In this document: one piece after another, positions 1-64,000 of the stretch
Layout of the letters: each line of letters begins with the position of its first letter
Numbering within the stretch: the stretch's first letter is position 1
Origin: an uncultured Clostridia bacterium
Lineage (GTDB): Bacteria; Bacillota; Clostridia; Oscillospirales; Acutalibacteraceae
Assembly (NCBI GenBank): GCA_947632335.1
Contig: CANROX010000003.1
Location: 1-64,000 of the forward strand
Reading direction: 5' to 3'
Length of the DNA: 64,000 bases
Program-made: the position numbers and the translations under genes
Notes under the pieces: generated by a model
What the model saw: the letters and a program-made list of their open reading frames with translations, nothing else
Database searches by the model: none
Told to the model about the DNA's origin: nothing

Positions 1-384
1 AAGAAACCACGATATTCCGGAAAAAGTACATTTAAGTCTTGGCTGTATGCAATCGGGCGAAATGTGGCGATTGATTTTGTAAGGCATAATTCCAAGCAGC
101 TTAACACTCCTATTGAAGATATGGAGAACTATTTAAGTGAGGAACAGAGTCTCGAAGAATCCTACATAAAAGAAGAAAGAAAAATCGCAATCCATAAAGC
201 ACTGTCTAAACTTTCTGTCGATTACAGAACAGTCCTTTGGCTTGTGTTCTTTGAAGGACTCACCAATAAAGAAACAGCAATCGTCTTAAAGAAAAACGAA
301 CGCCAAGTAAAGAATCTTCTATATCGGGCAAAGCAATCTTTGAAATCAAAACTTGAAAATGAGGGATTTGTTTATGAAGAATAG
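1..384 (+). CDS. RNA polymerase sigma-70/ECF family sigma factor, 5'-truncated by window edge
   Basis: Frame is open from base 1 (KKPRYSGKSTFKSWLYAIGRNVAIDFVR...), then sigma-4-like HTH ALSKLSVDYRTVLWLVFFEGLTNKETAIVLKKNERQVKNLLYRAKQSLKSKL. Confidence 0.85.
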   Translation, partial: KKPRYSGKSTFKSWLYAIGRNVAIDFVRHNSKQLNTPIEDMENYLSEEQSLEESYIKEERKIAIHKALSKLSVDYRTVLWLVFFEGLTNKETAIVLKKNERQVKNLLYRAKQSLKSKLENEGFVYEE

Positions 385-1333
385 TAATGAAATGTTTAAT
401 AGTTTGTTGGAACGCAGGGATCGGTATATTGCCGAGCAAAGGAGAAAGAGAAAGGCATTCATTCGCACAGCAACCCCTGTGTGCTGCCTGTGTCTTATTG
501 TACTGCTTGGTGTTGGCATCTGGCAATCCGGTTTATTGGGACAGCCTGATATTCCTATGGGTAGTTCGTCAGTTGATAATAGTCCTTCTTCCACGGCAAA
601 AGATGAATATGCGGTTTATACCGACTCCGTCAAGCTGCCAGAAAATACTTCGGGAGCAGCATTTGACATGATTGGTTGCCTTGTTTATAAGGGAAAAGTT
701 TATACACAATCGGCTGATGCAAATGGTATTGATAATTCTGCGATTGCCGAAAAATTAGTTGGCGAATATATCGGAGAAGCAAAAGGTACATTGGATGAGT
801 GGTCATCACAAGAGGAATGGGCAACAGAATTTGCCTCTACCTATTCTGGTTCCGTATATAAGGTCAACGGATACAGCGAGGATTTTCGCCTTTGTATTTA
901 TGAAAATTCCGGTGCAGAACGAAGATTACAGTTTTTAGACAATTACGATGGGATAGGTCTAAATATCGGAGCTGATCTATTTGAAAATCGCCTCCATATT
1001 ACAGGAAATGTGGAAAGTGTGACCTATTGCACACATTCCGATTGGAATGAGGGCATATCTTACTATCAGGATTTAGTTGGTATTACCGCAGAACAATTTG
1101 AACATTTTCTGACCGAGCTTTGCAAAAGTCCGTTTGAGCGAATCGATCATGAGAACAATACAGGCTTTTACGACGCTAAAACCCAAGGCCATTTATATCT
1201 GAACATGAAAGACGGAACCGTTATTGAGTTGAGATTGATTGAAGGCGGATATGTAGGCTGCCAAAACCTTGGTTGGATCTTCGTAAAAATGCCAGGTGAA
1301 CTTTTTGATTTAGTACTTGGAGCTTGTCAATAG
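353..1333 (+). CDS. Membrane protein, probable anti-sigma/sigma-associated partner
   Basis: Overlaps the sigma ORF end; one TM segment (FIRTATPVCCLCLIVLLGVGIW) followed by an extracellular domain. Confidence 0.55.
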   Translation: MKMRDLFMKNSNEMFNSLLERRDRYIAEQRRKRKAFIRTATPVCCLCLIVLLGVGIWQSGLLGQPDIPMGSSSVDNSPSSTAKDEYAVYTDSVKLPENTSGAAFDMIGCLVYKGKVYTQSADANGIDNSAIAEKLVGEYIGEAKGTLDEWSSQEEWATEFASTYSGSVYKVNGYSEDFRLCIYENSGAERRLQFLDNYDGIGLNIGADLFENRLHITGNVESVTYCTHSDWNEGISYYQDLVGITAEQFEHFLTELCKSPFERIDHENNTGFYDAKTQGHLYLNMKDGTVIELRLIEGGYVGCQNLGWIFVKMPGELFDLVLGACQ

Positions 1334-1550
1334 ACAGGTATAAAAATTTATGATTAGATAATCCCCAAATTCCAATTTATCAGGGAGTTGTAAACCGAAT
1401 GGAAGGGAACGGCAACGGAACTGCTGTGGGTGTTACAAGACGATTATAATACCCGCCCAGTACTGCTGCGAGGCTGCTCCGTAAATACAGTCCGAAATTA
1501 TTCGGAGAATACGGTATCAGGACTTGTTTTTCCCGCACCGGCCGAAAACG

Positions 1551-1585
1551 AAACTGACTCCGTTAGAAAAACGGAGTCAGTTTGT
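1551..1585 (+). terminator. Rho-independent terminator
   Basis: AAACTGACTCCGTT-agaa-AACGGAGTCAGTTT hairpin. Confidence 0.7.
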
Positions 1586-1730
1586 CGTTTAATATTTTTA
1601 TTTTTTTACCATACGGGTCTTTTTTTGCTGTCCCCACAATTTGGGGCAGTTCATTTTTGATACTCTCTTTTCTTTTGTATACAAATATGATACAATTAGA
1701 TAAATATAAAATTAGGCGGAGGAGATTTTA

Positions 1731-2360
1731 ATGAGCAGTAACTTAAATGTATTGATGATTAACGGAAGTCCGCGTGTGAACGGTAATACTACTATTGCCC
1801 TAAAAGAGATGGAAAAAGTCTTTTTAGAGAATCATATTGCAGTAGAAACAGTACAGGTGGGAAATAAGAATATCAGAGGTTGTATTGCTTGCGGGTTCTG
1901 CTTTGAAAAAGGAAAATGTATATTTGATGATATTGTAAACGAGCTTGCTCCAAAATTTGAAAAGGCGAATGGTCTTGTAGTTGCAAGTCCCGTATATTAT
2001 GCGTCCGCAAATGCAACGCTAATTGCCTGTCTGGACAGACTTTTTTACAGCACTCATTTTGACAAGACTATGAAGGTGGGTGCAAGTGTTGTTTGTGCAA
2101 GGCGGGGAGGATGCTCATCAACCTTTGATGAGCTGAATAAATATTTCACAATTGCCAATATGCCGATAGCATCCAGTCAGTACTGGAACAGTATTCACGG
2201 CAGAGAAAAGGGCCAGGCAGAGCTTGACGCTGAGGGAATGCAAACTATGAGGGTTTTGGCAAGAAATATGTCATTTCTGATAAAGAGCATAGAACTGGGT
2301 AAAGAACAGTTCGGATTGCCTGAAGAGGAAGAATGGACCCCAACGCACTTCATTAGATAA
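1731..2360 (+). CDS. Flavodoxin-like NAD(P)H-dependent FMN reductase family protein
   Basis: MINGSPRVNGNTTIALKEM...GCIACGFCFEKGKCIFDDI...VVASPVYY; SD GGAGGAG upstream. Confidence 0.85.
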   Translation: MSSNLNVLMINGSPRVNGNTTIALKEMEKVFLENHIAVETVQVGNKNIRGCIACGFCFEKGKCIFDDIVNELAPKFEKANGLVVASPVYYASANATLIACLDRLFYSTHFDKTMKVGASVVCARRGGCSSTFDELNKYFTIANMPIASSQYWNSIHGREKGQAELDAEGMQTMRVLARNMSFLIKSIELGKEQFGLPEEEEWTPTHFIR

Positions 2361-2617
2361 AAAATATTTTCTCGCTTGAAGTATGATATGATAAATTTGT
2401 TTTAAATCTATAGTGCAGATATCAAGGATTGGAAGAGTTAGTGTGAAAACTTATAAAATAAGAAATACTTAAGAGCTAATGTTTGATATTAAATTAACAG
2501 GGATCCTCAGAAATTAATTTACGAAAAATTTTAAAAGTTGACATAATTAATCTGTCAGTTTCTTTACATTTGCCGGAGCGCATGGCTGTCAGTAATGATG
2601 ACACCGATGAGTCACAG

Positions 2618-2646
2618 AGGCTGTAGATTTTTTCTACAGCCTTTTC
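2618..2646 (+). terminator. Rho-independent terminator
   Basis: AGGCTGTAGA-TTTTT-TCTACAGCCT then TTTC. Confidence 0.6.
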
Positions 2647-2787
2647 TTATACCGTTATGTAGGTGTGTCGTCAACAACTTATTGACATAGTTTAAGCCGG
2701 GAATATTTCAGAAGATTAATTGCAAAGCTGTGATAAATGCGGCGATAGCGCCGTACAGACCATAAATCAAACAAGGAGAAACATAGC

Positions 2788-2907
2788 ATGGAGTATGTAA
2801 AAATGAACAATGGCAAGGAATGTCCTGTAATTGGAATCGGAACCTATACGATTTCACCGGCAGATGGCGGAGATTGCCAAGCTAAACAAAGGTATTCGCT
2901 ACTATAA
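2788..2907 (+). pseudogene. 5' remnant of an aldo/keto reductase gene fused to unrelated sequence
   Basis: MEYVKMNNGKECPVIGIGTYTISPADGG matches AKR N-termini, then stops 11 codons later; a different frame from 2862 reads MAEIAKLNKGIRYYNRTDEQLSGFAAWQPEYEKE*. Confidence 0.5.
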
Positions 2908-3081
2908 CCGCACCGATGAGCAGCTTTCAGGATTTGCCGCATGGCAGCCAGAGTACGAAAAAGAATGACATACAAAGATAACGACGGCAAATCCACTTTC
3001 TTGACAGGACAGAAGAATATGACTTGGTTAATTGAATTGTAGTAAACATGTCGATTCAAAATTATCTCATAATAAAAATAT

Positions 3082-3115
3082 CGGGGATTACTGTAAGTAC
3101 TGGCAGTAATCCCCG
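3082..3115 (-). terminator. Terminator of the fructose PTS operon
   Basis: CGGGGATTACTG-N10-CAGTAATCCCCG, 12-bp stem directly after the ptsI stop. Confidence 0.8.
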
Positions 3116-3120
3116 AATTT

Positions 3121-4821
3121 TTATATAACGGTTTTCAGATATTCATATATATCCTGTTTTGTATCAAGGCTCATAACCTTTTCTGCAACTTCATCGGCCT
3201 TTTGTTTAGACCAATTAGAGATACATTTTCGCACTTTAAGCACAGAGGGGGCAGAAACGCTAAATTCACTAAGTCCGAAGGAAATAAGGAGAGGTATCAT
3301 CATCGGGTCGGCGGCTGCCTCACCACACATTCCTACAGGTATATTATTTTTCTTTCCGCATGCTATAGTTCTTTTTATCATTCTTAAAACGCTTGGCTGA
3401 AGTGCGGAATACAGATAAGACACATCACTGTTTCCTCTGTCGCAAGCCATTGTATAGCCTGTAAGGTCGTTTGTACCTATGCTGAAGAAGTCCGACTCCT
3501 TCGCAAGTACATCTGCAATTACACCTGCTGCGGCTGTTTCTACCATAATTCCGGTTTTAATATTTTCGTCAAAATCAATTTTTTCTGAACGGAGCTCCGA
3601 TTTAATTTCTTCAACAAGGGCCTTGCTTTCTCTAAGTTCCTCCACACAGGTGATGAGGGGAAACATTATACTGATATTTCCAAAAGCGCTGGCACGGAGT
3701 ATGGCACGAAGCTGGAGTTTAAATAACTCACGGTTTTTAAGGCAATATCTTATTGCACGAAATCCCATAAAAGGATTTTCTTCTTTGGCAAGACCAAGAT
3801 ACGGAATATCCTTATCTCCGCCAATGTCAAGGGTTCTTATAATAAGGGGTTTACCTTTTAAAATAAGAGCGGCCTTTTTGTATTCTTTAAACTGTTCTTC
3901 TTCTGATGGAACAGAGGTTTTGTCCATAAACAGAAATTCTGTTCTGAAAAGTCCAACCCCCTCACCGTCAAACTCCAGTGCCTGTGCTGCATCTTCAGGC
4001 TTTCCTATATTGCAAACAAGTTCAAACCGTTCTCCATCTCCTGATACGGTAATTTTACCTCTGAATTTTTCAAGCTCTCTGCGTTCCTGTAAAAGCTGTT
4101 TGCTTCTTGCAGTATAACTCTCAAGCTGTGCTTTATCGGGTGATGACAAAACATCTCCTTTATTTCCGTCAACTATAACAGTATCGCCGTTTTTAATTTG
4201 TTCCATAACACCGGGAACACTCATAACAGCAGGTATTTCCAAAACTTTTGCTAAAATCGCACTGTGAGATGTATTGCTGCCTGTTTCCGTTACTATGCCC
4301 ACAATATTTTCCTTATTAATTTCTGCAGTCATTGACGGAGTGAGTTCTTTTGCAACAAGTATGGTTTTTTTAGGTGCCTTACTGATTTTCACATCATTTA
4401 TGCCAAGCAAAATTTTTAGTACCTCTGCCTTTACATCACGGACATCGGCCGCTCTCTGTTTTGTTACCTCGTCATCAGTAGAGGAAAATATCGATATAAA
4501 TGTATCGCACATACTTTCAAATGCACTTTCGGCACATTGTCCCTTTGATATGAGCTTTTCAATCTCTCCTAAAAGGTAGGGGTCTTTTACTATGCTTATA
4601 TGACCTATCATTATTTCGGCTTCTTTTTCACCGGCAGATGCTTTAAGTGCCTCCGCCTGCTTTTTTGTGTTTTTGCAAAAAGTATCTACAGCCTCATTAA
4701 ATCTATTTATTTCCGCCTCTGTATTTTCTACAGCTTTAGGAGTATATTCAAGGGAATGTTCTTCAATGAGAAGTGCATTTCCTATCCCTATACCGTCTGA
4801 AACACCAATTCCTTTAAGCAT
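3121..4821 (-). CDS. ptsI: Phosphoenolpyruvate-protein phosphotransferase (PTS enzyme I)
   Basis: 566 aa; GSNTSHSAILAKVLEIPAV active-site His motif, EGVGLFRTEFLFM, PEP-utiliser C-domain. Confidence 0.95.
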   Translation of the reverse strand: MLKGIGVSDGIGIGNALLIEEHSLEYTPKAVENTEAEINRFNEAVDTFCKNTKKQAEALKASAGEKEAEIMIGHISIVKDPYLLGEIEKLISKGQCAESAFESMCDTFISIFSSTDDEVTKQRAADVRDVKAEVLKILLGINDVKISKAPKKTILVAKELTPSMTAEINKENIVGIVTETGSNTSHSAILAKVLEIPAVMSVPGVMEQIKNGDTVIVDGNKGDVLSSPDKAQLESYTARSKQLLQERRELEKFRGKITVSGDGERFELVCNIGKPEDAAQALEFDGEGVGLFRTEFLFMDKTSVPSEEEQFKEYKKAALILKGKPLIIRTLDIGGDKDIPYLGLAKEENPFMGFRAIRYCLKNRELFKLQLRAILRASAFGNISIMFPLITCVEELRESKALVEEIKSELRSEKIDFDENIKTGIMVETAAAGVIADVLAKESDFFSIGTNDLTGYTMACDRGNSDVSYLYSALQPSVLRMIKRTIACGKKNNIPVGMCGEAAADPMMIPLLISFGLSEFSVSAPSVLKVRKCISNWSKQKADEVAEKVMSLDTKQDIYEYLKTVI

Positions 4822-4884
4822 ATTATTTCACCTCGAATTTATTGAATTTATGGGACTGCCAAAAGACAGTCCCCGTATGTTTTA

Positions 4885-5148
4885 TTATTCTCCAAAACCG
4901 CTTTCAATAAGCTGCACACCTTGTGCAAGGGCCTCGTTCTCCTGATTACCGTCACATACAAGTTCTATTTCGCTGCCGCATTTCATACAAGCCACTATAA
5001 GGTTCAGTGTACTTTTTGCATCATAATTATTTCCCTTAAATTTTATTGTTACACTGCAAGGGTATTTTGCCATAGCTCCTGCAAAGACTGACGCAGGTCT
5101 CATATGAAAACCCTGTGCATTCAAAATTGTAAGACTTTTAGATACCAT
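4885..5148 (-). CDS. ptsH: Phosphocarrier protein HPr
   Basis: 87 aa; NAQGFHMRPASVFAGAM and KSTLNLIVA. Confidence 0.92.
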   Translation of the reverse strand: MVSKSLTILNAQGFHMRPASVFAGAMAKYPCSVTIKFKGNNYDAKSTLNLIVACMKCGSEIELVCDGNQENEALAQGVQLIESGFGE

Positions 5149-5182
5149 AATTATACTCCTTTATTTTTTGACATAAGTTATA

Positions 5183-7141
5183 CTATTTGTTTTCGGTTTT
5201 TTTAAGGAGTGCAAGCAGTAACATTCCTACCAGCGAACCTATAACCAGTGAAACAAAATACATAAGAGGATTGCCTATAGTGGCAATAACGAATATGCCG
5301 CCGTGGGGTGCCATAAGCGTACATCCGAACAGCCAAGATAATCCTCCTGCTACAGCGGCTCCTATTGCACATGAAGGAATGACTTTTAGGGGATAGGAAG
5401 CTGCATAAGGAATTGCGCCCTCTGTTATAAATGAAAGACCCATAATGTAATTTACAATACCGTTTTTCCGTTCATCGGCGCTCCACCTGTTTTTGAAGAA
5501 TGTTGTTGAAAGTGCAATAGCGATTGGTGGAACCATACCGCCAATCATTACAGACGCCATAATCTGCCAGCATACCTGCTGAACTGCAGGGTCTGTTGCA
5601 GAGGCAGCTGTTGTAAGCATACCTGTTCCAAATACATATGCGGCTTTGTTAAATGGACCGCCCATATCTATTGACATCATAGCGCCTAATATACATCCGA
5701 GAAGTACGCCTAAATTGTTTTCGCTAAGCCATGTAAGACCGTTATTAAGTCCTGTGTTTATAATACCCATAATTGGGTTTACGGCACACATCATAACTCC
5801 AACTATTCCAAGACCGGCAAGTGGATAAAGAAGAACAGGCTTTATACCTTCAAGGGCATTGGGAAGTTTATCACAGAGTCTTTCAAACAGTTTCATAATC
5901 CAACCTGCAAGAAAACCTGCCAGCAAAGCGCCTAAAAAGCCTGAAGGGATTGTTTTTGCCGCTGAAGGGTCTGTAAATGTCGCACCATTTGAAGCAAGCA
6001 GTCCTCCTACAATACCTACAAGTAAACCGGGGCGGTCAGCGATGGACATTGCTATAAATCCTGCCAGTATGGGCAGCATAAAGTTGAAAGCATAGCCGCC
6101 TATTGTTTTAAACCATGCAGCGGCAGGTGTAACTGTACCAAATGCGCTGTTGCCTGCGGCGTCAACCCCGCATGCTGTGTCAATAAGGAATGCTATTGCA
6201 ATAAATATACCACCTGCAACAACAAATGGAAGCATATGGGAAACACCGTTCATAAGGTGTTTGTAAAGTTTCCTGCCAAAACTGTCACCGTCATTTGATG
6301 ATGAAGATAATTCAGCTTTCTTATCGGAATGAAATATTGGAACTTCCTTATTTATTATTTTGTTTATAAGCTCTTCAGGTTTATGTATTCCGTCTGCAAC
6401 TTTTGTAGAGTAAACAGGTTTTCCGTCAAATCGTGCAGTTTCAACGCTTTTGTCTGCCGCTATAATAATACCGTCGCATTCTTCAATTTCTTTATCAGTC
6501 AGGACATTTTTTGCACCGCCGGAACCGTTGGTTTCAACCTTAATTGTTATGCCCATTTTTTCCCCTGCCTTTTCAAGGGCTTCGGCAGCCATATATGTGT
6601 GGGCAATACCTGTGGGGCAGGCAGTTACTGCGAGAACTCTGAACCCGTCTTTACTATCTTTATGAACTTTGTTTTCCTCCGGAAATTTTTCCGTTTCCTT
6701 TTCGTCGATTAATTTAAGAAACTCCCGGTCTGTTTTGGCAGATTTGAGCTTTGCAGTAAATTCTTCGTCCATAAGCATCTGCATAAGCCTTGCAAGAACT
6801 TCCAGGTGGACATCTCCGTCTTGTGTTGCCGCAATCATAAATATAAGTTGACAGGGTTTACCGTCGGGAGAATCGTAATCAACTCCGTCAGGTACAGTAA
6901 TTGCAGAAAGGGCAGGTGATTTTACAGCATCGCTTTTTGCATGGGGAATGGCCGTTCCCATACCAATAGCGGTAGTGCCCATTTCCTCTCTTTTCAGGAT
7001 ACCCTCCTTATATGCGGCTCTGTCTTTAAGATTACCGCTTTTGTCGTGGAGCGTTACCAGTTTCTCAATAACCGCGTTTTTGTCTTTTGCCGATACGCCG
7101 ATTTCAATGCTTTGTTTTTTGAGTAGATCTGTAATACGCAT
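5183..7141 (-). CDS. fruA: PTS fructose transporter subunit IIABC
   Basis: 652 aa; EIIA (GMGTAIPHAKSDAVKSPAL), EIIB (AVTACPTGIAHTYMAAEAL) and EIIC (LMNGVSHMLPFVVAGGIFIAIAF). Confidence 0.95.
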   Translation of the reverse strand: MRITDLLKKQSIEIGVSAKDKNAVIEKLVTLHDKSGNLKDRAAYKEGILKREEMGTTAIGMGTAIPHAKSDAVKSPALSAITVPDGVDYDSPDGKPCQLIFMIAATQDGDVHLEVLARLMQMLMDEEFTAKLKSAKTDREFLKLIDEKETEKFPEENKVHKDSKDGFRVLAVTACPTGIAHTYMAAEALEKAGEKMGITIKVETNGSGGAKNVLTDKEIEECDGIIIAADKSVETARFDGKPVYSTKVADGIHKPEELINKIINKEVPIFHSDKKAELSSSSNDGDSFGRKLYKHLMNGVSHMLPFVVAGGIFIAIAFLIDTACGVDAAGNSAFGTVTPAAAWFKTIGGYAFNFMLPILAGFIAMSIADRPGLLVGIVGGLLASNGATFTDPSAAKTIPSGFLGALLAGFLAGWIMKLFERLCDKLPNALEGIKPVLLYPLAGLGIVGVMMCAVNPIMGIINTGLNNGLTWLSENNLGVLLGCILGAMMSIDMGGPFNKAAYVFGTGMLTTAASATDPAVQQVCWQIMASVMIGGMVPPIAIALSTTFFKNRWSADERKNGIVNYIMGLSFITEGAIPYAASYPLKVIPSCAIGAAVAGGLSWLFGCTLMAPHGGIFVIATIGNPLMYFVSLVIGSLVGMLLLALLKKTENK

Positions 7142-7154
7142 AAATAATCCTCCT

Positions 7155-8066
7155 TTAATCTTTTTGCAGTTTATTTAAGATCTCATCAATTTTTTCTTTT
7201 GTTGCAAGTCCCTCTGAAAATGCTGTTGCATTTCCGCAGGCTGTACCAAGGGTAAGTGAATAGGAATATGATTTTGTCTTTTCATATCCTGCGATAAATC
7301 CGGCAACCATTGAATCTCCGGAGCCTACAGTATTAAGTACCTTTTCTTTAAGTACTCCGATTCTGTGTTTGTTTCCAAATTCATCAATCAGCATTGCCCC
7401 ATCTCCTCCAAGGGATACTATGACATTTTTTGCTCCCATACTCTGGAGCTTTCTTGCATATACCTCAATATCGTATTCATCAGTTATTTCTGTATGAAAT
7501 ATTTCGGATAACTCCTGTTTGTTGGGCTTTACCAAAAACGGTTTGTATTTAAGAGAGTTTACAAGAAGTTCTTTTGTTGCATCAATAACAATCCTAATGT
7601 TTTTTGGCTGTAATTTTTTAAGTATTATTTCGTATGCGTCACCGGAAAGGGTATTGGGAATACTTCCTGCTAGAACAAGTATATCTCCGTCTGTTATCAT
7701 ATCTAATTTTTCCAAAAGAAGGTCAAATTCCTCTTTGTCTATGTTGGGCCCCTGACAGTTTATTTCACTCTCCTCTGTAGATTTCAACTTAATATTAATT
7801 CTTGAAATGCCTTTTTTTAATTTTATAAAGTGGGACTTTATACCATTTGACTTAACTCCTTTTTCAATGGCGTCCCCCGTAAAGCCTGCGATAAATCCTA
7901 AAGCTGTATTGGGAATATTAAGCTGGGAAAGTATGTAGGAAACATTTATACCTTTTCCGCCTATATAATATTCTTCACTCGTTGTACGGTTTGTAATACC
8001 TTTTGTAAAGCTGTCAAGATGAACAACATAATCTATTGAAGGATTAAGCGTTACCGTGTAAATCAT
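7155..8066 (-). CDS. fruK: 1-phosphofructokinase (PfkB family)
   Basis: MIYTVTLNPSIDYVVHLD, GGKGINVSYIL, VGSGDSMVAGFIAG. Confidence 0.94.
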   Translation of the reverse strand: MIYTVTLNPSIDYVVHLDSFTKGITNRTTSEEYYIGGKGINVSYILSQLNIPNTALGFIAGFTGDAIEKGVKSNGIKSHFIKLKKGISRINIKLKSTEESEINCQGPNIDKEEFDLLLEKLDMITDGDILVLAGSIPNTLSGDAYEIILKKLQPKNIRIVIDATKELLVNSLKYKPFLVKPNKQELSEIFHTEITDEYDIEVYARKLQSMGAKNVIVSLGGDGAMLIDEFGNKHRIGVLKEKVLNTVGSGDSMVAGFIAGYEKTKSYSYSLTLGTACGNATAFSEGLATKEKIDEILNKLQKD

Positions 8067-8812
8067 GGCGATACCTCCCTTATTACAGTTTTTTCTGAAA
8101 ATCCATTATACATAAGCTTGTCTGTTATTATGCAACACCTTTCAAGTGGAGAAAATGTAACAGGATATACCTTTCTAAACTTACTGTTGTCGGCAAGTAT
8201 AAAAGAAATATAACTTTTTTCAATGGCCTTTTCTTTTATTAATGCCTCCTCAATATCTGGTGTTGAAAAACCTGCCCTTGTATCTATACCGTTAGTTCCC
8301 ATAAAAGCCTTTGTAAAGTTAAACTTTGCAAGATTTTTTATACTAGCGGCACCTATGACCGCTGCTGTGATAGGTTTTATTTTTCCCCCTATTATATATG
8401 CGTTAAAACCCTTAGAAAGAAGTTTTTGCCCATGAATAATACTGTTTGTAACAAAGGTTGCCTTTGTAGACTCTATATGGTCAATAAGTCTGGAGGTTGT
8501 TGTACCTGCGTCAATATAAATAAAATCATCGTCATTGATTAGGGTTGCTGCATACTTGGCTATATTTTCTTTTTCCTCTGACATTATTCTTTCACGGTCG
8601 GTTACTGTCTGCTCAATAATACCCTCATTGGGTCTTATTGAGGTAGCCCCGCCAAAAACCTTTTTAAGTTTACCGACCTTGTCCAAGGCAGTAAGGTCAC
8701 GGCGTATTGTGGATTCTGATGTATTCAGTAGCCTTGCAAATTCTGATACTGTTACAGCGTCCCGTTCATTTAATATTTCAATAATAGTTTGTTGTCTTTC
8801 TTGAGTGAGCAT
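8063..8812 (-). CDS. fruR: DeoR-family transcriptional regulator of the fructose operon
   Basis: MLTQERQQTIIEILNERDAVTVSEFARLLNTSESTIRRDLTALD; 4-nt overlap with fruK. Confidence 0.9.
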   Translation of the reverse strand: MLTQERQQTIIEILNERDAVTVSEFARLLNTSESTIRRDLTALDKVGKLKKVFGGATSIRPNEGIIEQTVTDRERIMSEEKENIAKYAATLINDDDFIYIDAGTTTSRLIDHIESTKATFVTNSIIHGQKLLSKGFNAYIIGGKIKPITAAVIGAASIKNLAKFNFTKAFMGTNGIDTRAGFSTPDIEEALIKEKAIEKSYISFILADNSKFRKVYPVTFSPLERCCIITDKLMYNGFSEKTVIREVSP

Positions 8813-9000
8813 ATTTAATCACCTCTTGATTAAATTATAGCACTAATTCAGTCAAAGTCAAGCAAAAATAATCAAAATAATTCAAAAATTATTATAAAAA
8901 CAAAAAATTTTTAGTTAATTTGTATTTATTGTCTATAAGATAAGTAAAAATTATTAAACTATGGCAAATTCCAAATATTTTTCCCCAAGTGTTATTGGGG

Positions 9001-9006
9001 TATAAT
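9001..9006 (+). promoter_or_regulatory. -10 box for the tRNA-like locus, preceded by inverted repeat CCCCAA-N6-TTGGGG (8983-9000)
   Basis: TATAAT 14 nt upstream of the tRNA-like fold; -35 region is weak. Confidence 0.45.
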
Positions 9007-9014
9007 GGGTTTAT

Positions 9015-9088
9015 ACTGGTGTAGCGCAGTTTAGTAGTGCGTATAAATAGGTCCTATTGAACCGCTGGTTTGACTCCGGTAATCGGTA
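9015..9088 (+). ncRNA. tRNA-like RNA (degenerate, tRNA-Pro-like; nominal anticodon AGG)
   Basis: 74 nt. Acceptor ACTGGTG/AATCGGT (6 of 7 pairs, with wobbles), D-arm GCGC-AGTTTAGTA-GTGC, T-arm GCTGG-TTTGACT-CCGGT. Standard tRNA spacing, but weak anticodon stem and no CCA. Confidence 0.6.
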
Positions 9089-9125
9089 GTCCTTATACGG
9101 CCGTTGCTATGTAGGGACTTTTTTA
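9088..9125 (+). terminator. Rho-independent terminator abutting the tRNA-like RNA
   Basis: AGTCCTTATA...TATGTAGGGACT, 10-bp stem with wobbles, followed by TTTTTT. Confidence 0.7.
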
Positions 9126-9360
9126 ATAAATTAAATCTTTTAGTATTTAACACAATAAATGAAAATGTGCAAATTCATTTTGTTTTAGTTGCATAAATAT
9201 AAACTGGAAAATTTGTATACTATTTATTTCCAAATGTGTTGATAAGTGTAGTTATAGTTGGTATAATGTAGATATAGGATATATACTTTATACTACGGGC
9301 AGAAAGGCAGTAATATAAAGGTTTATGTAAAAATATTCTATTATTAAATGTTTACTTTTA

Positions 9361-9385
9361 TAATAGTATACTTAGTATACTATTA
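9361..9385. promoter_or_regulatory. Perfect palindrome, candidate operator upstream of the Big2 protein
   Basis: TAATAGTATAC-TTA-GTATACTATTA, 11-bp arms. Confidence 0.55.
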
Positions 9386-9424
9386 CATAGTCGCTTAAAC
9401 AATTTTCGATAAGGAGGATTTATT

Positions 9425-10606
9425 ATGAAAAAATTATTATCAATTACATTATCTATTATGATATTGTGTTCATCAATCATTGGGATAAATGTGTTTGCAG
9501 CAGAATCGACTGATAAGAATGATACCTATGCTGTTAATATTACTTCCAATGTAGATGCTGAGTTTTCCAATCCCGCTAAAACAGTAAACAACGGTGATTC
9601 TTACTCAACAGATTTAACAATAGGCAGTGATTTCTCAAAGACGGTTTATGTATCCGTATCGGTGATATTGGGTGACGGCACATATGTTGACCCAATTATG
9701 ATTAGTACGGGTAAATTTGAAATTAATATTCCAAAGGTTACTTCAGATGTTTATATTACTGTCAGAGATTACAATGTAGCTGAACAGAATAATGATAATA
9801 AAAAGTACCTTATTCAAAATCTTAAAAATGTCTTGTCTGATAAAGAATCATTTGTAGAAATGAATAATTCAGTGGAATATGTAAAGCTGACTCCGAAAGA
9901 AAATTATAAAATCAGTGAGTTCCGAGCAGTTACCCATGCAGGAATGTTTATATTAGATGTAGACGGTGACTTGGTGTATAAAACATCTTATACAGTTGGT
10001 GGAAGTTATGATTTGAATAGCAAAGAGATTAAAAAGAATGCAGATGGGTCAATAGAAATTCCTTTTGTCGGAAATGAAACGGCGTATATTGAGGCCGTGG
10101 CTGAGCCCATAGAAACTGAACCTACGACACCTCCAAAACCAACTAATCCCACAGTCAAAAAAACAACTGTAAATCTTCAAAAAGCGTCGGCAAAGCTATA
10201 CATTAAGGAAAGTACTAAGATTAAGGCAGATGTAAAGAACGGCGTTGGAAAGACAACCTACAAGTCCGGCAATAAAAGTATTGCTAAGGTTGACAGCAAC
10301 GGCAAAGTAACAGCATTAAAGAAAGGTACGGCAAAGATAACCGTTACAAATAACAAGGTTTCAAAAACCTTTACGGTAACAGTAAAAAAACCTTTCCTGA
10401 ATAAGACTTCCCTAAAAATTAAGAAAGGTGCAAAGTTCACCCTAAAAGTTACAGGTAAGGTTGGAAAGGCAAAATTCATAACATCAAACAAGAAGATAGC
10501 TGCGGTAAACCAAAAGGGCAAAATCACAGCCAAAAAGAAAGGTAATGCAACAGTTACAGTTAAGACAAACGGCATTAAATTAAAGTGTAAAGTGAAAGTT
10601 AAGTAA
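9425..10606 (+). CDS. Secreted protein with tandem Ig-like (Big_2-like) domains
   Basis: Signal peptide; two repeats ending in SNGKVTALKKGTAKITVT / QKGKITAKKKGNATVTV. Confidence 0.8.
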   Translation: MKKLLSITLSIMILCSSIIGINVFAAESTDKNDTYAVNITSNVDAEFSNPAKTVNNGDSYSTDLTIGSDFSKTVYVSVSVILGDGTYVDPIMISTGKFEINIPKVTSDVYITVRDYNVAEQNNDNKKYLIQNLKNVLSDKESFVEMNNSVEYVKLTPKENYKISEFRAVTHAGMFILDVDGDLVYKTSYTVGGSYDLNSKEIKKNADGSIEIPFVGNETAYIEAVAEPIETEPTTPPKPTNPTVKKTTVNLQKASAKLYIKESTKIKADVKNGVGKTTYKSGNKSIAKVDSNGKVTALKKGTAKITVTNNKVSKTFTVTVKKPFLNKTSLKIKKGAKFTLKVTGKVGKAKFITSNKKIAAVNQKGKITAKKKGNATVTVKTNGIKLKCKVKVK

Positions 10607-10613
10607 TAAAAAG

Positions 10614-10639
10614 ACAGACCAGGCAAATGCTTGGTCTGT
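10614..10639. terminator. Bidirectional terminator between convergent genes
   Basis: ACAGACCA...TGGTCTGT flanked by A-run and T-run. Confidence 0.65.
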
Positions 10640-10648
10640 TTTTTAAAA

Positions 10649-12004
10649 TTATGTATTTACACTTTTTGTCTGTTTAAACCTTTTCATAAACAGGAGATAT
10701 GCAATTACAAGTACTGCCGCAGTCACCGTCCAGCTGACGGGGTAGACTATCATCAAAGTTAAAAAGGTGGGTGAGGCTTTAAATGCGGTATAGACCCAGG
10801 TTATACGGATACCGCAGACACCTACAAAGGTGATTATGGCAGGAACCAGAGAATATCCATAACCTCGCATAGAGCCGGACATAACTTCCATTACGGCGTT
10901 TACCGCCTCGGGAATTAAAATAAAGGACAATCGTATAATTCCCACTGATATAATTTCCGGGTCGCTGTTAAAGATACTAAGGGTCGGTTTTCCAAACAGT
11001 AGAATAACAGAGGAGACCACAGCTGTTATGCCTATATTAATAGCAAGGGTGACTTTTGTAATCCTGCGGCACCTGTCAATTTTTCCGGCGCCGTAATTTT
11101 GTCCGACAAATGTTGTACTTGCCTGTCCAAAGGAATTTACAAGGTAATATGCCAATATTTCAATATTAAATGCTGCCGATGACGCCGCCATAACCGTGGA
11201 GCCAAGGCTGTTAATTGCCGATTGAATACAAATATTGGAAAGGGAAAATACCATAGTTTGCAGTCCTGCCGGCAGCCCGATTTTAACAATGGGCTTTAAT
11301 ACAGTGCTGTGGATTTTTATGTTTTTAATATGTAATTTTATTGCATCCTTACGGCGTACCAGCATTATAAAAAGCAGTGCGGAGCTTAGCAAATTGGAAA
11401 GCACGGTTGCCAGTGCGACGCCGTCTGCGTCCATTCCTATAACACAAACAAAAAGAAGATTTAAGGCAATATTCAGTATTCCTGAAATAATCAGGCATAT
11501 AAGGGGAGTGCGGGTATCGCCCTGACTACGGAATATGGCAGACTCAAAGTTGTATAAAAAAATTACGGGCATACCTAAAAGATATATTCTTAGATATGCA
11601 AGTGCCATGGGAAAAACATCATGGGGGACTGAAAGTAAGTGAAGGAGCGGCGAAGAAATAATTTCGCCTAAAAGCGTTATTCCAACTCCTCCGATTAGGG
11701 AAAATAATATAGATGTGTGAACCACCTTTTTAATACCTATTATATTTTGCTGTCCTGTGTAATTTGATATTACAACATTTGCACCCAGGGCAATACCTAC
11801 AAAACCGTTGACAAGTAAACCAATAATAGGGCTGTTACTTCCAACTGCCGCCATGGCATTGGCACCCACATACTGCCCCACTACTGCAATGTCCGCCGCA
11901 TTAAAAAGCTGCTGCAACATTCCTGTAGCTGCCAAAGGAAGTGCAAACAGCAGGATTTTATTTGCGATACTGCCATTTAGCATATCCATATTCTTTTGTT
12001 TCAT
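10649..12004 (-). CDS. MATE family efflux transporter
   Basis: 451 aa, 12-TM pattern; MLNGSIANKILLFALPLAATGMLQQLFNAADIAVVGQ. Confidence 0.92.
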   Translation of the reverse strand: MKQKNMDMLNGSIANKILLFALPLAATGMLQQLFNAADIAVVGQYVGANAMAAVGSNSPIIGLLVNGFVGIALGANVVISNYTGQQNIIGIKKVVHTSILFSLIGGVGITLLGEIISSPLLHLLSVPHDVFPMALAYLRIYLLGMPVIFLYNFESAIFRSQGDTRTPLICLIISGILNIALNLLFVCVIGMDADGVALATVLSNLLSSALLFIMLVRRKDAIKLHIKNIKIHSTVLKPIVKIGLPAGLQTMVFSLSNICIQSAINSLGSTVMAASSAAFNIEILAYYLVNSFGQASTTFVGQNYGAGKIDRCRRITKVTLAINIGITAVVSSVILLFGKPTLSIFNSDPEIISVGIIRLSFILIPEAVNAVMEVMSGSMRGYGYSLVPAIITFVGVCGIRITWVYTAFKASPTFLTLMIVYPVSWTVTAAVLVIAYLLFMKRFKQTKSVNT

Positions 12005-12177
12005 TTTATCATCCTCTCATAAAATGATTTATATAAGAATATTTTATCATAGTAATTTCTTTTTTACAATAAATAACAGATTTTATGAATATTTTTTCAG
12101 ATTTTTTGTTTTTTAGAGTAAAAATTACTTGTATTACTTTTTGATGTTGTGTATAATGCCTTTGAAGGAGGAATTTT

Positions 12178-13129
12178 ATGGATATGCAATATTTACTGTT
12201 CCTACAGGATTTTAGGGAATCTATCAGCGGAGTTTTTAATGATTTTTTTGTTCAGATAAGTGACCTGTCATATGGCATTTTTATTTGGATGCTGGCATGT
12301 ATAATGTTCTGGGCTGTGGATAAGAAAAACGGAAGTTTTTTTGTTTCTTAATATAGGATTTTCCAGATTTTTTATGCAGGCGCTAAAGCTAACCTTTTGC
12401 GTATACAGACCATGGATACGCTGTAATAAGATTGTTCCGGTAGAAACAGCGTCGGGATATTCTTTCCCAAGCGGACACAGCGTGACGGCCTCTGCCAATT
12501 ACGGCACAGTGCTTGAACGATACAGAAAATATAAACCTCTGTGTATTTTTATGGGATTTATGATATTGCTCACTATGTTTTCAAGGAATTATATAGGAGT
12601 TCATACCCCGCAGGATGTATTGGTTGGTGCTTTTCTTGGCATAGTTGTAGTCTTTATAGGTCCAAAGGTTTGGGAATGGATTAATAAAAATTCAAAAAGA
12701 GATTACATAATACCCTGTATTGGCTTAATATTTACCGCTTTATTTTTAGTTTATATTTCAGTGAAATCATATCCTATGGATTACGCTAATGGTGAACTTT
12801 TGGTTGACCCTAATAAAATGATGAAAGACGGCTTTAAAGATGCCGGAAGATTTTTGGGGGTAACAATAGCCTGGTTTATCGAGAGAAGATTTGTTAAGTT
12901 TTCACTTGATGTATCTGCCATTCAAAAAGTTACAAGGTGCTGTGTGGGCGTTCTGTTAATTATACTATATGAAAATGCATTAATGCCGGCATTAACAGAA
13001 ATGGTAAGCTCCTCTTGGATAAGTTTCATTCTCACATTTTTTGAGCTGATAGTGCTTATGGTAATTTACCCCTTGTGTTTTTCTAAGATTGAATCCCTAA
13101 AAGTTTCAAAGCAAAAGCAAAAAAATTAG
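12178..13129 (+). pseudogene. PAP2-family phosphatase gene interrupted by a frameshift in a T7 run
   Basis: Frame 1 from 12178 (MDMQYLLFLQDFRESISGVFNDFFVQISDLSYGIF...WAVDKKNGSFF) then frame 2 (FLNIGFSRFFMQALKLTFCVYRPWIR...GYSFPSGHSVTA...FSRNYIGVHTPQDVLVG); shift at 12336-12342. Confidence 0.75.
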
Positions 13130-13153
13130 GCAAAGGAAAAAAATTAGATTACA

Positions 13154-13197
13154 TGAAAAGTCACAACTGTTTCATTGAAACAAAGTTGTGACTTTTA
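13154..13197 (+). terminator. Rho-independent terminator
   Basis: AAAAGTCACAACT...AAGTTGTGACTTTT. Confidence 0.7.
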
Positions 13198-13382
13198 TTT
13201 TAATAATAAGGAACTGGCACAGAAACTTTTTACGCTAAAAATTATACCATTTGTGTATCTTATATTGACTACATTTATGGTAATTAATATAATTACAATG
13301 TTAAAAAATTTCTATACATAAAACTGTATTCGGCACAAAATTATTTAGTGCAGTTAATAGAAAGGTATAAAGAGGTAGTGTA

Positions 13383-14246
13383 ATGAAGTTATGGTGCTTA
13401 CTGTCAAGCATAGATGATTTGCTGGGATGGATAGGAGAAAAATTTCTTGTTGAAGCCATGCCGGGTTTCAAAAAAATACCTATTGACTATGTTAATGCAC
13501 TTGTGGACGGAGAGGGAGAGCTTAAAGTTTATTTCAGAGGAAAGAAACTTGAACTGCCTGATATGTTTTGGCCTGCAGTAAGCAATACCAACACATTTTC
13601 CCTTGAGAAACTTTTGGTAGACGCAGGCGTAAAATGTGCAATTAACCTTGATGAAGTTATTGTAGCACGGAGTAAAATAGCCACATATCGCAGGCTTTCC
13701 AAAAACGGAATAAGGGTGCCCAAAACAATGGTGCTTTTTAGTCACCCCAACAAAGCCTCCATACTGGAACAATTTGACTATCCTTTTGTTATGAAACCGG
13801 ATAACAGTACTGACGGCAAGGATGTAAAGCTGATAAATAACGAAAAGGAGCTTGACGCCTATATCTCAAAACAGACCTACGGTGTGGCACATATGGCTCA
13901 GGAATATATATCAACCTCATTTGGCAAAGATATGCGTGTAGTTATGTTATACGGAAAGTTGTATTATTCTGCAATACGTAACTCTGATAATCCTGATGAA
14001 TTTCGGTCTAATGTTTATTATGGCGGTTCAACAAATGGTTGTCCCATTGACGATGATACAGAGAAATTCTGCGAAAAAATTGCCTCCCTATTTGACCTGC
14101 CGCTTTTGGGAATAAATTTGCTTTTCGGTCAGGGGGAGTATGTTGTTGTTGAGGTAAATCCATTCCCCGAAATGTATCCGGAGATAGGTAAAAAGGCTTA
14201 TAAAACTTTAATCAACAACTTTAACAAAGACTTTTACAATGCCTGA
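13383..14246 (+). CDS. ATP-grasp family protein (RimK-like)
   Basis: KNGIRVPKTMVLFSHPN...YPFVMKPDNSTDGKDVKLI...GINLLFGQGEYVVVEVNPFPE. Confidence 0.82.
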   Translation: MKLWCLLSSIDDLLGWIGEKFLVEAMPGFKKIPIDYVNALVDGEGELKVYFRGKKLELPDMFWPAVSNTNTFSLEKLLVDAGVKCAINLDEVIVARSKIATYRRLSKNGIRVPKTMVLFSHPNKASILEQFDYPFVMKPDNSTDGKDVKLINNEKELDAYISKQTYGVAHMAQEYISTSFGKDMRVVMLYGKLYYSAIRNSDNPDEFRSNVYYGGSTNGCPIDDDTEKFCEKIASLFDLPLLGINLLFGQGEYVVVEVNPFPEMYPEIGKKAYKTLINNFNKDFYNA

Positions 14247-14349
14247 ATTTTGAGAATATAAAAATTTTTAGAATTGTTAAAATTTTTGCTAAGAAAAATA
14301 ATTTATAGTCTTTATTTTAAGGAAAATAGAAACATAGGGTTGTGAGACT

Positions 14350-14841
14350 ATGAAAAAAGGGAAAAAACATTTATATGTTATTGGTTCAGCTATTATTGTA
14401 CTTACGGTTATTTTTGTATTAGTTATATATTCACTGTTGTGCAAAAGCAATATGAAGATGATTCCATTGATGGATAGCGTAAATCAAACATTCGGCTGGA
14501 CATATGAAAAATTAAATGATGGTGTTGTTACAAAGACTGAGGCTGAATTTAATGAAGAGTACGGAACTATAATAAAAGGAGGCCATGCTGACGCTGTAAA
14601 GATGACAAGGGTTATGACTCCTGTGGATATTGATGGTCCGGACATTGAAGTTACTATTATTAACCCTGAAACTTTAGGGGTAGAGATATTTGTTGATGGT
14701 GAGATATCCTATTCCAGCTTTGGCAGAGGCGAAAGAAATAAAGCAGGATATATGATAATTGATGAAAAAATTCTCCAAAACTTCCCTTTAGTGAAAGGGG
14801 AGGAGAAATTGTGCGTATTTCTTTGCCTGATGACTATGTAG
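14350..14841 (+). CDS. N-terminal part of membrane sensor kinase (TM plus extracellular jelly-roll-like domain); frame broken near 14811
   Basis: MKKGKKHLYVIGSAIIVLTVIFVLVIYS... then IIDEKILQNFPLVKGEEKL, after which the next frame continues the domain. Confidence 0.6.
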   Translation: MKKGKKHLYVIGSAIIVLTVIFVLVIYSLLCKSNMKMIPLMDSVNQTFGWTYEKLNDGVVTKTEAEFNEEYGTIIKGGHADAVKMTRVMTPVDIDGPDIEVTIINPETLGVEIFVDGEISYSSFGRGERNKAGYMIIDEKILQNFPLVKGEEKLCVFLCLMTM

Positions 14842-16283
14842 GGAAAACGGTTTCCGTTATTTCATACTATTCAAAAAAGGCTCAGATTATTTCACCTACA
14901 TATATTTGTTTAAACAGTTATGATACTGAAAACGCCCAGACAGCAGTTCACTCTGTTTTGCCTGTGGCTATAATGACGCTGTCTGCAATTCTTGCCATTC
15001 TTACAACTATAATTTTTGTTTTGGATATTTCAAACGGAAAGCCTAACTGGAGAATTTTGTTTATTACTTTCTTTTTTGTACTGCTATTTATCGATGAATC
15101 ATATATGTCGCTGCCGGGTACATACAGCATTTTAACAAAATATATGGATTTATCTTTCCTGGCATGGATTTATCCTGTTCCCCTTTTTCTGTATGTAGCG
15201 TCCTGTCTTACAGGCTGGAGGAAATATGTTCTTTCAGGACTCACAATAATATGGTTTATATATGAAGTGTCCCAAATATTCTGGAATACGGAGCTTGTAG
15301 AATACAGGCTTGCCGGCATAGGTGGATTGGAAGAGATTTTAGTCTTTTCTTCTACACTTGTGCTGGTGGTAATTGAGCTGTTATTGCGCAGAAAGAAAAA
15401 GGAAAAAATAAAGGTCAGCAAGGTATATGTTATAATTACCCTTATCGTAATTTTTTTACGGCTCTTATACGAATTGAAAATATGGTGGAACGGAGATATA
15501 TCCTATTTTCTTTCAAGTATGACATATGCTATTAATGATGGTTCATACACTTTAATTGTAGACATTATTTCCGAAATTTTTGCTATTACAGCGGTTATAA
15601 TTCTTATTATTGAATTTATTAAAAGAACATTGCATACCCACGAGTCCATAAGTGTACTTAAGGAACGGAACAGAATGTCAATGGAAAGCTATCACCGAAT
15701 GGTTGAGTCGGAAAATGCCACCAGTGCTGCCCGTCATGAGATGCGACATCATATTTTGGCTTTAAGCGGTATGATAAGAAACAAGAATATCAGCAGAGCC
15801 CAGGAGTATCTTGCATCACTTGAAGAGGAGCTGGACGAAATACCATGCGGAAGATACAGTCAGAATATGATGATAAATGTGCTGGCCGGTACTTATCTTG
15901 ACAGGGCCAAGGCCCACGGAGTAAAGGTGAGATACCGCTTTAATATTCCGAAAAGTATTTCTATTGCCGACAATGACCTTTGTGTTTTTATTACCAATAT
16001 GCTTGAAAATGCTGTCAAGGCCTGTGAAAAAGTTGAGGCAGACAAGGAAAAATATATTAATATTAATATTGGACTTAACGGTAATTTCCTGTTTATAGGC
16101 TGTGAAAACAGTTGCTGTGAGCAGGAGGATAAAAACAATGAAAAACGGCATAGTTTTGGCATTGAAAATATGGAGAAAATTGCAAAAAAATATAACGGTG
16201 TTCTTAAAGTTGAAAGGAAATCTTCATCGTTTTCCGTTATGAGTACCTTATGTCTTACAAAAAATTCAAACGAAACAGAGTGA
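14811..16283 (+). CDS. Membrane sensor histidine kinase (GHKL type), partner of a LytTR regulator
   Basis: RISLPDDYVGKTVSVISYYSK, multiple TM helices, AARHEMRHHILALSGMI, FITNMLENAVKACE, HSFGIENMEKIAKKYNG; GTG start with GGGGAGGAG SD. Confidence 0.8.
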   Translation: MRISLPDDYVGKTVSVISYYSKKAQIISPTYICLNSYDTENAQTAVHSVLPVAIMTLSAILAILTTIIFVLDISNGKPNWRILFITFFFVLLFIDESYMSLPGTYSILTKYMDLSFLAWIYPVPLFLYVASCLTGWRKYVLSGLTIIWFIYEVSQIFWNTELVEYRLAGIGGLEEILVFSSTLVLVVIELLLRRKKKEKIKVSKVYVIITLIVIFLRLLYELKIWWNGDISYFLSSMTYAINDGSYTLIVDIISEIFAITAVIILIIEFIKRTLHTHESISVLKERNRMSMESYHRMVESENATSAARHEMRHHILALSGMIRNKNISRAQEYLASLEEELDEIPCGRYSQNMMINVLAGTYLDRAKAHGVKVRYRFNIPKSISIADNDLCVFITNMLENAVKACEKVEADKEKYININIGLNGNFLFIGCENSCCEQEDKNNEKRHSFGIENMEKIAKKYNGVLKVERKSSSFSVMSTLCLTKNSNETE

Positions 16284-16295
16284 TATTTATAAATT

Positions 16296-16327
16296 AAAGC
16301 CGTACGCTTATTTGTCGTACGGCTTTC
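16296..16327. terminator. Bidirectional terminator
   Basis: AAAGCCGTACG-cttatttgt-CGTACGGCTTT. Confidence 0.75.
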
Positions 16328-16328
16328 T

Positions 16329-17048
16329 TTATATAAACATATTTTTTTTACCGAGATGCTCCATTAGTATGAGCTGGATTTTGTTATACATTGACTTACT
16401 AAGGGGAACAGACATTCCGTTTTCCAGATGTATGCTATGGCACTCTATTTTTGAAATGCAGTCCAAATTCACTAAATAACTTCTGTGCGGTCTGACAAAA
16501 CACATTGGAGGCAAATCCTGTTCTACCTGCTTTAGTGTACCGTGGCAGGTTTCCTTTTTTCCGTCTACCATATGTATGATAATATCGTGGCTAAAAATTT
16601 CAAAGCACAAAATGTTTGAAATATTAATGATAGACATACCTCTTGAGGTTTTAAGACTGATTGTTACAGGGTTGTTTTTATTTAAAAAACGCTGGAGTGC
16701 TGTTTCCAATTTGCTCAAATCTCTGGATTTAAGTATATAATGCAGTGGTTCAACATCATAACTGTCAACCGCATATTCCTCATATCCGGTAATGAATACA
16801 ATATCTGAATTATATTGCTCTTTGCGTAGAATTTTAGCAAGGTTTATCCCGTTTTCGTTCCCAAACTTAACATCCAGAAAAATTAAATCAAATTCTTCTC
16901 CGGATTTAAGTGAAGTTAAAAAAGAGTCGCTGCTATAAAAACATTTTAAACTGTACAATACTTCTTTTTTTAATAAAATATTTTTTAAGGCGTGCCCGAA
17001 ATCCTTGCAAAATTCGGCGTCGTCGTCACAAATAGCAAACTTGTACAT
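16329..17048 (-). CDS. LytTR-family response regulator
   Basis: Receiver domain FAICDDDAEFC...DLIFLDVKFG and C-terminal CFVRPHRSYLVNLDCISKIE. Confidence 0.9.
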   Translation of the reverse strand: MYKFAICDDDAEFCKDFGHALKNILLKKEVLYSLKCFYSSDSFLTSLKSGEEFDLIFLDVKFGNENGINLAKILRKEQYNSDIVFITGYEEYAVDSYDVEPLHYILKSRDLSKLETALQRFLNKNNPVTISLKTSRGMSIINISNILCFEIFSHDIIIHMVDGKKETCHGTLKQVEQDLPPMCFVRPHRSYLVNLDCISKIECHSIHLENGMSVPLSKSMYNKIQLILMEHLGKKNMFI

Positions 17049-17254
17049 ATGTTTCTACCTTTCTAAATCCTTTTATGATTATATCACAAAACAAAATGGC
17101 GCGCAACATAAGAGGAGTTTAAAATTTATGGCAGAGTTTAATTTTTACTGTTTGTTCATAAATTATTTTTTGTATTACTTATCTTTAATAAGCCGGGTAT
17201 ACCGTGAATTTAAAGTTAGTCAAGATATTAGAAAAAATTTTTTTAAAAATAGTG

Positions 17255-17283
17255 TTGACATTTCCGGAAAAAAATAATATAAT
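17255..17283 (+). promoter_or_regulatory. Sigma-A promoter of the feo operon
   Basis: TTGACA-N17-TATAAT. Confidence 0.85.
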
Positions 17284-17290
17284 GTATTCG

Positions 17291-17306
17291 GTTAGCTGAT
17301 ACTAAC
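17291..17306 (+). promoter_or_regulatory. Candidate metal-repressor operator 1
   Basis: GTTAGCTGATACTAAC inverted repeat at the predicted transcription start. Confidence 0.65.
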
Positions 17307-17325
17307 CAAATATTTTTGTGGGGAA

Positions 17326-17341
17326 GTTAGCTAATGCTAAT
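17326..17341 (+). promoter_or_regulatory. Candidate metal-repressor operator 2
   Basis: GTTAGCTAATGCTAAT, same motif as operator 1. Confidence 0.6.
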
Positions 17342-17393
17342 TTTAATTTCATAAATATAAATAAACAATCATATAGATTAACGAGGAAAGATT

Positions 17394-17606
17394 ATGTTAC
17401 CACTTACATTTGCAGATGTTGGGGAAAGCAACATTATAAAGAGAATAGGCGGAAAGCCGGAGGTGAAAAAGCACCTTGAAAATTTAGGATTTGTCGTTGG
17501 CGGGGAGGTCAAGGTAATCTCTATGGTTGGCGGCAATGTTATTGTCAATGTAAAGGAAACAAGGGTTGCTATCAGCGAAGAAATGGCAAAAAAGATTATG
17601 ATTTAA
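17394..17606 (+). CDS. feoA: Ferrous iron transport protein A
   Basis: 70 aa SH3-like FeoA: VKKHLENLGFVVGGEVKVISMVGGNVIVNVKETRVAISEEMAKKI. Confidence 0.9.
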   Translation: MLPLTFADVGESNIIKRIGGKPEVKKHLENLGFVVGGEVKVISMVGGNVIVNVKETRVAISEEMAKKIMI

Positions 17607-17632
17607 AAATATAATTTAGATGGAGGGAAGAT

Positions 17633-17854
17633 ATGAAAACTCTTAGAGATGTAAAAATAGGTGAAACCGTAAAAGTAAAAAAACTTAATGGCGAGGGAGC
17701 TATAAAGCGCAGAATTATGGATATGGGTATTACAAAAGGCGTTGATATTTATATTCGTAAGGTTGCACCCCTGGGGGACCCTGTGGAGATAACTGTAAGA
17801 GGTTATGAGCTTTCGCTAAGAAAGGCTGATGCAGAAATGATTGAGGTGGAATAA
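17633..17854 (+). CDS. feoA: Ferrous iron transport protein A (second copy)
   Basis: 73 aa; GEGAIKRRIMDMGITKGVDIYIRKVAPLGDPVEITVRGYELSLRKADAEMI. Confidence 0.92.
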   Translation: MKTLRDVKIGETVKVKKLNGEGAIKRRIMDMGITKGVDIYIRKVAPLGDPVEITVRGYELSLRKADAEMIEVE

Positions 17855-17900
17855 TCTGCCTTTAAAGAACGGGCGAAAGCCCTGTTTTTTAAGGTTTAAA

Positions 17901-17916
17901 GTTAGCTGATGCTTAC
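17901..17916 (+). promoter_or_regulatory. Third copy of the feo operator motif, between feoA2 and feoB
   Basis: GTTAGCTGATGCTTAC. Confidence 0.5.
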
Positions 17917-17945
17917 TGTGATTATAAAGAAAGAGAGGAATTGTT

Positions 17946-20441
17946 ATGAATTTGCGTATTGCCCTTGCAGGCAACCCTAACTGTGGTAAAACCACCCTGT
18001 TTAACGCCCTGACAGGTTCAAACCAGTTTGTGGGTAACTGGCCGGGTGTAACTGTTGAGAAAAAAGAGGGTAAGTTAAAGAGGAACAAGGATATCACCAT
18101 TACAGACCTACCCGGTATATATTCACTTTCCCCATATACTTTGGAAGAAGTTGTTGCAAGAAATTATTTAATAGGGGAAAGACCTGACGCTATTCTTAAT
18201 ATTGTTGACGGTACAAACCTTGAGAGAAACCTTTACCTTACAACACAGCTTATTGAACTGGGTATTCCGGTTGTTGTGGCTATCAATATGATTGATATTG
18301 TCAACAAAAACGGTGACAATATCAATATTGAGCAGCTTTCAAGTGAACTGGGCTGTAAGGTGGTGGAAATTTCCGCTCTGAAAAATAAGGGAATTGATGA
18401 GGCTGTTGAAGTGGCCGTTGAGGTTGCCAAAAACAAGGCGTCTGTTCCTGCCCATAGATTTTCGGGGGAGGTTGAGCATACTATTGCCCACATTGAGGAG
18501 GCTGCTATTCACGAAATGCCCGAGGAACAGCAGAGATGGTATGCCATTAAAATTTTTGAAAGGGACGAAAAAGCCATTGAAAAGCTGAATATTCCCGAAA
18601 AGGTATTGAAACACATTGAACAGGATATTCAGAAAACAGAAAATAAGTTTGATGATGATTCTGAAAGTATTATTACAAACGAAAGATACATATATATTGG
18701 TGAAATTATTAAGACCTGTTACAAGAAAAAGAACAGGGGTAAACTTTCCACCTCGGACAAAATTGACAGGGTGGTAACAAACAGATTTGCGGCTCTTCCG
18801 ATTTTTGCTGTAATTATGTTCCTTGTTTACTACATAGCAATGTCAACGGTGGGTGCTTGGTGTACGGACTGGACAAATGACAACCTGTTTGGAGATGGTT
18901 TTCATCTATTCGGAATAGGTCAAAGCAGTTATGAAGAAGCGGCGGACAATTATGCCAATGCAATAGATGCAGTTGACGCATTTGTGGGTATTAAAACCAA
19001 CGATGAGGACGAAGTGGACGGGGATAAGACCCTAAAGGCTATGAACAGCTTTGAGCCGACTGATAAAGTGGTTACATACACAAAAACTGATGAAGAAACC
19101 CTTATCGACTACAATATTAATGTTTACTACGATAGCATACCTGCCGGCGCCGACCCGGAAGAAACCTGCGGTATGACATATGTTGAGGCAAAGACTTTCT
19201 TTGAAGAAAAGGGTTTTACGGAGCCTGACCCAACAGACTACGGCGTGTTTGTTCCCAGTATTCCGGATATGATTTCAGGCGGACTTCAGTCCATTGGCTG
19301 TGCAGACTGGTTACATGACCTTGTAGTTGACGGCATTGTGGCAGGTGTTGGCGCAGTGCTTGGTTTTGTTCCCCAGATGTTCGTACTGTTTATTCTACTT
19401 GCTATTCTTGAGTCCTGCGGTTATATGGCTCGTATTGCATTTGTAATGGACAGAATTTTCCGAAAGTTCGGTTTGTCCGGCAAGTCTTTTATTCCAATGC
19501 TGGTTGGTATGGGATGTGGCGTACCCGGTATTATGGCATCACGAACCATAGAAAATGAGCGTGACCGCCGTATGACAATTATGACAACAACATTTATTCC
19601 CTGCGGAGCCAAGACTCCCTTTATTGCCATGATGGCAGGGGCTCTCTTTGCAGGAAATAGTACAGCGGCGTCGTTTGTTTCCGTTGGGGCTTACTTCCTC
19701 GGTGTTTTTGCAATTATCGTTTCCGGTATTATGCTTAAAAAGACAAGGCTGTTTGCAGGAGACCCTGCACCGTTTGTTATGGAACTTCCCGCATATCATC
19801 TCCCGACAGTAGGTAATGTCCTGCGTTCAATGTGGGAGAGAGGTTGGTCCTTTATTAAGAAAGCGGGTACAATTATTCTTCTTTCTACTATTCTTGTTTG
19901 GTTTACATCTTTCTTCGGTTGGGTTGACGGCTCATTCCAAATGCTTTCCGAAGAACAGATTGACAACAGTATTCTTGCATATATAGGAAGTGCAATAAGT
20001 TGGATTTTTGCTCCCCTAGGCTGGGGTAACTGGCAGGCGGCGGTTGCCTCTATTACAGGTCTTGTTGCCAAGGAAAATATTGTCGGCACAATGGGTATCC
20101 TTTACGGCGGTGCGGTAAATATCGGTGAACACTTTACAGTAATCAGCGGTATTTCATTCCTAATCTTTAATCTCCTGTGCGCTCCGTGTTTTGCGGCAAT
20201 CGGTGCTATGAAGAGGGAGATGAACAATGGAAAGTGGACATTATTTGCGGTGGCATATCAGTGTGCATTTGCCTATGCAGTTGCAATTATTGTAAATCAG
20301 ATTGGGGGACTTTTTATTGGTGAATTTAATATTATTGCCCTGATTTTTGCATTTATTGTACTTGCATTTATGATTTATATGTTGGTTAGACCTTATAAAG
20401 AGGTAAACAGGCTTACAAGAAAGCTTTCCTTTGAAAAATAA
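17946..20441 (+). CDS. feoB: Ferrous iron transport protein B
   Basis: GNPNCGKTTLFNALTGSNQFVGNWPGVTVEKKEG, FVPQMFVLFILLAILESCGYMARIAFVMDRIFRKFGLSGKSFIPML. Confidence 0.97.
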   Translation: MNLRIALAGNPNCGKTTLFNALTGSNQFVGNWPGVTVEKKEGKLKRNKDITITDLPGIYSLSPYTLEEVVARNYLIGERPDAILNIVDGTNLERNLYLTTQLIELGIPVVVAINMIDIVNKNGDNINIEQLSSELGCKVVEISALKNKGIDEAVEVAVEVAKNKASVPAHRFSGEVEHTIAHIEEAAIHEMPEEQQRWYAIKIFERDEKAIEKLNIPEKVLKHIEQDIQKTENKFDDDSESIITNERYIYIGEIIKTCYKKKNRGKLSTSDKIDRVVTNRFAALPIFAVIMFLVYYIAMSTVGAWCTDWTNDNLFGDGFHLFGIGQSSYEEAADNYANAIDAVDAFVGIKTNDEDEVDGDKTLKAMNSFEPTDKVVTYTKTDEETLIDYNINVYYDSIPAGADPEETCGMTYVEAKTFFEEKGFTEPDPTDYGVFVPSIPDMISGGLQSIGCADWLHDLVVDGIVAGVGAVLGFVPQMFVLFILLAILESCGYMARIAFVMDRIFRKFGLSGKSFIPMLVGMGCGVPGIMASRTIENERDRRMTIMTTTFIPCGAKTPFIAMMAGALFAGNSTAASFVSVGAYFLGVFAIIVSGIMLKKTRLFAGDPAPFVMELPAYHLPTVGNVLRSMWERGWSFIKKAGTIILLSTILVWFTSFFGWVDGSFQMLSEEQIDNSILAYIGSAISWIFAPLGWGNWQAAVASITGLVAKENIVGTMGILYGGAVNIGEHFTVISGISFLIFNLLCAPCFAAIGAMKREMNNGKWTLFAVAYQCAFAYAVAIIVNQIGGLFIGEFNIIALIFAFIVLAFMIYMLVRPYKEVNRLTRKLSFEK

Positions 20442-20460
20442 AGATGCAGGGGGAAATATT

Positions 20461-20631
20461 ATGTTAGATTTTCTTGCAGAGAACATCGGTACAATTATAG
20501 TGGCACTGGTGATTATAGCTATATGCTTTCTTATAATTTTTTTTAGAATAAAAGGCAAAAAGCAGGGGAAATCCTCCTGTGGCTGTGGCTGCGACTGTGG
20601 CAGCTGTGGCGGCTGCAGCTTTAAAAAATAA
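20461..20631 (+). CDS. FeoB-associated Cys-rich membrane protein
   Basis: MLDFLAENIGTIIVALVIIAICFLIIFF...SSCGCGCDCGSCGGCSFKK. Confidence 0.8.
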   Translation: MLDFLAENIGTIIVALVIIAICFLIIFFRIKGKKQGKSSCGCGCDCGSCGGCSFKK

Positions 20632-20649
20632 TCCTTTAATATTAGAGAA

Positions 20650-20677
20650 CACCCTCAACAGTTAATTGTTGAGGGTG
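20650..20677. terminator. Bidirectional terminator
   Basis: CACCCTCAACA-N6-TGTTGAGGGTG. Confidence 0.75.
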
Positions 20678-20682
20678 CTTTT

Positions 20683-21519
20683 CTACTTTTCAACATATAC
20701 AATTCCGCAGGAGTTTTTACCGATATGACTGCCGATTACTGCTCCGACATTTACAAGACAATGGTCCGACATAGGGTATCCCCTTTCCAAAAGGGCTTTT
20801 TTAACCTCTACCCCCACATTGTGGTTGTGTGCGTACATAATGTGGAAAGGGTATTCCAAATCGGGTTTTGCCTTATGGAGCTGATTTATCATATATTGAA
20901 TACCCCTTTGGGAACCAAGGGATTTATGGAGGAGTTTTATAGTTCCGTTTTCCATTTCTATAACAGGTTTAATGTTTTTTATGTTATTTATTTTGTGGGC
21001 AGAGTGAGGCAGTCTGCCACCTTTTTTTAGAAAATCGCCGGATTCAACAACGGCGTAAAGGCGCATTTTCTCTTTAACATTTTCTATATGTTTTACAATT
21101 TCTTTAGCGCCGTATCCTTTGTTTCTCATTCTTACAGCCTCTTCCACCAAAAGTCTTTCTCCCGCTGAGGCGCTAAGGCTGTCAATAATATATATCTTAT
21201 TTTTAAATCCGGAGCTTACATACTTTCCGCATTGATAGGTTCCGCTGATTTTTGAGGAAATGAGGATTGCAACAACCTCATCTCCCTTTTTTTCAGCCTC
21301 TTTAAAGATTTTTTCAAAACATTCAGGAGAGGGCTGTGAAGTTTTTGGGGTTTGGGAATGTGTTTTCAGAAGATTATAAAACATTCTCTTTGTAAGATTA
21401 ATATTTTCCTTGTAGGTAACATCCCCAAAGTTAATTGTCATTGGGACACATTCTACATTTAAAAGTTGTAGTTCAAGTGGCTCAAAGTCCGACGCAGAAT
21501 CCGTAATTATCCTTACCAT
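20683..21519 (-). CDS. DegV family fatty-acid-binding protein
   Basis: MVRIITDSASDFEP...TSQPSPECFEKIF...ISSKISGTYQ...SGDFLKKGGRL. Confidence 0.93.
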   Translation of the reverse strand: MVRIITDSASDFEPLELQLLNVECVPMTINFGDVTYKENINLTKRMFYNLLKTHSQTPKTSQPSPECFEKIFKEAEKKGDEVVAILISSKISGTYQCGKYVSSGFKNKIYIIDSLSASAGERLLVEEAVRMRNKGYGAKEIVKHIENVKEKMRLYAVVESGDFLKKGGRLPHSAHKINNIKNIKPVIEMENGTIKLLHKSLGSQRGIQYMINQLHKAKPDLEYPFHIMYAHNHNVGVEVKKALLERGYPMSDHCLVNVGAVIGSHIGKNSCGIVYVEK

Positions 21520-21631
21520 AATTTTGCTCCTTTTTTATGAATACTCTAATATTCTGCCCACTTTAATCAATATTAAACCTACAAAGCAAAATAAAAAGGA
21601 CTGTATACTATATATACAGCCCTTATGCTTA

Positions 21632-22111
21632 TCAGCTTGTTATATCAATAAATATGTGGTAGAGATTATGGCTTTCAATGTCGTAGTAGTAGATTGAATA
21701 CATCTTGTAAACAGTTCTCTGCTTGCGAACGCCGATACTGTCGTTGCTTACTACTTTGTCGACAATCGTATAACAGTCGCCCTCTGTCACATGGTTTTCG
21801 CCGAAATCATAATCTTTACTGAATGTACTTAACTTTGCCCAACTGTCAAAGTTTTTTACATATCCTTTAATTTCCTTTATATTATTTTTGGAAACCTTTT
21901 GGTAGTCCTCATTTTCCTGAAACTTACTGTCAAAGCTTTCGTCATAAATATATTTTCCAAATTCCTGTTTGCTTCCCTCTTCACCATCGGAGTAGGTTTG
22001 GCTGTCCTTATAACCCTGAATAATTTCACTCGGGTCTTTGTCTGAGCCACACCCCGCAAATATTAAAAGCGGGACAATCATAATTAGTAACATCGCTAAC
22101 ATTTTTTTCAT
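21632..22111 (-). CDS. Putative lipoprotein
   Basis: MKKMLAMLLIMIVPLLIFAGCGSDKDPS (lipobox LIFAGC). Confidence 0.65.
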   Translation of the reverse strand: MKKMLAMLLIMIVPLLIFAGCGSDKDPSEIIQGYKDSQTYSDGEEGSKQEFGKYIYDESFDSKFQENEDYQKVSKNNIKEIKGYVKNFDSWAKLSTFSKDYDFGENHVTEGDCYTIVDKVVSNDSIGVRKQRTVYKMYSIYYYDIESHNLYHIFIDITS

Positions 22112-22220
22112 ATAAATACCCCCTTTTTAATTGGTGATATAATATTATCATATGTAATGAAATATAGCAATATTTTATTTGTAAATATTTATAAAATTTT
22201 CTTAGTAATAACCTTTTTTG

Positions 22221-22250
22221 TTGACAAAATATTGTGTGTTTTGGTATAAT
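22221..22250 (+). promoter_or_regulatory. Sigma-A promoter of the amylase-family gene
   Basis: TTGACA-N18-TATAAT. Confidence 0.75.
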
Positions 22251-22298
22251 GGGGCGGTGATTTAGGCAAGAAAAACTAACGGTTTACAGGAGAACAAA

Positions 22299-23591
22299 AT
22301 GGAAACAAAATGGATTAATGAATCAATGTTTTATCACATCTATCCCTTGGGATTTTTTGGGTGTGAAATGGAAAACAAAGGGGGAGATAATGCTTCAAAT
22401 AAAATTCTTGAATTAATTGACTATATCCCCCACCTAAAGAAACTTGGCATAAATGCACTGTATATTGGGCCGATTTTTCAAAGCGCAACCCACGGTTATG
22501 ATACAACAGACTACAGGCTCATAGACAGCAGACTGGGTACAAATGAGGATTTCTCGAAGGTGGCAGAGGCCCTTCATAAAAACGATATTAAGATTGTCCT
22601 GGACGGTGTTTTCAATCACGTTGGCAGACGCTTTTGGGCATTTGAGGAAGTTAGAAAACACAGGGAGGGTTCACCCTACTGTTCTTGGATTAGCGGACTT
22701 ACATTTGACAGTAACAACAGTTATAATGACAACTTTCACTATGACTGCTGGGAGGGTCACGAGCTTCTTGTAAAGCTGAATATGCAGAACCCCGATGTAA
22801 GGAATTATCTTTTGGACGCAGTTGAAATGTGGATTGATGAGTGGGATATTGACGGTATTAGACTTGACGCCGCTGATTGCATTGATTTACAGTTTTTCAG
22901 GGAACTGAAACAGAGAACAACAGCAAAAAAGAGTGACTTTTGGCTTATGGGTGAAATCACAAGAGGGGAATACACCCGTTGGCTACAGCCGGATTTGCTG
23001 GACTCTGTTACAAACTATGCACTTTTTAAAGGTATATACAACAGCCTCAACTGCAAGAATTTGTGTGACATTAGCTTTAATGTAAACAGAGAATTTAACA
23101 AGGAATGGGGACTTTACAAGGGCAAACTTCTCTATAACTTTCTTGATAACCACGATGTAAACAGGGTTGCCTCTATGATTAACGACCCTAAAGATTTATT
23201 TAACTGCTATTCAATTATTTACACACTTCCCGGTGTACCCTCCATATACTATGGAAGTGAGTGGGGAATTAAGGGTGATAAACATAATGGCGGAGATATT
23301 GCCCTCAGGCCAACAGTTGATGTTTATAATATTCCCATTGAAAATGAGGATTTGATTCACCACATTAGTAAACTGGCAGAAATAAGAAGTAACAGCAAAG
23401 CTCTTAAATACGGGGACTATGAACAGGTTATGGCGGACTGCCTCCATTGGGTATTTGCCAGAAATGCAGAGGATGATACAGCCCTTGTATTTGTAAATAC
23501 TGACGAATCCCCATACCGCTTTTCTGTAAACTACAGGGGTAAACAGTATGATATAGAGGTGGAAGGCCGTTCAACAGAGGTAATATATTAG
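22299..23591 (+). CDS. Alpha-amylase family (GH13) glycosidase, cytoplasmic
   Basis: IVLDGVFNHVGR, DGIRLDAADCIDL, LMGEITRGEY, FLDNHDVNRVAS; no signal peptide. Confidence 0.93.
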   Translation: METKWINESMFYHIYPLGFFGCEMENKGGDNASNKILELIDYIPHLKKLGINALYIGPIFQSATHGYDTTDYRLIDSRLGTNEDFSKVAEALHKNDIKIVLDGVFNHVGRRFWAFEEVRKHREGSPYCSWISGLTFDSNNSYNDNFHYDCWEGHELLVKLNMQNPDVRNYLLDAVEMWIDEWDIDGIRLDAADCIDLQFFRELKQRTTAKKSDFWLMGEITRGEYTRWLQPDLLDSVTNYALFKGIYNSLNCKNLCDISFNVNREFNKEWGLYKGKLLYNFLDNHDVNRVASMINDPKDLFNCYSIIYTLPGVPSIYYGSEWGIKGDKHNGGDIALRPTVDVYNIPIENEDLIHHISKLAEIRSNSKALKYGDYEQVMADCLHWVFARNAEDDTALVFVNTDESPYRFSVNYRGKQYDIEVEGRSTEVIY

Positions 23592-23733
23592 TATATTTGG
23601 GCAGAGAAATTCTGCCCTTTTTATTTTCGTTTACAAAAAAGTATTTTTGGTGTATAATTTGCCCATAAACTTAAATTAATATTGTAATTAAAAAATGATA
23701 TGAAGTTTATAGTTGGTATAATAAGAGGCGTGT

Positions 23734-24537
23734 ATGGACAGATATTTACAATTATTTTTGGACTTTGCAGTTGATATTTTCCCAAACATTATGGTGGCTG
23801 TAGTTATATGTATTGCAGGTTTCTTTATTACAAAACTTGTCCTTAAACTGTTTAAAAAGGGTATGGATAAGGGAAAGATGGACTTTTCTCTTGAAAAGTT
23901 TTTCCTCAACGCAATTAAAATAGCCTGTTATATTATTATAGTAATAAGTGCTTTGAGTCAGATTGGTATATCCACAACAGGAATACTTGCCTGTTTCTCT
24001 GCGGCGGTTGCTGCAATAGCCCTTGCCTTAAAGGACAGTCTTTCAAATATTGCCTGCGGAATTATTCTTTTGTTTTCAAGGCCCTTTGTAACAGGAGATT
24101 TAATTGAGATTGACGGTGAGATGGGTACTGTGGTGCAGATTGACCTTATTCACACAAAAATTTGCACCTTTGACCACAGGACCATTATGATACCCAATAG
24201 TGTTATCTCTGCAAAGGAGGTAGTCAACTTTTCAAGCACACCCTATCGCAGGGTGGATGTGACTGTTCCTGTAAGCTATGGTTGTGATATTTTGCTTGCT
24301 AAGGAAATTATAACAAGGACAGTTTTGTCTATTGATAATGTTCTTACAGAACCTGAGCCTCCATTTGTAAGGGTAAATCAGCTTTCTGACAGTTCTATGG
24401 ATTTTGTTGTAAGGGTGTGGACAAAGAATGACGACTACTGGATTGTTTATCATGATATGCTGGAAAAAATAATGACGGCACTTAGAAATGAGGGTATAAG
24501 TATTCCATATAATCAGGTTGATGTTCATCTGGTTTAA
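23734..24537 (+). CDS. MscS family mechanosensitive ion channel
   Basis: GIAFSAAVAAIALALKDSLSNIACGIILLFSRPFVTGDLIEI-type pore and beta domain. Confidence 0.93.
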   Translation: MDRYLQLFLDFAVDIFPNIMVAVVICIAGFFITKLVLKLFKKGMDKGKMDFSLEKFFLNAIKIACYIIIVISALSQIGISTTGILACFSAAVAAIALALKDSLSNIACGIILLFSRPFVTGDLIEIDGEMGTVVQIDLIHTKICTFDHRTIMIPNSVISAKEVVNFSSTPYRRVDVTVPVSYGCDILLAKEIITRTVLSIDNVLTEPEPPFVRVNQLSDSSMDFVVRVWTKNDDYWIVYHDMLEKIMTALRNEGISIPYNQVDVHLV

Positions 24538-24656
24538 TAATGAACATTTTTTTATCTTTTGATTATTAATAACTTCTAAATAACAATTTATACTTGTAAA
24601 AAGATGTTTTTTATGATAGAATGTATGACAATAAATTGTAATAGGAAGTCGAAGCT

Positions 24657-25790
24657 ATGCGCTACAGAGATTTTGGTAAGACGGGACTAAAGGTTTCCGC
24701 ACTTGGATTTGGCACAATGCGCCTGCCTGTATATCCCGGCACAAATGACATTGATGAGCCTTTTGCCATTGAGCTTATGAGAAAAGCAATAGATAGTGGC
24801 ATTAATTATATTGACACCGCATATTCATACTACAACGGTATGTCAGAGGTTGTTACAGGCCGTGCCCTTGCCGGGGGATACAGGGATAAGGTTTTTCTTG
24901 CAACAAAATCTCCGGTATGGGCAATTAACAGCGAATATGATTTTGACCGATACCTTAACGAACAGCTTTCAAGACTTCAAACTGACCATATAGATTTTTA
25001 TTTGCTCCACTCTTTGGACGCAAATCTTTGGGACAACAGGGTAATCCGCTACAATGTGCTTAAACACCTTTTTGACGCAAAGAAGAGCGGTAAGGTAAGA
25101 TACATAGGTTTTTCTTTTAATGATGATATTAATATGTTCAAGTGGATTTGTGACTACTGGAACGAATGGGATTTCTGTCAGATACACCTTAATTATATTG
25201 ACGAACAGTATCAGGCAGGTCTTGACGGCCTTATCTATGCCAAGAATAAGGGTATGGCAGTAAATATTATGGAACCCCTTAGAAACGGCTACCTTGCAAA
25301 TGTTCCTAAAAAGACTCAGGCGGTATTTGATGAAATCTGTGCAAAGCCTGTTGAAATAGCAATGCAGTATCTCTGGGACAAGGAAGGGGTCAGCTGTGTT
25401 CTTTCCGATATGGGAAGATATGAGGACTTAGAAGAAAATTTAAATTATGCAAATGTATCTTCAATAGGTATGTTAAGCGGTAAAAGGATTATGGGTATTA
25501 AAAAGGCCCAGCAAACTTACATTAATGCAAGGATGGTTCCTTGTACCGGATGTAACTTCTGCGGGCGATGTCCCCAGCATGTGCAGATTGCAAGAAATTT
25601 TAATGCAATTAACAAGTATTCGGTTTATAATGATATAGAATTGGCAAGAGATTTTTATAAGGGCAGTGTGGCTCTTATCGGCGGTGAGGCAACGGCGTGT
25701 ATTGGTTGCAGATGGTGCGAGTCCATCTGTCCGGAACATATTGAAATAAGCAGCTGGATGAAAAAAATACCGGAAATCTTAGGCGTATAA
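24657..25790 (+). CDS. Aldo/keto reductase with C-terminal 4Fe-4S module
   Basis: MRYRDFGKTGLKVSALGFGTMRLP; CTGCNFCGRCPQ and CIGCRWCESICPEHI. Confidence 0.93.
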   Translation: MRYRDFGKTGLKVSALGFGTMRLPVYPGTNDIDEPFAIELMRKAIDSGINYIDTAYSYYNGMSEVVTGRALAGGYRDKVFLATKSPVWAINSEYDFDRYLNEQLSRLQTDHIDFYLLHSLDANLWDNRVIRYNVLKHLFDAKKSGKVRYIGFSFNDDINMFKWICDYWNEWDFCQIHLNYIDEQYQAGLDGLIYAKNKGMAVNIMEPLRNGYLANVPKKTQAVFDEICAKPVEIAMQYLWDKEGVSCVLSDMGRYEDLEENLNYANVSSIGMLSGKRIMGIKKAQQTYINARMVPCTGCNFCGRCPQHVQIARNFNAINKYSVYNDIELARDFYKGSVALIGGEATACIGCRWCESICPEHIEISSWMKKIPEILGV

Positions 25791-25798
25791 TTAGAATT

Positions 25799-25834
25799 AA
25801 AAGGTCACTGTGGACTATCCATAGTGACCTTTTG
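25799..25834 (+). terminator. Rho-independent terminator
   Basis: AAAAGGTCACT...AGTGACCTTTT. Confidence 0.7.
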
Positions 25835-26040
25835 TTTAAAAAATATTTTGTTAAAAGATAAAAATGCAATATCAGCATTTGAAGTTTGCAAAAAACTGTA
25901 GATATTTTCGCATATAAGCATAGATAAACATATTTTTGCAGTTTATCTATTTGATTGTTGCAAAAAGTAAAATAAAATCCCAAAAAATTTTTATTATTAT
26001 TCCTTAATTTGTAATATGTTATAAAATTATAGTTGTCTTG

Positions 26041-26069
26041 TTGACAAAACCCACTTAAAGTTGGATAAT
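26041..26069 (+). promoter_or_regulatory. Sigma-A promoter of the atp operon
   Basis: TTGACA-N17-GATAAT. Confidence 0.7.
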
Positions 26070-26148
26070 ATTAGAGTACATTACTCTCGGTTACTATACT
26101 GTTTTTTGTGTAGTGTTTGAGAAAAATCAGAACAAAGGAGGCGACTTT

Positions 26149-26838
26149 ATGGGTGGTATAGCAGAAACTATACAGGAAGAAATGAACTGTGAAGAGGTTT
26201 TTAATATTCCCATATTCGGGGGTATTCCTGTGTATGAATCTGTGGTAGTAACTTGGATAGTTATGGGCGTATTTTTGGCACTCTGCCTTATACTGGTCCG
26301 AAACTTAAAGGTGAAGAACCCGGGTCGTAAGCAGGTATTTCTGGAATTTTGTGTTGACTGGCTTTATAAGTTTGTTGGAGGAATGATTGGCAAGGAAGGG
26401 TCAATATATGTTCCCTACCTTATTTCCGTCCTCATATATATAGGTTTCAGCAACATTATTGGTGTTTTTGGTTTTAAATCCCCGACAAAGGATTTGAATG
26501 TGACAATAGCCCTTGCGCTTATGAGTATTATACTCATTGAGGGTGCAACTCTAATAAAGAAAAGACCTAAAAGATTTCTTAAAGGCTTTATGGAACCAAC
26601 CCCCATTATGCTGCCTTTTAACATTTTGGAAATAGGTATAAGACCGCTTTCGCTGTGTATGCGACTTTTTGGTAATGTTCTGGGCGCATTTGTTGTTATG
26701 ACGCTTATTGAATGTGTTGTACCTGTTGTTGTACCGGTGGCATTCAGTCTTTATTTTGACTTTTTTGACGGATTAATTCAAGCATATGTATTTGTATTCT
26801 TAACTTCCCTGTTTATTAAAGAGGGGCTTGAGGATTAG
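26149..26838 (+). CDS. atpB: F-type ATP synthase subunit a
   Basis: Start chosen after SD AAAGGAGGCG; LEIGIRPLSLCMRLFGNVLGAFVVM carries the stator Arg. Confidence 0.93.
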   Translation: MGGIAETIQEEMNCEEVFNIPIFGGIPVYESVVVTWIVMGVFLALCLILVRNLKVKNPGRKQVFLEFCVDWLYKFVGGMIGKEGSIYVPYLISVLIYIGFSNIIGVFGFKSPTKDLNVTIALALMSIILIEGATLIKKRPKRFLKGFMEPTPIMLPFNILEIGIRPLSLCMRLFGNVLGAFVVMTLIECVVPVVVPVAFSLYFDFFDGLIQAYVFVFLTSLFIKEGLED

Positions 26839-26890
26839 TTTATATCTGTTAATCACTTAATTTAGATATAGTTAGGGAGTGTTTTAAACT

Positions 26891-28729
26891 ATGTTAACTT
26901 TACTGGCCATTGGCGCAGGTATTGCTGTTTTTGCCGGCATTGGCGCCGGCGTAGGCATTGGTTTGGCTACCAGCAAGGCTACCCAGGCTGTGGCAAGACA
27001 GCCGGAGGCAGACGGTAAGATTTCAAAACTGCTTCTCTTAGGTTCGGCTCTTGCAGAGGCAACTGCTATTTATGGCTTTGTTGTAGGACTTCTTATAATC
27101 CTCCTGCTGAAACCTGATACAAACATTACTATCGTGGCAGTGGGTGCAGGCGTTGCTGTTCTTACAGGCGCAGGGGCAGGAATAGGAATAGGTATGGCAA
27201 CATCAAAGGCCTGTGAATCCGTAGCCAAATGCCCCGATGCAGACGGTAAAATTTCAAAGATACTTCTCTTGGGTTCAGCCCTTGCAGAGGCTACGGCTAT
27301 ATATGGATTTGTTGTGGGATTGCTGATTGTACTACTTCTTGGGGACTCCTCCTCGGTTTCTCCCGGAATTGCAGTAGGCGCCGGCGTTGCGGTATTTACC
27401 GGCATAGGTGCAGGGCTTGGCATAGGCAAGGCAACATCAAGTGCCTGTGAGGCGGTGTCAAAGTGCCCTGAAGCCGACGGCAAAATTTCAAAACTATTAC
27501 TTTTGGGTTCAGCCCTTGCAGAGGCAACTGCTATCTACGGTTTTGTTATAGGCCTATTAATAATTTTACTGGTTGGCGAGGGTGAATTTTCACCAATACT
27601 TACAGTGGGCGCCGGCGTGGCAGTACTGTCCGGCGTAGGTGCAGGACTTGGAATAGGTATGGCAACAAGCAAGGCTTGTTTGGCAGTTGCCTATAGTCCG
27701 GAATCTGACGGTAAGATTTCAAAATTATTACTTCTCGGAGCGGCGTTATCCGAGGCAACAGCAATTTACGGCTTTGTTGTAGGTTTACTTATTATTTTGC
27801 TTCTTAATCCGGCAGAGGCGGTTGCGGCTGCGTCTATCGGTGCAGGTACAGCGGTGCTTACCGGTATAGGTGCAGGTTTTGGAATTGGATTTGCAACAAG
27901 CAAGGCTTGTGAATCAGTTGCAAAATGCCCCGATGCAGACGGCAAAATTTCAAAATTATTACTTCTTGGTTCAGCTCTCTCGGAGGCAACGGCTATATAT
28001 GGATTTGTAGTAGGTCTTTTGATTATCCTACTTATGGGCGGAAATGCAGTACCTCAAATGGCTATAGGCGCGGGCCTTGCTGTGTTTACAGGCATAGGCG
28101 CAGGTATAGGTATAGGTCTTGCAACAGCAAAATCCTGCACAGCGGCAGGCAGATGTCCGGAGGCGGACGGCAAAATTTCAAAATTATTACTTCTTGGTTC
28201 AGCTCTTTCGGAAGCAACAGCTATATACGGATTTGTAATAGGACTTCTGATTATTCTTCTTCTGGGTGCAGGTGAATTTTCTCCAATCCTTTCATTCGGT
28301 GCAGGTTTGGCTGTGTTCGCAGGTGTAGGTGCAGGCGTAGGTATTGGTGTATCTACAAGCAGGGCCTGTTCATCAGTATCACATAATCCAAGTGCAGACG
28401 GCAAGATTTCAAAACTTTTACTTCTTGGTTCAGCACTTTCAGAGGCCACCGCTATATATGGCTTTGTAGTGGGACTTCTTATTATTCTTCTGTTAGACGC
28501 TGCTGCCCTTGCCTCAACAGTTGCAGTAGGTGCAGGTATAGCAGTATTTACCGGCTTAGGGGCAGGCTTTGGAATAGGTTTGGCTACATCAAAATCCTGT
28601 ATATCGGCTGCCAGACAGCCGGAGGCAGACGGCAAAATTTCAAAACTTTTGCTTCTCGGTTCTGCCCTTGCGGAGGCAACAGCTATTTACGGATTTGTTA
28701 TTGGTTTATTAGTAATTCTTTTAATGTAA
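26891..28729 (+). CDS. atpE: F-type ATP synthase subunit c, octuple fusion (8 c-hairpins in one 612-aa polypeptide)
   Basis: Eight tandem 71-79 aa units, each GAGxAVxxGxGAGxGIGxATSK...[17 protein letters not shown](A/S)EATAIYGFV(V/I)GLLIILL; sits between atpB and atpF. Confidence 0.95.
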
Positions 28730-28741
28730 GGAGGGAAGAAA

Positions 28742-29218
28742 GTGTTAAGTATAGATTTTTGGAATATTTTATTTACGGTTATTAACCTTCTCATATTCTT
28801 TCTCATTATCAAGTTCTTCCTCCTGAAACCCATTAAAAATATAATGGATAAGCGCCAGCAGATGATACAAGATGATTTTGACAGTGCTGCAAAGACAAAA
28901 AAAGAGGCAGAGCAGTTAAAAGATGAATATGAGGGTAATATTCAGTCGGCAAAGGAGGAAGCAGCTAAAATTACAGATACAGCAAAGAAAAATGCTGCAA
29001 AACAGAGGGAAAACCTCCTTGAAACTGCCAATGAAGAGGCAAGGAACATTGTGGAAAAGGCACAAAAGAATGCACAGGCAGAATACGATAAGACAATTTC
29101 CAAGCTGGAAAGTGAAATTGCAGGTCTTGCCCTTGTGGCGGCAACAAAAGTTGTAAAAAACAGTACATCTGAAGAAGATGTATCTGACTTTGATAAATTC
29201 CTTAACGGGGAGGATTAG
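28742..29218 (+). CDS. atpF: F-type ATP synthase subunit b
   Basis: FWNILFTVINLLIFFLIIKFFLLKPIKNIMDKRQQMIQDDFDSA plus coiled coil. Confidence 0.93.
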   Translation: MLSIDFWNILFTVINLLIFFLIIKFFLLKPIKNIMDKRQQMIQDDFDSAAKTKKEAEQLKDEYEGNIQSAKEEAAKITDTAKKNAAKQRENLLETANEEARNIVEKAQKNAQAEYDKTISKLESEIAGLALVAATKVVKNSTSEEDVSDFDKFLNGED

Positions 29219-29222
29219 TAGT

Positions 29223-29726
29223 ATGGCATCTGTAGTAATTAACTACGCTGCGGCTCTTTTCCAATTATCCATAAATACTGACTCCATAAGGGAGGCAGAG
29301 GAGATTTTTGAAGAAAATACAGTTCTCATAAAAGCCCTTGAAAGTCCGGTTGTTCCCTTTAAAAACAAATGTAATGTTATTGATAAGATTTTTCCTAAGG
29401 ATATGAGAAGTTTTATTAAGGTCGTTTGTAAAAAGGGAAGAATAAACCTTATTAATGATATATTTGATGAGTACAAAAGGATTTATAACAGGGAAAAAGG
29501 AATTGTAAATGCTGACATTTATTATGTTGCAAAGCCAACAGATAAACAGCAGGAAAAATTAAAGTCCTTCTTAAAGAAAAGGCTTGGTGTAGAAACAGTG
29601 AACCTCAATCTTGTGCATAAGCCGGAGCTTATGGGCGGCTTTGTTATTAATGCAAATGGCATAGAATATGACAGGAGCTTTAAGGGCAGGATTGACGCAT
29701 TAAATCGTAAATTAGTCCGGAGGTAA
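29223..29726 (+). CDS. atpH: F-type ATP synthase subunit delta
   Basis: [21 protein letters not shown]...[40 protein letters not shown]. Confidence 0.93.
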
Positions 29727-29731
29727 CTCAA

Positions 29732-31240
29732 ATGAGTGCTATAAGATCAGATGAAATTATTTCAATACTAAAAAGTGAAATAGCAAATTTTGATTTTGAT
29801 AAAGGTGAAAAGGAAACCGGTGAGGTGATTTCTCTTAGCGACGGTATTGCAAGAATATATGGCATTGAAGGTGCAATGTACGGTGAAATTGTAGTATTTG
29901 AAAACGGCGCTAAGGGTATGGTGCAGGACATTAAGGTAAACGACATCGGTGTAATCCTTTTTGATAAAGATAGAGGTATTAAAGAGGGAGCAAAGGTAAC
30001 AAGGACCCATAAAAAGGCAGGTGTGCCTGTTGGAGAGGCCTTTCTTGGCAGGGTTGTAAACGCACTTGGTGCCCCCATTGACGGCAAGGGAGAAATCAAG
30101 GAGGACGGCTACCGTCCCGTTGAGTGTCCGGCACCCTCTATTGTTGAAAGAAAATCTGTCAATAAGCCAATGTCAACGGGTATTCTTTCCATTGATTCAA
30201 TGTTTCCCATAGGCAGGGGCCAGCGTGAGCTTATTATCGGTGACAGACAGACAGGCAAAACATCTATTGCAACCGACGCAATGCTGAACCAAAAAGGCAA
30301 CGGAGTTATTTGTATTTATGTTGCTATTGGTCAAAAAGCCTCAACAGTTGCAAGGGTTGTTAATACTCTGGAGAAAAACGGTGCAATGGACTATTCCATT
30401 GTGGTTTCTGCCACAGCTTCCGACCCTGCACCGGTTCAGTATATTGCTCCATATGCAGGAACTTCCCTTGCGGAGTACTTTATGTATAAGGGCAAGGATG
30501 TACTTATTGTATATGATGATTTAAGTAAGCACGCTGTTGCATACCGTGCAATGTCACTTCTTCTTGAGCGTTCGCCCGGCCGTGAGGCATATCCCGGCGA
30601 TGTATTTTACCTGCACTCAAGACTTCTTGAGCGTTCGGCAAAACTTTCCGATGATTTGGGAGGAGGCTCAATTACTGCCCTTCCAATCATTGAAACCCAG
30701 GCAGGCGATGTTTCAGCGTATATCCCGACAAATGTTATTTCTATTACTGACGGACAGATTTTCCTTGAAAGCGACCTTTTTAACTCCGGTATGCGACCTG
30801 CCGTTAATGTGGGTCTTTCCGTTTCCCGAGTTGGCGGTGCAGCACAGACCAAAGCTATGAAAAAGGCGGCGGGCTCAATCCGTATTGACTTGGCTCAATA
30901 CAGAGAAATGGAAGTGTTCACACAGTTCTCCTCTGACCTTGACGATGAAACTAAGGAACAACTGCAGTTTGGTAAAGGTCTTATGGAAATGCTTAAACAG
31001 CCCCTGTGCAATCCTCTTTCTCTTCATCAGCAGGTTATCTCTTTGGTTGTTGCAGAAAGCAAGCTGATGCTTGATATTGATGTTGCGGATATAAAAACAT
31101 TCCAAATGGATTTGCTTAATTATTTTGACAACAGTTATCCGGAAATCGGCAGGGAGATTGAAGAGAAAAAGGTTTTGTCCGATGAGCTTAGAGAAAAAAT
31201 TGTTTCCGTTACTAAGGATTACAAGGGTACACTCCGGTAA
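29732..31240 (+). CDS. atpA: F-type ATP synthase subunit alpha
   Basis: 502 aa; [27 protein letters not shown]. Confidence 0.97.
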
Positions 31241-31252
31241 GAAGGTTATTAT

Positions 31253-32158
31253 ATGGCTAATACAAGAGAAATTCAAAGCAGAATTAAAAGTATTAATGAT
31301 ACCCTTAAAATCACTAATGCTATGTATATGATTTCTTCCAGTAAGCTGAAAAAAGCAAGGAGAGAGTACGATAATTCTCACCCATACTTTGTAAGTCTGC
31401 AAAACGCTATTAAAAAGGTACTTAAACTGGTTCCCAATGTGGAGAACAGATATTTTTACAATGAAAACGACGAGGCAGGGCAACCGGAAAAGCGTAAGGG
31501 TGTTATTGTTGTTACTGCGGATAAGGGCCTTGCAGGGGCATACAACCACAATGTAATTAAGCTGGCTGAGAAGATTATTGACAACGAAAGCTGGAAAAAC
31601 GACAAGCTGTTTGTGGTAGGTCAGGTAGGGCGACACTTTTTTGAGAAAAGGCATACCTGTGTTGATGAGGAATTTCAGTATACGGCACAGGACCCAAGCC
31701 TTAACCGTGCAAGAAAAATTGCAGAAAAAATGGTTCATATGTTTGACAGCAGGGAGCTTGACGAGGTATATATTGTCTACACCCATATGACTTCTCCTAT
31801 AGCTTATGACGCAAAGGTGAAAAGACTTCTCCCTCTAAGAAAGCGTGCATTTACGGAACAGTCCGATAATATTAAGTTCACCGGGAATACAAACAACATA
31901 ACACTTCTTCCATCTGCAAAGGCCGTTTTTGAAAATGTAATTCCTGACTTTATTGCCGGCTATGTATACGGAGCACTTGTTGAGTCCTACTGTAGCGAAC
32001 AGAATGCCAGAATGATGGCTATGCAGGCAGCGTCCGACAGCGCAAAGGAAATGCTCAAAGATTTATCTGTTATGTATAACAGGGCAAGACAGGCGGCTAT
32101 TACTCAAGAAATAACAGAGGTTATTTCCGGCGCTAAGGCTCAGAAAAATAAGAACTAA
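31253..32158 (+). CDS. atpG: F-type ATP synthase subunit gamma
   Basis: MANTREIQSRIKSINDTLKITNAMYMISSSKLKKA; VTADKGLAGAYNHNV. Confidence 0.95.
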   Translation: MANTREIQSRIKSINDTLKITNAMYMISSSKLKKARREYDNSHPYFVSLQNAIKKVLKLVPNVENRYFYNENDEAGQPEKRKGVIVVTADKGLAGAYNHNVIKLAEKIIDNESWKNDKLFVVGQVGRHFFEKRHTCVDEEFQYTAQDPSLNRARKIAEKMVHMFDSRELDEVYIVYTHMTSPIAYDAKVKRLLPLRKRAFTEQSDNIKFTGNTNNITLLPSAKAVFENVIPDFIAGYVYGALVESYCSEQNARMMAMQAASDSAKEMLKDLSVMYNRARQAAITQEITEVISGAKAQKNKN

Positions 32159-32213
32159 TATATTATACAAATTCCATATAAAAGATACTTTACACATTTG
32201 TGTGAAAGGATGA

Positions 32214-33611
<1,398 letters not shown>

Positions 33612-33635
33612 TTTTATATTAAATGGTGATTTATA

Positions 33636-34043
33636 ATGAATACATTTAGTTTAAAAATCCTTGCGTCAGATAAGGTGGTGTATGAGGGAGAATGTGAGAA
33701 AATGACAATCCCTGCCTTTGACGGTGAAAAGGGTATTTTGGCAAATCACGAAAATATATTAATGGCTACTGACATGGGTATGACAAGGTTCACAAAACCC
33801 GACGGAGAAGAAGTGAATATTTTTACAGGCCTTGGATTTATTGAAGTAATGAATAACGAGGTTACTTTCCTTGTGCAGACCAGCGAATTTCCTGAAGAAA
33901 TTGACGCAAACAGGGCAAGAGAGGCAAAAAGAAGAGCAGAGGAGGCTCTCCGCCAGAAGAAAAGTCTTATTGAGTATCACAACTCAAAGGCGTCTCTTTC
34001 AAGAGCTATGGCAAGGCTCAAGGCCACAAGCAAATATATGTAA
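33636..34043 (+). CDS. atpC: F-type ATP synthase subunit epsilon
   Basis: MNTFSLKILASDKVVYEGECEKMTIPAFDGEKGILANHENIL. Confidence 0.93.
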   Translation: MNTFSLKILASDKVVYEGECEKMTIPAFDGEKGILANHENILMATDMGMTRFTKPDGEEVNIFTGLGFIEVMNNEVTFLVQTSEFPEEIDANRAREAKRRAEEALRQKKSLIEYHNSKASLSRAMARLKATSKYM

Positions 34044-34047
34044 CAGA

Positions 34048-34078
34048 AAAGGAGCTGTTTATTTTACAGCTCCTTTGT
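34048..34078. terminator. Bidirectional terminator after the atp operon
   Basis: AAGGAGCTGT-TTATTTT-ACAGCTCCTT. Confidence 0.7.
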
Positions 34079-34436
34079 TTATTAAAATTATCCTGTTGTT
34101 TTTCTTTGTAAGTCGGTACTTATGAAGTTTTAAGGCAAGGGGTATTGAGGGTTTCTGAATTATCCGTATTGTAAGGATAAGGGTAACAGTAAAAATGGCT
34201 ATGCAAAGGGCAACAACCCCCATAATCAGAAATATTTTTGAAGTTATTATAAGATAAAATACAGCGCATATTATTGACGATGTTATGGACAAAAGGAACA
34301 GTGAGAAACTAAAGAAAATCAATGTACTTGCTATACCGCTTTTAAGTACAATGTCATTAATTTCTCCATAGACTTCAATTTCCTTTTCCTTTGTCTTTAA
34401 TGCGTCTGCAAGATTTTTCATATTACTGATTTTCAT
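34059..34436 (-). CDS. Small membrane protein of unknown function
   Basis: 125 aa with hydrophobic segments; convergent with the atp operon. Confidence 0.5.
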   Translation of the reverse strand: MKISNMKNLADALKTKEKEIEVYGEINDIVLKSGIASTLIFFSFSLFLLSITSSIICAVFYLIITSKIFLIMGVVALCIAIFTVTLILTIRIIQKPSIPLALKLHKYRLTKKNNRIILINKGAVK

Positions 34437-34636
34437 AATATCACCGTTCTTTATTATAGCATAATAAAAATTTTATGTCTATAAATGACAGGAAAATACA
34501 CAGAGGGGATAAGATTTGTAAAACTTGTTTAAAAATTTTTAAACAGCACGCAGAAATTTACAAATTGTTCACAACAATATAAGAATAAAAATGTATAATA
34601 TAATTGTTAAAGTATAATTTAAAAGGAGGAGTATAA

Positions 34637-37600
34637 ATGATTAAAAAATCCCTTTCAGTTATTCTTGCAATACTGATGATTGCTACAACACTTGTTATTA
34701 GCGGTGCAGTTTTTGCAGAGGATACGGACAGCTTTCAGGCAGGGGATACAGTCTACTTTGATTGCTCGGACTTTATTGACTGGACAACAGCAAGTGCTAT
34801 TGAGTACATTAACTTTACAGAGTACACAAGGGCCGATAACGGAGGAAGTGTTGTTATCGAAAGCTGTGACAAGACAAAGTACAACCCTGTAATGCTTACT
34901 GACAAAATCAATGACTATCAGTATAGTTATACATTTACAGAGGAAACAGCAGGTGCAAAGTGTCTGCGTTTCTGGAGGGGCAACACAGAGAAACTTTGGA
35001 ATAATTCTCCCCTTCTTACATACGAAATGTTTAAAGAAGGTAAAAACTGCGTAAAGGTTTCCGATTTTGACGGCAACGGAACTGTATGCGTATTTGGCTC
35101 TGCACCTGTAACAAGTTCCACAGAGGAAAAGACAACCTCATCAAAGGAGGATACATCCACCACCCAGCCGGGAGGAGATTCAAAATTCAGCTATGCACAG
35201 GCAAACCAGCTCTATGTTCACGGGGTTATGGGAAACAGTGCTGACACAGAGGCATGGGAAATGTGGGAAAGAGAAGAGGACGGAAACTTCTACTTTTTCT
35301 TACCCTCATCTGCGGATAAAAACAGCATTGAGGTATACAACACCTTTAAAAATGAGGTTACTGTAGGAGATGTGAAAATTCCTGCCAACTCTGTTGTAAC
35401 AATGGATTACAGCACCTCAAAAACATATACTGTAAATACAGGTTCGTCCACAGAAAAGCTGAAAATTATGAGAAGCGGCGCAGAGTGTGCGGTTTATGTA
35501 AATAACAGTTCTAAGTTTAACGGTGTGGATATGTATACATACCTTTGTCAGGATAAGTCGAATACGGCTAACGGCAGTGGTGCAGTTACAGAGAGCGACG
35601 GCACTCTGACAAATACCCCTGTTAAGAAGATAAAGGGTAGAGGAAATACTTCTTGGGGAAAGACAAAGAAGTCCTTTAATATTACATATGACTCAGCTCT
35701 GAAGATTTCTGGTATGGATAAGACAAAGAAGTATTCTATTTGTGCAAATTATCAGGACGATTCGCTGTCAAGAAACAGATTTTTATATGACCTTGGCAAT
35801 CAGGTAGGTCTGCCATACAGTCCTCAGAGCAGATTTGCAGATTTCTATATTAACGGAGTGTATATGGGCTCATATCAGATGTGTCAAAAGGTTGAAGTTG
35901 GCAACGACGAGCTTATCGGAGATTTGACCGGTGATGACCATATTGCTCCTGACGGAAAATTGGCAGCAGATTTTCCCTTTGCATTTAAGATTGACAGCGG
36001 TATAGACTATGATGATTTCTGGTTCACAGCAGGAAATAACAGTATTATAGTTGTTTCTCCGGAGCTTGCTGACGGAGACCCGTACTACAATGAAGTAAGG
36101 CAGTATATATCAGAGAAGTTTGAGGAGATGTTTACAGCCCTTAAAAATAATTCTGCAAACCTCTATGATTTAATTGACCCCGACTCCTTTGCAAAAATTT
36201 ATTTAATTAACGAGCTGGGCAAAAACTGGGATGTAGGTGTAAGCTCATTCTACTTTGTTTACAAACAGGATAAAGACGGAAAGTACAGATTCTTTGCCTC
36301 CCCGCCCTGGGACTATGATAATGCCCTTGGCAACGCAATCGGTGTTTCCAGTGATTTAAACGGACTTGGAGTAAGAGATTATACCCTGCCAACAGGTGAA
36401 TGGGTATCCCGAAAGGGCGGCAAATCAAATGTGAATAATGTTGCCTCCCTTATGTATAAGAATACACTTCTTAAAAAGAGAATCAGTGAGGTTTGGTACG
36501 AGAGCTTTGTACCGGCTATTGAATTTATATTTAATAAGACCAATATAAATACAGGAAGTATGTATTCTTCAGATGTATATTATCAGCTGATTAAGGATTC
36601 TGCCGCTATGAATTATGCTTCAGGCAGACTTATTAATCCTGAACCCCAGTGGATTGCATATCATGGTTCACTTAATAAATGTTTCTTTGATTATTCTGCA
36701 AAAGAATTTAGACAGGCATCTGTTGCCACAGAGTACGATGTTAATTCCTTTGAGGGTGTTTACAACTATTGTGTAGACTGGCTAAACAGCCGTGCCTCCT
36801 ATCTTTCAAACCTGTTTGTAGACTCATATATAGAGCCTAAAGAACCGACAAAGCCGACTGACCCCACAGATGTTTCCCCAACAACACCAAGCACCACAAT
36901 GCCTGAGGAACACGAAATTCAGGAGGGTACCTTGATAGAATTTGCCTTTGATAATTACGGTAAAATATCAGAGGAAAAACTGACAGAATACGGAGATAAG
37001 AACGGTTATAAGGCAACATTTGGCCAGGCAGACTTATTACTATCAATGGACGGCATAGGAAACAGGGCCCTTGAATGGTCAGCTGCAGAGTACGGCGTAG
37101 GTTCCGATACCATTGTTCCCATTATGTCAGCAGGAAGTAAAAATCCTTGGGGCGACAATCCATACATACAGGTGAGCTTTGACGCTACACAATATACCGA
37201 CCTTAGCTTTTCAATGGAAATGGCAGGCAGCAACAAGGCGCCGGCAAACTGGAAACTGCAATACAGTCTGGACGGCACCAGCTTTAATGATATTGAAAAC
37301 ACAAGTTATACTATTTCCGCCGACAACAGAAAGATTATGACAGAGTACATCAAGGACATTAAGCTTCCACAGGAATGTAATGGTGCGGAAAATGTAATAA
37401 TCAGAGCAGTACCAACATCAAAGGTAACTATTGCAGGAGGAAATTATGACGACGCTCCCACAAGCGGAGAAATTGCAATAAACAATATTAGAGTAATGGG
37501 TAATTCTGCTAAGGAGCCTATTGCAGGTGATATTAACCTTGACGGAAATGTTACAGTTCAGGACGCAACAACTATTCAGAAGTATTCTACAAGAATAGTT

Positions 37601-37714
37601 AAACTTACAACATTACAGATTGCCGCCGGAGATTTTAATAAAGACGGAAAAGTAAATATTAGGGATTCAACAGCAATTCAGAAATTTATTGCAGGCCTAC
37701 TTCCCGACGAATAA
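34637..37714 (+). CDS. Secreted CotH-kinase-like protein with C-terminal type I dockerin
   Basis: Signal peptide; CotH-like core (KGRGNTSWGKTKKSFNITYD, NYQDDSLSRNRFLYDLG, SPPWDYDNALGN); dockerin DINLDGNVTVQDATTIQKYSTRIVKL...DFNKDGKVNIRDSTAIQKFIAGLL. Confidence 0.88.
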   Translation: MIKKSLSVILAILMIATTLVISGAVFAEDTDSFQAGDTVYFDCSDFIDWTTASAIEYINFTEYTRADNGGSVVIESCDKTKYNPVMLTDKINDYQYSYTFTEETAGAKCLRFWRGNTEKLWNNSPLLTYEMFKEGKNCVKVSDFDGNGTVCVFGSAPVTSSTEEKTTSSKEDTSTTQPGGDSKFSYAQANQLYVHGVMGNSADTEAWEMWEREEDGNFYFFLPSSADKNSIEVYNTFKNEVTVGDVKIPANSVVTMDYSTSKTYTVNTGSSTEKLKIMRSGAECAVYVNNSSKFNGVDMYTYLCQDKSNTANGSGAVTESDGTLTNTPVKKIKGRGNTSWGKTKKSFNITYDSALKISGMDKTKKYSICANYQDDSLSRNRFLYDLGNQVGLPYSPQSRFADFYINGVYMGSYQMCQKVEVGNDELIGDLTGDDHIAPDGKLAADFPFAFKIDSGIDYDDFWFTAGNNSIIVVSPELADGDPYYNEVRQYISEKFEEMFTALKNNSANLYDLIDPDSFAKIYLINELGKNWDVGVSSFYFVYKQDKDGKYRFFASPPWDYDNALGNAIGVSSDLNGLGVRDYTLPTGEWVSRKGGKSNVNNVASLMYKNTLLKKRISEVWYESFVPAIEFIFNKTNINTGSMYSSDVYYQLIKDSAAMNYASGRLINPEPQWIAYHGSLNKCFFDYSAKEFRQASVATEYDVNSFEGVYNYCVDWLNSRASYLSNLFVDSYIEPKEPTKPTDPTDVSPTTPSTTMPEEHEIQEGTLIEFAFDNYGKISEEKLTEYGDKNGYKATFGQADLLLSMDGIGNRALEWSAAEYGVGSDTIVPIMSAGSKNPWGDNPYIQVSFDATQYTDLSFSMEMAGSNKAPANWKLQYSLDGTSFNDIENTSYTISADNRKIMTEYIKDIKLPQECNGAENVIIRAVPTSKVTIAGGNYDDAPTSGEIAINNIRVMGNSAKEPIAGDINLDGNVTVQDATTIQKYSTRIVKLTTLQIAAGDFNKDGKVNIRDSTAIQKFIAGLLPDE

Positions 37715-37728
37715 TATGTATGTGTTAA

Positions 37729-37767
37729 CAATCTCCTATGGTGCAAGCCGCCATAGGAGATTTTCTT
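37729..37767 (+). terminator. Rho-independent terminator
   Basis: AATCTCCTATGG-N9-CCATAGGAGATT then TTC. Confidence 0.7.
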
Positions 37768-37839
37768 ATGCTGAAATTAATAGTAATTTATTTGCTTTAC
37801 CTTTTTATAAATTATTGATATAATAATACTGGTGATATT

Positions 37840-38685
37840 ATGGAGCGGATTATTTCAGTTGAAAATATGAGAAAAAGCGACGCCTACACCATAGCAAATT
37901 TTATTGAAAGCAAGGACCTTATGTATAAGGCAGGTTTAGGCGTATTCAATAGCTATAACTTTAAAACCTCAAATAAAGTGGCTATTGTTTGCGGAAGCGG
38001 AAACAATGCCGGTGACGGATATGTGCTAGCCCTGCTTTTAAAGGAAAAAAATATAGATGTAAAGCTTTTTCTCATAAAAGAGAAGTTTTCCCGTGACGGA
38101 AAATATTATTTTGACAAATGCATGGAACAGGGTATACCCTACTTCCTGTGTAATGAATATACGGACTTTACAGGTTATACTGTTATTGTAGATTGTATTT
38201 TCGGAACGGGATTTCAAGGAAAACCCAGGGGAAACAGCCAATTAGTAATTGAGAAGATTAACAAAGCTCCTGCATATACAATATCTGTAGATATTAATTC
38301 AGGCCTTAATGGCGACACAGGTTTTGCGGAATTTGCAGTAAAGTCAGATTTAACAGTGTCCATAGGATATTTTAAAACAGGTCATTTTATAAACGACGCT
38401 CCAAAGTATATTGGCAGACTTGTAAACTGCGATATAGATATAAGCCTTGTGGAAGATTGTTTTTATCTTGTAACTTCTTTTGATGAGGATATTGCCGATG
38501 CCAATATATATGAAAGTTATAATTCTTTTGAGGAAGAAAACAGTCCTATAGAGCATAATCCGATTGAGGCAATTAACAGTTTTACGGCGGAAAATAAAAA
38601 CAGGGTACTGGTTAAAAATATTGGAGAATATTCTGTTTTTTCTGACAAGGGTAAGACGGTTATTTTTACGGATAAAAGAAAATAA
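37840..38685 (+). CDS. NAD(P)H-hydrate epimerase-like protein (YjeF N-domain)
   Basis: MRKSDAYTIANFIESKDLMYKAG...VAIVCGSGNNAGDGYVLALLLKEK...VDCIFGTGFQGKPRG...SVDINSGLNGDTG. Confidence 0.85.
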   Translation: MERIISVENMRKSDAYTIANFIESKDLMYKAGLGVFNSYNFKTSNKVAIVCGSGNNAGDGYVLALLLKEKNIDVKLFLIKEKFSRDGKYYFDKCMEQGIPYFLCNEYTDFTGYTVIVDCIFGTGFQGKPRGNSQLVIEKINKAPAYTISVDINSGLNGDTGFAEFAVKSDLTVSIGYFKTGHFINDAPKYIGRLVNCDIDISLVEDCFYLVTSFDEDIADANIYESYNSFEEENSPIEHNPIEAINSFTAENKNRVLVKNIGEYSVFSDKGKTVIFTDKRK

Positions 38686-38734
38686 AAAATAACTGTCATA
38701 AAATAATTTGTATTTTCATACTATTATTATGAGA

Positions 38735-38885
38735 GGTTAGTGAAATTTTATTATAGGGAGGAAAGAGGAATAAAAGAGCAAGTGTCCATACATTGTGGGC
38801 ACAGGGGTAATAAGGCATTTGATATTATTGAAAGTTTTAAATTTTGGGAGCAGAAGTGGGAAAAACTCACTTCTATTTTTTAAAA
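38735..38885 (+). ncRNA. Possible structured small RNA ending in a terminator
   Basis: Non-coding; hairpin GTGTCCA-N7-TGGGCAC and terminal AGAAGTGGG-aaaa-CTCACTTCT then T-run. Confidence 0.3.
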
Positions 38886-38903
38886 ATTTTTATTAAAAAA
38901 AAC

Positions 38904-38932
38904 TTGACTAATTTTAAATGAAGTAATATAAT
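38904..38932 (+). promoter_or_regulatory. Sigma-A promoter for a small acidic peptide gene
   Basis: TTGACT-N17-TATAAT, followed by inverted repeat TGTGCATA-N12-TATGCACA (38954-38981). Confidence 0.65.
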
Positions 38933-39026
38933 TATAATAGAAAACAAAATTAATGTGCATAAATAGTATTTAATATGCACAAAACGATTTGAGGGCAGAA
39001 CAAATTGTAATTAAGGTGGTGATATT

Positions 39027-39152
39027 GTGAAAGACAGAGAAATGAAGGACCAGGAAATGTACAAGACATATTCATACGGCAATAACTATATTGATTTTTA
39101 TGATGAAGACGACGACGAACTCTGTCACTTTTTTATTGACGACGAAATTTAA
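39027..39152 (+). CDS. 41-aa acidic small protein
   Basis: MKDREMKDQEMYKTYSYGNNYIDFYDEDDDELCHFFIDDEI; GTG start with SD AAGGTGG, own promoter, downstream hairpin. Confidence 0.5.
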   Translation: MKDREMKDQEMYKTYSYGNNYIDFYDEDDDELCHFFIDDEI

Positions 39153-39342
39153 AAATACTTAGTTTTATACAGGCTCTGACTTTATTGGTCAGGGCCTTTT
39201 TATGTTATCGGAAAATGATAAAGTGTAAATGTTAATTTAGTCACTTATAAAATTCTCCTACTTATTTAGACAAAATATACAAATATTCAAGAAATGTAGA
39301 AAATGAAATAAAAATACTTGCAAATTTCAGAAAAGACTGATA

Positions 39343-39365
39343 TACTTATCATTGGGTGATAAGTA
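39343..39365. promoter_or_regulatory. Inverted repeat upstream of gdhA
   Basis: TACTTATCA-TTGGG-TGATAAGTA, 9-bp perfect arms. Confidence 0.5.
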
Positions 39366-39531
39366 AGTTATTCAAAAAAACGGATAAATAATGATTTTGC
39401 CTTTCGGTAAACTTTCATTTTCTGTAAAAGAATAATTTTGCTGTCATACAAAGAGAGTAGGTATAAAATGAAAAAGCTGTTTGTTACATATAGTAATCCG
39501 GCTTATTCAAAAACAATTAATTAATTTTTAG

Positions 39532-40878
<1,347 letters not shown>

Positions 40879-40984
40879 TCAATAAATGAATGTTATGGGG
40901 CAGTGTGTTTTGCACTGCCTTTTTTCTTGGTGTTGAATTTTATATTTATATGTGATACAATAGTGTAAAATTAAATAAAAAACA

Positions 40985-41165
40985 CAAATCAAGGGAAATA
41001 GGGTGAAATTCCTATGCAACTGCCATTACTGTGATAACCGTGTGTTTAAGCCAGATTACTTGAAGTGTTTTTGGTTTTAAGGCTTTTGGGTAAGAAAAGT
41101 AACCGTTATAATCTGCAAAATAACTGCATTCTTATGCAGGTGTTCTGCGGGATTTTGTGTTGTGT
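40985..41165 (+). ncRNA. Cobalamin riboswitch
   Basis: GGGAAATAGGGTGAAATTCCTATGCAACTGCCATTACTGTGA ... AAGCCAGATTAC (B12-box-like), then terminator and a B12-type transport operon. Confidence 0.85.
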
Positions 41166-41168
41166 TTT

Positions 41169-41196
41169 ACTCCTTGCCAAAAGCAGGGAGTTTTTT
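41169..41196 (+). terminator. Riboswitch expression-platform terminator
   Basis: ACTCCTTGC-CAAAA-GCAGGGAGT then TTTTTT, upstream of the ATG at 41213. Confidence 0.8.
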
Positions 41197-41212
41197 ATTT
41201 TGGGTGATTTAT

Positions 41213-42130
41213 ATGAAAAAGACAACCTTACTGTTGGTAGTTATTATGCTTATATCCTGTTTTACAGGTTCTTATGTGGAGGCTGCCGAACAATATGTCA
41301 CAGTAAGTTTTGAAGACTACAGCCTTAGGGCAAATGAAAACTGCGATTTTCCAAAGCCCCTTGGAAAAATAATTGGAAAGACAAAAGTAAAAATTCAGGA
41401 TAGGGATACTATAGCCACCGTAACTCTGAGATTGCTGTCACAGCTGAATATTGACGCCTATTATAGTGGTAATGCCGAAATGGGCGGCGGATTTTATCTT
41501 GAATCCATTGATAACTTTACTGCGGAAAATGGGAAAAAGGTTAGTGACGGCTATGGATTGGGTGAGTTTTCTGCCGGTGAAAATAGCGGGTGGACAATAA
41601 GTTATAACGGTATTTTAATAGATAAGGCGGCATCAGAATATTACATAAAAAACGGTGACAGTTTAATTTGGAAATATACCGCCTTGGCTTTTACTGATGT
41701 TGTAGAAAATAATTCTTCTGTAACCGCCCCTACACAGGGAACTGTAATTTCAAAAAATAATGCTTTGTCATCGTCACGAATTAGAACAAACAATAGAAAA
41801 AATAGAACTTATGCTACATCAAAGGCTATTAACAGTAAAATCCAAAGTACCTCTTCTTCCCGTAGTAATATAAATAATATAGAGGCTGAAAGTAAGGCGG
41901 AAAACAACAGGACAGTTGAAAGTACAACAGTTATCCGTGATAGGGAGAATATAACTGAAACTTCGGCTATGGGAGAAAATAAAATTGAAAAAACCACAGG
42001 TACAAAGGAAAGTGGCAATAACAGTAACAAGATATTGTATATAATTTTTATAATTGCAGTACTAACAATCTTAGGGATTATAGTATGCATAATAATTTTA
42101 TATAGAGATAGAAAAAATAAGGAGGAATAA
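41213..42130 (+). CDS. Membrane-anchored surface protein with DUF4430-like (transcobalamin beta-domain-like) domain
   Basis: Signal peptide; DTIATVTLRLLSQLNIDAYYSG...GGFYLESIDNFTAENG...NSGWTISYNGILIDKAASEYYIKNGDSLIWKYT; C-terminal TM anchor. Confidence 0.75.
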   Translation: MKKTTLLLVVIMLISCFTGSYVEAAEQYVTVSFEDYSLRANENCDFPKPLGKIIGKTKVKIQDRDTIATVTLRLLSQLNIDAYYSGNAEMGGGFYLESIDNFTAENGKKVSDGYGLGEFSAGENSGWTISYNGILIDKAASEYYIKNGDSLIWKYTALAFTDVVENNSSVTAPTQGTVISKNNALSSSRIRTNNRKNRTYATSKAINSKIQSTSSSRSNINNIEAESKAENNRTVESTTVIRDRENITETSAMGENKIEKTTGTKESGNNSNKILYIIFIIAVLTILGIIVCIIILYRDRKNKEE

Positions 42131-42132
42131 AA

Positions 42133-43257
42133 ATGAAAAAAGTATTTTTAGTTTTGCTTGCATTGATGATGACTGTATCAGGCACTTTATATGCAGGTGC
42201 AGAAGAGGTGGATAAGGCCTATGACGGTTATGTCTATCTTACAGTAGAAAGAAACACAATCGGACAGGGACTTGCCCTTGCCCCAACCAAGGTAGGTTAC
42301 TTTGAGGGGGAAAGCCTTGCGGATATTTCCGAAAGAGGTTTAGGAGATATGAGCGTATTTACCGGGGATATGAGTTCATACTATATTGAAACTATTGTTG
42401 ACGGCGGCGAGCCACAGGGCTGGACAATCAGCGATGTACCTACAGACATTATGAATGCCCTTGGAGGAGAGGATTATTTTGATGAAAGACAGGTGCCTAC
42501 AGAGCTTTCTGCAGATGACTATACAGCCTATACAGGTTGGATGCTTACGGTGGACAACTACAGCATTAATGATTATGCAGGCAGCGTTAAGTATGGTGAG
42601 GATACATCGGACGGTTTGCACTTTAAAAACGGCAGTACGGTAAGACTTCAGTACACAGCATATGGCTGGGGTGAAGATATTGGCTGTGGATTTGGATATA
42701 TGCCCTTTGAAACCACAAACACTTTCCCGGACAGAAGTGAGCTTATTGCAAAGATTGGTGAAATCAACGCTTATGGCACATCACAAAACTATGGCAGTGC
42801 ATATACAGAGGCTGTAAAACTATTAAACACATGGGAAATTACAGAAGATGAAATTTCAAAGGCCCTTGCTGATATTAAGATTGCTGAGAGTGGACATATT
42901 TACGAGTATAAATCAAACGGGGACGGTACACACACTATTACCTGTAAGGACTGTGGTATTACAGAAACTGCTGATTGTTCTTTTGACAGTAACAATGTTT
43001 GTGAAAAATGTAAATGCCACAAAACAGTTTCCATTTATGGCGATGTAAACGGCGACGGCGAAGTTGATATTCAGGATGCAACAGCGGTGCAGAAGTACAC
43101 CATAAGAATGATAGACCTTACAGACGAACAAAAGGAAACTGTACTTGTTGACGGAGCAACAAAGGTTAATATTAAGATTGTTACACGAATCCAAAAGTAT
43201 GTAAATAATGCTTTAAAAGAAACAAATCTGGGTACACAGTTTGTAAAATATAGTTAG
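42133..43257 (+). CDS. Secreted DUF4430-like protein with C-terminal dockerin
   Basis: Signal peptide; GWMLTVDNYSINDYAGSVKY...FKNGSTVRLQYTAYG; dockerin GDVNGDGEVDIQDATAVQKYTIRMIDLTDEQKETVLVDGATKVNIKIVTRIQKYVNNAL. Confidence 0.78.
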   Translation: MKKVFLVLLALMMTVSGTLYAGAEEVDKAYDGYVYLTVERNTIGQGLALAPTKVGYFEGESLADISERGLGDMSVFTGDMSSYYIETIVDGGEPQGWTISDVPTDIMNALGGEDYFDERQVPTELSADDYTAYTGWMLTVDNYSINDYAGSVKYGEDTSDGLHFKNGSTVRLQYTAYGWGEDIGCGFGYMPFETTNTFPDRSELIAKIGEINAYGTSQNYGSAYTEAVKLLNTWEITEDEISKALADIKIAESGHIYEYKSNGDGTHTITCKDCGITETADCSFDSNNVCEKCKCHKTVSIYGDVNGDGEVDIQDATAVQKYTIRMIDLTDEQKETVLVDGATKVNIKIVTRIQKYVNNALKETNLGTQFVKYS

Positions 43258-43326
43258 GTTATTTAAAAATTTTCTGACATCCACATTTGTGGGTGTCAGT
43301 TATCTAAACTGCTATGGAGGATTATT

Positions 43327-43590
43327 GTGACGGAGAATTTATCCAAAGAAAGATGTATTCTGCTTTTGCAGGAAAAGTATAAAGAAAAAGGTAAACTGCC
43401 CCAAAAGTCCGACTTTACAGATTACGAAGTTATGATGATAAAATCACACTTGGGCCCATGGCCAAGGGCTCTTGAGGCCTCCGGAATAAAGGAGCCCAGA
43501 AGTCAAAGCAAGATTATAAAAAGGCAGGAAAAACGGGAAAGAGCAAAAAAGCGAAAACTGGATTTTAAGAATAAAAGCGATATATTATGA
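43327..43590 (+). CDS. Small basic protein resembling the HNH/homing-endonuclease-associated repeat
   Basis: GKLPQKSDFTDYEVMMIKSHLGPWPRALEASGIKEP; GTG start; ATGA overlap with next gene. Confidence 0.5.
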   Translation: MTENLSKERCILLLQEKYKEKGKLPQKSDFTDYEVMMIKSHLGPWPRALEASGIKEPRSQSKIIKRQEKRERAKKRKLDFKNKSDIL

Positions 43591-45104
43591 CTGATATTTC
43601 TATAAAAGAGAGCAGAAGATTATTGAGCATAGTCCTTGTTGTCATTGTTTCTGTTCTTATTATTTGTTTAAGCACAGGGAATACCTCAACATTAAATACA
43701 AAGACCGACGCTGTATATGCTGAAACCGGAAATATTCTGTACAACGCAGGAGTTCCAAAGCTATCTTCCACAGGCGGAGAATGGGTTATTATTGGTATGT
43801 CAAGAGGCGGATATAACACAGGGGACAGCTATTACAAAGATTATTATGAAAATGTTGTTAATAAATTAACAGAAAAGAATGGCGTCCTTTCAAAAAGGAA
43901 AAATACAGAATATTCAAGAGTTATTATATCCCTAACCTCCATTGGAAAAGATGTAAGAAATGTTGGGGGATACAATCTTCTTGAAAACCTTGCTGATTTT
44001 GATAAGGTAAAATTACAGGGCATAAACGGTCCTATTTGGGCACTGATTGCCCTGGACTGCGGAGGTTACGAAATACCCAAAACAGAGGGTTTGTCACAGA
44101 CAACAAGGGAAAAACTTATTGAGTATATATTGAATTCCGAAATAAAGACAGGAGGCTGGGCCCTTGGCGGAAGCGTGCCGGAGGCTGATGTTACCTCAAT
44201 GGCTATAACCAGTCTTGCAAAGTACTATACATATAGTGAAGATGTAAGGCAGGCAGTGGACAGAGGAGTGGAAACCCTCTCAAAAATTCAAAATCAAAAG
44301 GGTTGTTTTACTTACAACAAGGTTGAAAGTTGTGAAAGTGTTGCACAGGCTGTTACCTGTCTTTCCACACTGGGAATTGACGCAGATAAAGACAAAAAAT
44401 TTATTAAAAACTCCAAAAGTCTTATTGATAGTCTTTTGGATTTTTATATTGAAGGCATAGGCTTTGCCCATACAAAAGGGGGTGTGTTTTCCCAGCTTGC
44501 AACGGAGCAGGCATACTATAGCATAGTGGCGTATAACAGGTTTATCCAAGGGAAAACCTCTCTTTTTGATATGACAGATATTACTGCCCCGGAAGTTACC
44601 CTACCTACCGTATTTACAATACCCACAGTTCCCAATGTAACAACAGCAGGAACAACTGTATCCTCTACTGCAAAAACAAGAGAAAGCGTTTTGGAGCATT
44701 CCGATACAGCAGAAACAAAAGTAAATATTTCAGAAGAAACACTGCCTGAAAGCAGTGAAAATAAAACTATAGAAAAAAAGAGCGTTTCAACTGCAGGGGG
44801 AAATACAAAAAATACAGGTATAGAAAGTATAAATGTTATAAAGGCAAACAATATTACGGAAAGCACTTCTAAAGCAACAGACGCCAGTACTGCTGAAAAA
44901 AATAGTACAGTAAAAGACGGTTTACATTATACTAAAGCAGCAACAACACAGCCAACAACAGCCACCTCAGAAATTACCAAAGAAAAACCGGAAACAAATG
45001 ATAATAATATTTTAACTATTGTGGCAGGCAGTATTACGGGAATAATGGTTATTATTCTTGCAGTTCTCATTACCATAATAATTAAGAGGAAAATAAAGAA
45101 ATGA
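43587..45104 (+). CDS. Membrane-anchored alpha/alpha-toroid (prenyltransferase/squalene-cyclase-repeat-like) surface protein
   Basis: LQGINGPIWALIALDCGGY...TGGWALGGSVPEADVTSMAITSLAKY...QNQKGCFTYNKVESCESVAQAVTCLSTLGI; Ser/Thr-rich stalk and C-terminal TM. Confidence 0.75.
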   Translation: MTDISIKESRRLLSIVLVVIVSVLIICLSTGNTSTLNTKTDAVYAETGNILYNAGVPKLSSTGGEWVIIGMSRGGYNTGDSYYKDYYENVVNKLTEKNGVLSKRKNTEYSRVIISLTSIGKDVRNVGGYNLLENLADFDKVKLQGINGPIWALIALDCGGYEIPKTEGLSQTTREKLIEYILNSEIKTGGWALGGSVPEADVTSMAITSLAKYYTYSEDVRQAVDRGVETLSKIQNQKGCFTYNKVESCESVAQAVTCLSTLGIDADKDKKFIKNSKSLIDSLLDFYIEGIGFAHTKGGVFSQLATEQAYYSIVAYNRFIQGKTSLFDMTDITAPEVTLPTVFTIPTVPNVTTAGTTVSSTAKTRESVLEHSDTAETKVNISEETLPESSENKTIEKKSVSTAGGNTKNTGIESINVIKANNITESTSKATDASTAEKNSTVKDGLHYTKAATTQPTTATSEITKEKPETNDNNILTIVAGSITGIMVIILAVLITIIIKRKIKK

Positions 45105-46279
45105 AAATTTTTAGGAATACGCTTACACTAATTTTTGCGGTGTTAATTTTTTCTGCAAGTTTTACTGTTACATATGCCAAAAGCAAAACATACACAACAG
45201 AAGAATTGGAAAAAGTAGCAGGGGATATTGTAGATTGGGAGAAATCCCAATTCGATTTTAATTCCAAAGAAAACCTTTTCAGCGGTAAATTTCTGCCCCT
45301 TGCAGGCAGTACGGAGGGTGACTGGCTTTGCATAGCCTTAAACAGACTTGAGGTTAAAGATGATTACAAAACTTATCTTAACAGCTTAAAGGATTATGTG
45401 GAAGAAAAGTATAGAACAGAGTCAGGACTAAGCAGATACAAGGCTACAGAATGGCATAGGATTATTCTTGCAGTAGTCGCCTGCGGCGGAAACCCTGAAC
45501 ACTTTGGCAAGGACAAAAACGGCAAAGATATTAATCTACTGTCCGACGGAATTTATAACAGGGAACAGAAATTAAATTTACAGGGAATTAACGGGGTTGT
45601 ATGGGGGCTTATCGCCCTTGACAGTGATTCATTTAAAGTTCCCACTGCATCAAAAATTACAAGGGAAAAAATTATTGCTGATATACTGAAAAATCAGAAT
45701 GCCGACGGGGGCTGGTCAATTGGCGGAGGAAAATCCGATATTGATATGACAGCCATGGCACTACAGGCTATTGGAAAATATAAGGAAAGAAAAAATGTAA
45801 GTAAAGCCATTGAAAAATCCCTTTCCTTTATTTCAGTTAATCAGAAAAATTCCGGCGGTTTTAAAAGTAAGGGCGTTGAAAATGCGGAAAGTATCTGTCA
45901 GGTAATTATTGCCCTTAATACCCTAAAAATAGATACAAACAGCGATGAAAGATTTATTAAAAACGGCAGAACTTTGATAAGTGCCCTGATGGATTACAAA
46001 TGCAGTAAGGGTGGATTTTCCCATATAAAAAACGGCGAACCCGACCTTATCGTCAACCAGCAGGTTTTACTTGCCCTTGCCTCTCAAATAAGAGGGGAGA
46101 AAGGCCGGACTGCCCTCTTTGATTTTAGTGATAACAAGGTGAAATTTTTAGGGTCAGACAGGGACGGCAACATATCAACTATTTTTATCATATCATTAAT
46201 AATCGGTATAGGTTTAGTAACTGCCATAAGTATTATAGTTCGTAAAAAGAAAAATAAAACTAAGGATTTACATAATTGA
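45101..46279 (+). CDS. Membrane-anchored alpha/alpha-toroid surface protein, paralogue of the preceding gene
   Basis: LQGINGVVWGLIALDSDSF...DGGWSIGGGKSDIDMTAMALQAIGKY...KNSGGFKSKGVENAESICQVIIALNTLKI; C-terminal TM. Confidence 0.77.
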   Translation: MKIFRNTLTLIFAVLIFSASFTVTYAKSKTYTTEELEKVAGDIVDWEKSQFDFNSKENLFSGKFLPLAGSTEGDWLCIALNRLEVKDDYKTYLNSLKDYVEEKYRTESGLSRYKATEWHRIILAVVACGGNPEHFGKDKNGKDINLLSDGIYNREQKLNLQGINGVVWGLIALDSDSFKVPTASKITREKIIADILKNQNADGGWSIGGGKSDIDMTAMALQAIGKYKERKNVSKAIEKSLSFISVNQKNSGGFKSKGVENAESICQVIIALNTLKIDTNSDERFIKNGRTLISALMDYKCSKGGFSHIKNGEPDLIVNQQVLLALASQIRGEKGRTALFDFSDNKVKFLGSDRDGNISTIFIISLIIGIGLVTAISIIVRKKKNKTKDLHN

Positions 46280-46827
46280 AAAAGGATATAATTGCAATTT
46301 TTGCTGTAATAATTGCTGTTGTTATTATAATAATAGGTACAGATTTTCAGACAGTAGACCAATATTATACTGACCATATTGAAGATATAAAACAGGACAG
46401 CAAAACTGTTACAATGACAATCGAATGTAAAACAATTCTTAAAAATAAAGAGAAATTGGACAAAAGCCTTGAAAAGTATGTTCCTGATAATGGATTTATT
46501 CTTAAAGACACAAAATTTGTTCTTAATAATGATGATACGGCCTTTGACATTCTTGACAGGGTTACAAGGTATAAGAAAATACAGATGGAATACTATGGTG
46601 CAGACCTTAACAGATATGGTACAGTATACATAGAAGGTATAAATTATTTGTACGAATATTCCTGTGGAGAATTATCCGGCTGGGTGTATTCCGTAAACGG
46701 TCAATATCCCCAGTGTGGCTGTTCACAGTATAAACTAAAGGACGGCGACCATATTGTGTGGTCATACACCTGTGACTTGGGCAGAGATGTTGGCTGTACT
46801 GTTGGGGGAGGGAATAATGGAAAATAG
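46276..46827 (+). CDS. Membrane-anchored DUF4430-like protein
   Basis: N-terminal TM; DDTAFDILDRVTRYKKIQMEYYG...YGTVYIEGINYLYEYSCGELSGWVYSVNGQYPQCGCSQYKLKDGDHIVWSYTCDLGRDVG; TTG start, TTGA overlap. Confidence 0.82.
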   Translation: MKKDIIAIFAVIIAVVIIIIGTDFQTVDQYYTDHIEDIKQDSKTVTMTIECKTILKNKEKLDKSLEKYVPDNGFILKDTKFVLNNDDTAFDILDRVTRYKKIQMEYYGADLNRYGTVYIEGINYLYEYSCGELSGWVYSVNGQYPQCGCSQYKLKDGDHIVWSYTCDLGRDVGCTVGGGNNGK

Positions 46828-47713
46828 GAAAATATCAGGTTTTAACACTCTGCACCCGGCAGTACTTTTTACATATTTTGTATCTGTGGTTATAGTTGCA
46901 ATGTTTTGCACAAATCCCGTTATGCTGTTTCTTGCTCTGATAGGAGGAGTCAGCTTTTTTGGGGTGATGAAAGGTGCAAAGCTGTTTTTTCAAGATTTAT
47001 GCTTTTATATTTTAATGGCGGTTTTTATAGCAATAATAAATCCCCTTTTCAGCCACAACGGTGTAACCCCTCTGTTTTTTATGAATGGTAATCCTGTCAC
47101 TTTAGAGGCAATACTATATGGCGTTGATATAGCCCTTATGCTTGTCGGTGTAATATATTGGTGTAAGTGTTACAGTGAAGTTATGACGACAGATAAATTT
47201 CTTTTTCTTTTTGGCAAGGCCGTTCCAAAGCTATCTCTGGTGCTTTCAGCTGCTCTTAGGTTTATTCCTCTTTTTAGAAGAAAGCTGAAAGAAATACGCA
47301 GTGTGCAAAGTTCCCTGGGGTTGTATGAAAAAAAAGGAATGATAAACAGGGTTACAGCGGAATTAAAGGTTTTTTCTTCTCTTATCACCTGGTCTCTTGA
47401 AAATTCTGTAGACACAGGAGCGTCAATGAAAGCAAGGGGATATGGCCTAAAGGGGCGAACTCATTTTTCCGTATTTACTTTTAGAAAAAGGGATTTAGGG
47501 TATTTAATTTGTATTATTGTACTGGTGGGCATAGTGATTTTAGGTATGTCTATGGGTATAAGTGATTTCAAGTTTTATCCGGAAATTTCGGAATTTAACT
47601 TTGGTTTAAAACAGATTGCCGTATATATTTCTTTTGGCATACTTTCATTTATACCATTTTTAAGTGAGTTGTGGGAGGTGATTATGTGGAAATACTCAGC
47701 ATCAAAAATTTAA
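46817..47713 (+). CDS. ecfT: ECF transporter T component
   Basis: FNTLHPAVLFTYFVSVVIVAMF; C-terminal SSLITWSLENSVDTGASMKARGYGLKGRTHF. Confidence 0.87.
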   Translation: MENRKISGFNTLHPAVLFTYFVSVVIVAMFCTNPVMLFLALIGGVSFFGVMKGAKLFFQDLCFYILMAVFIAIINPLFSHNGVTPLFFMNGNPVTLEAILYGVDIALMLVGVIYWCKCYSEVMTTDKFLFLFGKAVPKLSLVLSAALRFIPLFRRKLKEIRSVQSSLGLYEKKGMINRVTAELKVFSSLITWSLENSVDTGASMKARGYGLKGRTHFSVFTFRKRDLGYLICIIVLVGIVILGMSMGISDFKFYPEISEFNFGLKQIAVYISFGILSFIPFLSELWEVIMWKYSASKI

Positions 47714-49350
47714 GTTTTACATATCCTATGCTGAATACCAGGGCTCTTGATAGTGTTACTATGACAGTAGAACAAGGGGATTTTGTAGTACTGTGCGGAC
47801 AGTCCGGCAGCGGAAAAACTACATTGCTTAAAATGTTTAAAAGGGAAATTACGCCTAATGGCAAATGCAGCGGTGAGGTTTTCTTTAAGGGAGAACCCAT
47901 AAAGGATATTGATGACAGAACCTCTGCAAAGAAAATCGGCTTTGTGTTCCAGAAACCCGAACAGCAAATTGTTACAGACAAAGTGTGGCACGAACTTGCC
48001 TTTGGACTTGAAAGCCTTGGCTATGACTCCAAATATATAAGGCTTAGAGTAGGGGAAATGGCAAACTATTTTGGTATTTCCTCACTTTTTCACAGAAAAA
48101 CAGAAAATCTTTCGGGGGGACAAAAACAGCTGTTAAATCTTGCATCAGTTATGGCAATGTCCCCTGATGTACTTATTTTAGACGAACCGACTTCTCAGCT
48201 TGACCCAATAAGTGCGGGAGATTTTATCGCCACTCTTAAAAGGCTTAACACAGAGCTGGGACTTACAATTATATTAACTGAACATAGATTGCAGGATGTT
48301 TTTCCAATAGCGGACAAGGTTGCTGTACTGGATAATGGAAAGCTGATTGCATATGGCAAGCCCAGAGAAATCTGTAGGGAACTGAAAAAACACCCCGTTT
48401 CAGCAGGCTTTCCCTCAGCGGTGCAAATTTATAACAGTACCGATATTTCTACCGATTGCCCTCTTACCGTAAGAGAGGGCAGGGACTTTATAAATAATAA
48501 TTTCTCAAAAAGAAAAATAGAAATAAGGGACACAGTGCCGAAAACAGAAATTGCAGTGGAACTAAAGGACGCATTTTTTCGTTACGAAAAGGAGGGTCAG
48601 GATATACTTGCAGGAACCAGGCTAAAGGTTTATAAGGGGGAACATTTTTCAATATTAGGCGGGAACGGTTCGGGAAAAACAACAACCCTGAAAATTCTTT
48701 CAGGTATTCTAAAACCTTATAGGGGAAGTGTTTTTATTAACGGTCAGAAGATGAACAGGAAACCCCTTACAGAATATAGCCGAATGGGTATAGCGATGCT
48801 CCCTCAAAATCCCGAAACAGTTTTTATAAAACCAAAAATAATTGAAGATTATATTGAACTTTGCAAAATAAAGGGAGTAGAGAATAGGGATAAAAAAATT
48901 GCTGAAATAACGGAAAGTCTTGGGATAAAGGGCCTTATGGACAAACACCCATACGACCTTAGCGGCGGAGAAGTCCAAAGGTGTGCATTGGGCAAAATTC
49001 TTTTGGCAAATCCCAGTATCATTCTTCTTGACGAGCCTACAAAGGGTATAGATGCCTATGGTAAAATATCCCTTGCTAAAATGCTCAACAAAATAAAATC
49101 TCAAGGCAGGACAATAATTACGGTAACGCATGATGTTGAATTTTCCGCCATTGTTTCTGACAGATGCGCTCTTTTCTTTGACGGCGATGTTTTGTCAAAC
49201 TCTGTACCACAGGAATTTTTTTCAACAAACAATTTTTATACAACCTCAGTCAGCAGAATATGCCGGGATAGATTTATAAATGCAGTAACAGTTGATGACG
49301 CTGTTAGTCTTATTAAAGAGGGTGGACAATATGAAAATAAAAATAATTAA
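47686..49350 (+). CDS. ECF transporter ATPase, two ABC domains fused in one chain
   Basis: Walker [11 protein letters not shown] and GGNGSGKTTT; signatures NLSGGQKQLLNLASV and DLSGGEVQRCALG; upstream in-frame GTG at 47671. Confidence 0.9.
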   Translation: MEILSIKNLSFTYPMLNTRALDSVTMTVEQGDFVVLCGQSGSGKTTLLKMFKREITPNGKCSGEVFFKGEPIKDIDDRTSAKKIGFVFQKPEQQIVTDKVWHELAFGLESLGYDSKYIRLRVGEMANYFGISSLFHRKTENLSGGQKQLLNLASVMAMSPDVLILDEPTSQLDPISAGDFIATLKRLNTELGLTIILTEHRLQDVFPIADKVAVLDNGKLIAYGKPREICRELKKHPVSAGFPSAVQIYNSTDISTDCPLTVREGRDFINNNFSKRKIEIRDTVPKTEIAVELKDAFFRYEKEGQDILAGTRLKVYKGEHFSILGGNGSGKTTTLKILSGILKPYRGSVFINGQKMNRKPLTEYSRMGIAMLPQNPETVFIKPKIIEDYIELCKIKGVENRDKKIAEITESLGIKGLMDKHPYDLSGGEVQRCALGKILLANPSIILLDEPTKGIDAYGKISLAKMLNKIKSQGRTIITVTHDVEFSAIVSDRCALFFDGDVLSNSVPQEFFSTNNFYTTSVSRICRDRFINAVTVDDAVSLIKEGGQYENKNN

Positions 49351-50008
49351 ACAGATTTTGCTGTGGGTCATTATTCCCCTTATTATAATTTTTGGGGTGG
49401 TAATTTTCTATGACAGAGCCTATGCCTGGATTTCACTGTGTGTAGCGATTTCCGGTTGTATTCCTTTTTTTCTCACCTATGAAAAAAGGCAGGGCAACAC
49501 CATAAAGCTGGTTATCCTTGCAGTGCTTATTGCTTTGTCTGTGGCAGGAAGATTTATATTTTCTTTCTTGCCTCACTTTAAGCCTGTTACTGCCATTGTG
49601 GTTCTGACAGGAATATATATGGGGTATGAGGCAGGGTTTGTCTGCGGAGCATTTACCGCTTTGATTTCAAATTTTATTTTCGGACAGGGTCCTTGGACAC
49701 CTTTTCAAATGTTTATTTGGGGATTAATCGGGTGTTTGGCAGGATTGCTAAATAAATTTCTTTTAAAGAATTTTGTTTTGCTGTTGGTATTTGGTGCAGT
49801 TGCAGGAGTTTTGTTCTCCTGCTTTATGGATATTTGGACAACCTTTTGGTATGACGGAACATTCAATATGGGGAGATACCTTGCAAACATAATAACAGCC
49901 CTTCCTGTAACAGTTTCCTACGCCGTATCAAATTTAATATTTCTTCTGATTTTGGCTAAACCATTTGGTAAAAAGCTGGAAAGACTGAAAATTAAATATG
50001 GAGTATAA
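49331..50008 (+). CDS. ECF transporter S component (candidate cobalamin substrate-binding subunit)
   Basis: Multi-TM; ALSVAGRFIFSFLPHFKPVTAIVVLTGIYMGYEAGFVCGAFTALISNFIFGQGPWTPFQM. Confidence 0.82.
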   Translation: MKIKIIKQILLWVIIPLIIIFGVVIFYDRAYAWISLCVAISGCIPFFLTYEKRQGNTIKLVILAVLIALSVAGRFIFSFLPHFKPVTAIVVLTGIYMGYEAGFVCGAFTALISNFIFGQGPWTPFQMFIWGLIGCLAGLLNKFLLKNFVLLLVFGAVAGVLFSCFMDIWTTFWYDGTFNMGRYLANIITALPVTVSYAVSNLIFLLILAKPFGKKLERLKIKYGV

Positions 50009-50044
50009 GGGACTGTAGGTATATCCTACAGCCCAAATTTTTTC

Positions 50045-50074
50045 TTGACAATATACCCTATGGGGGTATATACT
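50045..50074 (+). promoter_or_regulatory. csoR-copA promoter with overlapping CsoR-type operator
   Basis: TTGACA-N18-TATACT; operator ATATACCC-TATGG-GGGTATAT (50051-50071) within the spacer. Confidence 0.8.
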
Positions 50075-50108
50075 GATTGTAGGATTATTAAACTGATGAG
50101 GTGAAAAA

Positions 50109-50402
50109 ATGGACTGTTGCAGTCACAAGAAAACTATAAGAAGTGAAGAAGAACACAAAAAGCTTATAAACCGACTTAACAGGATAGAAGGTCAGATAAG
50201 GGGTATAAAAAATATGGTGGAAAAGGATGCCTACTGCAACGATATACTTATACAGGTTTCCGCCGTCAATTCAGCCCTTAATTCTTTTAACAAGGAACTT
50301 CTTTCACGGCATATAAAAACCTGTGTGGCAAGGGATATTCGTGAGGGAAAAGATGAAACTATTGATGAGCTTGTTACCACACTTCAAAAACTGATGAAAT
50401 GA
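50109..50402 (+). CDS. csoR: Copper-sensing repressor, CsoR family
   Basis: LINRLNRIEGQIRGIKNMVEKDAYCNDILIQVSAVNSALNSFNKELLSRHIKTCV. Confidence 0.92.
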   Translation: MDCCSHKKTIRSEEEHKKLINRLNRIEGQIRGIKNMVEKDAYCNDILIQVSAVNSALNSFNKELLSRHIKTCVARDIREGKDETIDELVTTLQKLMK

Positions 50403-50417
50403 TAAAGGGGTGATATT

Positions 50418-52922
50418 TTGGAGCAATACAGCATAACAGGAATGAGCTGTGCCGCCTGTGTTTCAAGAGTTGAAAAGGCAGTAAGTAAGGTGGAGGGTGT
50501 AACCTCCTGTTCAGTAAGCCTGCTTACAAACTCAATGGGCGTGGAGGGTAATGCGAAAAGTCAGGATATTATTAATGCAGTTGAAAGAGCCGGTTATGGC
50601 GCAGAACTTAAAAATAATTCTGTGAAAGAAAATAAATCCTCTGATGAGGATATTTTAAAGGACAGGGAAACACCCATACTTAAAAAAAGATTTTTTGCCT
50701 CTACTATATTTTTGGCAGTGCTTATGTATATCTCAATGGGCCATATGATGCTGGGTTTCCCGCTACCCGCCTTTTTAGGGGAAAATCATATTGCTATGGG
50801 ACTTGCACAACTTCTGCTTACAGCAATAATTATGGTAATTAATCAGAAGTTCTTTATAAACGGCTTTAAAGGTTTAATCCATAGGTCACCTAATATGGAC
50901 ACACTTGTGGCCCTTGGAGCAGGAGCGGCATTTGTGTACAGCACCTATGCACTTTTTGCAATGACCGAGGCACAGATAAGTGGTGATATGGCAGGGGTAA
51001 TGTCTTATATGGACGAATTTTATTTTGAATCTTCTGCAATGATACTTACCCTTATTACTGTAGGAAAATTGTTGGAATCCATTTCAAAGGGCAGGACAAC
51101 AGACGCACTCAAAAACCTTATGAGACTTTCTCCAAAGACTGCAAATATAGTCAGAAACGGCAAGGAAGAAACTGTTTCCGTTGAAAAGGTAGTACAGGGA
51201 GATATTTTTGCCGTTCGTCCCGGGGAGAATATTCCTGTTGACGGAATTGTTATAGAGGGTACCTCCTCTGTAAATGAATCGGCATTAACAGGGGAAAGCA
51301 TACCTGTAGATAAGGAAATTGGTGACAATGTTTCCACAGGTACTGTGAACACATCCGGTTTTATAAAGTGTAAGGCAACAAGGGTTGGACAGGACACAGT
51401 GCTTTCCCAGATTATTAAAATGGTAAGGGACGCCTCTGCAACAAAAGCACCTGTGGCAAAGGCAGCAGATAAGGTTTCCGGCATATTTGTGCCTGTGGTA
51501 ATTGCTATTTCCCTTGTGACAATCGCTCTGTGGCTTGTGTTTGGTTCAGGTGTAGGTTATGCTTTGGCAAGGGGGATTTCCGTACTTGTAATAAGCTGTC
51601 CCTGTGCCTTGGGACTTGCAACCCCTGTGGCAATAATGGTGGGAAACGGAGTTGGGGCAAAAAAAGGTATTCTCTTTAAAACGGCACAGTCATTGGAAAT
51701 TGCAGGAAAGTCAGATTTTGTGCTGCTTGACAAGACAGGCACAATTACTAAAGGTGAGCCTACCGTTACAGATATAATTCCAACAGAGAACTATACCAAG
51801 GATGAACTATTATCAATAGCCTGCTCTTTGGAAGAAAAAAGCGAACATCCGTTGTCAAAGGCTATAATTCTGGAGGGGAATAATGAAAATATTTCTTACA
51901 CAGAGGCAACTGATTTTAGTGCACAGGTAGGTAAAGGAGTAAAGGCAAAATTAAATGGAAAAATGGTAACAGGGGGCAGTTATAAATATATTTCCACGGT
52001 GTTACAGGTAGATGAGGATTTTCTTGATATAGGAGAAAATTTTGCAAATCAGGGGAAAACACCCCTTTACTTTGTATATGACAATAACCTTGCGGGCATA
52101 ATTGCCGTAGCAGATACAATAAAAGAGGAAAGTCCCTCTGCTATAAAGGATTTGCAGAATATGGGGCTAAAAGTTATTATGGTAACAGGAGATAACGAGA
52201 AAACTGCAAATGCAATCGGAAGACAGGCAGGGGTAGATAAGGTTGTTGCCGGACTTATGCCGGAGGGTAAAGCGGAAATTGTTAAAAATCTAAAAAGCAA
52301 AGGAAAGGTTATTATGGTTGGTGACGGTATAAACGACGCACCGGCCCTTGCAACAGCAGATACAGGCATAGCCATTGGCGCAGGTACAGATATAGCCATA
52401 GACTCTGCCGATGTTGTGTTAATGAAAAGTAAGCTATCTGATGTTACCGCCGCCATTAGGCTTAGCAGAAGAACCCTAAAAAATATTTATGAAAACCTGT
52501 TTTGGGCGTTTATCTATAACATAATAGGTATTCCCCTCGCCGCGGGTGTTTGGATACCCCTTTTTGGCTGGAGTCTTAGTCCAATGTTTGGAGCGGCAGC
52601 AATGAGCCTTTCCAGCTTTTGTGTGATGACAAATGCCCTTAGGCTTAATTTTATTGATATTCACAGCAATAAAAGAGATAAAAAGCATAAAAGTAAAATA
52701 AATAAAAAGGAGGGAGAAACTTTGGAAAAGACAATTAAAATCAAGGGTATGATGTGTTCTCACTGTGAAAATACCGTAAAGACAGCCCTGGAGGAAATTC
52801 CCCAGGTAACCAACGCAGACGTAAGCCATGTAAGCGGAACAGCCGTTGTAACACTGTCATCAGATGTTGCAGACGATATTCTGAAAAAGGCTGTAACAGA
52901 CAAAGGCTACGAAGTACTCTGA
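50418..52922 (+). CDS. copA: Copper-translocating P-type ATPase with N- and C-terminal HMA domains
   Basis: [50 protein letters not shown]-terminal [15 protein letters not shown]. Confidence 0.95.
52722..52922 (+). CDS. Candidate internally initiated CopZ-like copper chaperone nested in copA
   Basis: In-frame TTG preceded by AAAAGGAGGGAG SD; product [66 protein letters not shown]. Confidence 0.5.
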
Positions 52923-52927
52923 TATGA

Positions 52928-52958
52928 AGAAGGTGCGGATTATTCCGCACCTTTTTGT
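52928..52958 (+). terminator. Rho-independent terminator
   Basis: AAGGTGCGGA-ttat-TCCGCACCTTTTT. Confidence 0.75.
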
Positions 52959-53132
52959 TATCATAATAATTTTACATACATATACTGATAAAAGCGTTCT
53001 GCAAACTAAATAATGGTATATAAAACAAAATCACTGGTAAAATATTGTAAAAAATTTAAGATGTGATATAATATTTCTGATGGAAGAAATTACAGGGAAT
53101 ATTTTTGGCAATACTATAAATGGAGGTATGAT

Positions 53133-55871
53133 ATGCTACAGATAAAAAATATCAATAAAAGGTACATCACAGGTGACCTTGTGCAGCAGGCTCTAAAAGA
53201 TGTAAGCCTTACACTGCGCGATAATGAGTTCGTTGCTGTACTGGGTCCCTCCGGTTCAGGTAAGACAACACTTCTCAATGTTATAGGAGGTCTTAACCGA
53301 TATGACAGCGGTGACCTTATTATTGACGGTATTTCCACTAGAAAGTACAAAGATAGAGATTGGGACTCTTACCGCAATCATACAATAGGCTTTGTTTTTC
53401 AGAGCTATAACCTTATTCCCCATCAAAATATACTTTCCAATGTGGAACTCGCCCTTACAATCAGCGGTATTTCTAAAAAGGAGAGAAAGAAACGAGCTGT
53501 AAAGGCACTTCAGGATGTAGGTCTTGGGGACCAGCTTCACAAGAAACCAAACCAAATGTCAGGCGGACAGATGCAGAGGGTTGCTATTGCAAGAGCCCTT
53601 GTCAATGACCCGGATATTCTCCTTGCTGACGAGCCTACAGGGGCTCTTGATACAGAAACAAGTGTTCAGGTTATGGATTTGCTTAAAGAAGTGGCAAAGG
53701 ACAGACTTGTGGTTATGGTTACACATAATCCGGAATTGGCGGAAAAGTATGCAAACAGAATTGTAAAGCTGCGTGACGGTGAAATTATTGACGATACAAA
53801 TCCATATGAGATTGACCCTGCCGATATGGAGGAGCCAAAGCATAAAAATATGGGTAAAGCATCAATGTCCTTTTTAACATCTCTTGTTCTTAGCTTTAAC
53901 AATCTTCGTACAAAAAAGGGCAGGACAATACTTACTTCCTTTGCAGGCTCAATCGGTATTATAGGTATTGCCCTTATAATTGCACTTTCAAATGGCGTTA
54001 GCAACTATATTGCCAATATTCAGAAAGAAACAATGACTTCATATCCCATAACAATTAATGCACAGGATATGGACCTTAACAGTATTATGGATGACGGCTA
54101 TGCGGCGTCTGACAGGAAAGAAAATGTTGGTCATAAAAAGGATAAAGTTTATTCAGACGGTACTGACCTTGAAATGACATCAAGCGTTACTAATAATATT
54201 ATAAAAAACAATCTTACAAGATTTAAAAAGTATATTGAAAGAAAGTCCAGCAAAATAAATAATTACATTGGTGAAAACGGTGTGGTATACAGTTATGACA
54301 CATCTTTTGGGGTTTACTCCTACGACCCCGACGGCACAATGGTAAAAACAGACGGAAGTAACTTGGATAACAGCAAAGTTGATTCAAACAAAACCCTATC
54401 CAGTATGCTCCAAATGAGGGAAATCAGTACCTCAATGCAGAACTCCAGAGGCAACGATAACTTTACACAGCTAATGCCCGGCAGTAATAACAAACTGGTA
54501 AGCGACGCTGTAAAGGATAACTACGACCTTGTTTACGGCAAATATCCTGAAAAATACAATGAAGTGCTTTTGGTGCTTGACCAAAATAATGAAATTAAGT
54601 CCTCAGTGCTCTACCAGCTTGGACTTCTTCCTGCACAGGAGTATAAAGAATATATGGAGAAAATTGCAGACGGGGAAGAGGTTAGGCTGAAAGTACAACA
54701 GTGGTCCTATAAGGATGCCTGCAAACATACATTTTATATGATACCTGCCTGCGATTATTACCAAAAAACAGATAAGGGAACATACAAATATATCGGCGAT
54801 GATGAAACAGAGGTTAGTACATTACTGGAAGATAAGGCAATTAAGCTGAAAATCAGCGGTGTAGTCAGGCTTAATGACCCGGACAACAGGCTTATTAACA
54901 GGTCGGTGGGATACACACAGGCCCTTACAAATTATGTTATTGACTATACAAATAAAAGCCAAGTTGTAAAGGCACAGAAAAGGGATAAGACAATAAATGT
55001 ACTTAACAAAATGACCTTTTCCCCAAGTTCCGATAGGGAGAAGATAGAGGATGCAAAAACCTATATTAGGGAGCTTGGTGTAACAGAAAAGGCAAAAATG
55101 TTTAAAAATATGCTCCAGTTCAGCAAGGACAGACAAATGGCCACAAGAATGGAACAGATGGACGAAAGTCAGATTGCTGAAATGCTGGATGTTTATCTTG
55201 ACAACGACCCTGATGAAGATGTACTTCTTTCAATTTACGAAAATGAAATTTCTTCCGGCACATACGATGATAATATGAAGTCATTTGGCGTTGTTGATAA
55301 AGATACTCCCTCTTCAATTAATATATATGTAGACAGCTTTAAGGATAAGGACGGAATTGCCCAGGCTATTGACGAATATAATGAGGGGGTTAAGGACGCA
55401 GATAAAATATCCTATACGGATTATATTGCACTGCTTATGTCATCTGTTACAACAATCGTAAATGTAATTTCCTATGTGCTGATTGCATTTGTGGCTGTTT
55501 CCCTTATTGTTTCTTCAATTATGATAGGTATAATCACATATATTTCTGTTCTTGAAAGGACAAAGGAAATAGGTATTCTCCGTGCAATAGGTGCATCGAA
55601 GAAAAATATTTCCCAGGTGTTCAATGCAGAAACCTTTATTATAGGGCTTTTTGCAGGACTTTTGGGTATAGGAATAAGTTGTCTGCTTCTTATACCGGGT
55701 AATGCTATTATCCACACTATTCTTGAAACAACAGATGTAAGTGCCTCTATTCCATTTTTAAGCGGGGCAATTCTTGTAGTTCTTAGCGTAGTCCTTACGC
55801 TTATCGGCGGACTTATTCCTGCCAAAAAGGCGGCAAAGAAAGACCCTGTTACGGCACTTAGAAGTGAGTAA
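53133..55871 (+). CDS. MacB-like ABC transporter, fused ATPase and FtsX-type permease
   Basis: [49 protein letters not shown]; permease tail with [20 protein letters not shown]. Confidence 0.92.
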
Positions 55872-55880
55872 TAATTTATA

Positions 55881-55922
55881 ATAAAAGGTCACCTGTGCTT
55901 TAGTGCAGGTGGCCTTTTTTTG
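55881..55922 (+). terminator. Rho-independent terminator
   Basis: AAAAGGTCACCTGTGC...GCAGGTGGCCTTTTTTT. Confidence 0.7.
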
Positions 55923-56026
55923 TCACTATCTTCATAAATTACAAGTTGAAGAAAAGTAAAAAAAGTGATACAATCAGTAAAGTAATCGTATAATTATTGA
56001 TATAAAACGGAAGAAGAGATGGAAAG

Positions 56027-56935
56027 GTGAATAATAAGAAGTTTTCCCGAATGAACAGTATCCGCCGAGGTAATGCTTCCTACAATACCACTAAGGGTTG
56101 TATTGTACTGGAAGGCGGAGCATTTAGGGGACTGTATTCAGAGGCGGTACTTGATGTATTAATGGAAAAAGACATTAATTTTGAATGTGTTGTGGGGGTG
56201 TCGGCAGGGGCACTTAACGGCGTAAATTACGTTGCCGGTCAGATAGGCAGGTCAGCACGCATCAATTTAAAAAACAGATATAATAAAGAGTATATCGGTA
56301 TGAAGGCAATTTTAAAGAGCCATAGTCTTATTAATCTTGATTTTCTTTTTGGAAATAACAGATATATTGAACCCCTTAATAAAAGACATTTTTATAAATC
56401 AGAGCAAAGGTTTGTGGCAGTTGTTACAAACTGCCTTACAGGCAAAACTGAATATTTTGAAAAGGGGAAGGACAGGGAAATTATGAAAGCGGTAAAGGCC
56501 TCTGCCACAATGCCATACATATCTCCTCCGGTGGAAATTGGCGGTATACCCTACTATGATGGTGGATGCAGTTGTAAAATTGCTTATAAATGGGCGATAG
56601 ATGAGGGCTATGATAAAATAATTGTGGTAAAAACAAGAGATGATAATTTCCGTAAGGAAGTAAAGGATAAAGTTTCCCATATTCCTGATATAGTGTATAG
56701 AAAATATCCTGAATTTGCAAAATCCCTGGCAGAAAGCGATATTAATTACAATCGTCAATGTGACGAGATTCAGACGCTTCGTGAAAAGGGCAGATTGTTT
56801 GTGATTTCACCATCCCAGGAAGTAACTGTGGATAGGGTAGAGAGGAATGTGGAAAAGCTGGGAGAGCTTTATGAGTTGGGTTTAAAGGATATAAAAAACG
56901 CCCTGCCTATGCTCATGAAATATTTAGACAGCTAA
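56027..56935 (+). CDS. Patatin-like phospholipase family protein
   Basis: CIVLEGGAFRGLYSEAVLDVLMEKDINFECVVGVSAGALNGVNYVAGQ; YYDGGCSCKI. Confidence 0.92.
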   Translation: MNNKKFSRMNSIRRGNASYNTTKGCIVLEGGAFRGLYSEAVLDVLMEKDINFECVVGVSAGALNGVNYVAGQIGRSARINLKNRYNKEYIGMKAILKSHSLINLDFLFGNNRYIEPLNKRHFYKSEQRFVAVVTNCLTGKTEYFEKGKDREIMKAVKASATMPYISPPVEIGGIPYYDGGCSCKIAYKWAIDEGYDKIIVVKTRDDNFRKEVKDKVSHIPDIVYRKYPEFAKSLAESDINYNRQCDEIQTLREKGRLFVISPSQEVTVDRVERNVEKLGELYELGLKDIKNALPMLMKYLDS

Positions 56936-56989
56936 TAAGGATAGGATACCCTAAAAAAATAAAAACACCTATTTGGAGTTAACTCCGAC

Positions 56990-57033
56990 TTGACCCCCAA
57001 AAGTTAGACAAAAATATAACTTTTGGAGGTCAA
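56990..57033. repeat. Long inverted repeat, possible IS3-type end or MITE remnant
   Basis: TTGACCCCCAAAAGTT-N12-AACTTTTGGAGGTCAA, 15 of 16 paired. Confidence 0.5.
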
Positions 57034-57067
57034 TTTTTAACGGCAAAATAAAGCCGCTCCTTAATTA

Positions 57068-57259
57068 TCAAGAAGTGGAACATTTATTACATAGTCTTCT
57101 ATGAGTTGCAATGGTGTCAAGTGTTTCACCAAGCTGTAATAACACTGAACTGAGAAGTTCTAAATCTTCAACAGATAAATTACACGACAGTGTGTTAGCA
57201 ACAGCTGTAATATAGGCAGTTAATTCACAAGCGTTCAATATATCATCACCCCGTAACAT
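57068..57259 (-). CDS. Small conserved protein of unknown function
   Basis: MLRGDDILNACELTAYITAVANTLSCNLSVEDLELLSSVLLQLGETLDTIATHRRLC. Confidence 0.5.
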   Translation of the reverse strand: MLRGDDILNACELTAYITAVANTLSCNLSVEDLELLSSVLLQLGETLDTIATHRRLCNKCSTS

Positions 57260-57443
57260 ATTATGTTGGAAAAGTCAAAGTGAAATTAAAGGATTAGGGG
57301 ACTGAATCTTAAAAATCCAAAGAATATACCTGTATGATATGCGAAGAAAAGTTTTATTGTTTGCCAATGCAAAATATATAGTATGGCTAATGTGGCTCAG
57401 GGAAAACAATGATGATGCAGGAAAGCTTTTTGTATCCGCTTAA

Positions 57444-57473
57444 AAAAGCCTCTGCATTACTGCAGAGGCTTTT
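57444..57473. terminator. Terminator hairpin flanking the attachment site
   Basis: AAAAGCCTCTGCA-TTAC-TGCAGAGGCTTTT, perfect 13-bp stem. Confidence 0.75.
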
Positions 57474-57499
57474 GGTGGAGGTGAGGAGAATTGAACTCC
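57473..57499 (-). other. att site: 3' end of a tRNA gene (T-arm, acceptor strand, CCA)
   Basis: Reverse complement GGAGTTCAATTCTCCTCACCTCCACCA; no 5' half nearby; integrase adjacent. Confidence 0.75.
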
Positions 57500-57532
57500 A
57501 ATAAGATGGCTTATTAATGGGAAAAACTTAAA

Positions 57533-58759
57533 CTACTGTGTTACTTGCTGTGTAGCAACTTTGTTTATATATGCATTTAAGGTGTTCCTTGTAGCTTCTT
57601 TGTGCCTTTGTGATATATCTGTGTAGATGTCCATTGTTGTTGAAAATTGAGCGTGCCCCAATAAATCCTGACTGTCCTTTGCAGATATTCCGGCATCAAA
57701 TAATATGGCTGAATAAGAATGACGGAGCATATGCGGCGTAATTTCAGTTAATCCAGTTTCCTCTTTGTATTTATTCCAGAGTCTTGTTAATTTACTGTTA
57801 AGAAAATATTTGCCATTATCACTGAACACTATATCGTTTTTATTTCCCTTGACAGGTTCAAGTTTTTCCGCAAGACAATCAAGTAGAATAACTTTCCTTT
57901 TTCCTTTTTCTGTTTTAGGTGATTTAATATGAGGGTCATTGCTATGCCAGGAAATAGATTTATCTACCGTGATTTCTTTATTTTTAAAATCAATATCTTT
58001 CCATTGTAAAGCCATTACTTCACCTCTGCGCAAACCGGTATAGAGTATAAAGTATGCTAATAATCCGCATTGTGTAGATGTACTTGTTTTCACTATTTCT
58101 ATCTCTTCTGCTGTTAGACCTCGTCTGTGCTCCCTTTTTAGTCCTTTGGGTACTCGTACAAAAGAGCATGGATTTTGATTTGTATAACCCATTCTACAGG
58201 CAAAATCAAATATCATACTAACAATAGAAAGATATCCAACATAGGTTTTATACCCCCAGGATTTAGGAAAGTTTTTTAAATATCGCTCTATATCAAAATA
58301 TTCAATCCGTGTTACAGGTGTTTTTGCAAAGTGTTCTGCTGCCCTTTTTAGTTTAGACCTATATGATACCTGTGTACTATATGCTAAGGTATCAAAACAA
58401 CTATCTTTCCATTCTTCTGCAACTTTTTCAAACGGAATACCGTTATTTTTCAAATCTTCTTCTCTATTGTAATCCAATATTTTCTGTGTAACTTCCTTTT
58501 CTGTTTTACCTCTGAACATTTTTCTTTTTCCGTCAATAGATATTGATTTCTCATAAAGACCGTCCGGACGGCGATACATTTTTTCTTGTTTTTGCTTTGT
58601 TCCGCAGTGATTGCAAAATTTAGAGTTGTCCGGAATAGATTTCCTGCATTTTTTACATCTCATATTAACACCTTTTCTTGAAAATGGGCGCAAAAATTCC
58701 TCGTCCTTGTAATTATCTTTTGCAAGAATTACACTAGTCTCAAACACTTGTTGTGTCAT
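57533..58759 (-). CDS. int: Tyrosine-type site-specific integrase with N-terminal zinc-ribbon
   Basis: CKKCRKSIPDNSKFCNHCGTKQ; LRRGEVMALQWKDID; HMLRHSYSAILFDAGISAKDSQDLLGHAQFSTTMDIY. Confidence 0.94.
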   Translation of the reverse strand: MTQQVFETSVILAKDNYKDEEFLRPFSRKGVNMRCKKCRKSIPDNSKFCNHCGTKQKQEKMYRRPDGLYEKSISIDGKRKMFRGKTEKEVTQKILDYNREEDLKNNGIPFEKVAEEWKDSCFDTLAYSTQVSYRSKLKRAAEHFAKTPVTRIEYFDIERYLKNFPKSWGYKTYVGYLSIVSMIFDFACRMGYTNQNPCSFVRVPKGLKREHRRGLTAEEIEIVKTSTSTQCGLLAYFILYTGLRRGEVMALQWKDIDFKNKEITVDKSISWHSNDPHIKSPKTEKGKRKVILLDCLAEKLEPVKGNKNDIVFSDNGKYFLNSKLTRLWNKYKEETGLTEITPHMLRHSYSAILFDAGISAKDSQDLLGHAQFSTTMDIYTDISQRHKEATRNTLNAYINKVATQQVTQ

Positions 58760-58817
58760 TATACCCGTTGTGATGGTTTCTGCTCTATCCTGTTGGTGCA
58801 GGGTAGGGCGTATTGTT

Positions 58818-59411
58818 TTATATAACTTTTTGTACTTTTATTTTGTATTTATTATCAATTATTGGTCTAAATTTTTCCAAAAGTTTTTTATCATCTTCCG
58901 TATAAGACCACACATTTGAACTTAAAGTTTTAATTCTTTTGTCTGCCGCTGTAAGTGAACAATTAAAATTGTTGTATATATCATTTATGTTTATTGCTCC
59001 TTTTTTGCATTTGGACATATATACTAACGCTATTTCAGGAGTAATAATTTGCGCAGCAAAATAATGAGCTTCAATTTCTTCAACTCTGCCATCTTTTTTG
59101 TGTCCTAAATATATATGCCCTACTTCATGTGTAATTCCCCAGTGTTTCCTTTCTTCGTATTCCTCACTATCATCATATAATATTATGTTTAATTCACTAT
59201 TTAGAGATTTAATGACATAGCACCCGCTAAGTTCATCACAAGAAAAATATGATATAGGTTTTTCCACTACTTTTGCGTAATTTTGGATAGAATCAATTAT
59301 TATGTTTTTATCAAATTTAAAGTTTCTTATATCTATATGTAAACTGTTAATATCTTGCTGTAACAATAATTTTGTCGCTTCTGATTGGGCTCTGCAAAAA
59401 TCAGGTTCCAT
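58818..59411 (-). CDS. ImmA/IrrE family metallopeptidase
   Basis: HWGITHEVGHIYLGHKKDGRVEEIEAHYFAAQIITP. Confidence 0.9.
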   Translation of the reverse strand: MEPDFCRAQSEATKLLLQQDINSLHIDIRNFKFDKNIIIDSIQNYAKVVEKPISYFSCDELSGCYVIKSLNSELNIILYDDSEEYEERKHWGITHEVGHIYLGHKKDGRVEEIEAHYFAAQIITPEIALVYMSKCKKGAININDIYNNFNCSLTAADKRIKTLSSNVWSYTEDDKKLLEKFRPIIDNKYKIKVQKVI

Positions 59412-59891
59412 TTAATCCTCCTTGTTAATTCCCATTGCATCTAAATAAGTATCTATAGTGTTTTCAAAGTTTTCTATAATCCTTTTTCGTTTATCTTCAG
59501 GTATTTTTCCGAGATGTCTTGCTAATAATAAGACTTTTTTCTCATCATCACTTTGGGCAATAGGGTTATTGTTTATATCGTCTTCATCAGCAAAATTAAA
59601 ATTTTCAGTAAATTGTCCTTTATCATCAGTTTTTAGTGCTAACCAATTAGGGTCTACATCTAAAGCTTTTGCCATTGCATGTAACACAGGGATTTTTATT
59701 CTATTTATTTTTCCTGTTTCGTATCTTTGAATTGTAGACTTATTTAGCCATAAAATATCCCCCAGATTTTCTTGGGTTAAATTTAATTCTTCTCGACGAG
59801 TTTTTATTCTATTCCCTATTTCTGTTTTCTTATCTTTCATTTTATTTACCTCCCGTAAATAAATAATAACACAACAGATTGCATAACGCAA
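59412..59891 (-). CDS. XRE-family phage repressor (CI-like)
   Basis: IGNRIKTRREELNLTQENLGDILWLNKSTIQRYETGKI; likely start at internal MKDKKTEIG. Confidence 0.88.
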   Translation of the reverse strand: MRYAICCVIIYLREVNKMKDKKTEIGNRIKTRREELNLTQENLGDILWLNKSTIQRYETGKINRIKIPVLHAMAKALDVDPNWLALKTDDKGQFTENFNFADEDDINNNPIAQSDDEKKVLLLARHLGKIPEDKRKRIIENFENTIDTYLDAMGINKED

Positions 59892-59979
59892 TAAATTTTT
59901 TTATAAAAAAAATAAAAAGTTGCAAAAAGCTATTGACAATTACTGTATGCAATGTTATAATAGTGTTGCAAAACGCAAC
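59878..59979. promoter_or_regulatory. Lysogeny-switch region: repressor operators and rightward promoter
   Basis: ATTGC-N5-GCAAT (59878-59892), GTTGC-N5-GCTAT (59919-59933), GTTGC-N5-GCAAC (59965-59979); TTGACA-N17-TATAAT (59933-59961). Confidence 0.7.
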
Positions 59980-59993
59980 GAAGAGGTGAAAAC

Positions 59994-60200
59994 ATGATTA
60001 ATACCAACAAAATTAAAGGAAGAATGAAAGAACTTGAAATTACACAAGCAGATGTCGCGAAAGCGTTAAATATTGCACAGCCAACTGCTAATCAGAAAAT
60101 TAATAATGCAAGACCTTTTGACTTAGAAGAGGCGGAACTATTGGCAAATCTTTTAAAAATTAATGCTGGTGATTTTGCAACTTATTTTTTTGCAAATTAA
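59994..60200 (+). CDS. XRE-family Cro-like regulator
   Basis: MKELEITQADVAKALNIAQPTANQKINNARPFDLEEAELLANLL. Confidence 0.85.
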   Translation: MINTNKIKGRMKELEITQADVAKALNIAQPTANQKINNARPFDLEEAELLANLLKINAGDFATYFFAN

Positions 60201-60283
60201 GTTGCGAAATGCAACATTAATAAAGGGAGAAATAAGACGCCTTTTATCACATTAAAAAAACAAACAGAAAGAAGGTGAATACA

Positions 60284-60481
60284 ATGCCAAGAGAAAAGGA
60301 CCTTTATAGAGATAACTTGGAAAGGCTGGATAAGGCTTTTCCGGATCGAGAAGTACTTAGTTATATTGATATATCGAGATATACTGGTATGTCAAAATCT
60401 ACTGTTCAGAGGAGATTTCGGAGGTTAAGAAAACTTGGCGGAATATCAAAATGCACAGTTGCCAGAGAGTTGGCGGATTAA
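60284..60481 (+). CDS. Small phage HTH protein
   Basis: YIDISRYTGMSKSTVQRRFRRLRKLGGISKCTVARELA; start after SD AGAAGG. Confidence 0.65.
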   Translation: MPREKDLYRDNLERLDKAFPDREVLSYIDISRYTGMSKSTVQRRFRRLRKLGGISKCTVARELAD

Positions 60482-60498
60482 TGTAGAAATGAAGGGAA

Positions 60499-60729
60499 GT
60501 GAAAACATTGAGCAGGTCAAGTTGCAGGGGTTGTTATTTCTACCGACCTTTATCTGGTTGTAAACCAAATGTACTAGGATACGGATGTCATTATCTTCTA
60601 ATGACAGGCGAAAAAAGAGATTGCGATCCTGCGAAATGCGATAAAAAACGAACACAAAAGAAAAAAAAGACCGCACAGAGGGTGGATTTTCTGTACGGCC
60701 TAATAGAATTTAACCTACTTATATTATAG
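60499..60729 (+). CDS. Small Cys-rich phage protein
   Basis: SRSSCRGCYFYRPLSGCKPNVLGYGCHYLLMTGEKRDCDPAKCDKK; true start possibly internal TTG. Confidence 0.6.
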   Translation: MKTLSRSSCRGCYFYRPLSGCKPNVLGYGCHYLLMTGEKRDCDPAKCDKKRTQKKKKTAQRVDFLYGLIEFNLLIL

Positions 60730-60762
60730 CAGATTAAGAAATAAAAATCAAGAGGAGAAACT

Positions 60763-60909
60763 ATGTTAAAGACAATTCTTAGTTGTGCATTAATATGCAC
60801 AGTATTTAACTTTCTTCTTATAGTAGTTAGTTACATATTTTCTGTTTACTATAAGTTAAGGACAGGTTGTAGTTGGAAAACAGCCTTTAAAAAATTCGAT
60901 GTTTACTAA
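60763..60909 (+). CDS. Small single-TM phage protein
   Basis: MLKTILSCALICTVFNFLLIVVSYIFSVYYKLRTGCSWKTAFKKFDVY; SD AGAGGAG. Confidence 0.5.
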   Translation: MLKTILSCALICTVFNFLLIVVSYIFSVYYKLRTGCSWKTAFKKFDVY

Positions 60910-60926
60910 AAAAGGAGTAAAAAAAT

Positions 60927-61268
60927 ATGGAAATTACAGTTAATATCAACGCCGATGTATTAGCAGAGTCAATTAACAATTTGGCAATAGCTATTAGAGA
61001 TAGCAAAATTTTAGATAGTACAAAAGATAGCACTATTCAAGCCAAAACTATGATAGGGTCGCAAAAGTTAGACCCTAAGATGGTTCAAGAGAAAGCAGAA
61101 GAAAATACGATATACAAGATTGAAGACATAAGATCTGCTTTTGCTACATTTGCCAAAGCAAAAGGCAAGGACAAGGCTAAGGAAATATTAGCAAAATTCA
61201 GTGCTAGTAAAGTCACAGAAATTAAAGAAAGAGACTACAACCAAGTGATGAAAGTATTGGAGGAATAA
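60927..61268 (+). CDS. Phage hypothetical protein
   Basis: 113 aa ORF in the early-region operon; SD AAAGGAG. Confidence 0.6.
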   Translation: MEITVNINADVLAESINNLAIAIRDSKILDSTKDSTIQAKTMIGSQKLDPKMVQEKAEENTIYKIEDIRSAFATFAKAKGKDKAKEILAKFSASKVTEIKERDYNQVMKVLEE

Positions 61269-61270
61269 CA

Positions 61271-62449
61271 ATGCCAGAAGTACATGCGAGACTTTCAGCC
61301 TCTGGGAGTAAAAAGTGGCTGAACTGTCCTGGTTCTATTCAAATGGAAGAGACTTTTCAAGATAACTCATCACTATTTGCAAAGGAAGGTACAACTGCGC
61401 ACGCATTGGGGGAGGCTAAAATTAAATTAGCTTTAAATCAGTACAACAGGGTTAAATATCATAACGCTATTAAAAACCTTGAAATTACAGAAGATATGGA
61501 AGAATACACAGAAGATTACAAAGATTTTGTAATCGAAATATTCAATGCTGCAAAAGGCAAAACTTCTGATTCATTAATTTATATTGAAAAAATGCTTGAT
61601 TTTTCTCTGTGGGTTCCGGATGGATTCGGTACCGGTGATGTAGTAATAGTGGGTGACGGCACACTTGAAATCATTGATTTAAAATACGGCAACGGCGTTA
61701 GAGTATCTGCCGAAAATAATTCACAAATGCGATTGTATGCACTGGGGGCTATAAATGCATTCGATTATCTCTATGATATTAAACAAATTAGGATGACAAT
61801 TTATCAGCCAAGAATGGATAACATCAGTACAGAAACCATTAGCATTGCTAAGTTAATAGCCTGGGGTGAAGAAGTCAGAGAGAAGGCTGCAATTGCTAAT
61901 GATGACAAGGTAACAGAATGCATTGCCGGTGATCACTGTGATTCTGGTTTCTGTAGAGCCAGGGCCGTATGCAGATCATACGCAGAAAAAAGGCAAAAAT
62001 TAGCGGTATATGATTTTAAAAGACCAGCAAAGCTATCAGTGGAAGAGATAGCCGATATTATCGACCAGGCCGATAAAATCAGTAAATGGGTCAAGACGGT
62101 TAACGATTATGCACTAGACCAAGCCCTTAACCACGGAGTAGAAATTCCAGGTTTTAAATTGGTGGAGGGCAGAAGTAACAGAAAGTATGCAAAAGATGAA
62201 TCAGAAATTGTTGCGCACCTTAAGTCTCTAGGTTATCAAGAGGATGATATTTACACGAGATCGTTAAAAACGATATCTAATATGGAAAAGTTACTAGGTA
62301 AGAAAACTTTTAATGATGTTTTGGGTGATTATGTGGTCAAGCCACAGGGCAAACCAACTCTTGTACATATTAATGATAAAAGACCGGCAATAAATTCAGT
62401 TAACCAAGCAACTGAAGACTTTAAAGATATAACAAATAAAGGAGAATAG
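61271..62449 (+). CDS. DUF2800-like phage protein (PD-(D/E)XK/Cas4-like nuclease fold)
   Basis: MPEVHARLSASGSKKWLNCPGSIQMEE...GTAAHALGEA-type; LEIIDLKYGNGVRVSAENNSQMRLYALGA; C-terminal Cys cluster. Confidence 0.82.
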   Translation: MPEVHARLSASGSKKWLNCPGSIQMEETFQDNSSLFAKEGTTAHALGEAKIKLALNQYNRVKYHNAIKNLEITEDMEEYTEDYKDFVIEIFNAAKGKTSDSLIYIEKMLDFSLWVPDGFGTGDVVIVGDGTLEIIDLKYGNGVRVSAENNSQMRLYALGAINAFDYLYDIKQIRMTIYQPRMDNISTETISIAKLIAWGEEVREKAAIANDDKVTECIAGDHCDSGFCRARAVCRSYAEKRQKLAVYDFKRPAKLSVEEIADIIDQADKISKWVKTVNDYALDQALNHGVEIPGFKLVEGRSNRKYAKDESEIVAHLKSLGYQEDDIYTRSLKTISNMEKLLGKKTFNDVLGDYVVKPQGKPTLVHINDKRPAINSVNQATEDFKDITNKGE

Positions 62450-62454
62450 TAATT

Positions 62455-63009
62455 ATGACAAATACTAATGATTCAACAAAGGTGATTACAGGTAGGGTGA
62501 GATTTTCTTATGCTCATGTATTTGAGCCTACAAGTATCAACGGCAGCGAAGAGAAATACAGTGTGTCCATTCTTATTGACAAGAAAGATACAAAGACAAT
62601 TACAGACATTGAAAAAGCTGTTGAGCTTGCAACACAAACAGGAGTTTCAAAGTTTAGTGGCAAAATTCCGGCAAAACTGAAGAAACCTCTCAGAGATGGT
62701 GATGAAGAAAGAGAAGATGATGAAAACTACAAAGGTAAGTACTTTATCAATGCAAATGCAAAGACAAGACCCGGACTTATTGATATCAATGGTAGAGCCA
62801 TTATTGACCCAACGGAATTTTACAGCGGATGCTATGGTTACGCTTCAATCACATTCTATGCATTTAATTCAAACGGTAATAAAGGTATTGCATGTGGACT
62901 TAACAATATTATGAAAACAGAGGACGGAGAGCCGCTTGGTGGTAGGGCAAAGGCAGAGGATGACTTTGCAGATTTCATTTCCGAGGATAAAGATGATTTT
63001 CTGGACTAA
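62455..63009 (+). CDS. DUF2815-like phage protein (putative ssDNA-binding)
   Basis: VITGRVRFSYAHVFEPTSINGSEEKYSVSILIDKKDTKTI; acidic C-terminus DDFADFISEDKDDFLD. Confidence 0.8.
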   Translation: MTNTNDSTKVITGRVRFSYAHVFEPTSINGSEEKYSVSILIDKKDTKTITDIEKAVELATQTGVSKFSGKIPAKLKKPLRDGDEEREDDENYKGKYFINANAKTRPGLIDINGRAIIDPTEFYSGCYGYASITFYAFNSNGNKGIACGLNNIMKTEDGEPLGGRAKAEDDFADFISEDKDDFLD

Positions 63010-64000
63010 TGAGAGAGTTAAGCATTGATATAGAAACCTATAGCAGTGTTAATCTATCAAAATCAGGTGTATATGCTTATGCAGATGCACCTGATTTTAC
63101 AATCCTACTTTTTGCATACGCATTTGATGATGAAGAAGTAAAGATAATAGATACTGCTAACGGCGAAAAGATACCTGATAATATCATTTATGAACTAACA
63201 AATAAAAAAACAATAAAAACAGCATTTAATGCGAACTTCGAACGAACCTGCTTAAAGAGATTTTTGAACAAAGAAATGCCACCGGAACAATGGCATTGTA
63301 CGATGGTACACTGTTCAGAACTAGGACTTCCAAGATCCTTGGCAAGTGTAGCTAAGGTCTTAGGTCTTCCCGAACAGAAGGATAGAGCCGGTAAGGTTTG
63401 TATTGACTTTTTTTCAAAACCTTGTAAGCCCACTAAATCTAATGGTGGCAGAACAAAAAATCTTCCGGAGCACAATAGAGAAAAGTGGGAAATTTTTAAA
63501 AACTATTGTGTGCAAGATGTAGTTGTAGAAAGAGAGATTAAACGAAAATTAGCTAAATTCCCACTACACTCGAAAGAACAAACATTATGGGAATATGACC
63601 AGAGAATAATTGACCGTGGTGTTGGTGTAGAAGTAAAGATGGTTCAAAATGCCATTAAGTATAGTACATTACACAAAGAAAAGTGCCTTGAACAATCTAG
63701 AAAGCTAACGGGTTTAAGTAATCCTAACTCTGTTGTACAGCTAAAAAAGTGGATTAAAGACAGAACTGGGGATAATTTGGACAGCCTGAATAAAAAGGCT
63801 GTTAAAGATATTTTACAGAACAGCAATGATCCACTACTCAGAAAGGTCATATCTCTTAGGTCAGAACTTTCAAAAACTTCAACAAAGAAATATGAGGCTA
63901 TGATAAATGGTATATGTAGTGATAATAGAATAAGGGGTATTCTTCAATTCTATGGTGCAAATCGTACAGGTAGATGGGCTGGAAGACTGGTCCAGGTTCA
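63009..64000 (+). CDS. Phage DNA polymerase (family A type), 3'-truncated by window edge
   Basis: Open to the window end; MRELSIDIETYSSVNLSKSGVYAYAD exonuclease start; ...GILQFYGANRTGRWAGRLVQV. Confidence 0.85.
   Translation, partial: MRELSIDIETYSSVNLSKSGVYAYADAPDFTILLFAYAFDDEEVKIIDTANGEKIPDNIIYELTNKKTIKTAFNANFERTCLKRFLNKEMPPEQWHCTMVHCSELGLPRSLASVAKVLGLPEQKDRAGKVCIDFFSKPCKPTKSNGGRTKNLPEHNREKWEIFKNYCVQDVVVEREIKRKLAKFPLHSKEQTLWEYDQRIIDRGVGVEVKMVQNAIKYSTLHKEKCLEQSRKLTGLSNPNSVVQLKKWIKDRTGDNLDSLNKKAVKDILQNSNDPLLRKVISLRSELSKTSTKKYEAMINGICSDNRIRGILQFYGANRTGRWAGRLVQV

Follow-up and report, generated by a model that had tools for sequence, protein, structure and literature searches.

What might three DUF4430-type surface proteins, two anchored toroids and a small basic protein do beside the EcfT, EcfA-EcfA' and S component with which they share an operon? 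In the ORF listing of the 64 kb window (the whole stretch of DNA that was analysed), the nine genes all lie on the + strand and span 41207–50008 (Table 1). Every gene named in the original prediction is present, and the claimed 4-nt overlaps between neighbours occur at three junctions, HNH/Tor1 (43587–43590), Tor1/Tor2 (45101–45104) and Tor2/S3 (46276–46279). The locus very probably serves corrinoid uptake in a B12-auxotrophic Gram-positive bacterium, and the original reading of B12 capture joined to ECF uptake is supported by the CbrT match, the need of the genome, the riboswitches of relatives, toroid-DUF4430 fusions, the transcobalamin (TC)/intrinsic factor (IF) fold and the precedent of human TC.

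Table 1. Features of the operon and its leader, in window coordinates.
Feature	Position	Strand	Description	Evidence
Sigma-70-like promoter	40933..40961	+	TTGAAT-17-TACAAT, TG ahead of -10	consensus scan
Cobalamin (AdoCbl-type) riboswitch aptamer, divergent (candidate)	40967..41107	+		RF01482 below gathering score; ordered core boxes
Intrinsic terminator of leader	41169..41200	+	9-bp stem, T-run tail	
S1	41207..42130	+	signal peptide, DUF4430 domain, S/N-rich stalk, C-terminal membrane helix	PF14478 2e-8; hydropathy (helices)
S2	42133..43257	+	secreted, divergent DUF4430-like domain, C-terminal type I dockerin	PF00404 25.4 bits; homology to relatives' DUF4430 domains
PF18780 (HNH_repeat) microprotein	43327..43590	+	87 aa, basic	PF18780 2.9e-9
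Tor1	43587..45104	+	alpha/alpha toroid, N-terminal signal/anchor, C-terminal membrane helix	Tor2 paralogue; toroid alignment A1; hydropathy
Tor2	45101..46279	+	signal peptide, alpha/alpha toroid, C-terminal membrane helix, basic tail	PF00432 1.5e-6; AlphaFold model
S3	46276..46827	+	N-terminal membrane helix, DUF4430 domain; TTG start overlaps Tor2 stop	PF14478 4.8e-17
EcfT (CbiQ-like)	46817..47713	+		PF02361 2.1e-6; ORF opens 46754, start codon picked by eye
EcfA-EcfA' fused ATPases	47671..49350	+		TIGR04520 1.4e-104; two ABC_tran domains
CbrT-like S component	49328..50008	+		PF07155 7.1e-10, PF12822 2.4e-7; PDB 6FNP 1.8e-7; ORF opens 49292, start codon picked by eye

A cobalamin riboswitch and a terminator had been predicted ahead of the operon; the terminator and the ordered core boxes were recovered, but no riboswitch reached the gathering score when the window was scanned against Rfam, the best match in the leader being AdoCbl RF01482 at 30.9 bits (E = 7.6e-4) against a cut-off of 50 bits. 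The boxes GGTGAAATTCC..ACTGTGA..AAGCCAG occur in order at 41002–41054, once in 64 kb and in 0 of 100 shuffles, and RNA folding of the leader (40965–41205) gives z = -2.8. As the host's own genome holds no match to RF00174, the evidence for the riboswitch consists of the sub-cut-off RF01482 match, the box pattern and the relatives, in which the same operon is often preceded by strong cobalamin riboswitches (upstream on the operon strand in 14 of 26 loci scanned, 52–124 bits). At low coenzyme B12, the leader riboswitch would let transcription run past the terminator.

The predicted transporter genes are borne out by profile matches to an ECF-type S component (PF07155/PF12822), a CbiQ-like EcfT (PF02361) and the fused double ATPase EcfAA' (TIGR04520). 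The sole convincing PDB sequence match of the S component is ECF-CbrT (6FNP), with residues 58–225 aligned to 9–177 of that structure, and CbrT is a demonstrated S component for B12 (cobalamin) and cobinamide (PMC5997447). The ECF-CbrT system of Lactobacillus delbrueckii shares this S component homology and B12 auxotrophy without BtuCDF, and differs in that the window operon has its own EcfT and fused EcfAA' beside surface capture proteins; in L. delbrueckii, cbrT is located in nrdJ-cbrS-cbrT-pduO (PMC5997447). The host genome encodes MetH and the corrinoid adenosyltransferase BtuR/CobA, while neither CbiC, one ring-synthesis marker, nor a FecCD/BtuC-type permease was found in it (99.5% complete), so the operon is likely the host's corrinoid importer. 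On these gene contents, the gut-type host apparently cannot make the B12 ring.

The family names, with the S component in the broad PF07155 family and EcfT in CbiQ, would also suit import of a non-corrinoid such as cobalt or riboflavin, but this is very unlikely given that CbrT is the only solved S component matched, that the CbiC marker of a ring synthesis needing cobalt is missing, and that the operon type combines an IF-like domain architecture with cobalamin riboswitches. There is appreciable room, short of an even chance, for a variant of the corrinoid reading in which the same capture system serves another physiological substrate (cobinamide, pseudocobalamin, other cobamides or a precursor) instead of cobalamin. 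The cobinamide binding of CbrT is matched by that of the human TC beta domain (PMC5599065), and any corrinoid could be useful to a host that, judged by the missing CbiC marker, does not make the ring; against this, sequence alone cannot separate cobalamin from other corrinoids.

Among the three proteins described as DUF4430-like, S1 and S3 match PF14478 over the Pfam cut-off; S2 by itself is too divergent to match the Pfam model, but is homologous to the DUF4430 domains of relatives. The S2 C-terminus is a type I dockerin that the original prediction overlooked (25.4 bits against a PF00404 cut-off of 22.9), and, by eye, the first of its calcium-loop repeats, DVNGDGEVDIQD, is intact and the second degenerate. 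Sequence searches with the DUF4430 profiles A2 (its alignment also being the query for a profile scan of genome contigs, for which the toroid alignment A1 was too weakly conserved) and A5 found no related solved structure; the link to TC and IF therefore comes from the fold.

Both toroids are membrane-anchored as claimed, with C-terminal membrane helices by hydropathy. Of the toroid families that had been named for comparison, a PF00432-like one is matched by Tor2, of which Tor1 is a paralogue (34% identity, 1.8e-45), while PF01122 has no match among the window proteins or three natural fusions. The AlphaFold model of Tor2 (mean pLDDT 92, pTM 0.86) finds its best fold matches in prenyltransferase beta subunits, with TC only at rank 15, and toroid sequence profiles favour squalene-hopene cyclase; by itself, as modelled, Tor2 is a generic toroid. 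An enzymatic role for the toroids, as secreted terpene cyclases, prenyltransferases or enzymes acting on sugars that lie by chance beside an ECF transporter, is nonetheless extremely unlikely, even with squalene-hopene cyclase and farnesyltransferase beta as the best matches of the toroid alone. The terpene-cyclase reading was rejected because the class II cyclase motif DXDD is absent, the fourth position being I, M, L or V in 54 of 55 sequences. The extracellular topology, the fusion to DUF4430 and the riboswitch-ECF context also argue against an enzyme, and with both domains in the chain TC and IF rank above cyclases.

The association of the two domain types extends well beyond the window. 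Within the family, DUF4430 adjoins the toroid in 15 of the 17 toroid-bearing genomes, 11 of which have EcfT-EcfAA there too; four have DUF4430 with no ECF genes in view, and two have neither. Across 80 loci of other Firmicutes, collected via a DUF4430 motif, the toroid is present in 72, EcfT in 73, EcfAA in 71 and a CbrT-like S component in 63. Eight relatives have the last toroid and the DUF4430 protein in one chain, joined exactly at the Tor2/S3 split of the window, which falls between two membrane helices. These fusions share the layout toroid-TM-basic loop-TM-DUF4430 and lie upstream of EcfT in all eight, directly so in seven. Unlike these single-chain relatives, the window carries the toroid and the beta-grasp domain on separate chains; the original description of separate surface chains stands, and such 'disassembled' chains are common among bacteria, not exceptional. 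The natural fusions back a pairing of Tor2 with S3. A strict S2-Tor1 and S3-Tor2 scheme was rejected, since Tor1-type toroids also precede S3-type proteins in two relatives (L030 and L031), leaving the toroid types without strict pairing.

When the AlphaFold model of one natural fusion (relative L117) was searched with Foldseek, PDB ranks 1–15 were all TC, IF or haptocorrin (E = 2.7e-7 to 1.2e-5), and the model compared with the isolated human TC beta domain at TM 0.74 by target length. The domain arrangement of this ligand-free model differs from TC/IF, with an rmsd over both domains of 13–20 Å and no closed clamp. The evidence for the overall two-domain TC/IF fold comes from this relative's fusion. 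The relatives' fusions and the TC/IF/haptocorrin fold matches support the capture interpretation, and the alpha and beta domains of human TC, expressed separately, assemble only with cobalamin present (PMC5599065). Tethered on the outside of the membrane, the toroid and DUF4430 (SLBB) domains may, judging by their fold, by the natural fusions and by what human TC does, clamp a corrinoid by closing on it as IF/TC domains do. Tor2 and S3 would form the membrane-proximal pair, with S1, S2 and Tor1 as additional capture proteins and S2 possibly held by a cohesin via its dockerin. The corrinoid would then pass to the CbrT-like S component for import by EcfT-EcfAA', after which BtuR/CobA would adenosylate it or MetH use it.

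Literature searches on DUF4430, SCO2321 and transcobalamin-like proteins with an ECF transporter returned nothing relevant. SLBB-toroid B12 scavenging is nevertheless not a new idea: Burroughs et al. 2007 (PMC1796856) predicted it, proposing bacterial operons of this kind and their transfer to animals. The present sequence and structural results add strong evidence to that prediction. The operons in the relevant passages of that paper have SLBB (transcobalamin C-terminal clade)/DUF4430 and toroid domains, secreted or anchored and fused in either order or separate; each operon holds several paralogues along with CbiO and CbiQ genes, in a host without B12 synthesis genes. The window operon likewise has anchored or secreted DUF4430/SLBB and toroid proteins, a CbiO-like ATPase, a CbiQ-like protein and a host without CbiC. 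New here are the CbrT-like S component, the apparent riboswitch control, the Tor2/S3 split between two membrane helices, the dockerin and the link of a PF18780 microprotein to B12 operons; in those passages, S component, riboswitch, dockerin and PF18780 protein all go unmentioned.

Animal IF, TC and haptocorrin share the toroid, the beta-grasp domain and the proposed two-domain grip, and differ from the window system in its separate membrane-anchored chains, lack of a PF01122 match and 10–13% identity; the next partner is a transporter here and an endocytic receptor in animals. BtuG is a surface B12-binding protein of Bacteroidetes. BtuH is described as another in PMC8941943. As is proposed for the proteins here, both bind B12 at the cell surface as accessories to a transporter, but they are different proteins and partnered with outer-membrane BtuB systems. 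The 2007 prediction, by which Gram-positive bacteria would own ancestors or cousins of IF that catch B12 for an ECF importer, becomes directly testable, and the natural split and fused versions offer ready constructs with which the closure of two domains on B12 could be followed at a membrane. As many Firmicutes carry the system, gut species among them, it bears on microbe-host competition for B12.

The small basic protein is present as claimed and was further identified as a PF18780 HNH_repeat protein, with no nuclease domain found in its 87 aa; a literature search on PF18780 gave nothing relevant. Tentatively, bacterial corrinoid operons may have in this microprotein a dedicated partner not described before, which might be a regulator that binds nucleic acid, and dockerins may allow the capture layer to be fixed to cohesin scaffolds; the whole would then be a multi-part surface B12-harvesting machine as opposed to a transporter with one binding protein. 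Among 15 unbiased homologues of the microprotein, 13 are located in B12-type operons.

The gene positions in the original prediction, which proposed a riboswitch-controlled operon for split, intrinsic-factor-like B12 capture and ECF uptake, were borne out. Of three DUF4430-type surface proteins, S1 and S3 belong to DUF4430 itself and S2 is a divergent DUF4430-like protein ending in a dockerin. A small basic PF18780 protein separates S2 from the first of two paralogous alpha/alpha toroids (Tor1 and Tor2), and the capture proteins are followed by EcfT, a double EcfA, and the S component. On hydropathy alone, a membrane helix lies at the C-terminus of S1, Tor1, and Tor2 and at the N-terminus of S3, with none in S2, and all five surface proteins are predicted to lie outside the membrane by virtue of signal peptides or anchors. 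The genome has one cohesin match above the cut-off and three weak matches (listed with loci L124–L127). Directly downstream of the operon (50109–52922), translations read by eye indicate a small CsoR-like regulator and a copper-type P-type ATPase, apparently a separate unit.

Features of the operon and its leader (window positions)
Feature	Position	Detail
Terminator of upstream gene	40897-40921	
Promoter of operon	40933-40961	
AdoCbl riboswitch match, RF01482	40967-41107	30.9 bits, E 7.6e-4
Second terminator, after leader	41169-41191	
S2	42133-43257	dockerin at about 43036-43170
PF18780 (HNH_repeat) microprotein	43327-43590	

The gene upstream of the operon reads by eye as a glutamate dehydrogenase. 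The claimed cobalamin riboswitch is retained with a qualification: the core boxes appear in their proper order at a single place in the window and in 0 of 100 shuffles, but the RF01482 score is below the curated cut-off of 50, and thus the leader is likely, not certainly, a divergent cobalamin riboswitch. In relatives, above-threshold cobalamin riboswitches precede the operon on its own strand at 14 of the 26 loci scanned (manual tally).

Several relatives (L117, L118, L112, L083, L032, L033, L037, and L109) encode the toroid and DUF4430 in one chain, arranged as toroid, linker, membrane helix, short basic loop, second membrane helix, and DUF4430. The window keeps this domain order, but at the site of the basic loop it has a stop codon overlapped by a TTG start (46276–46279); by this correspondence, Tor2 and S3 are two halves of a chain made whole in other species. 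Their ectodomains are both predicted at the outer face of the membrane, probably side by side. The opposite order is also fused in other relatives, including L034 (6741–9389, minus strand), where one DUF4430-toroid chain continues into cohesin and dockerin matches just under the Pfam cut-off. Just downstream of the operon at L102, on the opposite strand, lies a 1857-aa surface protein (12732–18302, minus strand) whose parts include a toroid, three stretches of DUF4430, and three S-layer homology domains.

An AlphaFold2 model of the L117 fused chain, built with 61 related sequences, had pLDDT mostly >90 in both domains, and its best 15 matches among 350,542 PDB chains were exclusively transcobalamin, intrinsic factor, or haptocorrin. 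The two domains are placed differently relative to each other than in the closed human form, and the model therefore supports the domain folds, not a grip on ligand. The predicted structure of Tor2 alone is that of a generic toroid: prenyltransferase beta subunits match it best and transcobalamin comes at rank 15, such that the toroid-DUF4430 pair, not the toroid by itself, is diagnostic. As the alpha and beta domains of human transcobalamin, produced separately, associate only with cobalamin present, a behavior also cited for intrinsic factor (PMC5599065), a two-chain clamp is physically reasonable; Tor2 and S3 would clamp a corrinoid between them and then hand it to the S component.

The sole solved S component matched was CbrT of ECF-CbrT (1.8e-7, nearly full length), whose substrates have been shown to include cobalamin and cobinamide (PMC5997447). 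In the 1.78-Mb genome, which is 99.5% complete, there are genes for MetH, which is B12-dependent, and the adenosyltransferase BtuR/CobA but none for CbiC, a FecCD/BtuC permease, or a PduO-type adenosyltransferase; from this gene content, the host should need imported corrinoid, for which the operon is the evident predicted route.

With Tor2 as the query, a toroid was found in 17 of 80 Acutalibacteraceae genomes (that of the window among them) and not in the only congener sampled. DUF4430 lies beside the toroid in 15 of these 17, with EcfT and EcfAA (the fused EcfA) also present in 11 (manual tally). A DUF4430 motif scan of named genomes returned at least 573 related places, the best 80 mostly from Clostridia and Bacilli; these 80 loci, several cut off at contig ends, contain a toroid (72), EcfT (73), EcfAA (71), and a CbrT-like S component (63), DUF4430 itself being uninformative as the basis of selection.

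The CbrT-like S component, host need, riboswitches of relatives, fused chains, and fold support the reading of intrinsic-factor-like capture with ECF uptake. Its central idea was already published as a prediction in 2007: Burroughs et al. (PMC1796856) described the SLBB superfamily and, in bacteria, fusions of toroid and SLBB in either order, operons with several SLBB paralogues, CbiO/CbiQ neighbors, absence of B12 synthesis genes, and a B12-scavenging role, as well as transfer to animals. No experimental follow-up was found in the literature searched, which excluded most subscription journals.

The PF18780 microprotein, searched for independently of operon context, had six matches in the 80 family genomes (window counted), every one of them within a DUF4430 or ECF operon of the present type. 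Extending the search to the class yielded nine more: six sit next to DUF4430/toroid/ECF genes, and one other (L143) lies upstream of apparent cobT, cobS, cobU, and cobC (by eye). By manual tally, 13 of 15 matches fall in B12 capture or synthesis loci (the window, L026, L033, L128–L130, L141–L145, L148, and L149), often as the first gene after the riboswitch; of nine such loci scanned, five have a cobalamin riboswitch just upstream of the gene. The microprotein, in which no nuclease domain was detected, is possibly a new part of B12 operons and, as a guess, a regulatory nucleic-acid-binding protein.
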